Assembly: GCA_009760855.2 (NCBI GenBank) | Contig: WPIO01000034.1 | Coordinates: 641,001 to 705,000, forward strand | Direction: 5' to 3' | DNA length: 64,000 nucleotides | Origin: Cristatella mucedo | Taxonomy: Eukaryota; Bryozoa; Phylactolaemata; Cristatellidae | Shown here: positions 1-64,000 of the stretch, one piece after another | Numbering within the stretch: the stretch's first letter is position 1 | How the letters are laid out: every line of letters begins with the position of its first letter | Made by a program: the position numbers and the translations under genes | The notes under the pieces: generated by a model | The model's database searches: none | What the model saw: the letters and a program-made list of their open reading frames with translations, nothing else | What the model was told of the DNA's origin: nothing

Positions 1-101
1 AATTCAGAAAGTGAATACCGTTTGTGACTCTGTTTACGTAGACAGCTAAAATAGGCGTTTTGCCCGTGGCAAAAATCAGTCTTGTTCTCTCCAGGGACGA
101 A

Positions 102-187
102 TTACAAAACTTTAGCAGCTAGAAATCGCATATGCTTAGCCTCTTGCTTTGGAAATAAGGCACGAGAACTCGCTAGTTTACAGTCAT
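102..187 (-). pseudogene. Relic of TPP2 exon E23 (copy A)
   Basis: After the AG at 188-189 the sequence matches E23 at 21,484-21,579. Two extra bases after GTAAA shift the frame, and TAG appears at the fifth codon. Downstream of the shift, RALFPKQEAKHMRFLAAKV still recalls the TPP2 helix. Confidence 0.7.
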
Positions 188-1339
188 CTAAAATTTTCGT
201 GGCCCATGCCCTCTGTCCTGCTGTAATTTCGCCACTGTAGTTGAAATGCATTATTATATGACCCTGCCTTCCCTGACGGCAGCTGTCAGAAAAAAAGGCC
301 TCTATCGTGGGACATCCAACCAAAGAAAGTGACAGGGTAATTGAGGCTAGTCCGTTATTTATCGCCTCCCCATGAGCCTCTCAGCACGTTGTACCTTTCA
401 CTGTAGTAAACCAAGCCCAGTGTAAGTCAAGCGGTTGTACTTCAAAAACGACTCTATAGTTTGCACACTTATCCCAAAATAGGCCGTGAAAATCATGGGC
501 AGATATCTGCTATTTGTTACTTTTCAGTCTTCAAACTCCTCTTTCAGTGTCTCCGCTTTGCTGTTGCAGGCCAAAATACCGTTTTCACTTATGACTAAAG
601 GTGGATGATTTGTTTGCATTCAATAAATGTCTTGGCTTTGACTCTAAAGTTAAAATTAAAAAAAACTCACAAAACCAATTTTTCCCAAATCGTACATCTT
701 TCTAAAGTTCCACAATTATGTCAAGCAGGCCTTTGGAAGTGCAGGTTACCACATAGGGCGTTATGCAGAGAGATAAACTAACGGAATGTTATAGCCAGCT
801 TTTTAAACAATCTTTAATCTCAAACCGGTTGAAGCTTTTTCAAGTTCTGACATTTTAAAATTCAATTGTAACCGCTAGAGTGCATGTTGCACCTAAAGGT
901 AAAGCAAGAAATGATCTTTCCCTTTCTATACCCTTTTTGACAATCGTCGTCGCTGTCATCATAGTCAACTTAATTGTAAATGTGGTGCCAGAGATTGACA
1001 AACTAATCACCTAGCCAATTACTTTGGTTTATCAAGCAGAATACATGTCGTGAATTTTGCCGCTGATGCCCTTGATCTGATTTTGCTGATCAAGACCTAG
1101 CTAGAATAAAAAAACTTTCCGACTACTAGCAGAGACACCTAAGAGGTTTCTCATTTTTCTGTAGCCCGAAGTCAATTATAATCGTTGATGGAGTGGCCAC
1201 TGTGGCTTGCCGTTTGAGTAACGTTCAAGCCATTTGCAATCATATTGAAGCAGCCATTCGATATTTTACCATATCCTCTATACAAATACGTGCCATTCTT
1301 CTGAAATACCTCGAGTTGCTACTGCCCACAGCGATTAGA

Positions 1340-1990
1340 AGTGTACCCGGGCTGAGTTCATTCGGCTGGGATGGGACGGCTGTGGGATAACGGGGGTCTC
1401 CGGTTAGGCAGGGGTCTGACTCGTGGTCATGGCCAGATGTGCGGTGACGAGAGGCCACTGGGGCTCACAGGTAACAGAAGTTGGCCGACTATGTCGTGGT
1501 GTTGGACGCTCCCGGTCTCACCGAGTTATGCGTCTGGATGAGTGCAGGCGTGCTCCGGCGATGCGGCCACGCACGCAAGGCAACGAGTGCCCAAGGCGCG
1601 AGGGAAGCTGGATAGCACGCCCATTGTTGTGGCTTGCATATTCTTCGATCCCCATGTAGCGTGTTCGTGGCCCCCCCCGTAAGTTGGCGTCTTTCGGCGG
1701 AATCTCTTGACTGTGGTGGATATCAACTCCGGGACTCCGAAAGCCGACTGAGCAACTGACAGTTTTGTTCGTGCTTGCTTCGTCGTCTTGCGCCCATGAA
1801 GTTTACCTTGTATAGGACCATCCCCCGTAGACTTGTTTAGTTCCCCTTTTGTTGTTGGCACATGCGATATTTTAAAGACTTTTAACCTGACGGCCGCTCG
1901 TCTTACCTTAGCTAAGTGGCATGGCGGGCGGCTGAGTGGTCTGAGCATATTCGGGACGGGCGGGAATAAACTTCTGCCCTAGAAATAGGC
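1340..1990 (-). mobile_element. Repeat R1, copy 1
   Basis: About 650 bases interrupt copy A exactly where copy B is continuous (around 23,335-23,390). The reverse complement matches 5,445-6,145, including GGTAAGACGAGCGGCCGTCAG, GGCGCAAGACGAC.AAGCAAGC and ATAACTCGG.GAGACCGGGAGC. A 140-codon minus-strand frame (1,526-1,948) is basic and Lys/Thr-rich, like a retroelement ORF1 or nucleic-acid-binding part, but I cannot classify it. Confidence 0.75.
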
Positions 1991-2748
1991 TACAGAAGCA
2001 TATATATCCTTAGCCTAAGGTTTCAGAATACTTCCTTCAGAGTTTCTCGCCAGGCAGCAGCCAAAGCCACACCCGCAGAACTTCAATAACTTCCACCAAC
2101 TCAACTTCCTATTATTCTCATCATAGATACTCTAGTGATAGTCAAACACGTGCAATCCTACATTTTCAAACATAACAAGTACACTTTAACCGACGATTAA
2201 GAGCAACTCGCTGAGCATAGTCTGCAGCACTGTGAGTAAATAGTAAGGACTGTCTGACTGACGATGGAGTCTCTCTTAATCGTTCTTCTTGATCTCAGGG
2301 CAGAACTGATCATAATATTATCGCTGAGTGCCAATCATCCCACCCAATCATTAGTGACATTGCAGTGCGTTAGTTAAGAGAGGACACCTTAGCGTAAGTT
2401 TTCAGATGATAGATGTCTACCGTCGGTGGTCATCGGCAATCATTGATGTGTCACTCGTTAAAGCCAGCTGTCAGATGTGCGCTTAGCCTTGCTGAAAGTG
2501 TACATGTTGTCCTGAAAGTGGCATTGTTGGTTATGATAATCATAGTGGTTATATCGTAATCATAATAATCATAATGGTTATCATAATCTAGCCGTGGCAG
2601 CTTCTTGTCCAAATCTGTTTTGACCTCACTCACCCACTCACTCAAACCCACTCACTCACTCACTCAATCACATCTACCCCTCTCTCTTCTTCTTTAATAT
2701 TGATATCACTTACGTCACACCACATGTGCAGCTCTTCGTTGTGGTTTA

Positions 2749-2983
2749 CTATTCCTGTTGGGCAGTGTGAACATTAACTAAGCCCGAAGCTCGTGGCTCA
2801 TAGTTGGCTTCCAAGTCGACCGACGTATCGTTGGCTTGTACAGCAGCTAGAGAAGCATTACTGCCGTCTGTATGCTGAGACTTGCCCAACGTGGACTCTA
2901 AAGCTTCCAGCAAGTATTCGGCTATTAGACAGCCCTTGGCGACAATAGCTGCGATGACGTGGTCGCGGGACGTCTCCATTTCG
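2749..2983 (-). pseudogene. Relic of TPP2 exon E22 (copy A)
   Basis: It begins EMETSRDHVIAAIVAKGCLI, clearly parallel to E22 at 25,287-25,587, and keeps an AG acceptor. It stops at CAACAGGAATAG where copy B reads CAACAGGAGTTA, so the YEEVQKRWD end is lost. Confidence 0.9.
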
Positions 2984-4389
2984 CTGTACGCAATTGAGAG
3001 GGGAAAGTTACAGCATTCTATAAAGGTGGCAGGATAAATGAATAACACAGCTAGTAACATTGGGAAGTTTAGTTTAAAAGAAAGCTCGGAAAAAATCAAA
3101 ATGGGAACAAAAAGCAATTTTTTGGTTCTGAATGCTGCCACACGCTAACATGTACAACCAGAGAACCGCATGACTGCCTCGACAGCAAAAAACCTAGGGA
3201 CGATCACTAATTAGCAAAGACTCATGCAGATCCCCACACCTACATACACATCTAATGTTGCTCAGAGCCTACACTACTTAAGAGCTCTCATAGGCCCGGG
3301 CAGAGCTGCAGGGCTGGGAGGTACGATAGCCTGCAGATGAGTGATCAAAGAGAGAACGGCCAGAAAGAAAGGTAGCGCATGCATGGCCCCCCCCCCTGGA
3401 GCAATGCATCCCCAAATCGCGGCTTGCCTTCGCTAAACTACGTCCAAAGCGGCAAGTTCCAAGGTGCACCGCACTCGGCCGGGTCGACCAAAAGGCACGG
3501 GATGAGAGCTGAAGGACACGAGCCAGCAAAACTAGGTTTTCCCTGTTCGCATCTTGGCGGCGTGTTGTTTAGCCTCGGCGAAACCCGGAACGCCTATTAA
3601 AGCATTGAGAACCCCACTCGAGCTTGAATTCCATACCAAAGAAAAGAGTATGATGCCGATGAGCGGTTGAACTTGCAAAGAAAAACAAGACCGCGGGGCA
3701 GAATCGAGTCGTCCTCGGTTTGCAGGGTGCAAGGAAAATATTGACTTGCTACGACAGCACACGTAAGTGTGACTTACCGTGACAACAAACCGAAGACGGA
3801 CGTGCCGTGTCACTGCTCACTATCGTTTGCTATGCCGGCCAACCCTCCGCGAAGAAGAAGAAAGGCGCGTTCTTTGAAGAGATGTATATATAAATGCCAG
3901 GCGTGCAAAGTGAAGCTCTTTCAGCTATCGGTCTCTCTCAGATTAGGGCACTTCTGAGAGTTTCCACACACGGCACCACACGTAGACCTCAAGCTAACAG
4001 CTTGCTCATTCTATAGTAGCTCCAGAATAAGCTATAGCCCTTGGGCTATTGTAATACCTGTGCACTGCAAAGTCACCTGACTAAATTCCCAGCAGCAGGT
4101 TAGGGCAGTTATTGTACTCTGTCGGGTAAGTGTAGGAGAGGAAATCTGGGGGGGGGGGCAGGCAGACGGAGGTGTAGAAGGAGCAGGAGAGGACAAGGTC
4201 GATGACGACGATGAAAAGAAGCAGGAGGGAGATGAGGAAGGGGAAGACGATGCTGAGGACGAAGAGGTGGAGAAAGAAGTGGACGATGAGGAATATGAGG
4301 CGGACGATGAGGAAGATACAGAACACGCTGGAAAGCGAGGAAGAGAACGACGAGGTAAGGAAGGAGATTTACTGTGTGGACATTTAGGA

Positions 4390-5365
4390 GGACTAGGATT
4401 TGTAATGTCGTGTCGTGTGGGGTCAGGTCTCACACACGAGGCAGGTCACCAGCGGAGTCCCGTAAGAGTCCATCCTCGGTCCCTTGCTGCTCTCCATTTA
4501 TACTCAACCTCTGGGAAAAGTGATTAAGGTCCGTTGGATAGGATATCCCTTGTATGCTGACGATACTCGGCTGCATTTATCCTTTAAACTGTCGAAATCT
4601 GCTGCACCTACTGATAAACTGAATGCTTGCCTTGCCGACATTAGATCCTGGATGTAGGAAAACTTCTTGAAACTAAACGATGATAAAACCTAACTGTTGC
4701 TCATAGGACACCCTAAGCCTGTGGCTGGATTAAAAAGGCTTTGCTCTTCTTATTGCTGATTCTGCCGTGCGACCGTCATATTGTGCTCAAAATTTAGGTT
4801 TCGATTTCGACAGCTGCCTAAATTTTTAAAGCTTTGTTCAGAAGACTGCTTCGACAGCTGGCCGTCACGTCCAAAAATTATTATACTGACCCACAATTCC
4901 CTACACGGCTTGTCTCATTCGTACCTAGCTGAACTGCTGCATCACTTTCAGCCTGTTCGCGCCCTCAGGTTCTGTGTGGACAATAAATTAGCTGTTCCAT
5001 TCCTCCGCTTAAAGACCGTTGGCAACAGAAGCTTTGGCTCTGCAGGTCCTAGACTGTGGAACTCGCTTTCATAATATAATTCTTACAAAACGACAACTAC
5101 TCTCCTACTGCCGACTGGCTCACCCTTTTTCAGTGGTCCTGAGCTGCTAGTTCCATGCTACTCACTACCTCAACTGCTCTCCTGACTCTGCTATGCTTCC
5201 CAATTTCTCTTTGTTGCGTGAGACGAAGTATACTGGCTACCGAATGCTTACCGAAAGCCGCTTAGGCTGTGAGTGTGCTATACGAAACTCTCCTGAGTAA
5301 CACCCACATAGTCTTTATGACTTTGTGGACTTACAGACGGAGATAAATTACATTACATCCATCTC
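4390..5365 (+). mobile_element. L2-II non-LTR retrotransposon fragment
   Basis: Broken reverse-transcriptase C-terminal region and 3' domain. It parallels 32,640-33,805, with TCGTGTGGGG.TCAGGTCTCACA at the start, then [11 protein letters not shown] (5,040-5,073), and ends in TTACATT after GGAGATAAATTACA. Stops and frameshifts throughout. It is absent from copy B and so entered copy A. Confidence 0.8.
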
Positions 5366-5444
5366 CAAGATTATGAGCTGACTTCCACAGTAGCTGCAAA
5401 GAATTTGTAGCCGAGTTCCTGGGTTTAGAGACTATTTCCCGCTA

Positions 5445-6145
5445 AACCCCTCTATACTCCTGCCACGCTGCCGCTCGCTATGCCGCTAAGCTAGGGTAAG
5501 ACGAGCGGCCGTCAGGTTAGACCTCCTTACAATATCGCACGCGCCAACAACGACAAGGAAACCAAACCATTCTACAGAGAGGGTCCTAAACAAAGTAAAC
5601 AAAGTAAAGGGGCGCAAGACGACAAAGCAAGCTCAAACAAACGTGTTAGTTGGGCAGTCGACTTCTGCAGTCCCACCGTTGTACCGACTACGAATCCAAC
5701 AGTACGAGCATTCGCCGTAAAAGATCCGGCTAGCTGAGTAACTACTTGGCTAGTCCGAGTCGACAACCGCTGCAGTCGAGAGCTTCCGCCAAAAAACGCA
5801 AACACACAGGGGGGGGGGTCACAGAAGGATACATGGGTGATGCGGACTATACAAATCGAAACAACGAGCGTGATATCCAGCTTCGCTCGGGCCTTGGGCA
5901 ATCGTTGCCATGCGTGCGTGGCCGCATCGCTGGAGCACGCCTGCACGAATCCAGTCGCATAACTCGGCGAGACCGGGAGCCTCCAACACCTCGACTTACT
6001 CGGCCAACTTCTCCTACCGAAGAGCCCCGGTGACCTCAGGTCACCGCACATCCGGCCATGTGTAGTCACGACCCAGGCCTAGCCTGTGACCCTTACCACA
6101 TGACAGCCGCCCTGTCCCAGCCAACCGAACCTAGCCTGGGTACAA
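5445..6145 (+). mobile_element. Repeat R1, copy 2
   Basis: It matches 1,340-1,990 in the opposite orientation. Its 3' edge at GGGTACAA is also where copy 1 stops matching. Here R1 runs straight into L2-II 3' sequence at about 6,146, so R1 could be the 5' part of an internally deleted L2-II element. It contains a run of nine G near 5,811. Confidence 0.72.
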
Positions 6146-6790
6146 ATTTAACTACCTTTCTAGTTTTGTCTCAGCTTGATTACTGTAATTTTCTTTTGGA
6201 CGGGCTAACCAAGACCAGCCGGGCTGCAAGGCTCGTCTTCAAGTCCAGGTGGTTGTACCGCGTTTCTCCTTTGTTAAGAGCTGGATAACTGCCGGTCGAT
6301 CAACGGATACAGAGCAAAGTTCTTACACTGACACACAGGGCCTGCCACGGCTTAGCTTCCCTATACCTGGCGGAACTGCTGCATCCGTTTCAGCCTGTTC
6401 ATGCCCTCAGGTCTAAGTGTGGACAATAAATTAGCTGTTCCATTCCTCTGCCTAGGGACAGAAGCTTTAGCTCTGCAGTCCTAGACTATGGAACTCGCTT
6501 CCACAACTCTTATGCAAAGACAAATACTATCCCACTGCCGACTAATGCTCATCCTTTTCAGTGGTTCTTAGCTGCTACTTCCATGTTACTCACTACCTCA
6601 ACTGCTCTTGTGGCTGTGCTAGGCTTCCCACTTTCTCTTTGTTGCGTGAGATGAAGTCTGTTGGCTACCGAATGCGTACCGAAAGCCGCTTAGGATATGT
6701 GTGCGCTATACAAAACTCTCCTGCACCCACATAGTCTATATGACTTTGTGGAGTTAAAAAAGGAGATGCATTACATTAGTATGAGGACCA
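6146..6790 (+). mobile_element. L2-II 3' fragment joined to R1
   Basis: It starts with [15 protein letters not shown], parallel to [17 protein letters not shown] at 33,145, and follows the L2-II 3' region to the terminal GGAGATGCATTACATTAG. Several frame breaks. Confidence 0.8.
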
Positions 6791-6939
6791 TGAGGACGAT
6801 GAGTACGAGACATTTGACAAACAGGGGCTATGCTATAGCCCAGCTCACCCCATCAAAAGGTTCTGTGCCGAAAACAAAAAATGCAATTCGTTGGTATAGC
6901 AGCTAAAGGGAACCTAATCGCTATTAAGGCGCATCACAT

Positions 6940-7110
6940 ATGCTCGAGCCTGCGACCTCGGCCATCATGCTGGTTTCACCCAGTGGTTAAGGTGTTTGCC
7001 CCAACCAAGGTCGGGCCGAGGTCATGTACTCGAGCCCCCCCCCCCCACGTAGTATATGTGAAGTGCCTGAATAGAGATTAAGTTCTCTTAGGGCCCTGTG
7101 CAAATGAATT
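6940..7110 (+). mobile_element. tRNA-derived SINE with L2-I-like tail
   Basis: An A-box-like CCCAGTGGTTAAGGTG (about 6,979) and a B-box-like GGTCATGTACTCGAGCCC (about 7,020) are followed by GAATAGAGATTAAGTTCTCTTAGGG...GCAAATGAATTATAT, which parallels the L2-I tail AGAGAGATTAAGTTCTCTGAGGG. A run of C interrupts the end of the tRNA part. Not a functional tRNA gene. Confidence 0.7.
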
Positions 7111-8591
7111 ATATTTATTTAGTCTTTGCAATTGCAACTACTGCCTTACCACCTTCACTTAGCAGCTACCCTGCTTTTTTAATTTCTGGTTCATTTAAAA
7201 AAGATATACTTCATCTGTATAGCACCCTAAGAGAACACAATCTCTATCCAAGGGCTTTAAATGTTCTGCATAGATGTCATCCTGGCTGTTTTAGTGGGTT
7301 CAACCTCAATTTCAATTAGGGGCTTCAGGCCTTCTCAACAGATGTTTTTACTCGACAGAAAGTTTGCACATATATTTAGCATATTGAGAATTAAAGCTCC
7401 ATCTCTAAATCAAGTGCACTGGTGGAGACTGCCTGACCAGCACAGTGGGTGGTGGTACCAAGCAGAGCTTGGGAAGCTCTGTATCTCAGTTGGCAGTCTA
7501 AATGGAAAGGAGTAACAAGTGCCCCAAATATTTTTTGACGTGGGCAAATGCAACAAGAACTGCTTGAACTTTCTGCACTTTTTACTGCAGGCACATCGTA
7601 CAAGAGACTTTGTGGATTGTATCTGTGCCTTGCTGCCCACGTACAGATAGGTTCTGTTTGATTCTGCACGGTTCTGAGGGTTAAAGAAGAGCAAACTCTA
7701 ACCGTCATCCAAAAGGAACACCTTAGCAGCCAAATCAAGATATACTAAAGTCCAATCATAGAGCCACGAAGACCAAGTCGAAACTAAGGCTGCTTTTCGT
7801 GAGGATTGGTCACAAACTATTGCAATTTAATCCAGCTTGACGGCAATAAAGCAATGATTCAGTCTTTGTTCCAGGCTTTGGGATCACACGGCAAAGACTC
7901 AAAAGGATTGCATCTTGTTTAGGAGCATAGCTTCGCAGCTACAGTAAGAAAGGCTGACGGTATGACGCTAAGTCTGAGAGGAAACGATTACAGATCAGAG
8001 GTAGATCAGAGTATGAGAATGAAGGAAGTTTCTCTCCTATTGCAAATCGGGCTGCCTTACGGCAGGTCGTGGCAGACGTGGGAGCCGCAGTAGCATCGTG
8101 ACATGGGCGATAGTCCCCGACATTTTTGCTGCTGATGATTCAGACCACTGATAGCTACTGCTTCCTAGGTAGGCTAACGTTTTCGAGGTCTTTACCACTG
8201 AAACACTACTGCCCGCTACCTTCCATCCTAGGTGAACACCAACATATGTGGGGTTATCTCCGGTAGAGCTCTACTATGTCGCACATAGCAGCTTTGACAG
8301 CACCCGCCCGCAGCCACTAAGACGGCAAGCAGTTACCAGAGAAAGCAGCGAAGCATACCGCAGGGCAGGGCTAACATACACCAGCGAGGCACACCTAGAC
8401 ACTGCCGGTCCAGCTTCACCTATCGAATGACACGACTAAGTTCCAGGAAAAGACAGCGACAGTGCGAACATTCACAAAGGGAACAAGTCTGCGTTATAAT
8501 AATAATAATACACCTGATGAAGCGTTGAGGTGAAAAATCGATGCAACCTCGAGGCCGCAGGCGGCTGCAGAAAGTGAGTGAGTGAGAGATA

Positions 8592-8627
<36 letters not shown>

Positions 8628-10080
8628 AGGAGCTGGAGGCAATAGATTGGAGCTTGGCAATTGCTGCTTTACACTGACCGGCAGATAGACATTTTGCTTT
8701 AGTAGGAGTCTGGGGCTCGGCAGAACACACTGCAGCTAGCCTTGGGAGCGACTGGAATAGGCTGTTGGTAAGTGCAAGTGCTCGCATCTTGCATAATGTG
8801 CCGCCAGTCCTGCACACTGGCCAAGCTTCTTTATATCGGAATTCATTTAGCAAATCATTGCAGCCTTAACGGTTCCATGGCCACCTGACACATTAGTAGA
8901 CTTGGCACAGTACAAGGCTGTCTTTCACTCATCAACATGCACCGCATGCTCTACCTTCGCCGAAACCTGAGCAAACGCTGGTGTCTGCTTAATTGTAGGC
9001 TTTTGAATAGAATCAGAAGACAAATTGGTCAATCCGGTGGCGCTTGGTGCTAAGAAGCTCTGCATGTAACAGCACCATCGGCAGAGGGGTTCAGGAACGA
9101 CTCCCTGTTAGCATGCGAAGGCCACTCACTCTCCCAAGCGGTCGGCTGCGAATCTAGCCAAAACTTTTGACTACCAGCGGCAGGTCCCACTACCATGCTT
9201 TTGCAACTGCTTGTAATGCACAACTAAATATATTTCAAATTCGGCGGAAAAGAGGAAGCTCGATTAAGAATGCCAGATGTTCTCTTTCAAAGGCTACTTC
9301 GAAGCTAACACTACCTAATAACTAAACAGACCGTTACAAACAATAAGGGTATCAAAAGCTATCCGAGCTGTGGAAGCGTGATACTAAATGAAAAGCAGCA
9401 ACTTGCCGCTTGTGAGCATTCGGATGTGATACATGAATAATATATAATAATAATAATATAAGCCTGGGCAACACGATGCGCTTTTGATGAAAATAGCTAC
9501 TACGAGATGACGGTCTGGATTTTCAGCGACTTGGTTAGTTTGAGTAAATAAAAAAGAGCTACTCACATTCAAAATAAAACAGTTATGAACCAATGGGATA
9601 TTATCAAAAAACTTAAGCAAGAGTATTGCTAAAACTGCAGAGTTCAGATCGATGTCTTGCACAGCGAACAAGCAGTTCAAAATCGCATTTCATCACAGTC
9701 CAGCATGCTAGATGGACCATGGTTTATGTGCTGGTGTGCAGCTGTCCAAAATCAGTCCTACCTACGTATTTGTCTGCAGCTCACAGATCATAGCTGTGGT
9801 TTTAAACTGCATTTCTAACCTCTACACTTTGGAAATTGATGTCTTTTATCCGTTGAAATGATAACGTATTTAACCCTAGCAATCAGAGCAAGGACTTCGT
9901 GCACTACGATGGCATATGTCAGAGAGAACTCGAGAATTTAAGCAATAACTCAAGCCCACAAAGGGCACTTGTCCGAGGGTTCATGTGAATGCACGGTAGC
10001 ACACAAGCACATGCTCACACAATCTTTTCCACAGAGTGGCGGTAGTGCCGATACAATTACTCGGTCAGCTGACCTATCAA
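7110..10080. other. Copy A intronic sequence
   Basis: No coding relic recognised. 7,860-9,000 and 9,580-9,990 align with copy-B introns around 26.3-27.3 and 28.7-29.5 kb. The place where exon E20 should be (about 9.88 kb) has no match to it. A short ATA/AAT-rich patch lies at 9,435-9,460. Confidence 0.6.
8591..8625. repeat. (GA)n microsatellite, copy A
   Basis: AG repeats in a block that is paired with the tract at 26,882-26,912 in copy B, so the microsatellite predates the duplication. Confidence 0.95.
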
Positions 10081-10081
10081 C

Positions 10082-10522
10082 ACGTCTCCCAGTGCCTTTT
10101 GCAGCTCCTCCTTTGACTTCTCGGCGGCTTCATTTGCCATACGATGACACTAAGTAATATTCCGGCTCGGGATGGAAACTCTTCATCATCGGTAGCTCGT
10201 TGCAGGTGATCCGACCAGGCGTAGCGCCAGGGAGCAGCTCACCGAAAGTCGACCACCTCCCACCAGCACTAGCTGCGTGCACGACTTGGGATCTGCCGCA
10301 TTATCGAAAACTCCTACGTTGGGCGGTCGGCGAGGCTACGACTGGCGTCGACCCGGCACCGTGGCGCGACAGCAGCGGCTTGATCGGTGGCCCCTGCTGG
10401 CAGTCCGACGGTGGCGAAGAGGAGGACGACGTCACGACTTCTTGGCTTTTCGTTCAGCTTTTCTTGGCAGGAGCCTTCTTTCGCGGCTCGGTGAAAATTT
10501 ACTGAAGTGGATACACTGTGCC
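10082..10522 (-). pseudogene. Relic of TPP2 exon E19 split by an insertion (copy A)
   Basis: The 5' part (10,430-10,522) reads VYPLQ, stop, then TEPRKKAPAKKS and another stop. The 3' part (10,082-10,137) reads EAAEKSKEELQKALGDV. In copy B these parts are contiguous. About 290 bases of GC-rich unrelated sequence separate them here. Confidence 0.85.
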
Positions 10523-10654
10523 CTACACAGAAAGGGAGGCACTGTGGTTGCACCACACAAACGTAGAACTGTGTAGAGAAAACGTGCACATAAAACATCC
10601 ATTTGCCACTGCTCTTAGAGGGTCCTTCTGATTTGCCCTCTATGTGATTATTCG

Positions 10655-10870
10655 TGCTGACACTGTGCATACTTCTGCTAACCATGTTTGCATGCTCACT
10701 AAAAGCATGTCACCTCTAACTATGATGTTCCTGTCGACATTTTTCATGTTATTATTGACAATATAATTACGCTTCCTTTGCAGCATACGTAAAGTGCTAA
10801 TAGAAAGAAGTTCAAGTTCTCTGGGAATAATAAAACCAATAATACACATATTTTATTATTATTATTATTG
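10655..10870 (+). mobile_element. L2-I 3' end
   Basis: It carries the L2-I terminal sequence: TTTGCATGCT, GCATGTCACC.CTAAC, TTTGCAGCA...AAAGTGCTA, GTTCTCTG, then (ATT)n. No coding part remains. Confidence 0.75.
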
Positions 10871-11053
10871 TTAACATCACTTCGCCTGCATACATTCTCA
10901 CTAATGACAGAGAGCACGCTAAACCGAGTTCGTTTTTCGTTGCAGAATTCTCTTCCAAAAATCGAAGTTCTTGCGAACATCGCATACTGTTACCGATAAG
11001 CACAGAAAGCACTCCGTTCAAAGGCTTTGCTGACAGGCATCAATGGAACTTAC

Positions 11054-11399
11054 GACTTTCCTCAAATTCTCGTCCTTGGCAAACGTCACGAAGCCCCTGG
11101 GACACTAGCTGGCGCCTCCGTTCTTAGGCAGCCTGTCGTAGGCCACGGGAGGGGCGTAAACGGTGGCCGACTTGCCTCGAAACAGCATCGATTCGGTGGC
11201 GAACGTTTTGCTACTACCGACGAGGGCCTTGGCTTTGCTCGACTGGAAGTCGAGCGCCGGCATCTGGGAAAGCTGGCCAGCTTGTATCAAATCAGCATGA
11301 ACATCGTCCTCAGCTTCTCCAGTTAGTCGAGATTATCGTGGCACACTCGCAACGCCAATGCCAACGCCAATGCTCGCCCTTTTCCGGCTTCACTGGATA
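11054..11399 (-). pseudogene. Relic of TPP2 exon E18 (copy A)
   Basis: Splice sites resembling those of E18 are kept (CTGCAG and GTC|GTAAGT). SKAKALVGSSKTF and SATVYAPPVAYDRLPKNGG parallel E18. A TAG replaces the first base triplet of WYL, and the 5' end contains a 12-base duplication (AACGCCAATGCC) absent from B. Length is 346 versus 339 bases, so the frame is lost. Confidence 0.88.
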
Positions 11400-11484
11400 C
11401 TGCAGAAGAATAAAGTGGTGCATGCTTTCCGTGCACAGTGCAAAGAAAGACGAGAATGACCCTTAGGTGGACAGAACTCGCATC

Positions 11485-12427
11485 TAGAAATTGTAAAGGC
11501 TGACGCTCAAAGTTGGCTCTGCCAGCACATGTCCTGTTGAATCAGCTCGAAATGTAGCTGTCATATTCCAGAGTGACATCTCGTTAGACGGCCACATCAG
11601 CTCCACAGTCAAATCTGCCTACTTTCAGCTACATAACATTGCTGAAATTCGGGCTTGTTTAGATAAGGATACCTCGCGTAAGTTGGCCCATGCATTCGTA
11701 ATATCCCGTCTTGACTTCTGTAACATACTACTTGCTGGCCTACCGGCATGTGCAATGAGGCGATTAACAGCTGGTGCGAAACTCCACAGCTAGGCTTTTC
11801 TGTCATAAGCGTCGCAGTTGCCACATCACACCACTTCTCGCCGACCTGCACTGGCTACCAGTCAAGCAACGGATCGAGTTCAAGGTTTTGTCGCTCACTT
11901 TTAGGGCACTTCATTCTTCGGTTCCGGCCAATCTCTCAGATCTACTCCCCCACCAGGCCAAGCCTAGTACCACCTGCTTTTCGGTATCCAACAGTTTACC
12001 AATAGCTCGTACAAACCTTAAATCCTCTGAAGACCGTGCATTTAGTTCATATGCTCCCAAAGCCTGGATCTCCCACCCGACTTGCGTGAGAACACCCCCT
12101 GACTTGATCACAATTAAAAAGAACTTAAAACACACCTATTTCGGACATCATTTAGTGGGTCCCTGTGTTTTGTCCTTCATGTGCTCAAGCGTGCTGACCC
12201 TGTGCATGTCACCCCTAACCATGTTATTCCTGTTGTTTATTAAGCACGATATTACTCACCATTCAATTGCATTTCCCTTTGCAGCAAATGCAAAGCTCCT
12301 AGGAAGGGACTGAGTTCTCTGAGGGCGCTTTATCAAGTGCATTATTATCATTAATTATATTATTTTATTTATTATTATTATTATTTTATTATTATATTAT
12401 TACTATATTACTAATGATTAGTAGTAT
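11485..12427 (+). mobile_element. L2-I 5'-truncated insertion
   Basis: It starts in the region after the reverse transcriptase (GGCTCTGCCAGCACAT), contains [19 protein letters not shown] (about 11,840-11,896) and ends in an (ATT)n tail. Copy B is continuous at the matching site (34,255-34,270), so this is an insertion into copy A. Flanks share ATCT.G, a possible short target duplication. Confidence 0.85.
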
Positions 12428-12462
12428 CTGGCTCACTTCTGACAGTGGTTCATCGTGAAGCA

Positions 12463-15177
12463 GTTCCTCCTTTATCTCAGATTTCTCCGATCTCATTTCG
12501 ATTCTGTGTGCAAGAAATCGATCGTTCCTTGTTATGGGTGATTTCAACGTTCACTTTGATAATTTATCTGACGCTTTCAGCACCGAATTTCGTGCATTGA
12601 CTGACTCATTGTCTCTTGTGGCTCATGTGCATGGCCGTCATCACATCAAGGGTCGCACACTCGACGTGATTTTCTCATACAACTGCACTTTGTCATCACC
12701 AATTATTACCAAATCCTGCTTATCTGACCACATGCAGATCTCATTTAATCTACAGTGTTTGCCCACATCCTCCTCTAAAATAACCTGTGAATCGCGAAAC
12801 CTCAAGACCCTTGACATCGATGCTGTCCGTGCGAGAATATCTGCTTCACCTCTGCTGCTCAGTCCTCCCTCCGATCTGTCATCATTGGTAGATAGCTACA
12901 TCACGACACTAGCTGACACGCTCGACGAGTTTGCACCTCAGACAAACCGCACTGTGCGCCCCCGCCCAGATGGCCTATGGTTTACCACAGGCATTAAACT
13001 AGCCAGGTCTACTAAACGAAAGCTTGAAAAAGCATACAAAAGATCCGGACCAACTGTCCATTGACAGGCATATGAAGACTGCTGTAAGTCATAATAATCG
13101 ATCCTAGCAAAGACCAAGTCTAGCTTCCATAGAAACATTGTTGAATCACAGATGCACAATCCAAAAATGCTGCTGTCGACAATAAACCATCTCCTCAACC
13201 GTTCCCAGAATAGCTCCTTACGTGATGATCCTTGTGATGATCTAGCCGATCGCTTCTCTTGATTCTTTGTGCAGAAGACAGACAAGATCAGGGAGTCCAT
13301 CCCTGCGATGACAACCTCACCACTAGAATGATATTCTTTGGTTCCTGGCTGCACCTCGACGTCTGCATTAAAGCAGGTCACTGCTGATCAAGTCCTAAAG
13401 TTCGTATCTCAATCAAAGAATACAAGTCCTCTGGACGCTATTCCCACTGTCCTGCTCCTATGTTGCATTCATTTGCTGCTGCCATGCATAACAACGTCAT
13501 TAATATGTCATTAGCCTCAAGTCATGTCCCAGCACCTTTCAAAAAAGCTGTAGTCAGGCCACTTCTCAAGAATTCGACACTAGACCAAGAGAACTTAAGG
13601 AACTACCGCCCAGTCTCCCTTCTATTAATCCTATCCAAAACACTGGAACGGGTCGTGGCAGACCAGCTGAACTCATATATCGAAACCTTACACCTTGCTA
13701 GTAAGTTCCAGTCTGGCTTTAGAGCTAATTACTCGACAGAGTCAGCATTGCTTAGGGTATACAACGACCTACTTAGGAATGCAGATATGGGTAGAGTGTC
13801 TCTGCTTTTTTTGCTCGAACTTTCGGCAGCTTTTGATACCATCGATCACAAAGTTCTTCTAGAGCGCCTCTCGTCTCGAATGAGCATCATTATCACTGCT
13901 CTGCAATGGTTCAGGTCCTATCTCAGTGGAGACTCCAGAGTATTGATGTGAATGGACAAATATCATCTGAAGTACCTCTGAAATATGGAGAACCTCAGGG
14001 CTCAGTGCTATGTCCAATTCTTTTCACGGTTTATACTCTCCCTCTTGCTGATGTGATTGCCAAGCCCAATCTAGGCTTTCACTTCTATGCGGATGACACT
14101 CAGTTGTACCTTTGCTTTGATCCCTCCCAGCCTTCGAGCACCTCAATTTTTTTCAACTCACTTGCTGCATGCATTGATGACATCCGCACATGGACGGCAG
14201 CAAATTTTCTATAACTAAACGATGATAAAACTAGCTTACTGGGTATAGGCAAACCCAGTGTCATTCAGAGACTGGAAATACTGACTCTCAAAATTGGCTC
14301 TGCCAGAATATCTCCTGTCGAATCAGCTCGAAATCTAGGTGTCATACTTCAAAAAGGCCTCTCGTTACACGACTATATCAGTCCCACAGTAAAATCTGCC
14401 TATTTTCAGCTTCATAACCTAGCTAAAATTCGTGCTTATTTAGATAAGGATACCACATCTAAGTTGGTCCATGCATTCATGAATCCCGTCTTGACTTCTG
14501 CAACTCACTGCTTAGTTCCCTATCAGCATGTGCGATCAAGCGATTGCAGCTGGTGCAAAACTCTGCAGCTAGGCTTTTCTGTCGCGAGCGTCGCAGTTGC
14601 CACGTTACTCCACTTCTCGCCGACCTGCACTGGCTACCAGTCAAGCAACGGATTGAATTCAAGTTTTTGTCGCTCACTTTTAGGTCCCTTCATTCTATGG
14701 CTCCAGCCTATCTCTCCGACACACTCCCCCATCAGGCCAAGCATCGTACCACCTGCTTTTCGGAATCCAGCAGTCTAGAAATACTTCGTACAAACCTTAA
14801 ATCCTTTGGAGACCGTGCATTTAGTTTGTATGCTCCCAAAGCCTGGAACTCCCTCCCGACTTGCGTCAGAACATCCCCTGACCTGACCACATTTAAAAGG
14901 AACTTAAAAAACACCTATTTAGGAGAGCATTTAGTGGGTCCTTGTGATTCGTCCTTCACGTGCTTATGCGTGCTGACACTATGCATGCTGCCACTAACCA
15001 CATTTGCATGCTGACCCTGTGCATGTCACCCCTAACCATGTTATTCATTTTGTTTGTTTTTCATGCATGATTTTACTCACCATTCAATTGCATTTCCCTT
15101 TGCAGCAAATGTAAAGCGCCTAGAGAGAGATTAAGCTCTCTGAAGGCGCTTTAGCAAGTGCATTATTATTATTTTTA
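12463..15177 (+). mobile_element. L2-I element, longest copy, with target-site duplication
   Basis: A 5'-truncated L2/CR1-type retrotransposon. Endonuclease motifs GDFN (12,537) and SDH (about 12,725) come first. Reverse transcriptase follows with NYRPVSL (about 13,601), AAFDTIDH (about 13,828), PQGSVL (about 13,993) and the catalytic YADDTQLYL (14,087). The 3' domain has [12 protein letters not shown] (about 14,627) and the tail ATTATTATTATTTTTAT. It is flanked by TGAAGCA at 12,456-12,462 and 15,178-15,184. The frame breaks at about 13,064, 13,951 and 14,214, so it is dead. Copy B has the empty site. Confidence 0.92.
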
Positions 15178-15925
15178 TGAAGCACACTCGGCGAGACAGT
15201 GTTCGCTGGCGCAAGCTTGAAACGAACGGAGGCTATCTTTAGGGCTTAAATGCTGCTGGTTGCCTAAGATTAGCTCAGCTAAATCAGCTGCTTCTCCTCA
15301 AAAGCAAATGGATCTGCTGTGCTCGACGAGTCGTGTAACTCATGAAGTGATTGTTAAAATTATAAAACTTATCTCACAGGTAATTACCCGGTGGCTGTGC
15401 CCAATGGCACATGGCTTTGGTCAGCACTCGAAGTCGGTAGGCACAGCTAAAGAACGAAGAATTAACGAATTCAATTTTCTTACAACACGAGCCCCGAAAG
15501 TTCGATCAAGTTTCTGCCCTTCAGGCGGATACCGAAACAAGCAGAGACAGGGTGAGACAGAAAGAGAGCACACAGAAGCATTGACAGAGTTAATAACTGA
15601 GAAAGACAGAAACAGAGTCGGCTGAGCCGGTGCTGTGGGCCGGCCGCCATAGCCCACAGCTCAGTCAGCTATCTAAAGACTCCGGCATCTTCCAACCGGA
15701 CATACGTGTTAGGAAAGTCGTTATATGTAGTTCGGAAGGCTGCTAGGTATAGACTCGCTGCAAAGGTGAAGACATTTACAGAAATGCCGGGATGTGAGTA
15801 CTTGACCTTTAAACTGGCACCGTTCCAGCCCAACCACACGTCGTTAGTACGAGAGCTTCGCTGGAAAATGTTGCATCGTAAGGGATCCGAATTTCGGGAG
15901 AAAACAGTGAAGGTGTACTCATTAT

Positions 15926-15990
15926 AAACATATAGTGCCTAGAAACAGATTGAGTTCTCTGCTATATCAAATGCATCACTACTATTATCC
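15926..15990 (+). mobile_element. L2-I tail fragment
   Basis: AGTGCCTAGAAACAGATTGAGTTCTCTG followed by TATATCAAATGCAT and triplet-like ATT sequence matches the last 65 bases of L2-I. Confidence 0.65.
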
Positions 15991-16805
15991 TCAGCCGTCT
16001 GCCGTCACCGACAATCTCCTCACGGCTGCAGCTCCCTGATGCATTGGTGGCGTCAACGTAACCCAGGAACACCTATATATCAGCGCCTCATATTCTTCCT
16101 CAAAATACTAGTCATACGACCTTCGCGAATCTATAATAATAAGCAGCAACAACAAGAGTGTGCTTGCCTGCCACTTCTTAGGAGCAAGAATAGCAGAACA
16201 AAACTGCATTCTCCCTTTTTCTTTCTAATTATCGAAAAGACCAGAGGTCAACCACAATAATGAATTGGCGAACATATTTCGTCGGATCAGGATTTTTCGG
16301 ACTCAACTTTGTCCTCTTCTTCGAGTGCTCAGTGCCTCAGATGATTAAATAATAATAAAGAAATAATTAAAGTAGCTTCTGTGTGATCGGTGTAACCCAG
16401 TTTCCAGCACATGTGTGGGTCTGCCGTGAGCTTATTAATCGCCCAAATTTGATTTTCTTATGGCACGTAGTTTTAATATTTACTACTTCATTGTTGTGCA
16501 CAAGCTGTATGTATTTCTGTGTAAAATTAATTTGTATTGCATGGCTTGGCTACCTGCTGGTTTATGAGGTGAAATCGGCAGTACCACGCCTTTCTGGCAG
16601 TTAGTCTTGCGATAAAGCTATTCCGATCGGTGCATCTAAATATGTTGTTGCATATCAAACTTATTCCATTAAAGACGCAGGACATTATTAAATATATTAA
16701 GACATTGCCATTCATAATCAGGCTATTTGGGTGGGTTTCTTGGCTCGTGTCAGCCCACAGAGTGACAGAAAATATAAACTTACTAGTCGCACAATAAGGA
16801 AACTT

Positions 16806-16875
16806 TTTTATTACTCTAAAATTATTTGGTCGATCTCAAATTTTATTACTCTAAAATCACTTGGTCGATCTCAAA
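16806..16875. repeat. 35-base tandem duplication
   Basis: TTTTATTACTCTAAAA... ending TTGGTCGATCTCAAA occurs twice back to back (16,806-16,840 and 16,841-16,875) with two T/C differences. Confidence 0.95.
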
Positions 16876-18028
16876 GTTAGAGGTGTCGAATATTGTTTCG
16901 GCTTGCGTCCCCTTGGCATACAAAGGTTGACTGATCTCTACGTCCTGGTACTCCAAAGCCAGCTTTGGTAGCCGTCACAAAATGACGAAAAACGTCTCTC
17001 CAAGCAGTCTATATTGGCCGGTTGCCTATCTCCCCTAGAGGGTTATTTTTATCCATCTCTTAAGCATTGTTGATATTTAGTGCGACGCTCTAGAACTGTA
17101 CTGCTGCCACCATGTAGTGTAGTGATAAGATGCTTTGCAGTTGGAAAGGATAGGTGTATTGGCGGCCATGTTATGTTTACTCCCCTGACCGCAGGGGCGA
17201 GCTCGACTGTTTTCCAATCGGTTACGTTGTTGTGGCTCCGCACTGGGAGCTCATGCTATCGCGCTTTGCTTCCGTCATGCACTGCTAGTGGGTGCTCGTG
17301 GCCTTCCATGATTGACGGCACGGTCAAGACCGCCAGCTATTCACCCTGGATGTGGATACTGACTTCTCGGGCCACTCAGAGCCTGATCCAGTGTCTTGAG
17401 CAGACGCATTTGCTGTAGTCGACTGCAAAGACTGGGGCGTCATTACCATCCAGCCTCATGTCAAAAGTCAGGCTAGGCTTTGCCGGTTATCCTTAGCTGG
17501 CCGTTTCGTATTACAGCAGCACTCGGCTACTAAAACTCTCTTGCGTAGGACTCCAGCCGTTGCTACCTAGGATCGTAAGTTAGGTATGTGTGCTAGGTTG
17601 AGTTTAAAGCAAGAATCAGGGATGCTAATGAACGTTATTCACCGGCGAACTAGGTCGCTGCACGTCTGATGCACCCTTACGGGGGAAAGAGAATACTGCT
17701 CCCTTATTTAGCTCGTGTGCATCTTCGACCGAACTAGACGGAAGGCCTGATTAACAAAGAACGTGACTAGTGATACAGTTAGAAACTTGCTGTGGCTCCG
17801 GCAGAAAGCCCAGATGAAAATATAGCTACTTCTCTGGACTCTTAATTTCCTATATAAAAAGGGCGTCTGCTTCGACCTCCCACATGCATCTTTTAAATCT
17901 GAGTGGCTGTTTTGCTAACAGAAAAATCCTCCGTATCACCTCATACCTGGAGGCAGATAAATCTTAGATTCTACCGAAGCTCTAAATAATTGGCTAGGAA
18001 CACTTACGCATAGGAAATTCATACACAC

Positions 18029-18029
<1 letters not shown>

Positions 18030-18074
<45 letters not shown>
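18030..18074. repeat. (GA)n microsatellite
   Basis: About 22 uninterrupted AG dinucleotides. Confidence 0.98.
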
Positions 18075-18077
<3 letters not shown>

Positions 18078-21000
18078 TATTCTAAAGGAGAATTTGACGT
18101 CATGACAACAATTACCGAAAGAGATAACGTTCTAAGTGAATCGCCTGTCATTAAATAAGCTTTAGCGAACCGTCAGTATTCGGCAAAACTACAATATTCG
18201 GGCAAGCGGAAGCTGCTGAACGTCGGTTATTGTATGACAGGCAATATAGCAGATTGGTATGGGTGTGAATAGATCAGTAGTACTGCAAAGAGATGGTTCG
18301 TAAATAATTCAGCTTCAATTAGCCATGCGATTATCGGCCTCTCATCGGTGTGTCCCGAGGCATTGCTTTACTTGTTAATTTTAATGTGTAGCACCTAGCA
18401 GCCTAACCACAGTTCGCGATATCAAAACTTAAATAACAGCAACATGCTGCATAGCATAAGATAACCAAGCATGCAACAAGCTCTTATAATTACAGTTTTT
18501 TGGGAAAGGATTCCGGGCCATCGAAGTACAGCTGACTGAAACTCCTGACTGGAAGCTAAGTAACTTAATGAGAGCACGAGCTATCACCAAAACTATACCG
18601 TTCGGTAAGCTGAAGCTGCTAAGTGTACACGATGGTCAGACAGGCGAGCTATCAGACTGGTTAGTCACTGGGCTATGAACAGTGTTAGGACAAGCGCTCT
18701 CGATTTTAATTATCCACGAGTTTGTCATGCTCTTATGGGTATGCACTGCGGTACGACTTTACCAGTTCATTAAAAAATGAAGAGCTTATAAGCCTAGCAG
18801 CACTTACCGATATCACAATTTCAAGGATGGTAACATGTCTAGCAGCAGAATATAGCTAAGAATCAAACCAACTCTTCCATTTACTTATTTGAGGACCACT
18901 AGTCAAAGCCGTTACAGTAAAACTGGCTGCAATTGGCAGCGACTCTCAGTTAACTTCCAGCTATGTAGACTAATCAAGGCTGCACTTGATTTGGTATAAT
19001 AGTTTCATTGTTCACTTAAATTGCATAACGGAACGAACAGATCGTCGAACTGCCAGACGCAATGACTACAATTCACCTGACTTAGAATAAAGTATAGGCG
19101 GTCGGATACTTCATAATCGTGCAGCTGGCGTGACGAGCTAATGCATAATGCCAGCCGAGCGCCTCCAGTTGCTACAAAAAAGAGGCACCCGATAAACAGA
19201 TGTTAGAGGTAGAGCAGTAAATAAAAGCTCAGCAACAAACGGCAAGACTTTTAATTGGAAGAAAATAGCAAAGCGATACTTTTCTTAGGGCACAATACGA
19301 GTATTATTCTCATTCTCATTGTTAACATTATTCAAGGTTATGAATGCCTACCTATAGTGAAATGTTAAATCCTTGGCGAAAAGGTATGCAAGTAGCCAGT
19401 CATTGATTACAGCTGATCGCTGTGGTCCGATCAGCTCAGCTTCCCCATAGTTACATTGAGTACTCGTGATTCATGCTGTACATCTGGAGTCGCACAATAG
19501 CCTTTGCTCTCCCTGTCATTGGCCGATTGGAGTGAGAAATCGGGCCGAGCAAGGCAGCAGCAGTTAGGGAACCGTTACTACTGGGTCTAACCAAAGACAA
19601 GGGTCGAGGAGTGTTACATTTCGCAGATTGCTACTCTGCTCACTCAAAGCATTAAGATAGGCTCCAACAAGTTATCTCGCTTAATTTTAACCTGGCAAAA
19701 GAGAGGACATACACTGCAAGAAGGATAATCAAGCTGAACATTTTGGGAAGTGGGCTGGATAGGCTAGCTTCACCTCAGCAACGACTAGTGAAAGCGATTG
19801 AGGATTGACGGCGCAGGCAATAACAATTCAGAATTAGCGAAGCATCCAAAGAAAACTACATCTCCATCTCTCTGTCGGTCCGTCTATCAGTCTGTCTGTC
19901 TGTCTCGCTCTCTCAGCACCTCACAAGGTCTAGAGAATCTGTATACCAAGTGATTGCAGCTTATCACATGCAGAATATCAGCACAAACAAGTATACATGT
20001 ATAAGAGACAATTTACATAAACTGAGTAAACGCAGCAAGAAACACGGCGACACGATCGCCAAGAAATCACGGGTAGCTACCCATATGGCTAAACGGCATG
20101 AGTCAGACGCGCTCCTGGCGTGAAGGTAGGACCCCAAGGAACATGCTAAATATGTAATGCACAGCAAGAGAATATGTGATCGGAAACTACAGCATCTGCC
20201 GATGTAAAGTATTTTTTCATGGAGCAGCCTAATAAAATATCTTGTATCTTTGGAAAAGCTCATTAGATTAAAGAAATCAGAGAAACCTTGGATTCTTGTA
20301 ACGAGGACGGCAATCGCGTTAGCAATGCAATAAACAGAGTGTGCTGTAGCCAACCACAAGAGATGGCTTTATCAATATTGATTGCATCTAGCTGTCAAGC
20401 TGCTACAACCCCAGAAGTTTATATGAGACAGTAATTCGTTTGTAGAAAATAACCCACTTTGGCGATTTCACCGTCTTGTCGTTTGGTTTTCGAATTCACT
20501 TCAGATTCAGCAGCTTGCCTCATCAAGATCTTGAGTATTTGCCCATGCCAGCCGTTGACAGCCATATACTTCAGAGTGAAAGGCAGGACCTGCAAGCAGT
20601 TAGTAGCGAGTTACTCAAAACTGCCGATGCATACCTAAGGCAGATGGCCAGCAAATCAGTCAAATGAAGGAGATCTCAGTATCTAGATGCTGTACTGGCC
20701 GAATTCGTTATGCCCACAGCAAGCAAGAGCTTCGCCGGCTATTGAAAGATATCGTGGCCACAAGCGATGAAACCACAGCATGTAAACAAGTTGTAGACAA
20801 TAGCTGCAAAGAGAAATGACATTTCACATTAGATTAGCCACAGCGGCAAGAAGACTGCATGGACTTTATAACTGATGGCATAAAAAGGCTGAAGACAAGC
20901 AATAGTCTTGAGTATTTGATATTCGTAACCGCCATCCAGACATGTCCATTACTTTAATACAGTTTGAGACCTGTTTATGCAGTCACCTGAATATCCAGCT

Positions 21001-21483
21001 GGGGAGCTGCTCTGACCACGAGAGCAGTACTTGCTTGCTAACATAACGTACGGTGCATTTTACTTTTACTTGAGCCGCTTAGTCAGCTTGCGACTAAATA
21101 ATCACGGGTGACTGAATGGATGCATTAAGAAAAAATGAATAAAAATGATTGAAGTCGACGTTTTCCAGAACATCAGCGAAAGTTAGAAGTGGCTTGAAGC
21201 TAGTGTAGGATTGAAGACGGCAGGAAGAAGTTAGAGATCAATGGAGGGAGCTGGGGAGCAAGTGAAGTACTGGTGGCCTGAACGGAAGAACGGGGAGGAG
21301 GGAGAAGTGACAGAAGAATGGTGCTGCAGTTCGCACTTTGAAAGCAGACGATCTTTCAGTCTATCCCAAAACTGTCTTTTTGGTCTGCACTAACATTCGA
21401 GAAATGAAACAGATTTCAAAGGGTAGCCTCAAGTCCAAGAACTAACAATCCAGGAATACCTGCAGGCTGTCATCGTTGCCATT

Positions 21484-21579
21484 CTAGGGATAAACTGCAA
21501 AACTTATAGCAGCTAGTAATCCTAAATACTCAGCTGCTCGTTTTGGCAATAAGGCACAAGAAATAAATTTTACAGACAG
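21484..21579 (-). CDS. TPP2: TPP2 exon E23 (last exon found)
   Basis: The acceptor is ATTTCAG and it joins E22 in phase 0. It encodes [20 protein letters not shown] and [11 protein letters not shown], then TAG. It aligns without gaps to the TPP2 segment after DNKV (AL..K.....L...A). Other animal TPP2s continue for roughly 45 more residues ending near a GW.HC...W motif, which I did not find. No good donor is visible in the last 30 bases, so either the protein ends early here or the donor is lost. Confidence 0.65.
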   Translation of the reverse strand: MSVKFISCALLPKRAAEYLGLLAAISFAVYP

Positions 21580-24500
21580 CTGAAATACCGGTGAATCTTG
21601 CCCTCTAGCCTGCCTGCCTGTACCACGGACAGCCACCATAACAGATGCTACCTGCCCTCGGTGATCGTCCATCCATTGCGATCCTGCACACGTACTGTCA
21701 TTTCACAGTGCTAGTTCAAATGCAGTACTAGATGACCCTGCCTCTCCTAGCGGCAGCTGACGTGAATAAGGCCTCTATCGTGGGAGATTCAAACGAAGTA
21801 AGAGGTAATGGATGCTAGTCCGTTATTTATCGCCTCCCCGTAAGCTGCTCAGCAAAATTTTAGCTTGCACTGCACTAAATCGAGCCCGGTGTAAGTTGGG
21901 CGGTTGGCGTTAAAGTCTACTGATAAAATTCATGTTTATTATGTGTAGTTCGATTGCATGTGGGCTGGTACTGCTCCTTTCATCAGTAGCTGGTGGGAGC
22001 ATCCACGAGAGGGGCCTGTGCACAGCTGTGGTCAGCTTCTAATGAGGATTTGACACAGGCCGATAACCCGCTGGTAAAGAGATGGTGGATTCACTATCGG
22101 GGTCGGCCAAGGGACAACCAGGCTCGAGGAGAGTAGTCAAGTGATAGTAGGGGCCGAAGGAAGCCGTGCGCTCTTCGGCTCCGTGCATGGTAATAAGCAG
22201 TTGGTGTTGGGCATCGGCTGGCTCTCTGCTGTGCGAACAAACTACATTATGCAAGTAGATTATGCCCATGCAAAATCGTACGGAGAATTTCCTGTGAATT
22301 CTGCAACTACCTCAGTCTTTCTGGCACGTCGTAGCCGACGAAAATCTATCATTTAGCCCCTGCGGCATGCAGTTCAGAAGCTTCTTCATGTTTCTCACCA
22401 GCACGTTGCTGTTAGCAAAAACGCCTTTTCCTTCCAGCTTCTATTGATGCTGAATGAGTGACATTCATTACAAAATGTGCTAGGTGCAAATTTAATGTGA
22501 TTGCCATTCATTCGAAAATGTGCTGGGTGTGAATTTCAAGCCTAATATTTACAAAAACTGACACAACTCTCCCTGTACATAATTTGGAAAGCTTGCCAAC
22601 GTACCAACTCAACTATGCCAAGTGGGAGCTTGGAAGTGCCGGACTTACGCGATTCGTTAAGTAAGGCGTTGTTCAGCAATATCTAACTGCTCGCATACCA
22701 TAGCCACCCTTTGAAAGAACTCTTTGAAAGTTCAAACCGATAACATTTTCTTCAGGTTTTAGCATTTCAATATTCAATCGCAACCATGAGCATGCGTGTT
22801 GTACACCTTCATATTAACATTTCAGCACAACCCCTGCTGCCCTTACACCTTTTTTGACACTCATAGTTGTTGTACCCACGTTGCTAATAATATAGATACA
22901 TCACGAAGCAATCAGCTCAAATGTGATTTTTAAATGACACACTAATGAACGAATTAACAAACCCAGCTTATTATTGGGATGTATAAACAATATTACACGC
23001 CATTAAACTTGTCAATGTCCACGAACTGTTTTCAATAACCGACGCCTGACGGAAATATAGCAAACTGCCTGATTAATTCCATGCCAATCCGAGAGGTTGC
23101 TCATTCTTCTATATGCCAAAGTCAATGAAAACCGTTGGAGGAGTAGCCATTGTCGTTTGCCGTTGGCGCCACGTTCAACCCATTTGCTATCACATCGAAG
23201 CAGCCATTCGAAATCTTACAAACACCCTCAATAGTAAACAGGGTGTTTGATGGAAGGTATTTGTCTAGAGTCTATAAAAATACCTTCCATCCTTCTGAGA
23301 AGCCTTGAGTTGCTGCTGCCCAACAGCATTAGCAGGGCAAATCTATAGTTAGCTTCAGATTTCATGATGGCTTCTTCATCATCATGCAGTTGCCAAAACC
23401 ACACCAGCAGACATAGGATAACTTTCACCCACTCGACTTCCTGTTATTCTTATCCAAGATACTCAAACTAGAAGTGATCAAACACTTAGGCTATCATATA
23501 TAAAAGTAAAACCTCACAAGTATGCCTCCTCCAATTAGGATTTAGAGCTTATCTTGACAGAGCTCTTTTGTTGAATCTCCACGTAATCAATTTGTCCTCT
23601 TCCAAAGTGACCTTTCATTAGACAACCACATCAGCTCCACGTTTAAGTCTTCCTACTCTCAGCTACATAACATTGCCGCAATTCGGGCTTGTTTAGACAG
23701 TGATAGTTTGGCAAAATTGGTCTGTGCATTTGCGACATCGCATCTCGACTTCTGTAATTCACTGCTTGCTGGTCTCCCTTAGTGTGCAATCAGGTGCTTA
23801 CAGCTAGTGAAAAACTTTGCAGCTTGGCTCGTCTGTCGTGAGCACTGCAATCGCTAACATCACACCCCTTTTGGCCGATCTGCAGTGCTGCCAATCAAGC
23901 AGAGAATTGACATTAAGGTTCTGTCACTTACTTTCAGGTCCCTTTGTTCTCTGATTCCAGCTTACCTATCAGAACTCCCCCTCTAGGCAAAGAATCGCAC
24001 AACCCGCTGTTCTGACTCGAATCGTCTAGCCATACCTCGTACGAAACCCAAACCATTGGGGACCGTACCTTTATTTCCTTTACTCCCAAAGCCTGGAGCT
24101 CACCATCGTGTTTGCTCTTCGTGTGCATGTACCTGCTTACACTATGCCTACTGCTTGTGGATGTTACCACCAACCATTTGGTAATGCATTCTATACATCT
24201 AATAATAGCATCTGATAAGTGCCTTGAAAGAGGTTCAGTTCTCTGAGTAAGCTATAATGATGTATTATTATTATTATTAGTTGCACATTGTCTGCAGCCC
24301 AGCTATAAAGACTATCTCAGGAATTTTGACCAAGGTAGAGTTTCTCTGCTAGCTTTTCTGAATGTCTAGGTGGAATTTGATATTACTAATCACCAAATTG
24401 TTCTTGAAACCCATCAGCACACCTGGGTATTAGAGAATAGTGGTTTAGCTAGGACACCTTGGCTGGATTTTTTAGAGTACATATGTCTACGGCCAACAGT

Positions 24501-26879
24501 AATCGGCAATCAGCAATCATGCATGTGCACCCTGTGGATCTGCTTTCAAATGTTACAATGTAGTTAAAAAAGGTGGGGTTCACGCCTTCAGCAAAAGGCG
24601 TGAACCCCACCCAACAGTCTAAGAGATGTTCTACCGTGGAATCAAATGCCGCAACAAATGGCATAGCTGGCGGTGCATTCGACACGGTTTGGCTAACCAA
24701 CGTACTTCTCAGTGTAACAGTGTTCTACATGCTTCTGCTTTTGCTCTATCTGTTGCAGGATCATGTTCTGCAAAGGGTCCATCAACTACATACAATCAGT
24801 CATCCAGATGTGGCAAGCACTCTGCTACATCCCACGGAGAAAAATTAGATTTTATTCTTATCACAAATATAATCTACTGTCTTCTTGGGACACAGCAGCA
24901 AGACACAAATACAAATATTAAGTTATATTGTTTTAGTTTGACATCTCTCTACGTTTACCAGCCCGTTGGCAATGGCTAAGCGGGCCTCTTTTGAGCGCTG
25001 CATGGTGTAGTCATTGTGACTTTATCGGGTATGTGGTCTCTTGATGACATCTAATGTTGACTACAGTGTCATAATCCATCTGCAGCCGCATCATGTTATT
25101 ATGTGGCCGTGGCACACACCTGTGTGCACACACTCTCACGCATATTCAAACATATTAGTATACATATGTATATATATATATATACATATACATGCATGCA
25201 CACACATACACATATACATACATACATGCATACATACATACATATGCATATCCACCCATCTGTTGACCAGCACTTTTTTCTCTCACCTTCGTATCATTCA
25301 TGTCCCACCTCTTTTGCACTTCTTCGTAGCACTTGATTAACTCCTGTTGGGCAGTGTGAACACTGACCGAGCCCTCTGTACGTGGCTCCACTTTGGCTTC
25401 CAAGTTGGTCGAAGTATCTTTGGCTGGTTCAGCAGCAGCCTCAGCAGTAGCAGCAGCACCACCGTCATCTGCTTGCTGAGACTTATACTTTGCCGTGGAC
25501 CTTGCAACTTCAAGCAGGTAGGCTGCTAGTAGGCAGCCCTTAGCAACGAGAGCTGTGACGATGTAGCCCCGTGACTTCTCCATTTCACTAAAGACAAAGG
25601 GTAAAAGGTGCAGTACTCCATGAAGCAGGCAGGACAAAGAAATGACACAGCTACTAATATAGGGCAGGTGAATTAGGGGAAACAAGCTAAATAACCAAAA
25701 GAGAAATACAGTAGTACAATTGTGTAGTTCCGAATGTTGTTATGCAGGAACCACTGGCTACCGAGTTGCTTGCCAACTGTGAGATCAATCCTCTCGAGAT
25801 CTGACACGCCCGAACCCACACCCGTCTTGTTGCAGCAGACAAAGGACAGTTCCCTCCGGCTGCTTGGGCTAAGCAAGTGCACCATTCTTTGTCTGATCGG
25901 ACCTCCCTCCTCTCTCTCTCTGTCTCTCTTTGTGGCTATCTCCCCTCCATTCCTATCTCTCTCTCCTCTCTCTCTCTCTCCTCTCTCTCTCTATCTCTCT
26001 CTTTGTGTCTGTCTCCATTCCCTTCCCATCTCTCTTTCCTCTCTTTTTCCGATCAGGCACCGTCTCTGCCTGATCGGAGCTCTTTTCTCTTCCCCTCCCT
26101 CCCTTTCTTTGTCTCTCTGTCTGTCTCTCTTTCGCTCTCTCTCTCTCTCTCTCTCGTGTTCTCTCGCTCCCTCTATCTCTCTCTCTCTCTCTGGTATATT
26201 TGTCTGATCCAATCCCTTCCTATCTCTCTTTCTCCCTTCCTCCCTGTGTCTCTCTTTCTCCGTCAGTGCCTCTCTGCCTCTCTTTCTGTACCTCTGCCTA
26301 TCTCTCTCTCGCTCTCTCTGGTAGCCTCGATGCAAAGTCTGCTAAAGAATAATTTCTAATAGGTAGGCCGGAGCAAGAAAATAAAGGGAGCTACTCTATT
26401 TCACACCAGGCTGCCTTATAGCAGGCTATAGTGGAAGTGAAGTGGGAGCAACAGTCTTACCTTTTGGTAACCGATGATTCCGACTGTGGATCCTCTGTGG
26501 CTCCCATGTAGGCTAACAATTCCGAGGTATTCAGCATTAAAAAAATGCTGTCGGCAAGCTCCCATCCTTGACGAACGAGGTCATACGTGGGCTTATCCCT
26601 GGCAGTGCTCTACAAGGTCACAGATAGCAGTTATGACATCTGCCCACTGCCACTAAGACGGTAAGCAACTACTAGAGAAAGCCACGAAGCATACCGCAAG
26701 ACGGGCTAACATACACCAAAAAAGTGCTCCTAGACACGGCCGGTCCCACCTTACCTTGTGAATGCCTCGACTCAGTTCCACAAAAAAACAGCAACATTGC
26801 GGATGTTCATAAAGAGAGCTGCACAAAACCCGCGTTGAGATGAAAAAGGGAATGCAGCCACGAGGCTGCACACAACTGC

Positions 26880-26917
<38 letters not shown>

Positions 26918-29900
26918 TTGGAGAGAGGAACTGCAGGCAATAGATCGATGCTTGGCAAGTGCTGCTTCACACAGACCAGAAGGGCGTTTCGTTTTAGTAG
27001 GAGTACAAAGCTCTCCGAGCTTACTCCTCAACAGCAAGCATCGGGAGCGAATGGAAGTAGCTATGAGTATGTGCAAGACGCATTTTGCACAACAATACGG
27101 ACTGCCCGGCCCACTGGCTGAGCTTTCTTTAAAGGCGACTTCATTTAGTGCATCAGTGTAGTCTTGACGGTTTCATGGTCACATGACACGTTAGATGACT
27201 CGGGGCAGTACAAGACTGTCAACATGCCCACTCGTCAACATATACCACATGCTCTGCCTTGGCCAAAACATGTTTAAGCTGTTTACTCTATTGTGTGACC
27301 TCTGCTAACGTGCTAGGGGCCACCTGATCCTGAGAGTCTGCTGCTGCCCAAGCATCAATCCCCACTGTCAGTGGGAGGACTCACGGGCAGCTTTTTCGAA
27401 AGCAGCCATGGTTGGCTTGGACTTTGTAGATGCTGACACTCGGGCGTATGTAAACGACGATTGGTCTCCAGTAGCATCACTCGGAGAACCTCGCATCGAG
27501 ACGTGGACCGAAAGTTTATTTGCATCTATCCCGACTGTCAAATTCTGTCTCAATGGCCGGCATCGGTCGGTTGCTAGGTAGCCAAGCGGAGACCCACTGC
27601 CATCTCATACTCGAGAGCAGTGATATTATGGAATGCAGGAATGGCTAGCCAGGGTAACGTTTAGGGTAACGGTTAAGCAAAGCACAACTAAGACGACGGG
27701 CTTGCCAACAGGCCTGGTAGATCTGCCGTCTCAGATTGGACTATCGTTAGGTAGGCTTTCCCTCTTTCGATAAACAAGAGGCGGTTTTTCTACCATGCGG
27801 CTCTAAGGACGTCGGCTGCTTTGTGAGGAGAAGGAGCCCCGTTGCGTTGACAACCACTTCATAGCTCATCTCGAGGTCATGTAAAAAAGTCACGATAGCT
27901 GGCTATGCAGCTAAGAGGCCACTGCAAATGACTGGTTACTACCATGAGCCAACTGCTTACGCGAACGTAATATCATATGACTGTACGATGGCATTCAATA
28001 ACAATTGCCAGCCCTGCTAAAATCTCATCTATCTTCATCACAAATCGTTTCACCCTGCCACTACTTGCGAATTTAATTAAGGCACATTATCTAGTTGATC
28101 AACTTTGTCGGAAGCTGTAGCATGAGATAAGAAAAAGATTTTAAGCAATCGCTGCTTCAAACTGACAGTTTACTTGAATTTAGTTGAACTTCAATGGATA
28201 ATGCATGAGATGTTGCTATAGCTTATTGATATTTGATGTTGAGCTTTTGAGAACTATGATACTTTACCCAGTGAAAAACAAAAGATAGGGCTAGAATGTG
28301 CTTACCTAGTGCAACTGCTTGCAATGAGATGTCAATACATTTTAAGTTCGATGGAAGCATAAACTCTATAAAGAATTCCATGTGCACTTTTTCTCAAAGG
28401 CCACTTACGATAATAATAATAATAACACATCTATTTCTAGGACCACGGATAACTCAATCTAATTTTACAAAGTTTACATTTGATATAAAAGTAACATGAT
28501 CGAATGACTAGCGAAGTTAGCTATGTCACTTAACTATACAGACCATTGCAGGGATATGAAACAACAAAATTTGTCAAATAAGTCAAGCTAGTGAATGTAG
28601 CTAATATGCGATTATGGACTCGATATTAAGCTACTATGGTATTTTAGGTTCACAAAAAATTACTTGGGATTTAAAATGCAATAGCTGTGCACCAAATGCA
28701 AATTATACGCAATCTTCACAAGAGTAGTAGCAAAGCTGCGAAGTTCGGGTCGAAGTCTTCCGCGAAAGATAACGATCAAATTGTTATTTCATTAATTCCA
28801 CCACTCATGGTGAAGCATGGCTTTTTTGTTTGTGTGAAGCTGTCCAACTTAAGTACCATCAACGTATTCGACTGCACCCCATCGAAAAAATGGGTTTGAA
28901 ACTCCTTTTGTAACCAAAACCTCTAAACTTCGGAAACTTTTTACCAAGCCTATCCATCGTTATGAAAACGTTTGAATGAAATTAAGTTGAATTGAATTGA
29001 GAATTGAATGAAAATGAAAGCAAGGATTCGTCGTATGTCGACGGTATACGAGCTAGCTGTAGTTCAACGTGAGTCACTGTTGCAATGCTATAATTATAAG
29101 AACGTCCGTAGCTAGTGACACAATAACTGGGTTGAATAATGCGTAAGTACTGAGACCCATGGCAGGATACAGAAAAAAATAACTAAAAGGTATTCAGAAG
29201 CCGCTGAGCCCTGCCATCATTGAGTATAATTTGGAAAGATCTAGAAAGAGCATACATTACCTCAATCAGAGCGAGTCCAGACAGGTGAAGGGGTACGTGG
29301 TCACTGTGCCGTGACTTGAGGTCGTTATACAATTGCATGCCCTTCTCATAGCCGAGCCTGCAGTGTGTCCAAAAGTTTGAAATGTGCTTGTTGGCGCAAT
29401 GGCACTCGCCATGATATCGAAGCATCGCAGGCAGTCAAACGGAACTCGAGAGTTTAAGCAAGGACACGAGCACACAAAACACACACGTGCATGCACTTGT
29501 GCATGCACCGACAGATGGACGGATGGACACAAGGACTCATGCACGGACAGACAGACTGGAGGACAGACGGACGCACAAAACCCCCACATGAGCAAGCCCG
29601 ATGGTGCCCGGGACAATGAAATTACGTGGTCAGCCAGCAGAGCGACACGTCTCGAAGAGCCTCCTCTAGTTTTTCATCCTTCGACTTCTCCGAGGCCTCT
29701 GCTGCCGGCTCACTTTTCTTGACAGGAGCCTTCTTGGGCGGCTCGGGCAGCACGTACTGAAGTGGATATGTGACCTACAGAGAAAGCTTACAGATGAGGT
29801 CGTGAATGTGTGGTCACGTGATGAAAGCGAGGCATGGCTAGCGCCACATGAACGAAGATCTACAACCAACATCTACACCTGTAAAAGTCTTCAACCCGAA

Positions 29901-32900
29901 CCCGACGGTGGACTTTTTTCTATAGTGGAAACAAGGTAAGAGAACAAAATGCAAACTTAGATTTTCTTAAGGAGTATTTCAACATTTGCAGTCTTTGTAC
30001 ACGGCTAATTTTTTGGGTCATCCACTGTATACAAAGGCCCAGCCAGGCGTACCAACACTTTCAAAAAACCTAGAAAAACTTGCAAAAGCCACCTACGAAT
30101 TTGAAAAACCAAACAGCTTTAACTAAAGAAACAGAAATCCAACTCAGCTACATACCTTACTTTTCATGCTGATGCTAAAAAAGTACTGCAGAGATTAGAG
30201 TAGTGTCGGCCAGTGTTTGACACTAAATGAAAGGGACCACAAACTATTTAAAGTCAATGCTCTACATATTCCACACGAATAAAAAAGGCAAAATGTCAAA
30301 ATATGGCATGTGTAATAGAAATAATAACAGTATGCATAATAAAAATGGTTTCTCTCATCTTCTAAGAAAAATTGACGATAATTTAGCATATTCTGGAACA
30401 CTAGTTACCGAGAGAGCAGTTGGCTGTCAGTCAGCAGTTCAGTTATGGCGAATCAGCTAGTAGGAAGGTTTGCTGTTATTTAAAGGCAGCAGTACACAAA
30501 CTGTCACTCGGTAAAAAACTTGCCTATTTTAATACTTCTTAAACAACTGTACGTTTGTGCCTACCGTAATACTCGTCATGCGGCCTAAATTTTCAAAAAT
30601 AAAAAGCTGGATCCGGTCCAGATTGTGGACTACTTCCAAAAGCTATGAGTAACGTTCAGTGCATTGCAACTAATAAATTACCAGCCCGAGTAATTCAGCT
30701 GAATAGACACGAGGTCACATGAACGTTTCTCAGCTGGGCTAAGTATTTATTAAATACAAGCAAGCAGCAGAAGGCTATATAGCTTCACAAGCTTAGATGC
30801 ATGCAAAAGTGATAATCGCTACTGCTTGGCAGGCTAAAGGTACGACAGCTGACTTTTGCTATAAGGTGCTAGCAGCAGGTATCAAACTCCGTAGCCATGC
30901 TTGGCTGACGTGAGAATCAAAGTTACCAACTTCCATTACTTCCCACAGATCTGCACTCGCTACATACAGAGTACTGTATAGACTTCCAAGAATGTTTCAC
31001 AGACTTTCAGGTCCCTTCCTGTGCAATCAGGTGCTTAAAGTTGGTGGAACAAATCGGCACTAGACTGGTCTGTCATGAGCACCGCAGTTGCCACATTTTA
31101 CCACTTCTAGCTGATCTGCACTGACTCCCAGTCAAGGAACGCATCAACTTCAAGGTTCTGTCACTCGCTTTTAGGTCCCTTCATTCCTTGTCTCCAGTCT
31201 ATTCTGAATCGAATCGCTTGTTGACACCACGTACGAATCTCAAATCGTTTTAAGACCGTTCCTTTAGTTCGTATTCTCTCCACCCTACTTCCGATTGAGG
31301 TTGCGACATCACCTGACTTGACGATATTTAAACAGCAGCTACAACTGCATCTATTAATCACAGCATTTAGTGGGCCCATGTGATTCGTCCTTTGTGTGGT
31401 TACGTGTACTTAAACTCTGCATGCTGCCACTAATCATATTTGCAGGCTGATTCTACACATGTCACCATTAACACTTTTTGACATATTGAATTGTTTTACA
31501 CTTGTTTTTATTGAGCATGATGCCACAAACCATCCAATCACCCTTCCTTTACAGTAAATGTAAAGTAAGTAGACAGAGATTGGGTTCTCTGACTGTGCCA
31601 TAACAAATGCATTATTGTTATTATTATTACTTTATTCTTGGGCTCATGACCAACCTCTCCGACCTGCTTCCTGATCAGACTAGGCATCCTGCTACCCACT
31701 CTTCTGATTCAAGCTACTTAGCCGTGCCTCGAACCAACATCAAATAGTTTACAGACCATGACTTTAGTTGAAATGCTTCACAAGCCTCGAACATATTTCC
31801 AACTGTCATCAAGACATCAGGTGATGATATTGAAAAAGAAGCTAAGTAGCCCATATCATTAATATTATTTTCCCACTGTCTCCTCAAATTTGCTGGGTCA
31901 TCCATTGTAAAATTGTCCTTTGTGAACTAAAGCTTGCTGATTCTTTGCGTGCTGTCTTTAGTTATATTGACATGCTTGTCATGCAGGATGCAGATTTAAT
32001 TCTCTGATAGCACTATACAAATACGTTGCTCCTACTTCTTAATTAATATTGCTATCATCATCATTGGAAGTTATGCACAACACACCTATTTAGGACAGCA
32101 TTTAGAGGGTCCCTGTAAGTCGTCCTTGATGTGCTTATGCGTGCTGACACTGTGCATGCTACCACTAACCACATTCGCATGCTGACCCTGTGCATGTCAC
32201 TCCTAACCATATTATTCGTTTTGTTTGTTTATCAAGCATTATATTATTCACTATTTAATTGAATTTCCCTTTGCAGCAAATGTAAAGCGCCTAGAGAGCG
32301 ATTGAGTTCTCTGAGGGTGCTTTATCAAGTGAATTAATATTATTATTATTATTACCGAGATTACTACGTCTGCCAAAAGTACAAAACATTTAGTTCAGGG
32401 TTCAAATAGAAGCACTCTACTGAAACTGCTATCCTCCGTGTTAACAATGACATTAAACTAGGCAACAATGACGGGAATGTCACTTCCTTAGCTCTGCTAG
32501 ATCTATCAGCTGCCTTCGGCATCATCGATCATGATGTTCTACTTGAACGATTGAAAACAACGATCGATCTGACAGACGAGGCACTGGCATGGTTCAAATC
32601 GCACTTGTCTGATCGTGTTCAATCCGTGTCGTGTGGGGATTGTCAGGTCTCACAGACGAGACGGCTCACCTGTGGAGTCCCTCAAGGGTATGTCCTCGGT
32701 TCCTTGCTGTTCTCTAGTCACACTCAACCTCTGGGAAAACTGGTTAAGGCCCATACAATAGGATATCACTTTTTTTCTGACGATATTCAGCTTCATTTAT
32801 CTTTCCAACCGTCGGAATCTGCTGCAGCAACTGATAAACTTAATGCTTACCTTGCCGACAATGGATCATGGATGGCAGAAAACTTCTTGAAAGTAAATGA

Positions 32901-35900
32901 CGACGAAACCAAACTGGTGCTTATAGGACACCCTAAGCCAGTGGCAGGATTAATAGGCTGTGCTCTTCTAATAGGGGATGCTGTCATGCGACCATCACGA
33001 CGTACTCGAAATTTAGGTTTCATTTTCGACAGCTGCCTAAATTTTAAAACCTTCATTCAGAAGACTGTTTCTGCAGGAAGCCATCATGTGTGATCCCTAT
33101 CTAAGATTAGGATCTGCCTTCCACAGTGGCTTGCAAAGAATTTAACTAGCTCCTTAGTTCTGTCTCAGCTTGATTACTGTAATTCCCTTTCGGCTGGGCT
33201 ACCAATGAAGTCAACTAGGCCACTGCAGCTTGCTATGAATATGGCTGCAAGGCTAGTCTTCAAGTACCAGAGGTTTGAACACGTGTCTCATTTGCTAAAA
33301 GATGGCTGCCGGTTGAGCAACGGATATAGTTCTTGCGCTGATCCACAAGGCCTGCCACGGCTTGGCTCCTTCGTACCTAGCTGAAATGCTTAGCCAGTTT
33401 CAGCCTATCCACGCCCCCTGGTCCTGTATGGACGATACATTTGCTGTTCTATTCCCTGCTTATGGATCGTCGGTGACAGGAGCTTTAGCTCTGCAGGTCC
33501 TAGACTGTGGAACTCACTTCCAAAATTCTTAAGCAAAGACAAGTACTCTCCTGCTGCCGGCTATGGCTCATCCTATTCAAGGTTGCTGAGCTTCTACTTC
33601 CATGCTACTTACGACCTCAACTTCTCTTCTGACTTTGCTATGCTTTCCACTTTCTTATTGTTGTATGAGATGAAATCTGTTGGCTACCGAATGCATACCA
33701 AATGTCGCTTAGGCTGTGAGTGTGCTATACACAACTGTCCTGTCCAATACCCACTTAGTCTGTAAGGCTTTATGGAGTTACAAACGTAGAAACATTACAT
33801 TCAATTCATTAGTTATGCTGACAGGCATGGATCGAACTTACGACTTTGTTCACGTTTTTGTCCTTGGAGAAGGTCATGCAGCCCCTGAGATACCAGCCGG
33901 CACCTCCGGTCTTAGGCAGTTTGTCGTCGGCCATGGGAGGGACATAAATGGTGGCCGACGTGCCGTGATGCAGCATCTCGACTCTGTCAAACTTCTTGTT
34001 TCTCCTGACGACAGCCTTGGCTTTGCTCCAGTATATGTCGAGCGCCGGCATTGGCTGAGAGCCGGCCAGCTTGTGCTGAATCAGCACGGACATCGTCCTC
34101 AGCTTCTCCAGGTAGTCACGATTCTCGTGGCGCACTTGTAGCAGCAACACGTGCTCGCCCTTTTCCAGCATGACCGGAGACTGCAGAAGAAAAAAATGGC
34201 TGCTTGCCTTCCGTGCAGTAAGCAAAAAAGACAAGAGTGCTGTTGGGGTGGACAGAGCACGTATGCGGCTCACATCTGACGGTGTTTCAGCATGAAGCAC
34301 AGTCGGCGAGACTGCATGCGAGGCAGCAAGCTTAAAACGATACGAGGCTATTATCAGGGCTAAAATGTAGCTGGTTGCATAAGATTAGCGCAGCAAAATC
34401 AGCTGCTTCCGCTCAAAAGCAAACGAATCGGCTGTGCCTGATGTATTGTGCGACTCGTGCAGTGACTTGTTAAGCCAAAAAAACATCTCACAGGTAATTG
34501 GTAGGCGGCTGCTGCAGCTACATCGGCGCACTGCTTAGCTGAGCGCTCAAAGTTGGCTCGACTAGCACGAGAAGACTGAATCGATAAATTCAATTAATTT
34601 CCAACTTGAACTCCGACATTTTGGTCATGTTTCTGTCCTTCAGAAAGAGACCAAGCAGGGTGAGACAGGCAGAGGCAGGGTCAGACAGCAAGAGGGCACA
34701 CAGAGACTTTGACAATAGTGATCAACTGAGACAGAAAGAATACGAGTCGGTAGAGCCAGAGCCAGCCACAGCCTACGACTCAGTCAGTTACCTAAAGGTA
34801 TCTTCCAACCGGACATGAATCAGGGATGAAGTTTTAGGTAGCTTGGGAGGCTGCTAGGTATGGACTTACTGCAAAGGTGACGACAAACCAGAGTGAGTGA
34901 CGGTCCTGGAAGCAGCCGCTGCCCCGAAGCTGCATTGACAAGTGGCTGCTGCCTCACCCCAACCCTCCCCCTGCCTGGCACCCTTAGAGCAGGCCGAATA
35001 ATGGTTGGGTTCGCTCGATCTCAGCTTTACCCTGCTCGGATAGGCATCGCCACTGCCGACGTGCTGGCGATTACTGTCGAACAACATCCACAGCTGCGAC
35101 TCGAACGGAGACTCGTAGAGCATGTCACTAAGCAGTGGGCAGTCAGGAACGACTTCACCGGATTTGGTCTACAATATCCCGTCACTCGAGTAAACTAAAC
35201 AGCATCTAATCCACAGTTTGTCTCACACTGCACACGGCTAAATGTAAAGCTACGCACTCGCAGCCAAACTGCCACCGACGGCTGAGGCTTGCAATACGAT
35301 GCATTGATGGTTTGCAATACGATGCATTGATGCAATACGATGGCATGGTAGGAGAAGCTAATGCAAGCAAGCATCCATTCAGCAAACTAACTATCGATCG
35401 AAAGAGCAAACCCTATGTGGTTAATGCCATGCACCAAATCCTATTAGCATCCACCTGTTACACATATTAGGGGATGCTCGATCCTGCACAACACAAGTTG
35501 TTGCTTGCTCTTGGACTTTTTCCTTCAACTTAAAATGTGGGATGACAATAATGCACTCGCATTAACTTCATGACCAGTCAGGAAGTATACATGCTTGCAA
35601 TGACAATTCATATATGACAAAAAAGAAGATCCCTATTTTACCTGTGTAAGCCCTCATCCTTGTATAACCCCCCAATTTGTAACCAATTTCTTTGAAGAAA
35701 GAATAACTCTATTCAATAACTAAATAACATCAAGACTTATAGCAATCACTCGTGTGACTATCACTATCCTTTGCAAGAGAGGGTAATGATAATGCTCTGT
35801 CCATCTTCCTCATTGGTATTACGGGCTTTAAATTTAGTGAAAACTTAAGTTACATAATCCTAATAACTCGTCGCTACCGCCGTCGTCGTCGCTACCGCCG

Positions 35901-38900
35901 TCGTCGTCGCTACCGCCGTCGTCGTCGCTACCGCCGTCGTCGTCGCTACCGCCGTCGTCGTCGCTACCGCCGTCGTCGTCGCTACCGCCGTCGTCGTCGC
36001 TACGCTACTCGTCGTCGTCGCTACCGCCGTCGTCGTCGCTACCGCCGTCGTCGTCGCTACCGCTACCGCCGTCGTCGTCGCTACCGCCGTCGTCGTCGCT
36101 ACCGCCGTCGTCGTCGCTACCGCCGTCGTCGTCGCTACCGCCGTCGTCGTCGCTACCGCCGTCGTCGTCGCTACCGCCGTCGTCGTCGCTACCGCCGTCG
36201 TCGTCGCTACCGCCGTCGTCGTCGCTACCGCCGTCGTCGTCGCTACCGCCGTCGTCGTCGCTACCGCCGTCGTCGTCGTCGCCGCCGTCGTCGTCGCTAC
36301 CGCCGTCGTCGTCGCTACCGCCGTCGTCGTCGCTACCGCCGTCGTCGTCGCTACCGCCGTCGTCGTCGCTACCGCCGTCGTCGTCTCTACCGCCGTCGTC
36401 GTCTCTACCGCCGTCGTCGTCTCTACCGCCGTCGTCGTCTCTACCGCCGTCGTCGTCTCTACCGCAGTCGTCGTCTCTACCGCCGTCGTCGTCTCTACCG
36501 CCGTCGTCGTCTCTACCGCCGTCGTCGTCTCTACCGCCGTCGTCGTCTCTACCGCCGTCGTCGTCTCTACCGCCGTCGTCGTCTCTACCGCCGTCGTCGT
36601 CTCAACCGCCGTCGTCGTCTCAACCGCCGTCGTCGTCTCAACCGCCGTCGTCGTCTCAACCGCCGTCGTCGTCTCTACCGTCGTCGTCGTCTCTACCGTC
36701 GTCGTCGTCTCTACCGTCGTCGTCGTCTCTACCGTCGTCGTCGTCGTCGTTGTCATATTTGTCGTCGTTATCGTCATATTTGTCGTTGTTATCGTCATTG
36801 TAGTCGTCGTTGTCATATTTGTCGTCGTTATCGTCATATTTGTGGTTGTTATCGTCATTGTCGTCATCGTCATGGTCGTCGTTACCGTCATTGTCGTCGT
36901 TACCGTCATTGTCATCGTTATCATCATGGTCGTCGTTATCGTCATTGTCGTCATTATCGGCATTGTTGTCGTTACCATCATGGTCGTCGTTACCATCATT
37001 GTCGTCGTTATCGTCATTGCTGTCTCACTCTTTATCGACTGTGTTACCTTGTGTTCCATCTGTTGCATTCGTAATGCCACACTACTTCAAAGCTCTCACT
37101 ATAATATCTCCCTAATAACCTCTGACTGTATTTGTTATTGGGAGCATTTAAAGCACATACGTTGTCTGTCGCAATATTAATGCTAAAAACCTCACCTTCC
37201 ATGTATAAGCCCCTCTCATTTATCCGATCCGACATTTTAAAAAGCAAGGGGGGTTTATACAAGGGGTAAAATACAGTTGGTGGCATGGCTGCCATGCCTC
37301 ACCATTTTAAAGTTGTAAGTCAAATCGAGAGCGTAAATCTGCCGGTTTGCTGGCAAGCAATCACGGTGCGATGACAGCACGTGCAGGTTGCAATACGATG
37401 GTCTGACGGGCTGCACTAGGTATTCGAAGACGATCGCAGGGGCCAGCTTCTCGTCTCGGAGGTGGGCTGTAACATCAACTCTTCCGATGCCGTTAGAACC
37501 ATGCTGAAGAGGATTAACAATGCACTATCCCAGCAAATATGTCAAACACAACACACAGGCTTAACAGTTCAAGTTGAAGCTACAAACGTCCACTTGAAAA
37601 TGATAAAGGAGCTCATGCTAATGCTAACATGCTAACTAGTCGAAAGCTGATCAGTGCAATGCTGACTTCGATCGCAAGCAAACAACCAGCGGAACAGGAC
37701 AGCATGGCATTCTTTTGCCTCTTTGCTGCAAAATATCGTTACTTCGGCGAGTCGGAACTTAGTAGAAGAAAATCGAACGAAAAGTCATCCGTGGAGATGG
37801 TACTAACTTACAGCTACAAAACTAAATCAAATTAAATTAAGGGTAGGAATTTCTATAAAAAAAAACTACATGGATCTTTACAATAGGGCTCAACGGTAGC
37901 AACAGTATGCTGAAGAGCATGCCCGAAGAATACCAGCTCAGCTTCGAGCCTCCAAAGGACTGCACAGTTGTTTTCTGGTACTGGGTCAATGATTATATAA
38001 TCTGCCTCAAAAGGACCCATGTCATGCCCTCCTTGCTCTAACTGCTGCCAAATCTACAGACGGCATATTCAGGCATGTCTTATATCAGTAACATTTTCAA
38101 ACATTCTATAAAGTGGGGCACATTAGAGGCTACCTTTACTTCTTCATGTTTTTCTAAAACCCTATGACCAGCCATTATTTTTTGCCGATCCCAGCAAGCC
38201 CAAAACCATGCCAGTCTTATAAATTCTGTTAGCCTGAGGACGATAAACTTGAAGTGCCATTCAAACGGTGGCCAAGGCGTACCAAAAGCTTTAGCTCTGC
38301 CTTAAAACCCTATTTTCAGTGGACAGAGTGTCTCCGTCTCTTCTGCTTGGACCAGCTTTTTGCCAAGGCATTCTTACATTTGGGCTGCTCTACTTTTTGT
38401 TAACCAGACTTTTGAATGGCTGCAAATCATTTTGTCAACTTTAAATTTTCAGTCAGAACACTTCATCAATCCATACAAATCAAGATCTTGAACGAATCTA
38501 AGCTAAAAGTTAAACGCATGCTCGCAGCAACAACACAGAGAACAATAGCAACAATATAGAGGAAGTACTACGAAGTCACGAAGCTGAAGGCGTTTGTCAG
38601 CCTTACCGTCAACAGTGTTCCGGAGAAACTGAGGAAGCAAGAGAAGCAAGAAGAATTTGAACTCAGATTTATTCCGTCATACTTAATCTGTAATCTTGAC
38701 ATTTAAGGGCGTGAGGGGTTAGTCTCTCTGCTGGAGTAGCTTAGCTGAGGTGCATCTTCCCAATTTGTTCTTAACTGTCTCACCATTCAAAAATGTGTGC
38801 TCTCTCACCCGACTGAACTGCATCACAGGCAATTATCGCCACCACTTCCTAAGCTACATTTTATACCTCGATACCTGAATACCGGCTAATAACAAGTTTC

Positions 38901-41900
38901 AATCACGCTAACTTTTGACAAACAACTAACTGTAGCATTAACGAATGAACACATCTGTCCAAAATCGGTTCTCTTGACGTGACATACAAGAACAAGATCA
39001 GACAAATAGTTTGCAAATGTTGCAAGAAGCAAGCAAATTAACTATTGGAAAAGAAAGTGTTTACCCAGCTCAGGGATGACGGTGATGGTTGAATGCCGTG
39101 GAATTCTACACTATATTCGATGCTCGAAATTCCAGGACTGGACCACCAATTGGCAACGACAACCTCGACCGTCACGTCCTCCTGAAATAAAAAGGCCAAT
39201 TAATTCAGGTCAACCAGCAACTGTGCGAAACTTAGATAACTGCAATTAACGCAGAGAAGGCAAAAACAGAAGAAACCCAGACACCTACAGCTCAGAGACA
39301 ATTTGCGCACCGGTAGCTCTTACTCAGCTCGAGGTGCGATCAGCAGGCATCGTGTCTGCAGTGGCTAGGGTTACGTGCACAATGCCATCGGTGCAGTTAG
39401 AGTGACAGCATACGACCTTCTAGCTGGGTACTGTGCATAAGTCATTAGGCTGTAAATCTATCCAACCTTAAATCATTCGCAGATCAGGCTATCAGTTCCA
39501 ATGCTTCCTAAGCCGGGACCACCATCGACTGACGTCATAATATCAGTTAAGCAAAAGCTAAAGGCACACCTGCTCCTCAGAGCCACATCATTTACTGGGC
39601 CCATGTAAACTGCTCTTTGCGTGATTATGCCCATTAACGAAGTTCATGCTTCCACTTTCCAATTGACAAGCTTTCTTTGAAGTACATATACATTTAACTC
39701 CCTTATGGTCGAAGTAAATGTCTTTTGTTATTAATATAATTATTGGTAAAGCTATTATTATTACTGCAAACTACTCAAGCAAATCTGCCGCATACCAAAG
39801 CTCGCAACGTAGTGGTTTAGTTGGCCTACAGACGCTGGTCACTCAATCGTTTCAATTTGCAAATGTGTCTGCCTATCTAGGCTGCGAAATGCTCACTCAG
39901 CCTTGGCAACTGCTCAGCGGCCATTGATAAAGTTGCAACTTCAGTGACCTGGTGGCAGTAAACTATACCTCGCCTTCGGCTGCTCATCTTTAACTACAAA
40001 CATAAAAGTGCCCGATCTGACGAACTGTAAATGAAGGTGGGCCACAGTAGGAGGGAGATTCAGTCACGTGTGCCTAGGCTCAACAAGGACTGCTCGGGCA
40101 CTTAGAAAATCACCACGCATGCAGGCAGGCTCTATTTTACTGCTGGCAGTTTTCATCTCTGCCAGCTAGATATTTAGATGACTATCAACACCGGCTCAGA
40201 GGTAAGGGATTCCCAGTTCAAAATGGAAAGCAATACATACTGCTTCAGCCACCTCTCATCGAGTTTGGACCTGTTTGAGCTGGCACTGTACAGACATTAT
40301 GTACTTAGCAAACATCAACTTTCCCGTGCACCTTTAAGGGTGTTCTAATATCGAGCAAGAGCTACATACGTACCACGACCTGGAAGTAATAATTGGTCCA
40401 CTGGCCTTGACTGAGAGCGACCACCTTAGCGTTCGACTTCTTCAGACTTGAATCCTTCACGATTTGCCGACTGTGCAACTTGTACTGCGACTTGGTGAAA
40501 GAAGCAAGGACAGCAAGATGCAGCACTAAAACGGTGATGCCTAGAGATCGTACCGGCTCTCCAAACAGATTACCCATCTAGATACTGCGTGCTTCCAGAT
40601 CGGATAATAGAGTCAAGAAGAAACAACACGGAGACATGTGCCACATCAATGGGGCTCACGGCCTGTGCAGACATAGGGAGGCATCTCTGCGTTATAAGGA
40701 TGCAGAGCAGCCCTGCACGGCTGATCTACCTAACCACAGAGACAGGGTATGCTAAAAACTGCATGCAGCAATACTGAAGTGCTGGAAAGAAAGTAGATGA
40801 ACGAATCAAGTGGTAATTGAATTTTGATCTGACAGTCTCCGAAACTTACAGCTTCATCTTTAGCACGACATAAAGAAGAGACTGCAACCCACACTCAATT
40901 CAGCTCAAAAGGTAGTAATCATCCCATCTCAATGCCTGTAGAACGCATAGTTAACTGCCAAAGCGAATCGTGAAATTGTGGACTACGACACCACCTAGGG
41001 GTGAAATGATTTTGCGTACGCGGCAAAGGACCGCTGCCTAAACAAGGTACTGGAGAAGCAGACATGCCTGTGCAGAGGCAGCCCCACAGTGGAGGCTTAC
41101 ATTTCTTCTTTGTTTAAGGATATATACTCCAATCAGCGACCTAGCAAGTAAGCCCCAGTATGGTTTTTAAAGCTAATCCCTTCACAGTCAGCTTGCTTTA
41201 GATTTATAACTCCCTTATCGGGAATGCCGACTTACGTAAAGTCTCTGAGTTTTTGCTTGATATATCGACAGCATTTGATACCATTAATCCTTAAGTCCTT
41301 GTCGAGCGCCTCTCATCTCTTCTGGGCATCACTGATGCTGCTATGCATCGGTTAAGGTCCTACATCAGTGGGAGACTCCAGGGTATTGATGTAAAGGGAT
41401 AAAAAATTATCTGACGAATCACTGCAGCATGTGCTACGTCAGGGCTCTGTGTATGGTCGTCGATGTATCTTCTTTTCACAGTTTACACTCTTCTACTAGA
41501 CGATGTGATCACCAAGCACAATCTAGGCATGCACATCTATGCAAATGATACTCAGTTGTATATTTGCTTCGATCGCTCCCAGCCCTCATCAAATTCTCTA
41601 CAATCCCTTGCTGCAGGTATAAATGACATCTGCATGCAGATGGCAGCAAACTTTCTTAAATTGAATGGCGATAAAAACCAACTTCCTAGTTTTGGACAAA
41701 CCATGTAAGAGTCAGAAAATGGAGATCTAATGCTCAAAATCAGATCGTCTAGCATATCCCCTGAAGCATGTGCATAGAAGGTGTCCTGATTCAGGGGCAC
41801 CTTTGCTAGATCACCCAATCAGATCTTCAGAAATGTTCCTACTTTCAGCTATGGAACATTGCAAAAATTCTGGCTTGCTAAGACAGGGATACTACACACA

Positions 41901-44900
41901 AACTAATTCATGCACTTGTGATATAGTGTATCGACTTACATAATTCATTGCTGGCTGGTATAACGCCTTTGCATTCAGGTGCTTACAGTTTGCGTGAAAC
42001 TCGATAGCAAGGCTTTGCTGTCGTGAACATCGTAGTTACCACATCACTCCACTTCTTTTTGGCCTGCACTGGGTCCCAATCAAGCAGGATATCGACTTCA
42101 ATGACCGATCACGCACTTGTAAGTCCCTTCAGTCTCTAGTTTCAGCATCCCAATCAGAACTACTCCCCTGTCAGGGGGGCATCCTAAAATCTGCTTTTCC
42201 GAATCAAATCACTTAGCTACACCTCACGTGAGTCTGAAATCCTTTGGAGACCATGCCTTTAGTTTCTTTGTTCCATAAGCATGGAAATCATTTCCAAATG
42301 GCATCACGACATCCACTGACGACGATATTTAAAAAGAAACTAAAACCACACCTTCTTATCACAGCAATTGGTGGGTATTTGTGATTCTTCCTTTGTGGAT
42401 TTATGAGTTTTGACACCGAGCAAGCTGCCACTAACCATAAATACATGTTGGCACTGTGGATATCACCTTTAACCATGTTATGGGTTGTTGACATCGTGGA
42501 TTGTTATCGCCAACCATCCATTTGCAAATGGATTCTACACAACAAATATCTAATAGCTAGGAAGAGACTAAGTTTTTGAGATGCAATACAAATGCATTAT
42601 TATTATTATCATTATCACGTGAGTCGTGGGTCCGAGTCCTTCGGTGACAGCTGCGAGTGAGGCAATATCCCTGGCTATGACTTTCCTGCTGCTGCTGCAG
42701 CGATAGAAGCAATAGAAGCAATAGAAATAGCAATAGATGCAATAGAAGGCTGCAGGAGCAGCTAGTCTCTCCTTTTATCAAAGTATTTCTTTTGATTGGT
42801 GGTAAAGCGATGTCTTGTATGCAAATACATTAGTGGCTTTGCTAGCAGAGTACAAAGACAGTGTCAAGATCTAATCAAATTCGACACGGCATGCATATGA
42901 TGGTAGATGGGGCCCTGCGATAGGATGCTGGGGGGCTGAGAGCCCTGCAGGATGTAATGATTTATACCAACTGCAAGTAGGGTGAACGCCATGCTTTTGT
43001 TTCAGCTATAAAATGTTTAAACATGATAATCTGTTTTAATAATAATTATACACTCGATAAAGTGCCCTCAGAGAATTCAATTTCTTTCTAGGCACTTTAC
43101 ATTTGCTGCAAAGCAAACATGATCAAATGGTGAGTGGTATCAATCTTGATAAACAATGCGAATAACATGATTAGGGGTGATATGCACAGTGTCAGCATGC
43201 AAGATTGGTAAGTGATAGCATGCACCGAGGCAGAAAGAATAAGCACATATAAAGAACAAATCACAGGGACCCACAAATGCTGTCATAAGTAGGTGTACTT
43301 TTAATTTCTTTTTCAGTGTGTTCAATATCGGGGATGTCGTGATGGAAGTCGGCAGTGAGTTCAAGGCTTTGTGAGCATATGAACTACAGGCACGATCTCC
43401 AAATGATTTGAGATTTGTATGTTTGTTTGTTTTTGGTAAACAGTTAGTTTCCGAAAGCTGGTGGTACAATGCTTGGCCTGGTGGGGAAGTAAATTTGAAG
43501 GGTAGGCTGGAGCCAAAAAAATAAAGAAACCTAAAAGTGAGCGACAAAACTTTGAAGTCAATCCGTTGCACGACTGGTGGCCAGTGCAGGTCGGCGAGAA
43601 GTGGCGTACCCCAAATATTAGCTAAGACAGTGAGGAGGTAGATGGGGTTACACAAAGACCAAAGAAATACGGCATGGAATTACAAATCACAGCATTTAAT
43701 TCGGTAGAAAGTGAATCGGCAGAGCCCTGCCAAGCTAGTGATAATTTTGAACTGAAATGGTAGTGAGGAGCACTAACCTGCCCAAGTAGCACCTCGAGGC
43801 ACCCGAATGAAGTGCCTCTCAATGGCTCCAGGTCGCATCTGCTTGCTGTATGTCAGCCTGAAGTTGCTGCTATCACTAAAACTTAAACAAAAAGCTCACA
43901 TCAGCTGCATCATGCAACAATGTGCATCAATCTCCCGCACCACTGCCCTGCAAATGCAGACAGAGCAAGGATTGACTAGTCCAGACAGCCCTCACGCCCA
44001 TAGTAAATGCATGCCTGTTTAGCATTTTTAATTGTGATCTTCTTTGCTAAGTAAGGTGTTATTGTGTATGCACACTTCACTATCCTGATATTTATTTCTA
44101 GGCGTAATATTTCTAGTTGCAATATTAATTAGCTCAACTGTTTTACCGTGACTGTACTCAATTCAAAATAGAAAACCCACAGAAATTACAAGTAACATTT
44201 TCTGTTGTACCTGATCACTCTATCTAGTTTTCAATGAGAGCAAATGAGTACTAGTGGCCATCGGTTTTGCCGAACTCACCCAACTATGGCTGCCTGCTCG
44301 ACTACTGCTATATATATATATATATATATATATCAAACTTGGTTTGCAGTAGCTAGTTCTGCCTGCTGTCACGAACGTGGCGGTCGTTGCTATCGAAAAG
44401 GCAACGATGGCAAGAAAACTTGGTCAAACTTGTTGGAAACCCGTCACCTTCTTGAATCTTCAAGTCCCTTATGACTGCCAGCCATACGTTAGCAAACAAC
44501 TTCCGGCAGGTTGTCAGGCTCTTGTAATCAGCTTTGAGGTTCTCATTCCTGAGTGAGCAAGAGGAAGAGATGAGTCCCAGTTCACATTATGGAGCAGCAC
44601 GGGTTTGAGGCTGCCGGATAAGCTGTCTCCGAAGGGGCTTCACTCATTCTGATTACATGCGATTACTATTGCCCCAAAAAAACTCGTCAGGTTAGTCACA
44701 TTGTGACAGCAATAGAAGGGAGAAGCAGAGCCTATATTTGGGACTGTCACACGTGCACCTGCATATATCCCTGTCCTATTTCTCCTCCTCGCTATCAGTC
44801 TCAGGGTACATCTCTTTTCTCTACCATTCTAAATAGCGAGCCCCTCTACAAGCATAAAACTATTGCTCTCCCTTACTTCCTCTTCCTCGTTATCCATTTA

Positions 44901-47900
44901 TCCCGAATATTAGCGAATGGCAAGGCCCAAGGGAATGTCACCTGACCCGAGCAGAGAGAACAGTCTGTGGTGCAGGGTGGCAGCACCCCTTCCATCCTAG
45001 AAAATTCATCTCAAGCAGACTCGCCAGGTCAGTTACATTGTGGCAGGGAAAAGAGGGGCAGAAGCAGAGACGATGTCGCCGGGCAAGAAGTAGAAGCAAT
45101 CTCGGAAGATGCTACATTTCATTTGAGAACTGCACACTTACGCCTGTCTATCTTCCTGTAAACACTGCGTATGGTAAACGATACATCTAAGACGAGCATA
45201 GAGCTTAGCTGTTTGTTGTTTGACCGTAGTACCTAAGAAATTAGGAGCTTGTGGATATCCCTAGTACAAATGTTAGCAGTTGGCACACCTCAATGGACAG
45301 TCGCCTGATTCAAGCTGCAGTGCTGACTGGCAACGCCTAATAGAAGACCGTCCCCTCCTAGAACCGTCCCTGATCTGAGGTATATGTGGCAAGCCACCCC
45401 TGGTTGAAGCAACTACTAGCCACTGCTAGTCGGCATAGCTGCGCATCGTCACAGCAGCTGCAGCCAAGCTTGTGCAAGCGGTACCTCTCTGGCACAATGA
45501 CAGTGACAGGAATGCAGAAGGTGGGTCCTTTCTCGACGTCGGCAATATCGTAGGCCTTCACCTGCAAACGGCCGAAGATCACTCAACTTTTCGAAGGTCA
45601 CGAGTACCACACAAGCCTGACCAGGGCGCTGTCCCGAAACAGGCAGGAAGTGGACAAGCGGCCAAGCGGCCAAGCAGCCGACCGATGTGTGGCTCAGCTA
45701 GAAAACTGCCGGACGAGCAAACCTGAGCAAAGTGAGCCACGCCGGCGCTCAGCCCAGCAGGGTTGACGCGAATAGTGAACGAGCGCTCCATGTTCATGAG
45801 CTCGAGAGACTGAGGCACACTGACGAACGGCTGGTCAGCCACGAGTGCCAGCCGCATCGAGAAGGCCAACTTGTCCTGCGGCTCTGCAATGGCGAGCAAC
45901 ATTGACAGGGCAGCACTCGTTGCACTCGCAAAAGTGACAAGGCGGATACAAGCAGCAGATGTTCTGCTCCACGGCAGACACTCGGACCAAAGAATGCTAA
46001 TCGGTCGGTAAAAGAAGAAACTCGAGTAGTTCACTTCGCAAGCAGCAAAGCCATGTGGACACGTTTGGGGAGGGACCACTCACTGGCTCACTCGCTGCCT
46101 CTGCAGCCGACAGGTGGTAGACCGCATCCAAGAACGCTTGCCATCACATGCCATGCAAGGGACAGGCGGTAAGGAGCAATGCAGCAGGAGCGCAGTAGTA
46201 AGAGGCAGCAGGCAACCGACAGCAGCAGCAGCTGCTGCTGCAGGTATTACTGCAAAAGGAAGCCACGTGCAGCAGCCAGCTGTGCTTACTCGTGTACGGC
46301 TCAAAGAACTCGGGCTTGATGGTGACCACGTGATCAGACGTTCGGTGGGTCTCTCGGAACTCTCGCAGGTAAACGCCTCGGCAGTTGCTTGCCAACGAGA
46401 TGGTGAAGCTAACATTAGCCTCAGGGGCTGAACGTTTCTCAACAGCGTAATTAAACGCTTTGTCAACCTGAAAGGACCAGACACATGCAAAACTTTCATT
46501 AGTCTTACCCATGCTGACAAGAAAGATGACAACTACAGAGCTAGCAAGGTTAGGCGTTCATTACATAGTGCCATCTACTTCGTGCAGACCCACCGCTGCT
46601 GCAGCAGCATCTTCTAATATCTAGTGTTTCCACAAACACCGTTAAAACGTCTCATAATTTCTAGCTAGAATATGCATTCAAGCTTGATAGTGGGTGTCAC
46701 ATTGCTGATAAGGTAAGAACGACATCTAAGGAAAGAAGAGCCAGCAAACAGATCGTGCATAATTGGGACCCTGTGGCGCTACAGATATTTGTGACAAAAG
46801 GAAACCTAGGTAATCCTGTTATTTTGCATTAAAGAGTTGCCACGCTCACAGTGACTGACAAGCCCGGTTGCAAAGTTTTGCAAAAAAAAAGTCTGTAAGA
46901 ACCTTAACGATCTGGTTCCAAAGACCTGCAAGGAGAAAGTTACAGCAGTCTGGGCATTATGTCCACAATGGTTCGACTAACTTAACTGTATTGAGTACGT
47001 CTTAGCATACCGATTGTTTGCAATACTACATTGGCAAAACTTGCGTGATAAGAAAAGTGCACGAGATCAAACATCAGGTAGGCCCCCTAATGGCATCTCT
47101 GGGTACTAGTGGTACTACTACAAGTGGAACAGTGCACAAAACACAAGCTTCCGAATCTTTGCCCCTCCCGGAGATAAATCTCTAGCCCCTTTGTAAATCT
47201 TGCGATCCGGGTGTGATGCCACTTAGTAGGCTGCAACTGCTGAGCAATGCTACTGCATCACATTCAGTGGCAATTTGCGGTCTGATAAAGGTCAAGTCAA
47301 TTTCAATGAATCCATTCGAGGACTTCGTGACTAAGCGACTCATCTGCACATCAAAGCTACAGCAATTGTCAGCCACCCAACCCAGTTTCTAAGTGTTTTT
47401 ATAAAGTGCCAAGGCAATCGCCAGGTCCTACTATGCCGGCTTGCACCAGCAAAGCCAAATCGAGCAAGTTCGTCATTCACAAATTTAATGCTTACAATCA
47501 GGGTACCATATGCTTTGGCCCATAACTACGACCGCCATAATGCTTGCCCGGTTCTGGACGCTGTGAACGTGGCATGCCCCGAAGGCAGCTAGCACTAGCA
47601 CCAGCCGAGCCTGACTATACACCTATAGAAACATCTGACTATATCCTGTAGGTGCGAGGCTGAGCACATCTGGCTGCTCTTATGCCCGACTAACAAACAG
47701 ACCTGCACCAAACGATTCACAGCACCTCATCTTTCCTTCGACAAAGTGACTGACAATGGACTCAGCGATTCCCTGCGGCTCGCAGACCTACAGCGTGTCT
47801 AGATCCCGGTTCTGCTGCTCCTAGCTCAGCCCCAAGCATGCATGTGAGCATGTAGTACAAGTCTAAATTTCCATCCTGGATGCTATGAAGAACATAAATG

Positions 47901-50900
47901 GCAGGACTGCTACTTTATTTCTCTCTATAAGAGATTGTTTTGCCAGCACGTTGGTAGTTGTAATTGGTTATGAATTAAGTTTCCTGACACAACCATTTAA
48001 ACATGGAGTGGGCCTTTCTTACATTAGGAACCACTAACAATGTTTAGCTGCTAGGCCTTGGTAGCAGCACCCCTAAGCAAAAGGCTCTGGTTGCTACCGA
48101 ATGCCCTCGCTGCTGTGACAGCTGCCAGAAATGTATCAACTCAAGCACAGGCTTCAAGCTGAGGCGTCATTAGGAGGTGCTGGAATGTAAAGGTAATTTG
48201 CAGTGCAAGTCTGCAATCGTTTACAAGTCTGCACTTGGCCTGTTACAAAATACTTTCTCCCTGTGAGGTTCTATACCACGACCATCCTGCAATAGGCACT
48301 AAGCAATGCAGTAGTGCTGTAGTTGCAGCTTCGTTGTGGACACGATATGGAGGACTGATAACATAGATGTGATACGAGTACTGCATAAAAAGTAAATGGA
48401 ACTACACAAATAAAGCCATGAAGCAGTTGTTGCAGCAGCTGCAGCTGCAACAGTAGCAGCTGCTGCTTTAGCTGCAGACCTGCAAAACGCCTTCGCCTTG
48501 TGCAAACGACTCCACCCTGTCTATGCTCTGCGCCGTGTTGGCCACTGCACGACGAATGCTGTACGGTGTGTACTTGATGCCACGTGCTTTCAGGCCTAGA
48601 ACAGTAAGAGATCACAATGGCAAATTCACTGCCCCGGAGCTCTGTCACGGCAATGTAACGCCTTGTGAAGAGGCCCATTACGATTTACATTACCTGATAG
48701 GATGTAATGGCACCGCCGGGCGCAGAAATACAAACGCCTAGTGCTCCGTCAACCCTGCAAAAGTAACACTAGCCTCTGCTGCCGACAGGATAGATGCTGC
48801 AGCTGCCTGCCCCTGCTGCCACAGTTGCCTCTGCTGCTTCAATAGCCACCGCCCAACCGCTGCTGCCCGACAGACTAGCTGGCAGAGCAGACGTCGGAGG
48901 TCATGGGCCTTAAAAATCTGACAGCAGTGCCGAAGACCAGCAGCACGACCTACCGACACCAGCACCGGAAGCCAGTTTCGGCATGGCATTGGCGAATGGC
49001 CACCGAATGAGGTGCCGATGAGACCACACAACCAAGAGACATTGCAGCTATCCCAGCAACCACCCTAATGCAGAGCGTAGATGTTTCGGTTGATGACGGA
49101 TAGGGTGCTGTTTTGTGTGTGAAACTATGAACTGTTTCTAGTGAACACCGTCAACAAATCACGAGACATATGAAAAATATGGGCACCGCCTACTAAGTGC
49201 ACTTGATCACAACAGATCCCCACAGAACAACCACCACTGTTGTGGGTATAAGTTCATTCCAGCACTAAGAGGGTTGTCTATGCAGACAGGCATACATACA
49301 TAAGTAGAAGATGCTCGAAAAATCATCGGATATCGTAATGCTGAAATTATATGTCGCAAAGCTGAAATATCACAATGCTGAAAGTTCAGCAACAGCATTT
49401 TTGAAGCACCACTGGTTAGCGTCCTATTCAGTCTCACGCTGCTTCTATGGTTGAAAAGTGTTGCTATTAGACCCATGTTCAAAAGTGCCAAGCACATAAA
49501 ACCATGTCAAGAAGCAGCTTAGGTGGTTTGGCCAACACCAGTAGGCAATCTTATCAGTTAAACTCAGTCTAGGTAGAATAGGCTAAAAAAGAAGAGACAA
49601 CCCAGAAGCTACTGGCCTCTATGCCTGGCCAGACAAGGGAGGTCATAAAGAATCGTGGTAAGTGAACACTTCACACTACATGCATACACACCAACAAGTG
49701 TTTGTCTGTTGGATGTACATAAATATTTTCACAGGCTTGGCAAATTTTGCATGAATGGCTTCATAGAAAACCCTCCTACAACCCAAACGATTTTACAGCC
49801 ATAGTAGAGGCGGCAACATTAAAAGAATGTGTTATGCTTGAGTGTGAGTGTGAGTGTAAGTGTGTGTGCATGCACATGTAGCCACTGTAAGCAATAGCAT
49901 CACCAAATACCCAAACGTAATGGTCTCTGCTAAAGGAGGGTGCCCTACTACAATCAAACTCCGGCATGCATTTTAACTACAGACCAACAGCAGCAGGATC
50001 AGATGATGGATGACCTGCAAAAATGATATCAGAGCCAGCCTAGACATGTCCCTAAATTGAGATTTGCTTGACGTGGTGCCGGCCACGAGACGCCGACGAC
50101 CGATTTTAGGTCAGAAAACAGAAAGCAAAAGCCTTGGAGCAGAGTATTCACAAATATAAAAGCGATCAGCCGTCGAGGCATGCAGCCAGGAGGACCAGTA
50201 CAATTACGGTAGCTAGCTGAGGCAAACTCTTAGGAGTTAATGCATACTTACGCCGGGCCACATGACGACCAAGTATACTGGGTGGGCTGTATTTTCTCGA
50301 TCCCCGAATATGCAGCCATCATTTCAGGTGAGACGAAAGCACCGACGCCTGAAAATTTAAAATTTGGCAGTTGCATCTCTGCATTAGCAGGAGCCTAAAA
50401 CCTTGAAAAGCCTCTATCCCAGTCGATAGCATCGCCTGCACATTGGTAGGACAGGCATCCCGAGAACCGAACAATGAACGTTTGGTTGTGGTGCAGCCAC
50501 ACGGCCATTGCTGCAACTGAGTGTAGTGCTGTACAGCTGAATTACTGCACACTGAAAAGGTAAGCCCCAAGAGAAACTCACTACTCGCCTTATTTGTCTA
50601 AGCTTGCACAAGATGCTTCCCACATACTCATGCCGGGATTTTTGCAGTTGTTTATTGCCAAGGGAGCTTCGCTGCCTGCTCGGCCGCCTATCTTCTTATT
50701 CTATATATTCTATATCTATCTTCTTATCTTACTCGTCTATCTAATGCCTGTCTTTGAAATTCTTGCTCGAAAAACCCGAAAGGCATCTCCCTTCATACTT
50801 CAATATTCGTCAAAACTGGTTAAGGCATTGTCGCACGAACCTTCTCAATCTCACACCATTTGCAATATGCTGAAAGCCGACTTTCAAAATCTCTTGTTTT

Positions 50901-53900
50901 GAGTTTATTTGACACAAAGCTGCCAATGATGGCAGTAGTCCATCGCCCCTGTTATAAAGTCTTCCTTTACCTCATATTTCTCCAGAATTCCTTTGCAGCA
51001 AATGCAAAGTGCCCAGGAAGAGATTGATTTATCTGAGGGTGCTATATCTAGGGTATTATTGTTATCACCATCATCACCATTATTATGGCATTGGGATTCA
51101 TTGTGCATGAAATCAATCTTTCCTAGCTGTGGGTGATTTTACAATTTGATTCACTATTAGACGCCGTAAGTGCCACATTTCGTGCACTAACTGACTCAAT
51201 TTCTCTTAAGGCTCATGTGCATGGCCCAACTCAAATCAAGGGTCACACATTCGAACAAGTGTTATCCTACACATGTGTGCTATTAGCATCTAATATTACT
51301 AGATTCTGCTTATCTGCCTACATGGTGATCTCATTTAGGCTACAGTTACCACCTGCTCTTCTGCATCTAAAGTGATCTGTCTATCGAAAAATCTCAAGCC
51401 CCCTGACATCGATCAAGTCAACGCAAGAATACCTTCTTTGTCCCAACTGCTTAATTCCATTTCGAACCTATCATCATTGGTAGAATGCTACCCGACAGTA
51501 CCTGTGATGCAGGACGAGCTTGAGCCTTTGACTATGTGTCTAAAACGTGCACACCCATACGTCCTGCGGTTTAAAGCCGACACTAATCTTGCCTAGTAAG
51601 CACCATATTTTCAAAGCATACAAATGACATCAAGACTGAATGTCCATCGAAATTCATATGATGCCTAATATAGACCATTCGATTGTGCTTCGTTTATAGC
51701 AAATAAAAATATGTAAAAAAAATAAATAATTAAATTGTAAAGCATTTAGAAAGAGATTAAGTTCTCTGTGGGCGCTTTATCAAGTGTGCTATTATTATTA
51801 TTATTATCGTACCAATCCGCCTAGCTTAAATGCAAATATTTTTAAACATTATATGCACGATCCAGAAATGCTGACGACTACGATCAAACATCTCCTTAAA
51901 TGCTCCCAGGCTAGCTCCTTACATAGTGGCGATCTAGCTGATCACTTCTCTGCTTCTTTGTCAGCAAGACAGACAGTCAATCCCCAAGGTAGCAGCATCC
52001 TTCTACAGTGCTTGCACTTCTCTGCAGATGACACTTAGTTGTACCTTGGCATTGATCTTTCAAAACCCTCCAGCACGTCAGATTCTCTCAACTAAATTGC
52101 TGCATGTTCTGCTGACATATGCACATGGCTGGCAGCAAACTCTCTCCATTTAAATGACAATAAAACCAAATTTCTACTTAGGTGCAAACCAAGTGTGACT
52201 CAGAACTAGGAAACCATAACACTCAAAGTCGGCTCAGCCAGCCTATCTTGAACGGAAAAAGATCATCTGAAGTACCTCTGAAATATGGAGTACCTCAGGG
52301 TTCCGTGCTAGGTCCGGTTCTTTTCACGGTTTATACTCTCGCTCTTGCCGATGTGATTGCCAAGCACAATCTAGGCTTTCACTTCTATGCTGATGACACT
52401 CAGTTGTACCTTTGCTTGTATCCCTCCCAGCCTTCGAGCACCTCAAATTCTCTCAACTCACTTGCTACATGCATTGATGACATCCACACATGGATGGCAG
52501 CAAATTTTCTAAAACTAAACGATGATAAAACTAACTTACTAGTTATGGGCAAACACAATGTGATCAAATGATTGGAAAGGCTGTCTCTCAAAATTGGCTC
52601 TGCCAGCATATCTCCTGTCGAATCAGCTCGAAATCTAGGTGTCATATTCTAAAGCGACCTCTCCTTTGACGACCATATCAGCTCCAGAGTCAAATCTGCC
52701 TACTTTCAGCTTCATAACATTGCTAAAATTCGGGCTTGTTTAGATAAGGATACCACGTCCAAGTTGGTCCATGCATTCATGAATCCCGTCTTGACTTCTG
52801 CAACTCACTGCTTAGTTGCCTACCAGCATGTGCGATAAGGCGATTGCAGCTGGTGCAAAACTCTGCAGCTAGGCTTGTCTGTCGTGAGCGTCGCAGTTGC
52901 CACATTACTCCACTTCTCGCCGACCTGCACTGGCTACCAGTCAAGCAACGGATTGACTTCAAGTTTTTGTCGCTCACTTTTAGGTCACTTCATTCTTTGG
53001 CTCCAGCCTATCTGTCAGATCTACTCCCCCACCAGGCCAAGCATCGCACCACCCGCTTTTCGAAATCCAACAGTCTACAAATTCCTCGTACAAACCTTAA
53101 ATCCTTTGGAGACCGTGCATTTAGTTCATATGCTCCCAAAGCCTGGAACTCCCTCCCGACCTGCGTCAGAACATCCCCTGACCTGATCACATTTAAAAAG
53201 AACTTAAAAAACACCTATTTAGGACAGCATTTAGTGGGTCCCTGTGATTAGTCCTTCATGTGCTTATGCCTGCTGACGCTGTGCATGCTGCCACTAACAA
53301 CATTTGCTTGCTGACCCTGTGCATGTCACCCCCAACTATATTATTCTTTTTCTTTGTTATTCAAGCATGATTTTACTTCCATTCAATTGCATTTCCCTTT
53401 GCAGCCAATGTAAAGCGCCTAGAAAGAGATTAAGTTCTCGGTGGGTGCTTTATCAAGTGCAGTATTATCTGCACGAAGTCTAGGTGTTCTGTTCCATGGT
53501 GGCCTTGCACTAGATGAAATCAGTTCCACAGTAAAGTCCGCCAATTTCCGGCTATGGAATTACTATAATTGAGGCATGCTATAGCAAGTATAATATGTCC
53601 AAATTGGACCATGCATTTGTAACATTCTGTCTCGACCATTGTAACTCGCTGCTTGAAGGTCTACCGGCCTGTGCAATCAGGCACTTACAAGTAGTGCAAA
53701 ACTCTAGGTAGTCTCAACAGCTAAGCTGCTGTCACTCGTGAGCATATCAAGTCCATTCATTGTCTGGCGCCAGCCTCTCTATCAGAACTACTATCCTGTT
53801 AGGCTAGGGATCGTGCCACCCATAGTTTTGAGACAAAAGGTTCAGGTATGCCTCATACCAACCTTAAATAATTTGCAGGCCTTACATATGAGCTTCATAT

Positions 53901-56900
53901 ATGCGTTGGAGGTCGGGCCCACGACCTCAGCCAGACCATGGTCAGCGCGAGCACCTTAACCACTGGACCAAACCAGCTCGGTGATACATAAATATATAAA
54001 CATATATTTTATAGTACACTTAACTCCTCCGAAGAGATTAAGTTATTAGACTAGGCTTTTCAAAAGTAACTTTGCTTTGCAAACTTTGCTTTGCATAGGT
54101 AACTTTGCAAACGTATTTTTATTATTATTATTGCTAGTGTAAGTATTACTATAAGTGATACTAATTGGTTTGCAAAGCTAGGGCATAAACGGAAGTAATC
54201 ACTATACGTTGGCCGTAAGAACTAATACTTCTGATGGCTTTCGTCCATGTACAACAAGGTTCGGACCTCCCTTAAAAAGTGAACACGGCTATGGTTCTGA
54301 CACAGTGCATACACACAGAGGTAGGAAGGGCTACCAAAGAGCATGTCAAGAATGAACCGTGACATAATCGACAATCACACAGAAGCAAGAACGTTGGCCA
54401 TAGAGTTGAGATTTTAACTGTGAAGCCGTGAAGGTGTAAACCAATTGATGCAATGTTTCAGCAACAAAAAAGGGTTCAATCCGAAATTAGAAATGAAGGG
54501 ATAGGTATTGAGAAATGGCAGCACATACCGATGATGGCTGTAGTGGTACCACCGGGAGATGCAACTGTGGTTAATGCAGGCCCTCGATTACCGACACTTG
54601 ATACAAATATTATTCCGTGCTGATTGACAGCCTCTGACAAGATCTGAATAATTCGACTACAAGACACATTTACAAGTTACACAGTGACGAACGCAGCCGA
54701 AGCAGCAGTGCAATCGTAAGGCGACATACTTCATTAAAATAGTAAGCCGGGCAAATTGCATAGACGAATATGGTTACAAAGTAAGGTGACACTGCACACT
54801 CAGTATCCATAACTTGTCATGCTTATAAGAAGTAAAAGTCACCAGAACATCAAAGTGGTAGCAACCTCATTCTTACCCATCGTTAGGCCACTGGGATGCT
54901 CTTCCGAAGCTGTAATTGATCAGGTCACATTTAAGTTCGATAGCCTTAATCGTCTAAAAATCCAGATACTTGCAGTTGACTCATCATTTTTGAGGTGGAT
55001 GTCACTGACTAGAGTAGAGAAGTCAACTTGGGTCAGACCGTTCATCCTGTCTCATACTTACTGCTCTGACTAGAGCACTTCCTGTGTCAATAGATTTCAG
55101 CCGAGCGTCACTAATTTTCAAAGATACTAATGTTGCACTGGGAGCAACACCGTTTTTGGTTGGATCAGAGGGAAAGTAAGCAGCAGCAATAGCTGCTACG
55201 TGCGTTCCGTGTGCATCTGAAAGAAAAACAGAAACTAGTTTTGTTGAGCACCAAATCGCTTATCCTCGCGAACTCACTACCCAACACAACCCATAAGATG
55301 GGTACATCGTTATTAAATTGATTTCGCATAAGCCTGCAGTGGTCAAGAGCAGCCATTCTCTCACACTAGTGATACCTGTGTATTTACAAGAAATGAATTC
55401 CCATTATTTTCTGGTGACAATGAGTAAGCACCACATCTGACCACTTTACTATACTAGGCAAAATATCCTTTTAATACCAAAGCATAAAATTTCCTGTTGC
55501 ATGCTGAATTTTTATAAAAACAGATCAACATAAGTCATAGCCTCAGCTATAGCTACAGTTAATGCCTTCATGGTGCTATGCAAATGTTGAGGCAAGCAAT
55601 TAAACTTCATCATTGCTAAGCAAAACTATTACAGTCACAAGTGCAATATAGGAATCGAAATGTCTTCATTGGTTGGAAACAGCAGCATCACACATTAGAA
55701 GAGTTAAGTCTTCTAGCTTATCTAGTTACACCCCGTGGATAAGGTGTTTCCCTTTGACTACCGAGGTCAAAGATAATGCATTTGCCGACCACGGTCGTGA
55801 CCTCAACCTCTGTGGCATATGTGGAGCACCGGAATAGAGATTAAGGTCTCTTAGGTCGCTATGCAATGTATTATTATTTTTATTATCCCTATCTAAGATT
55901 ACAGTCTGAATATCACAGTGGCTTGCAAATTTAAATGTGTAAATAAATTAATTAGTTAATAAATTATAAAGAGTGACACTTTAGGCATCATTTCACTGCT
56001 GTGCTGGTTCATGCTGAAAGCTCTGAAAGCTCTCAGGCTAAGGGTGAGATTAGACATCGACTAGATAACCAAGGTATGATTGCCCAGAAAGGACGAGTAA
56101 AGCCAGCTCTGTGAGTTGAGCATAAAGCGGCTCGTTTGGAGTAGTACAAGGCTAGAGAACACTGGACAAACGAAGAACGACTCAGAGCCCATTGGGGGAT
56201 GAGAGTAAACTTACCATTTCGGATATTGAAAAACTGAATGCGCCTCTCCAATAAAAGTGAACAGAGAAACGTGCAGTGAGCAGGGAAAGATCCGAAATTT
56301 TGCCAAACAGCCGAGGACTTGAGACGAAAAAGTGCTGATGAAGTGAGGACCATGTATACGAGACAGGGGGAGCGATATTAGCTAACGCTGCACAAAAATG
56401 TGCCGTGTGTGTGCACAGATGTGCTCGTGCACTCGCATGCATGCTGCGCATAGGACCTCCAGGTTATTATTTGCAGAACTTAGCATTAAATGCCATCTCA
56501 TGTTTAAGGCAAAGAACCAATGCCAGACAAGTTGCTGTACAATTCCGATTGATTGTGTAATTTTGAATGATATGACATTGATGTTAATAGTTCGTAACTC
56601 CTAAATCGAGGTCACCATTGATCTTGTGGCTAAAAAATTTGATAATCTCTCATGCCTTGAGTACATGCACATGGTGCTGTGCACAAAGGTTACAAACCAG
56701 AGAACCTAGAAAGGCAAGCTAGAAGAATGACTTTACACCATAATATAGATCACCGTAGCAACCAAAGGTACTGCTACTGCAATCAACTACTTTGATACCA
56801 AGCCTGGCAAGACTCAACAGAGAGCATAGTCTCGTAGCACGTGGAGCGTATACAGCTGGCCCAAAAAATTCCCCTTGCCTGTCAATTAAGATATGGCATC

Positions 56901-59900
56901 AAATATTTCAGGATCTTGTGGACTTCTGGCCACAACACTTCACTAGATCACAGGATTCACGTGAGTTAGCAATATTTGTAACCAATTGTGTATGCTGCTA
57001 CCTTGGTAATCCTACTGGGTAGGCAAATAAGGAACATTGCCTTGATTAGCTGTTTTAAGTAGGTTTGAAAACAGTTGCGGTTTTCGAAGGACAGCTTTTT
57101 GCTAGCATCACAAGGACACGGTAAAGTATGGGCTTTTGAATATCATAAATATTCCCTTCTAAGAAGAATGCATTTCGACAACTTAACAGTTCATCGGGAA
57201 GGATTAAGGTCGTAGACATCCGTACTGCCCATGAATTGAGAAAGATACAACCTAGCGAGAAATTTGCAAGATACCGGTATTGTAGGTAGATTGAACAATA
57301 GACCAGAAAGTGATGTTTCCTGATGACAAAAGACCAGCAGGACCATAAAGATCCTCAATAGAAGTCTAGGAAAACATCTGAGATGCCAAGAGCATGGTGA
57401 TCAGCATGTATTAGAAAGTTTCAATCGAGATTTTTAGAAGGCACTATGTCAGCTTATTATCTCTGCTTCTCCCACCTAATAGCATATGAAAATGGCATAG
57501 AAAGAGATGTAGTTCTCTTAGGGTGATATCCCAACGTCTCAACATAAGTATGATTATTATTGCCATTACCTCCACCTTCTTGCCTATAATAATAATAATA
57601 TTATTATTAATAATGCATATGATATGGCTTCCTCAGAGAACTCAATCTCTTTCTACACACTTTACATTTGCTGCAAAGGAAGCACGATTGAATTGCTAGT
57701 GGTAGCATGCTCAATAAACAACAAGAATAAGATGGCTAGGGGTGACATGAACAGGGTCAGCATGCAAGTTGGTTAGTAGCAGCATGCAGTGTCAACATGC
57801 ATAAGCACATAAAGGACGAATGGCCTATATCACCTATATCGCCTATATACCTCGTACAAACCTCATATTCTTTGGAGACCGTGCATTTAGTTCGTATGCT
57901 CCCAGAGCCTGGAACTCCCTCCCGACTTGCGTCAGAACATCCCGGGACTTGACCAAATTAAAAAAGAACTTAAAAACACACATATTTAGGACAGCATTTA
58001 ATGGGTCCCTGTGATTCGTACTTCGTGTGCTTATGCGTGCCGACAGTGTGCATGCTGGCACTAACCACATTTGCATGCTGACCCTGTGCATGCCACCCCT
58101 AACCATGCCATTCATGTTGTTTGTTTATCAAGGATGATATTACTCACAATTCAATTGCATTTATCTTTGCAGTAAATGTAAAGCACCTAGAAAGTGATTA
58201 AGTTCTGAGGGGGCTATATCAAGTGCATTATTATTATTATTAATATGATATCAGCTAAGCCATAATACCAGAATATGCACTAGTCAGACAGACCAAAGAA
58301 TTATTAAATGAAACCGAAGCTTAATGCACTGAGTCCAATCGAAAAACTGCTGAAAAAGTTAACCAGCCCACACGAAATATCTTGCTACTTAATGGCGCAC
58401 AACGCATGGTACCTATGCAAATTATACGAAAGGCTGAGCACATTGAGCAGCAATCACAGTGTTGCAGTATAAGCGTGGGTGTGCATTAGCCATGCCGTCT
58501 ACAAGAAGCAAGCATGACAAGACTAGCCAAAAATAGTCAACTAGCAAGTGATTGCACCAAAATCCTGGATAAAGGATCTGCTAGGTCTCTCGGAGAAGAG
58601 GGCTGGAACAGGTAGCCTGAAATTGCTACTTGTGAAACTCTCCGGAAGTGGCACCTGCCAAACTGCTCCCCTTGAAAGGCCCGGGTCGGCTTGCTCATGC
58701 TGCAGATGACCGATTGCTGAACAAACCATCATAGAATAACATCTTCAGCATACACATTGACTTAAGTAGGTAAAAATGCCATTGTTAGTGGCCTATGGAG
58801 TAACGTAATTACTATGGCTTTTCTCGAAATGAGGCATTAGGCACCTGCATAGCGATACGGCTCTCTTAGTGTGCTACACAAAAGGATTAGCAATATACTT
58901 ATTATTGACGAAACAACGATTGGTCGAACACGAAATAGAAGTCGATGGCAGCATCCACAATGATAAACCAGTCAATAAGGCTCAGCTGTTGTAACGGTAA
59001 ATATGCTGAAACGGTCGCACATTCAAGCATTATCACCAAAGGGTGATCACAAAAGTGGCATTTCTGAATTGCCGGCTAAGCGCCATGCCCTTCCTATGGA
59101 AAACATGAGACAGCAGCACATGTCTACATTCGCTAAAGTTCTCATTACATCAACCTGTTTCATAGTGCTTACAGATGCAATCTGATAGAAATTTGGAAGT
59201 ACATGCAAAAATTAAGGCTTGAATCTGTCAGCAGCAAGCCTGCAGTATTTGGATGCATTTCATCAAGGCTGAGTCTCATTCAGCCAGATCGACATCAGGC
59301 AAACTAATAGCATCTCAACGGCTTGCCAGGATGAAAACCTCCAGAAACTATACGGCAATACGTGCACAACTTTTGAAAAGAATTACCACACTCTGAACCA
59401 AATAAAGGAATTGGCAGCTAGTAAGAAATCGCTGATCTGATCAAACTGCACAAAAGTTCAGATCATCCATTCTATCAGTTATCAGCTGCGGCATAAGGAA
59501 CAATCAATGCTTATCGAACTTCTTGAATTGATATATCCCATTGATGACTGAAGCTACAAGCCCGTCTTATGGCAAGGCTAAATTCGGCTGCCATACATTA
59601 AGTTTGTTTTAACTTTGTGTGATTGAGGTTCGCGATAGTTTTTCTTATTCAAGGAAGCCTTGCAGCTATGCCAACATGAAGCCATCCATCCATCGCCTCG
59701 AGATTTCTTGAGTTTTCGTCACTTTAATCGTGTACAGACTATAGGCAAGCTGACACCCAGCACCACCCAGGTGCAAGTAAATCTGGTAGGTTCACAGAGC
59801 TTTACCCAACACGAGGTTGTGCTCGTCAGAAACGATATTCATATCAATGTGACCAATTAGCTTAGAATATCTACAGTGTTGTAGCATAGCCATGGCTAGA

Positions 59901-62156
59901 GAGAGATTAAGTTCTCTGAGGGCGCTTTATCAAGTGAATTATTATTATTATTATAACAACCACATCACCTGAAAAGGCTTTCAATAATAGCCCGGACAGT
60001 CATACACACAGGCGTTTAGCTCACACGAAAACTAAAAGACTGAAACCACCGTATGGCTGATAGCATCTCAAGTGCACCTCGATACATACCGCAGGTAGTA
60101 ACAATTTCAAGTAGCTTGCCGTCATCATAGATATTAACGATATAATTCATTAGATCCGATTGTCCTAGTGTGCCGAATCGATGGCACTGTCTGTAGCTGC
60201 ATAGAAGCATACACGATGATAGGTCACCGGTTTCACTTGTATCAATGCAGGCTCTAGAAACATAGATTGATCACATAGAGGTCTGACCAAATCATGGGTT
60301 CACAACAGGAATAACGCACATTGCCAGGATAGTAACTCTCTTATCTACATATGCAGTGCTCTACTTCGATAACTAGCAGAATTCTGACAACCTAACCATA
60401 TTTCAGATAAAAGAAACGAACTAAACGTGACACACAATCGTGCACCCTATCATCTACTGCCCCAAGAGCAAGGAATCTTCAGGTCTTACTGCCAAGTGGT
60501 TCCATCGTGGAAAACGACACAGTCGTATACTGGTCCGCAGTCAGGATAGGTATTCTGCAGCATTCCAAGTGCATCTACACGGGCACATAGCTCGTCCCGC
60601 GCTTGCCTTTGCTTCTAAAACATCATCACGACCATCGTTATGTGGTGATTGCAGGTATGAAGCACCGTCACTATCGCATATAATAGTGCAAATACAGACA
60701 ACTTGAAAAGGGTGCATATCCCTATAGTAATAAGGCTACAGGATCTGTGCCCAGTGCACATGGGCTTAAATTACCTTTCGAGTATTCACTGACTACTTAA
60801 GCAATTCCACTAATAAAACTAATGCTTAATCAGCTTTTGCAATCGATTAGCACAACGTTTTCTTAAATGATAATAATATGATAATAATAATGTTAATGAT
60901 AATAATAATAAATATGGAACAATAATGCAATAATGTATGTAATGTATGTAATAATAAATATTCTATGGTGCCGACCGAGAACTAGATCTCTTGCTAAGCA
61001 CTTTGCAGATGCTGTACAGAAAGCACTAGAAAATGATTGATGGAAACATCTGCAAGTAGCAGGCCTACAGTAAGGAGGTACATGCACACGAATAACAAAT
61101 CGCAAAAGCTTGCCAAATGCTATAACAAACAGGTGGTTTTAAGCCTTATTTTAAATGCCCCCTGTCAGGGGACGTTGTGCCATGCATCCCTAGTGAGTTC
61201 TATACTTTGGTAGCATAGAAACTAGAGGCCTCGAACGTTTTTGAAGTTCGTAGGAGGTATGGCTAAACGATTCGAGACATAACAGTTGGCTGTTCTTCGC
61301 ATGGTGGGAGGCAGATCTGATATGTAGGCTGGAGCCAGAGAATGAAGTGATCACAAAGTAAGTGACAGAACCTTGAAGTCGAATGTGCTGGTCGGTCAGG
61401 CTCGGCCGGTCCGTCAGGCTCGGCCGGTCCGTCAGGCTCGGCCGGTCCGTCAGGCTCGGCCAGTCAGTCGGGCTGTTTATAACAACAAACACTCTAAAGC
61501 AAGGCAAAATCTCATCCTGATTGAACCACTCTGAAATGATATCACAACAGCCACCAGCACCGGATGCAGGGCATGGATGCACAGTCTAGAGGCTCCAACA
61601 GGCAACATGGTAGGATATATTTTACGGTTATGTTATCGTTGTGGTCTGAGTATATGCAGGCTGGTACCGCTCCTTCCTTAAACAGCTGTCAGGAGCATCA
61701 CCGGTGGTGCATAGCTGTGGTCCGCCTGTGGTGAGGTTTGGACAGGCCGGTAACCACAGTCAGATGGTGGACTCACCATCGGGGTCGGCCAAAACACAGC
61801 CGTGGGCTAGGAGGGAGATTCAGTGGGGAGAGAGGGGCGAGTGAAGTCGTGCTCCCTCTGCTCTGTAGTAGAATAAACTGTTGGTGTTGGTTCTGCGCTG
61901 GCGTTATTCGTGCAAGGCGTTCTTCGTGCAAGGCGCATCGAAGCACAATTGTTACCTGGTTAGGGTTCGGGTAGTTGATGTCGAACTGATCCAGGTGCTT
62001 TGTTGCTATGGCAACAGCTTTGCTATGCTTGGGGTCCCACATATTCTTCTTTCTTTCTGTTTTGATTCTATCTATAAGCATCGCTGGGAAGAGATCGAAT
62101 GCTTTCTTCATCCCAATATTATACTGGCCAGTGGGATTATTCCAAGACAGAGGAAT
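21484..62156 (-). CDS. TPP2: Tripeptidyl-peptidase II homologue, 23 exons placed (gene span, introns included)
   Basis: TPP2 is a giant cytosolic serine exopeptidase of the subtilisin clan that removes tripeptides from N termini downstream of the proteasome and assembles into very large spindles. Minus-strand exons here follow the order of animal TPP2 from just after the catalytic-Asp region to near the C terminus. They include the catalytic-His motif AHGTHVA (E4), the oxyanion Asn motif GNRGP (E6), the WSS.GP motif (E7), ISAPGGAI (E8), the post-catalytic stretch [10 protein letters not shown] (E9) and the central and C-terminal TPP2-specific domains (E10-E23). Splice phases agree at nearly every join and no internal stops occur in the exons, so the frame looks maintained. 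Exceptions are a missing catalytic-Ser exon between E8 and E9 and an unresolved short exon between E20 and E21. The 5' exons lie off the right edge. The family call rests on remembered family sequence; it is secure. Whether the product is active is open. Confidence 0.93.
21905..22235 (+). mobile_element. Repeat R2, copy 1
   Basis: It shares GGTGGA.TCAC.ATCGGGGTCGGCC, GGCTGGTAC.GCTCCTT and an AGTTGGTGTTGG end block with 61,640-61,910. Copy A has no such block at the matching position (about 450), so this looks like an insertion of about 300 bases. No coding capacity or tRNA-like promoter was recognised. Confidence 0.7.
23545..24285 (+). mobile_element. L2-I degenerate fragment
   Basis: The 3' domain and tail of L2-I with many changes: CATCAGCTCCAC, TTTCAGCTACATAACATTGC, then LHWLP-region DNA near 23,870 and (ATT)n at 24,262-24,280. 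Absent at the matching place in copy A (about 2,180). Confidence 0.8.
24300..24420 (+). mobile_element. L2-I reverse-transcriptase scrap
   Basis: [11 protein letters not shown], stop, then [11 protein letters not shown] parallels GRVSLLFLLELSAAFDTIDHKVLLE of the long L2-I copy. Only this motif region survives. Confidence 0.65.
24572..24611. repeat. Perfect 17-base inverted repeat with 6-base loop
   Basis: GGTGGGGTTCACGCCTT (24,572-24,588), loop CAGCAA, then its exact reverse complement (24,595-24,611). It lies in the intron between E22 and E23. It could be the terminal inverted repeats of a collapsed DNA element or a foldback structure. Confidence 0.97.
25155..25250. repeat. TATA/CATA simple repeat
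   Basis: Alternating TATATA, then ACATACA repeats just downstream of TPP2 exon E22 (minus-strand sense). Confidence 0.9.
25287..25587 (-). CDS. TPP2: TPP2 exon E22
   Basis: The 301-base exon has acceptor TCTTTAG and donor AAG|GTGAGA. It begins [20 protein letters not shown] and AAYLLE. A low-complexity Ala/Glu/Lys linker follows, then [20 protein letters not shown]. It matches TPP2 MDKQK..L..AL.RKG.ALA ... W.D..D.KV. The first base completes Ser with E21. A lightly edited copy lies at 2,749-2,983. Confidence 0.94.
25905..26335. repeat. Long CT-rich (polypyrimidine) tract
   Basis: Over 400 bases are almost entirely C and T on the plus strand, mostly TCTC repeats with blocks such as CCCTTCC. 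It includes a repeated TCTGATCGGA/CTGATCGGAGCTC motif. Frames through it are long only because the repeat has no stop codons. Confidence 0.95.
26882..26912. repeat. (GA)n microsatellite, copy B
   Basis: Counterpart of 8,591-8,625; both are flanked by GGCTGCA/GCAGGCGGCTGCA-like sequence and by AGGCAATAGAT on the right. Confidence 0.95.
27456..27534 (-). CDS. TPP2: TPP2 exon E21
   Basis: The 79-base exon has acceptor TTGACAG and donor TC|GTTTAC (weak but GT). It encodes [20 protein letters not shown] and then TGDQS. It matches the TPP2 HID...LA.Y...K.DPRPDA block. After joining to E22, the distance from ID to MEK equals that from ID to MDK in vertebrate TPP2, which supports the unusual donor. 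Confidence 0.75.
27961..28013 (-). CDS. Possible TPP2 short exon between E20 and E21 (phase does not fit)
   Basis: A 53-base minus-strand segment has acceptor TTTAGCAG and donor GC|GTAAGC. It reads [17 protein letters not shown], which resembles the TPP2 RLNEIVDAAN helix expected here, and the number of residues to the next ID motif agrees. However it leaves two bases while E21 needs one, so the joined frame breaks by one base. It is either a chance match or a true exon with a one-base change. Confidence 0.3.
29261..29357 (-). CDS. TPP2: TPP2 exon E20
   Basis: The 97-base exon has acceptor CTGCAG and donor GAG|GTAATG. The first base completes the codon left by E19. It encodes [20 protein letters not shown] and then [12 protein letters not shown], matching the TPP2 L....IY.ELK...P...PL...L..LD helix region. 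No counterpart is visible in copy A near 9.9 kb. Confidence 0.9.
29626..29774 (-). CDS. TPP2: TPP2 exon E19
   Basis: The 149-base exon has acceptor CTGTAG and donor AC|GTAATT. It encodes [20 protein letters not shown], an Ala/Lys/Glu-rich linker and [13 protein letters not shown]. This matches the TPP2 Y.L.PPP linker followed by EALRDLKI.W. The intron to E18 is about 4 kb and holds an L2-like cluster. Confidence 0.93.
30850..31635 (+). mobile_element. L2-I fragments, two overlapping copies
   Basis: A short piece (30,850-31,015) and a longer one (31,016-31,635) both contain the GTCTGTC.TGAGC...CACTTCT..CTGATCTGCACTG region. The second ends in TGTAAAGTAAGTAGACAGAGATTGGGTTCTCTG and ATT repeats. 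Confidence 0.75.
31640..32360 (+). mobile_element. L2-I tail fragments, two more copies
   Basis: 31,640-32,040 holds a strongly decayed 3' domain. 32,070-32,360 is a cleaner 3' end: ACACCTATTTAGGACAGCATTTAG, GTAAAGCGCCTAGAGAGCGATT, GTTCTCTGAGGG, then ATT repeats. Confidence 0.78.
32360..33810 (+). mobile_element. L2-II element fragment
   Basis: Reverse transcriptase from KTFSSGFK region through [20 protein letters not shown] (about 32,498), [13 protein letters not shown] (about 32,675) and [10 protein letters not shown] (about 32,770, the YADD position changed to FSDD). The 3' domain follows with [11 protein letters not shown] (about 33,495) and the ACATTACATTC end. One frame is open for 180 codons (32,551-33,093), then broken. 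Confidence 0.85.
33842..34180 (-). CDS. TPP2: TPP2 exon E18
   Basis: The 339-base exon has acceptor TTCTGCAG and donor GTC|GTAAGT, phase 0 to 0 (113 codons). It encodes [19 protein letters not shown], then [28 protein letters not shown] and FSKDKNV. This matches TPP2 LEKG.Y...LQ.RH ... LDI ... PP ... DDK.PK...PG.YL.G. It lies in copy B; the copy-A counterpart at 11,054-11,399 carries a stop. Confidence 0.96.
35031..35168 (-). CDS. TPP2: TPP2 exon E17
   Basis: The 138-base exon has acceptor TTGTAG and donor AGG|GTAAAG, phase 0 to 0. It encodes [20 protein letters not shown] and then [12 protein letters not shown] and GSGDAYP. This is one of the best-conserved TPP2 blocks (SQLW..FD.N...GSGDAYP). 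It is the first exon to the right of the segmental duplication and has no partner in copy A. Confidence 0.97.
35289..35343. repeat. 22-base tandem repeat in intron E17/E16
   Basis: TTGCAATACGATGCATTGATGG occurs twice and TGCAATACGATGG follows as a partial third. The 13-base TGCAATACGATGG also occurs antisense in exon E16 (about 37,389). Confidence 0.9.
35867..36755. repeat. 18-base minisatellite, about 48 units
   Basis: The unit is GCTACCGCCGTCGTCGTC. Variant units are grouped in blocks: GCTACC units to about 36,383, TCTACC units to about 36,600, four TCAACC units to about 36,665, then TCTACCGTC units. Irregular units occur near 36,000, 36,058 and 36,275. Degenerate GTCGTTATCGTCATT continues to about 37,020. 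It is very CpG-rich compared with its surroundings and lies in the TPP2 intron between E16 and E17. Confidence 0.97.
37303..37503 (-). CDS. TPP2: TPP2 exon E16
   Basis: The 201-base exon has acceptor CTTCAG and donor ATG|GTGAGG, phase 0 to 0. It encodes [20 protein letters not shown], then VQPVRP and [16 protein letters not shown]. This matches TPP2 EGI.R.DV ... LAP ... PVRP ... LP.NRQ.Y...LTYNF. Confidence 0.96.
37504..39064. other. TPP2 intron E15/E16, no recognised element
   Basis: About 1.56 kb without coding matches or clear repeats. Confidence 0.6.
39065..39181 (-). CDS. TPP2: TPP2 exon E15
   Basis: The 117-base exon has acceptor TTTCAG and donor TGG|GTAAAC, phase 0 to 0. It encodes [15 protein letters not shown] and then [11 protein letters not shown], matching TPP2 A.WW.S.....I.Y...FHGI. 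Confidence 0.93.
39440..39770 (+). mobile_element. L2-I 3' fragment, decayed
   Basis: CAACCTTAAATCATT.GCAGA, AAAGCTAAA.GCACACCT, ACATCATTTACTGGGCCCATGTAAA and TGCGTGATTATGC follow the L2-I 3' order in the intron between E14 and E15. Confidence 0.65.
40374..40558 (-). CDS. TPP2: TPP2 exon E14
   Basis: The 185-base exon has acceptor TTTGGAG and donor GTG|GTACGT. It encodes [16 protein letters not shown] and then [14 protein letters not shown]. This aligns with the TPP2 segment after TWAEV, where sequence is less conserved (FVLHAVQL in vertebrates). An upstream in-frame ATG is part of the intron, not a start. The acceptor tract is weak, but the chosen one restores TWAE and agrees in phase. Confidence 0.85.
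41120..42611 (+). mobile_element. L2-I element, decayed reverse transcriptase to tail
   Basis: It carries [12 protein letters not shown] (about 41,265), [19 protein letters not shown] (about 41,466), [12 protein letters not shown] (YADD changed to YAND, about 41,540) and a 3' domain ending at (ATT)n (42,597-42,611). Many stops. It sits in the TPP2 intron between E13 and E14. Confidence 0.82.
42612..42700 (+). mobile_element. SINE remnant (B box and tail)
   Basis: GTCGTGGGTCCGAGTCCTT is B-box-like and is followed by a region similar to the SINE at 62,600-62,765. It abuts an L2-I tail, and the A box is not visible. Confidence 0.5.
43030..43630 (-). mobile_element. L2-I 3' domain, minus strand
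   Basis: The reverse strand reads [40 protein letters not shown] and the terminal AAAGTGCCTAGAAAGAAATTGAATTCTCTGAGGGC. It inserted in the opposite sense to most copies, just downstream of TPP2 exon E13. Confidence 0.85.
43778..43875 (-). CDS. TPP2: TPP2 exon E13
   Basis: The 98-base exon has acceptor GTTTTAG and donor G|GTTAGT. It encodes [19 protein letters not shown] and then [10 protein letters not shown], matching TPP2 F.PG.I.RHFI.VP.GATWAE. Joining to E14 creates the Glu that normally follows TWA. Confidence 0.95.
43876..45484. other. TPP2 intron E12/E13
   Basis: Contains a (TA)n tract at 44,308-44,333 and a pair of roughly 50-base direct repeats (44,686-44,732 and 45,018-45,068: ACTCG.CAGGT.AGT.ACATTGTG.CAG) flanking about 290 bases. 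No coding match. Confidence 0.65.
44308..44333. repeat. (TA)n microsatellite
   Basis: Thirteen TA units in the intron between E12 and E13. Confidence 0.97.
45485..45561 (-). CDS. TPP2: TPP2 exon E12
   Basis: The 77-base exon has acceptor TTGCAG and donor AG|GTACCG. It encodes [20 protein letters not shown] and then VIVPE, matching the TPP2 GYD.A....GPLFR.P.T segment. It leaves AG, which joins T of E13 to give Ser. The intron to E11 is only 161 bases. Confidence 0.92.
45723..45883 (-). CDS. TPP2: TPP2 exon E11
   Basis: The 161-base exon has acceptor TTGCAG and donor CAG|GTTTGC. It encodes [20 protein letters not shown] and then ELMN, then [17 protein letters not shown]. This matches TPP2 P..LELMN....I.VDP.GL..G.H. 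Base composition is GC-rich compared with the surrounding introns. Confidence 0.95.
46290..46467 (-). CDS. TPP2: TPP2 exon E10
   Basis: The 178-base exon has acceptor CTTTCAG and donor A|GTAAGC. It starts [11 protein letters not shown], continues [10 protein letters not shown] and ends [14 protein letters not shown]. This matches TPP2 VDKAYDYL ... NRGIYLR ... H...I.P.F, the junction between the subtilisin domain and the TPP2-specific central domain. Confidence 0.95.
46468..48479. other. TPP2 intron E9/E10
   Basis: About 2 kb with no transposon recognised. An imperfect CAG/CTG-rich patch (48,421-48,476) abuts the donor of E9; the DNA there is nearly self-complementary (GCAGCTGCAGCTGC). Confidence 0.6.
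48480..48595 (-). CDS. TPP2: TPP2 exon E9
   Basis: The 116-base exon has acceptor TTCTAG and donor CAG|GTCTGC. It encodes [20 protein letters not shown] and ends FAQGEGVLQ, matching the helix that follows the catalytic Ser and the FAQG.G..Q motif. Its start needs one base from the previous exon, but E8 ends in phase 0. Joining E8 directly to E9 would give GCC TGA, an immediate stop. The expected exon with GTSM..P is not between them. Confidence 0.93.
48694..48754 (-). CDS. TPP2: TPP2 exon E8
   Basis: The 61-base exon has acceptor TTTGCAG and donor CAG|GTAATG. It encodes [20 protein letters not shown], matching the subtilase [13 protein letters not shown] block that precedes the catalytic Ser. 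It ends in phase 0. Reading through the donor gives Val, Met, stop, so splicing is required. Confidence 0.92.
48755..50251. other. TPP2 intron E7/E8
   Basis: No coding match. It has a GTGAGT-type simple repeat at about 49,838-49,870 and a GCTGCC-rich patch at 48,775-48,870. I searched it on both strands for the missing GTSM exon and did not find one. Confidence 0.6.
50252..50348 (-). CDS. TPP2: TPP2 exon E7
   Basis: The 97-base exon has acceptor TTTTCAG and donor GC|GTAAGT. It encodes [19 protein letters not shown] and then QYTWSSCGP. This is the TPP2 VGA.VSP.MM ... YTWSSRGP block, except that the usually conserved Arg of SSRGP is Cys here. The intron to E6 is about 4.2 kb and filled with L2-like fragments. 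Confidence 0.93.
50985..51815 (+). mobile_element. L2-I tail and an internally deleted L2-I
   Basis: 50,985-51,070 is an L2-I end. 51,120-51,815 is endonuclease C-terminal sequence ([17 protein letters not shown], about 51,180) joined directly to an L2-I tail (AAAGCATTTAGAAAGAGATT...ATT repeats). The reverse transcriptase is missing. Confidence 0.78.
51816..53475 (+). mobile_element. L2-I element, two joined pieces
   Basis: The first part (to about 52,250) is decayed. The second part carries [17 protein letters not shown] (about 52,290), an intact YADDTQLYL (52,387), [15 protein letters not shown] (about 52,927), [18 protein letters not shown] and the tail AAAGCGCCTAGAAAGAGATTAAGTTCT. 52,844-53,251 is open for 135 codons, making it one of the least decayed copies. 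Confidence 0.88.
53476..53900 (+). mobile_element. L2-I decayed fragment
   Basis: ATCAGTTCCACAGTAAAGTC, CATTTGTAACATTCTGTCTCGAC and CGGCCTGTGCAATCAGGC match the region between reverse transcriptase and the 3' domain. Internal deletions. Confidence 0.65.
53905..54000 (-). mobile_element. tRNA-derived SINE head
   Basis: The reverse strand reads TTGGTCCAGTGGTTAAGGTGC (A-box region) and then GGTCGTGGGCCCGACC (B-box region). No L2-like tail follows. It is related to the SINE at 6,940-7,110. Confidence 0.6.
54529..54656 (-). CDS. TPP2: TPP2 exon E6, oxyanion Asn
   Basis: The 128-base exon has acceptor CTTGTAG and donor G|GTATGT. It encodes [18 protein letters not shown] and then VASPGGTT. The Asn in GNRGP corresponds to the subtilase oxyanion-hole Asn, and PGGTT is typical of TPP2. 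Phase fits both neighbours, and the intron to E5 is 220 bases. Confidence 0.95.
54877..54953 (-). CDS. TPP2: TPP2 exon E5
   Basis: The 77-base exon has acceptor TTTTTAG and donor GG|GTAAGA. It encodes [20 protein letters not shown] and then QWPND. This matches the TPP2 KCDL.NYS.GEA..WPN block without gaps. It leaves GG, which joins the first T of E6 to form Gly. Confidence 0.93.
55062..55216 (-). CDS. TPP2: TPP2 exon E4, catalytic His
   Basis: The 155-base exon has acceptor CTTTCAG and donor GCA|GTAAGT. It begins [15 protein letters not shown], containing the subtilase HGTHVA motif with the catalytic His, followed by [14 protein letters not shown], the usual subtilase GVAP..... segment. It ends in phase 0. 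Confidence 0.95.
55217..57480. other. TPP2 intron E3/E4, first part
   Basis: Apart from the SINE at 55,730-55,885 I recognise nothing coding. Frames at 56,033-56,604 on either strand resemble no family known to me. Confidence 0.55.
55730..55885 (+). mobile_element. tRNA-derived SINE with L2-I-like tail
   Basis: CCCCGTGGATAAGGTGTTTCCC is A-box-like. GGTCGTGACCTCAACC is a decayed B box. The end GGAATAGAGATTAAGGTCTCTTAGG...GCAATGTATTATTA parallels the L2-I tail, as in the SINE near 7 kb. Confidence 0.7.
57490..57560 (+). mobile_element. L2-I tail fragment
   Basis: GGCATAGAAAGAGATGTAGTTCTCTTAGGG followed by ATTATTATT-like sequence. Confidence 0.6.
57590..57815 (-). mobile_element. L2-I 3' end, minus strand
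   Basis: TTCCTCAGAGAACTCAATCTCTTTCTA, CACTTTACATTTGCTGCAAAGG and GGGGTGACATGAACAGGGTCAGCATGCAAG are the reverse complement of the L2-I end. It forms a head-to-head pair with the next copy. Confidence 0.83.
57816..58250 (+). mobile_element. L2-I 3' end, plus strand
   Basis: It begins at CCTCGTACAAACCTCATATTCTTTGG, reads [20 protein letters not shown] and ends with GTAAAGCACCTAGAAAGTGATTAAG and ATT repeats. It is close to the copies at 14.8 and 53.1 kb. Confidence 0.86.
58250..59880. other. TPP2 intron E3/E4, last part
   Basis: About 1.6 kb without recognisable exons or elements; short open frames only. Confidence 0.55.
59880..59955 (+). mobile_element. L2-I tail fragment
   Basis: GGCTAGAGAGAGATTAAGTTCTCTGAGGGCGCTTTATCAAGTGAA followed by five ATT units; almost identical to the ends of other L2-I copies. 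Confidence 0.8.
60090..60196 (-). CDS. TPP2: TPP2 exon E3
   Basis: The 107-base exon has acceptor ATGCAG and donor G|GTATGT. It encodes [11 protein letters not shown] and then [20 protein letters not shown], the TPP2 segment (NY.VNIYDDG.LL.IVT) immediately before the catalytic His. Phases match E4: the trailing G joins AT to give Asp. E2 leaves CA, so joining to E3 gives CAC (His) before YRQC. Conserved residues that lie between them in other animals (the DSNEDGDLS stretch) are not seen, so a small exon may be missing in the 293-base intron. Confidence 0.88.
60490..60614 (-). CDS. TPP2: TPP2 exon E2
   Basis: The 125-base exon has acceptor TTTTAG and donor CA|GTAAGA. It starts in phase 0 and leaves two bases. 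It encodes a charged helix-like stretch and then [19 protein letters not shown], matching the TPP2 GP.YDC.V..DG..W signature that precedes the catalytic His. The intron to E3 is 293 bases. Confidence 0.9.
60870..61394 (-). mobile_element. L2-I 3' fragment, minus strand
   Basis: It starts at AT-repeats (60,870-60,950), then reverse-complement L2-I end sequence (GAGAACTAGATCTCTTGCTAAGCACTTTGCA) and the 3' domain up to about 61,390 (CTGGAGCCAGAGAATGAAGTGA, AAGTAAGTGACAGAACCTTGAAGTCGA). Decayed. Confidence 0.72.
61395..61466. repeat. 18-base tandem repeat, four units
   Basis: GTCAGGCTCGGCCGGTCC repeats exactly three times from 61,395 and a fourth unit has changes (61,449-61,466). It lies at the end of a minus-strand L2-I fragment. 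Confidence 0.95.
61640..61910 (+). mobile_element. Repeat R2, copy 2
   Basis: This is the second copy of the roughly 300-base repeat at 21,905-22,235, in the same orientation, ending about 45 bases before the donor of TPP2 exon E1. Class unknown. Confidence 0.68.
61956..62156 (-). CDS. TPP2: TPP2 exon E1 (first in window)
   Basis: The acceptor is a pyrimidine-rich tract ending TTGCAG and the donor is CAG|GTAACA. The exon is 201 bases, 67 codons, phase 0 to 0. It encodes [17 protein letters not shown] followed by a basic stretch [13 protein letters not shown], matching the conserved TPP2 segment between the Asp and His regions (W.NP.G.Y.IG and ERK...WDP). Because the exon begins in phase 0 inside the protein, further 5' exons must lie beyond the window. 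Confidence 0.93.
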
Positions 62157-62599
62157 CTGCAAGTACAGAAGCAGAACCTTGAGAGTTTTGCAAGTAACAT
62201 ATGTCTGAAACGATTAATACTAAAAACAGACGGTCAAATGTCACAGAACGTTCACGCGATACAGACCATATTAGCTGGTCAGATGAATTGTCGGCATGAA
62301 TGAACCTACTAATTATGTAGTGCCGTGGTACCAAGCTACTCCACAAGGTACGCCAGTGTACTCAAAAAGGGCACTTGTAGCAAGACATGAAGTTGCTGGC
62401 CAGACACTAATATTCTTAAAAACTGAACGACTTCAAGACATGCGATTTACATGTGTAAACAAATATTAGAAAGGCTCGGTTAAAAAGAAGTCTTGTTAAT
62501 CGATTATTGATACCTTAAACAGGCAGCCATCTCACGACCCATATGCTACCACAATTAGTAAGATCTACAGGCTTTCTCTCTAAAACGAAACACTAGGTG

Positions 62600-62765
62600 A
62601 TTCAACAGCCTCTTTTATATAGCGACAGAAGAGCCTTTAGGGCTGTCACCACCACTTGCAGCTACGATAAAGGATCGCCACGACGGGATTCAAACCCACG
62701 ACCTCGGGGCCGAGGTCGTGAAATGCAACCACCTTACCCAGTGAGCCCTCACGTCTCAGCAGAAT
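62600..62765 (-). mobile_element. tRNA-derived SINE with well-preserved promoter boxes
   Basis: The reverse strand has GGCTCACTGGGTAAGGTGG (A-box region) and GGTTTGAATCCC (good B box). A tail GACAGCCCTAAAGGCTCTTCTGTCGCTATATAAAA follows, distantly like the L2 tail. No cloverleaf was confirmed, so it is called a SINE rather than a tRNA gene. Confidence 0.75.
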
Positions 62766-62884
62766 TCTAACAAAGAATATCGCATAGAAATCGCTATGAT
62801 CAAATTGAATCTAGTTCGAGTTAAAAGATACTGACGAGATATATGTGTCGCCGCCCATGACCATGCTCGTGCATACGCAAGGTT

Positions 62885-62960
<76 letters not shown>

Positions 62961-63000
62961 CCTGTATGCATAGGTTTAAAATATATATATATATATATAT
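62885..63000. repeat. (AC)n and (AT)n microsatellites
   Basis: (AC)n at 62,886-62,955 with one CTC interruption, then (AT)n at 62,980-63,000. Confidence 0.97.
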
Positions 63001-63059
63001 ACCTTAATGACTTTATCGTAATCGTATTATATACAAATTTCATTCTCCCTTGAATGTGT

Positions 63060-64000
63060 TTCAGTTTTGCCATCCAAAAATATATCCAAGTCTAGAAACG
63101 TGAGGGCTCTGGATTTTGATGCTATCCTAAGCTGACTGAGTCATCTGCCTTTCTGTTTTACCCTCCTGTCAACTCTTCCTCCACGATGCTATCCACCGCT
63201 ACTATGCTATTCTCTCCAACGTCTTCGATGAGTTTTAACCTCTGACTAAACTATATGTCTGCCCCACCCTTAATGCCTTATGTTGTGAGGCTGGCACCAA
63301 AAGGGTAAGGAACATTATGTAAAGGCTTGAAAGAGCTATAAAATCGGGACTCACTTTCTGTTGCCTGGCAGTTGAGGATTATTACGTCAAGACATTTATG
63401 CATTACCTGAGTAAGTCAAAATTCTATAGAGAAATAGTCGAGCGGCAGATCAGTATAACAAAAGTGTTATACATACGATACAACATATACAATATCTACC
63501 CTCGTCTAAGCAACTCAAGATCAAGCATATTTCCCAGTGATCTCAATTGCAACTGAGCATAGAGTTTCTCTAAATTCATAGCAGGCAACGTAAAACAGAT
63601 GAGGGACTCCATCCATCACTACAACAACTGCCAAAGTGGAAACCCAAATTGCCCTGCTCTACTTCGCTCTCCTTTACATCTATTTTGCTTGAAACCACTG
63701 CTAATCTGTCTCCCTGGCTTAAAAGATCCATTAGTTAACCTTGCCTCAGTGTCAACCCATGTCACTCTATCGCAGCTCAAATTCTTCGTCTTTGTGAAAG
63801 AAGCTTTAACCAGAGAGTCTTAAACAGTGGAACTCACTGCCATCATTCTTATGCAAAGACATATACTCTCCTGCTGCCGAATGTCGCACGTCCTTTCCAG
63901 CCATCCTGAGCAGCTGCTTCCGTGCTATTCACTTCATCGACTGTTCTCCTGACTCAGCAATACTTCTAACTTTCTGTTTGTTGCATATGAGGCAAAGTTT
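63060..64000 (+). mobile_element. L2-II fragment running off the right edge
   Basis: SKSRNVRALDFDAILS (about 63,090) parallels the endonuclease C-terminal segment ESRNLKTLDIDAVRARI. From about 63,820 the L2-II 3' end follows (GTGGAACTCACTGCC, CTCTCCTGCTGCCGA, TGAGGCAAAGTTT). Most of the reverse transcriptase is missing. Confidence 0.75.

Follow-up and report, generated by a model that had tools for sequence, protein, structure and literature searches.

An 88-base deletion within exon 8 and the probable recent inactivation of a tandem TPP2 duplicate in Cristatella mucedo

Introduction

TPP2 belongs to the subtilisin family S8 and is represented here by the human protein and the Drosophila structure 3LXU. 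In PMC2933905, the catalytic triad of human TPP2 is given as Ser449-His264-Asp44 and the architecture as stacked dimers. The gene described in this work, copy A, lies in a 64,000-nucleotide stretch of Cristatella mucedo DNA, referred to as the window. It shares with TPP2 the Peptidase_S8, TPPII_Ig-like-1, TPPII, and TPPII_C domains, but it is devoid of the nucleophile segment, and its frame is lost past exon 8 (E8).

Copy A can also be compared with tandem duplicates killed by a frameshift, that is, pseudogenes. The two are alike in having one frameshift, a close intact copy, and, in the array, a decayed copy (copy F); the difference is that copy A shows one lesion so far, which corresponds to an early stage. 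A further comparison is provided by the subtilisin-fold pseudoproteases, of which CspC of C. difficile is an example. The known pseudoproteases retain, to our knowledge, an open frame, whereas the frame of copy A is not open in its normal splice form. It is another member of the array, copy D, that resembles them in losing catalytic residues within the S8 fold. Among the papers listed in literature searches, as judged by title and the beginning of the abstract, none describes a tandem TPP2 array, from which absence is not implied.

Results

A TPP2 gene on the minus strand of the window

A tblastn search of the window with a human TPP2 sequence located copy A on the minus strand (Table 1). Exon borders were set for 20 exons, and 16 of the 19 joins tested are in phase. 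The out-of-phase joins are E13/E15, E20/E22, and E8/E9. The mismatch at E13/E15 is explained by E14 (40525-40374), and the E20/E22 join lacks E21, which was searched for in the window and not located. The TPPII_Ig-like-1, TPPII, and TPPII_C domains are found within the downstream exons, and Peptidase_S8 is also present among the pieces of the gene. Domain matches above the cut-off were obtained for PF21223 (E 1e-33), PF12580 (E 6e-60), and PF12583 (E 2e-10); the match to PF21316, for the piece of copy A supplied, is under the cut-off. The likely final coding exons were picked by eye, and their resemblance to human TPP2 is weak (E 0.45 and 3.7). No convincing match to the exon of the catalytic Asp was found in the window, nor up to 4 kb farther upstream of copy A.

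Table 1. Features of copy A and its surroundings, in window coordinates
Feature	Position	Strand	Remarks
E2-E7b of copy A (upstream exons)	50252..62156	-	joins among them in phase
E5 of copy A	55216-55062	-	catalytic His
E7a of copy A	54656-54529	-	oxyanion Asn
E8 of copy A	48694..48754 (48754-48694)	-	61 bases, against 149 in each of copies B, C, and D
Deletion junction in E8 of copy A	48699..48703	-	TCC microhomology at 48702-48700
E8-E9 intron of copy A	48596..48693	-	98 bases (GTAATG...TTCTAG); ordinary intron, also 98 bases in copy B
E9 of copy A	48480..48595	-	intact; phase not matching E8
E10-E22 of copy A (downstream exons)	25287..46467	-	frames open; E21 missing from the list
Likely final coding exons of copy A	20592-20482 and 19168-19085 (span 19085..20592)	-	end YTLF, then stop
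Patchy A/B-like tract	47500..49070	-	from A-B identity in 250-base windows
Copy F, decayed 3' TPP2 fragment	2752..11358	-	remnants of E18 and E19 carry stops; E22 is open

A tandem array of TPP2 copies

When the organism's own genome was searched with a 1-kb query centred on the region of E8 of copy A, further TPP2 copies were found on the contig that carries the window (C277): copy B near 772 kb, copy C near 897 kb, and copy D near 959 kb, the last on the strand opposite to the other copies. A genome search with PF12580 placed 12 of 12 matches on C277, three each for copies A, B, C, and D, and no TPP2 locus off this contig was found among its best-scoring candidates, which do not amount to an exhaustive list. 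The second TPP2 locus that the initial annotation had proposed to look for has three counterparts on the same contig and none elsewhere among those candidates. Copy F is a fifth copy, which runs on beyond the window at its low end and whose last exon carries a stop.

The PF12580 matches contain a TAG in copy B and a TGA in copy D. By our own reading of the sequence, these matches overrun the exon ends, and the TAG sits in the acceptor of E17 of copy B and the TGA just past the donor of E16 of copy D. E6 of copy B (C277:777578-777502) has a GC donor (TGGGCAAGT), compared with GT in copies A, C, and D. Repeats at 11.5-15.2 kb, 52.0-53.5 kb, and 57.8-58.2 kb of the window also occur in the surroundings of copies B, C, and D. 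The frame at 52916-52999 resembles a LINE reverse transcriptase in its motif.

E2-E10 of copy B align to residues 111-571 of the Drosophila TPP2 structure 3LXU (E=3e-121). The codon of the catalytic His is CAC in copies A (E5, HGTHV), B, and C, and CAA (Gln) in copy D. The oxyanion region reads SVGN in copy A, SAGN in copy B, TVGN in copy C, and SVLD in copy D. The catalytic Ser within GTSMxxP is absent in copy A and present in copies B and C, which retain the active-site residues tested. Copy D (C277:942868-981682) combines the change of the catalytic His to Gln with that of the oxyanion Asn to Asp and with GASVASAN around the Ser. The exon of the catalytic Asp was not found for copy B (785001-793000) or copy D (940001-942867).

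The nucleophile segment is absent from within exon 8

In copies B, C, and D, E8 is a single exon 149 bases long; that of copy A measures 61 bases. The exon ends are the same in all four copies, and copy A retains the original end, CTATCAG/GTAATG. Over its first 55 bases, E8 of copy A is 98.2% identical to copy B, 96.4% to copy C, and 90.9% to copy D. The 88 bases that are absent lie in the middle of the exon, with a TCC triplet at each breakpoint (a 3-base microhomology), and because of this repeat the junction has four equivalent placements. The nucleophile motif sits inside E8 itself in copies B, C, and D; the segment absent from copy A encodes GTSM in copies B and C, and the version in copy D is NGASVASANACGG.

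Since 88 is 1 modulo 3, the frame is shifted and the normally spliced message of copy A stops at codon 2 of E9. E8 leaves in phase 0 and E9 requires one carried base, so that the translation of E8 ends in a frame-shifted YQ and the direct join to E9 gives TAT CAG GCC TGA.

The initial annotation had already reported the GCC TGA produced by this join, and its coordinates, splice ends, and phases around 48596..48693 are correct. It had also noted that the other joins are mostly clean and the exons free of decay. However, it had concluded that a whole exon was missing, and had placed the loss in the 98-base gap between E8 and E9. This gap is a normal intron; the loss is within E8, and both original splice sites are kept. 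The expected size of the missing segment, about 94 bases and 1 modulo 3, was near the 88 bases observed, which share that remainder.

The absence of the catalytic-serine sequence from this gene, the central point of the initial annotation, is borne out. Searched with the catalytic-serine peptide of copy B, the window gives no hit at E<=5, and a 20-base pattern from the same segment has 0 matches in the window with up to 3 mismatches allowed. Transcripts joining E8 to an exon at another place in the window had been named as one finding that would speak against a missing exon; these searches gave no candidate for such an exon.

Splicing around the lesion

The splice-site matrices were based on 65 of 66 donors, with the E8 donor of copy A left out. 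Several candidate routes around the lesion were rejected. Skipping E8 alone leaves the frame broken. Two GT dinucleotides of the needed phase inside E8 score -1.1 and -0.4, compared with 4.0 for the lowest of the 65 real donors, and an intronic donor at 48629 (score 1.7) lies behind an in-frame TAA. An acceptor 46 bases upstream of E9 fits the frame with a score of -0.1, and by our own reading this frame meets a TGA. A join of E7a to E9, in which E7b and E8 are skipped together, keeps the frame, and so do some longer skips; the double skip would take out part of the S8 domain.

Integrity and constraint of the copies

We compared 18 exons, of which 12 were available in all four copies (E5, E6, E7a, E7b, E8-E12, and E16-E18), E2-E4 in copies A, B, and D, and E13-E15 in copies A, B, and C. 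The E13 boundary defined in copy A fits no AG in copy B; judged by eye, the acceptor of copies B and C lies 6 bases upstream, and their E13 sequences as compared are without those 6 bases. Leaving out codons split by introns, there are no in-frame stops in copies A (0 in 851 codons), B (884), C (719), or D (761). Besides E8, length differences (in E7b, E14, and E18) are multiples of three, and no other frameshift or stop was found in copy A across the 18 exons. This absence of further decay is consistent with a young event.

Pairwise dN/dS between the copies ranges from 0.12 to 0.56 by exon group, several groups having small counts. In the seven four-copy exons outside the A/B-like tract described below, the codon changes unique to one copy (synonymous/nonsynonymous) are 10/16 in A, 20/4 in B, 18/17 in C, and 27/27 in D. 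The contrast with copy B in these exons gives uncorrected Fisher P values of 0.0016 for A, 0.014 for C, and 0.006 for D. Measured against a neutral nonsynonymous share of 0.747, copies B (P=4e-9), C (P=8e-4), and D (P=8e-5) fall below neutrality in the same exons, and copy A is not significantly under it (16 of 26, P=0.097).

The contrast between copies A and B is absent in the three-copy sets, where 'unique' also includes changes common to the absent copy: the counts are A 15/13, B 13/8, and D 13/8 in E2-E4 (A versus B, P=0.77) and A 5/6, B 9/6, and C 8/6 in E13-E15 (P=0.69). Within the tract (E8-E12) they are A 1/4, B 1/0, C 10/7, and D 20/10. Pooled without the tract, copies A and B differ by 30/35 versus 42/18 (P=0.011), a weaker contrast than in the seven exons, and copy A is below the neutral nonsynonymous share (35 of 65, P=0.0002). 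These counts suggest that constraint probably acted on copy A over most of its history, in keeping with a recent loss. A relaxation of copy A before the deletion is possible.

A patchy tract of high similarity to copy B

The deletion junction lies in a stretch in which copies A and B are nearly identical. Identity is 344/352 (97.7%) upstream of the junction, 87/98 (88.8%) in the intron, and 337/343 (98.3%) downstream. The 11 differences among the 98 intron positions are clustered in the 5' part, beside the junction. In successive 250-base windows from 49000 to 47501, A-B identity is 99.6, 89.9, 98.0, 94.7, 93.2, and 88.8%, and a second high patch is observed near 46000-45501 (98.0 and 95.9%). 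Immediately before this, the first five 250-base windows on the upstream side of 49001 have identities of 71.2-80.1%. On that side, 20 of 28 windows yielded an alignment with copy B, and in 18 of these 20 copy C is closer to copy A; the B-like stretch is therefore the exception. The tract most likely reflects patchy gene conversion, judging from these identities.

With windows picked by eye, A-C identity is 79.1% in four tract windows versus 83.6% in eight outside. The remaining two windows of the tract (85.5 and 84.8%) point the opposite way, and the mean of all six is 81.1%. Given these mixed values, we draw no donor or direction for the exchange between copies A and B. The deletion may sit at a conversion seam or be a product of error-prone repair, two possibilities that the data do not separate, and it is probably no older than the A/B exchange. 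Dating by the tract is loose, because the intron beside the junction differs from copy B at 11 of 98 positions.

Discussion

Our preferred reading, to which we assign a probability of about 75%, is that copy A, a tandem duplicate of TPP2, was inactivated recently by an 88-base deletion that removed both the catalytic Ser and the frame. The 88 bases would have been lost between two TCC triplets of E8, and the nucleophile loop with them. From the sequence, the resulting frameshift makes the normally spliced message end at the second codon of E9. Since the lesion lies inside the near-identical A/B stretch, it would have arisen after the exchange or as a mistake in its repair. Copy B, whose His, Asn, and Ser are all intact, probably does the housekeeping job of TPP2, which would have made copy A dispensable. 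The product of copy A may be a truncated, inactive N-terminal fragment, or there may be none if the message undergoes nonsense-mediated decay. The loss is most likely young and an ordinary case of gene loss among duplicates. The 'recent loss' considered in the initial annotation comes close as regards age, since the loss looks young, but what was lost is a part of E8 and no exon.

The inactivation rests on one deletion in one assembly, which could be an error or a heterozygous allele. In that case the true copy A, or the other haplotype, would have the full exon, and the 88 bases would have been dropped because copy B is near-identical at this position. The lesion indeed falls where copies A and B are most alike, so that reads could be misassigned, and the compared exons of copy A are without a stop in 851 codons. 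However, reads misassigned to copy B would add the full exon rather than delete it, and the intron differences specific to copy A (11/98) directly adjoin the junction. Moreover, a 3-base microhomology at the breakpoint is usual for genuine deletions. We consider such an error or allele unlikely. That the missing exon is spliced in from another place in the window has a probability close to nil, given the negative peptide and pattern searches and the position of the motif, which is part of E8 in copies B, C, and D.

Copy A might instead encode a functional, non-catalytic subunit, if splicing bypassed the frameshift, as a joint skip of E7b and E8 would do. The in-frame join of E7a to E9 would allow this, the other exons are open and, where their neighbours are known, in phase, and the sister copy D remains in frame despite the loss of catalytic residues. 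Against it, neither the skipping of E8 alone nor the nearby splice sites mend the frame, and the predicted double skip would delete part of the S8 domain, which makes a functional copy A highly improbable. The initial annotation had listed an active-site-less paralogue among its options. Copy A is one of four paralogues and its Ser is gone, but normal splicing leaves its frame broken, and it is therefore not simply an in-frame protein without an active site. The description fits copy D better, with its His to Gln and oxyanion Asn to Asp changes. Copy D, with no stop in the 761 codons compared, appears from its sequence to be a pseudoenzyme, keeping an open frame without catalytic residues in the exons seen.

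With recent inactivation of copy A retained as the preferred reading, the result for this copy is mainly a correction: the apparent missing exon is a small in-exon deletion in a duplicated gene. Taken together, and of more use, the copies represent several stages: copy B has the tested active-site residues intact and is under strong constraint, copy C is in frame with these residues intact, copy D is in frame with a damaged active site, copy A is freshly broken, and copy F is decayed. A rather doubtful but wider possibility is a mixed system, in which catalytic copy B and in-frame non-catalytic subunits (copy D, and perhaps later copy C) would assemble together into the giant TPP2 spindle and tune it, copy A being either recently discarded or a second non-catalytic subunit produced by the E7b-E8 skip. 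Copy D, which is in frame and has lost part of its active site, is the member of the array most worth further work. With TPP2 copies at several stages, the array therefore offers a test case for non-catalytic subunits in a giant homo-oligomeric protease.
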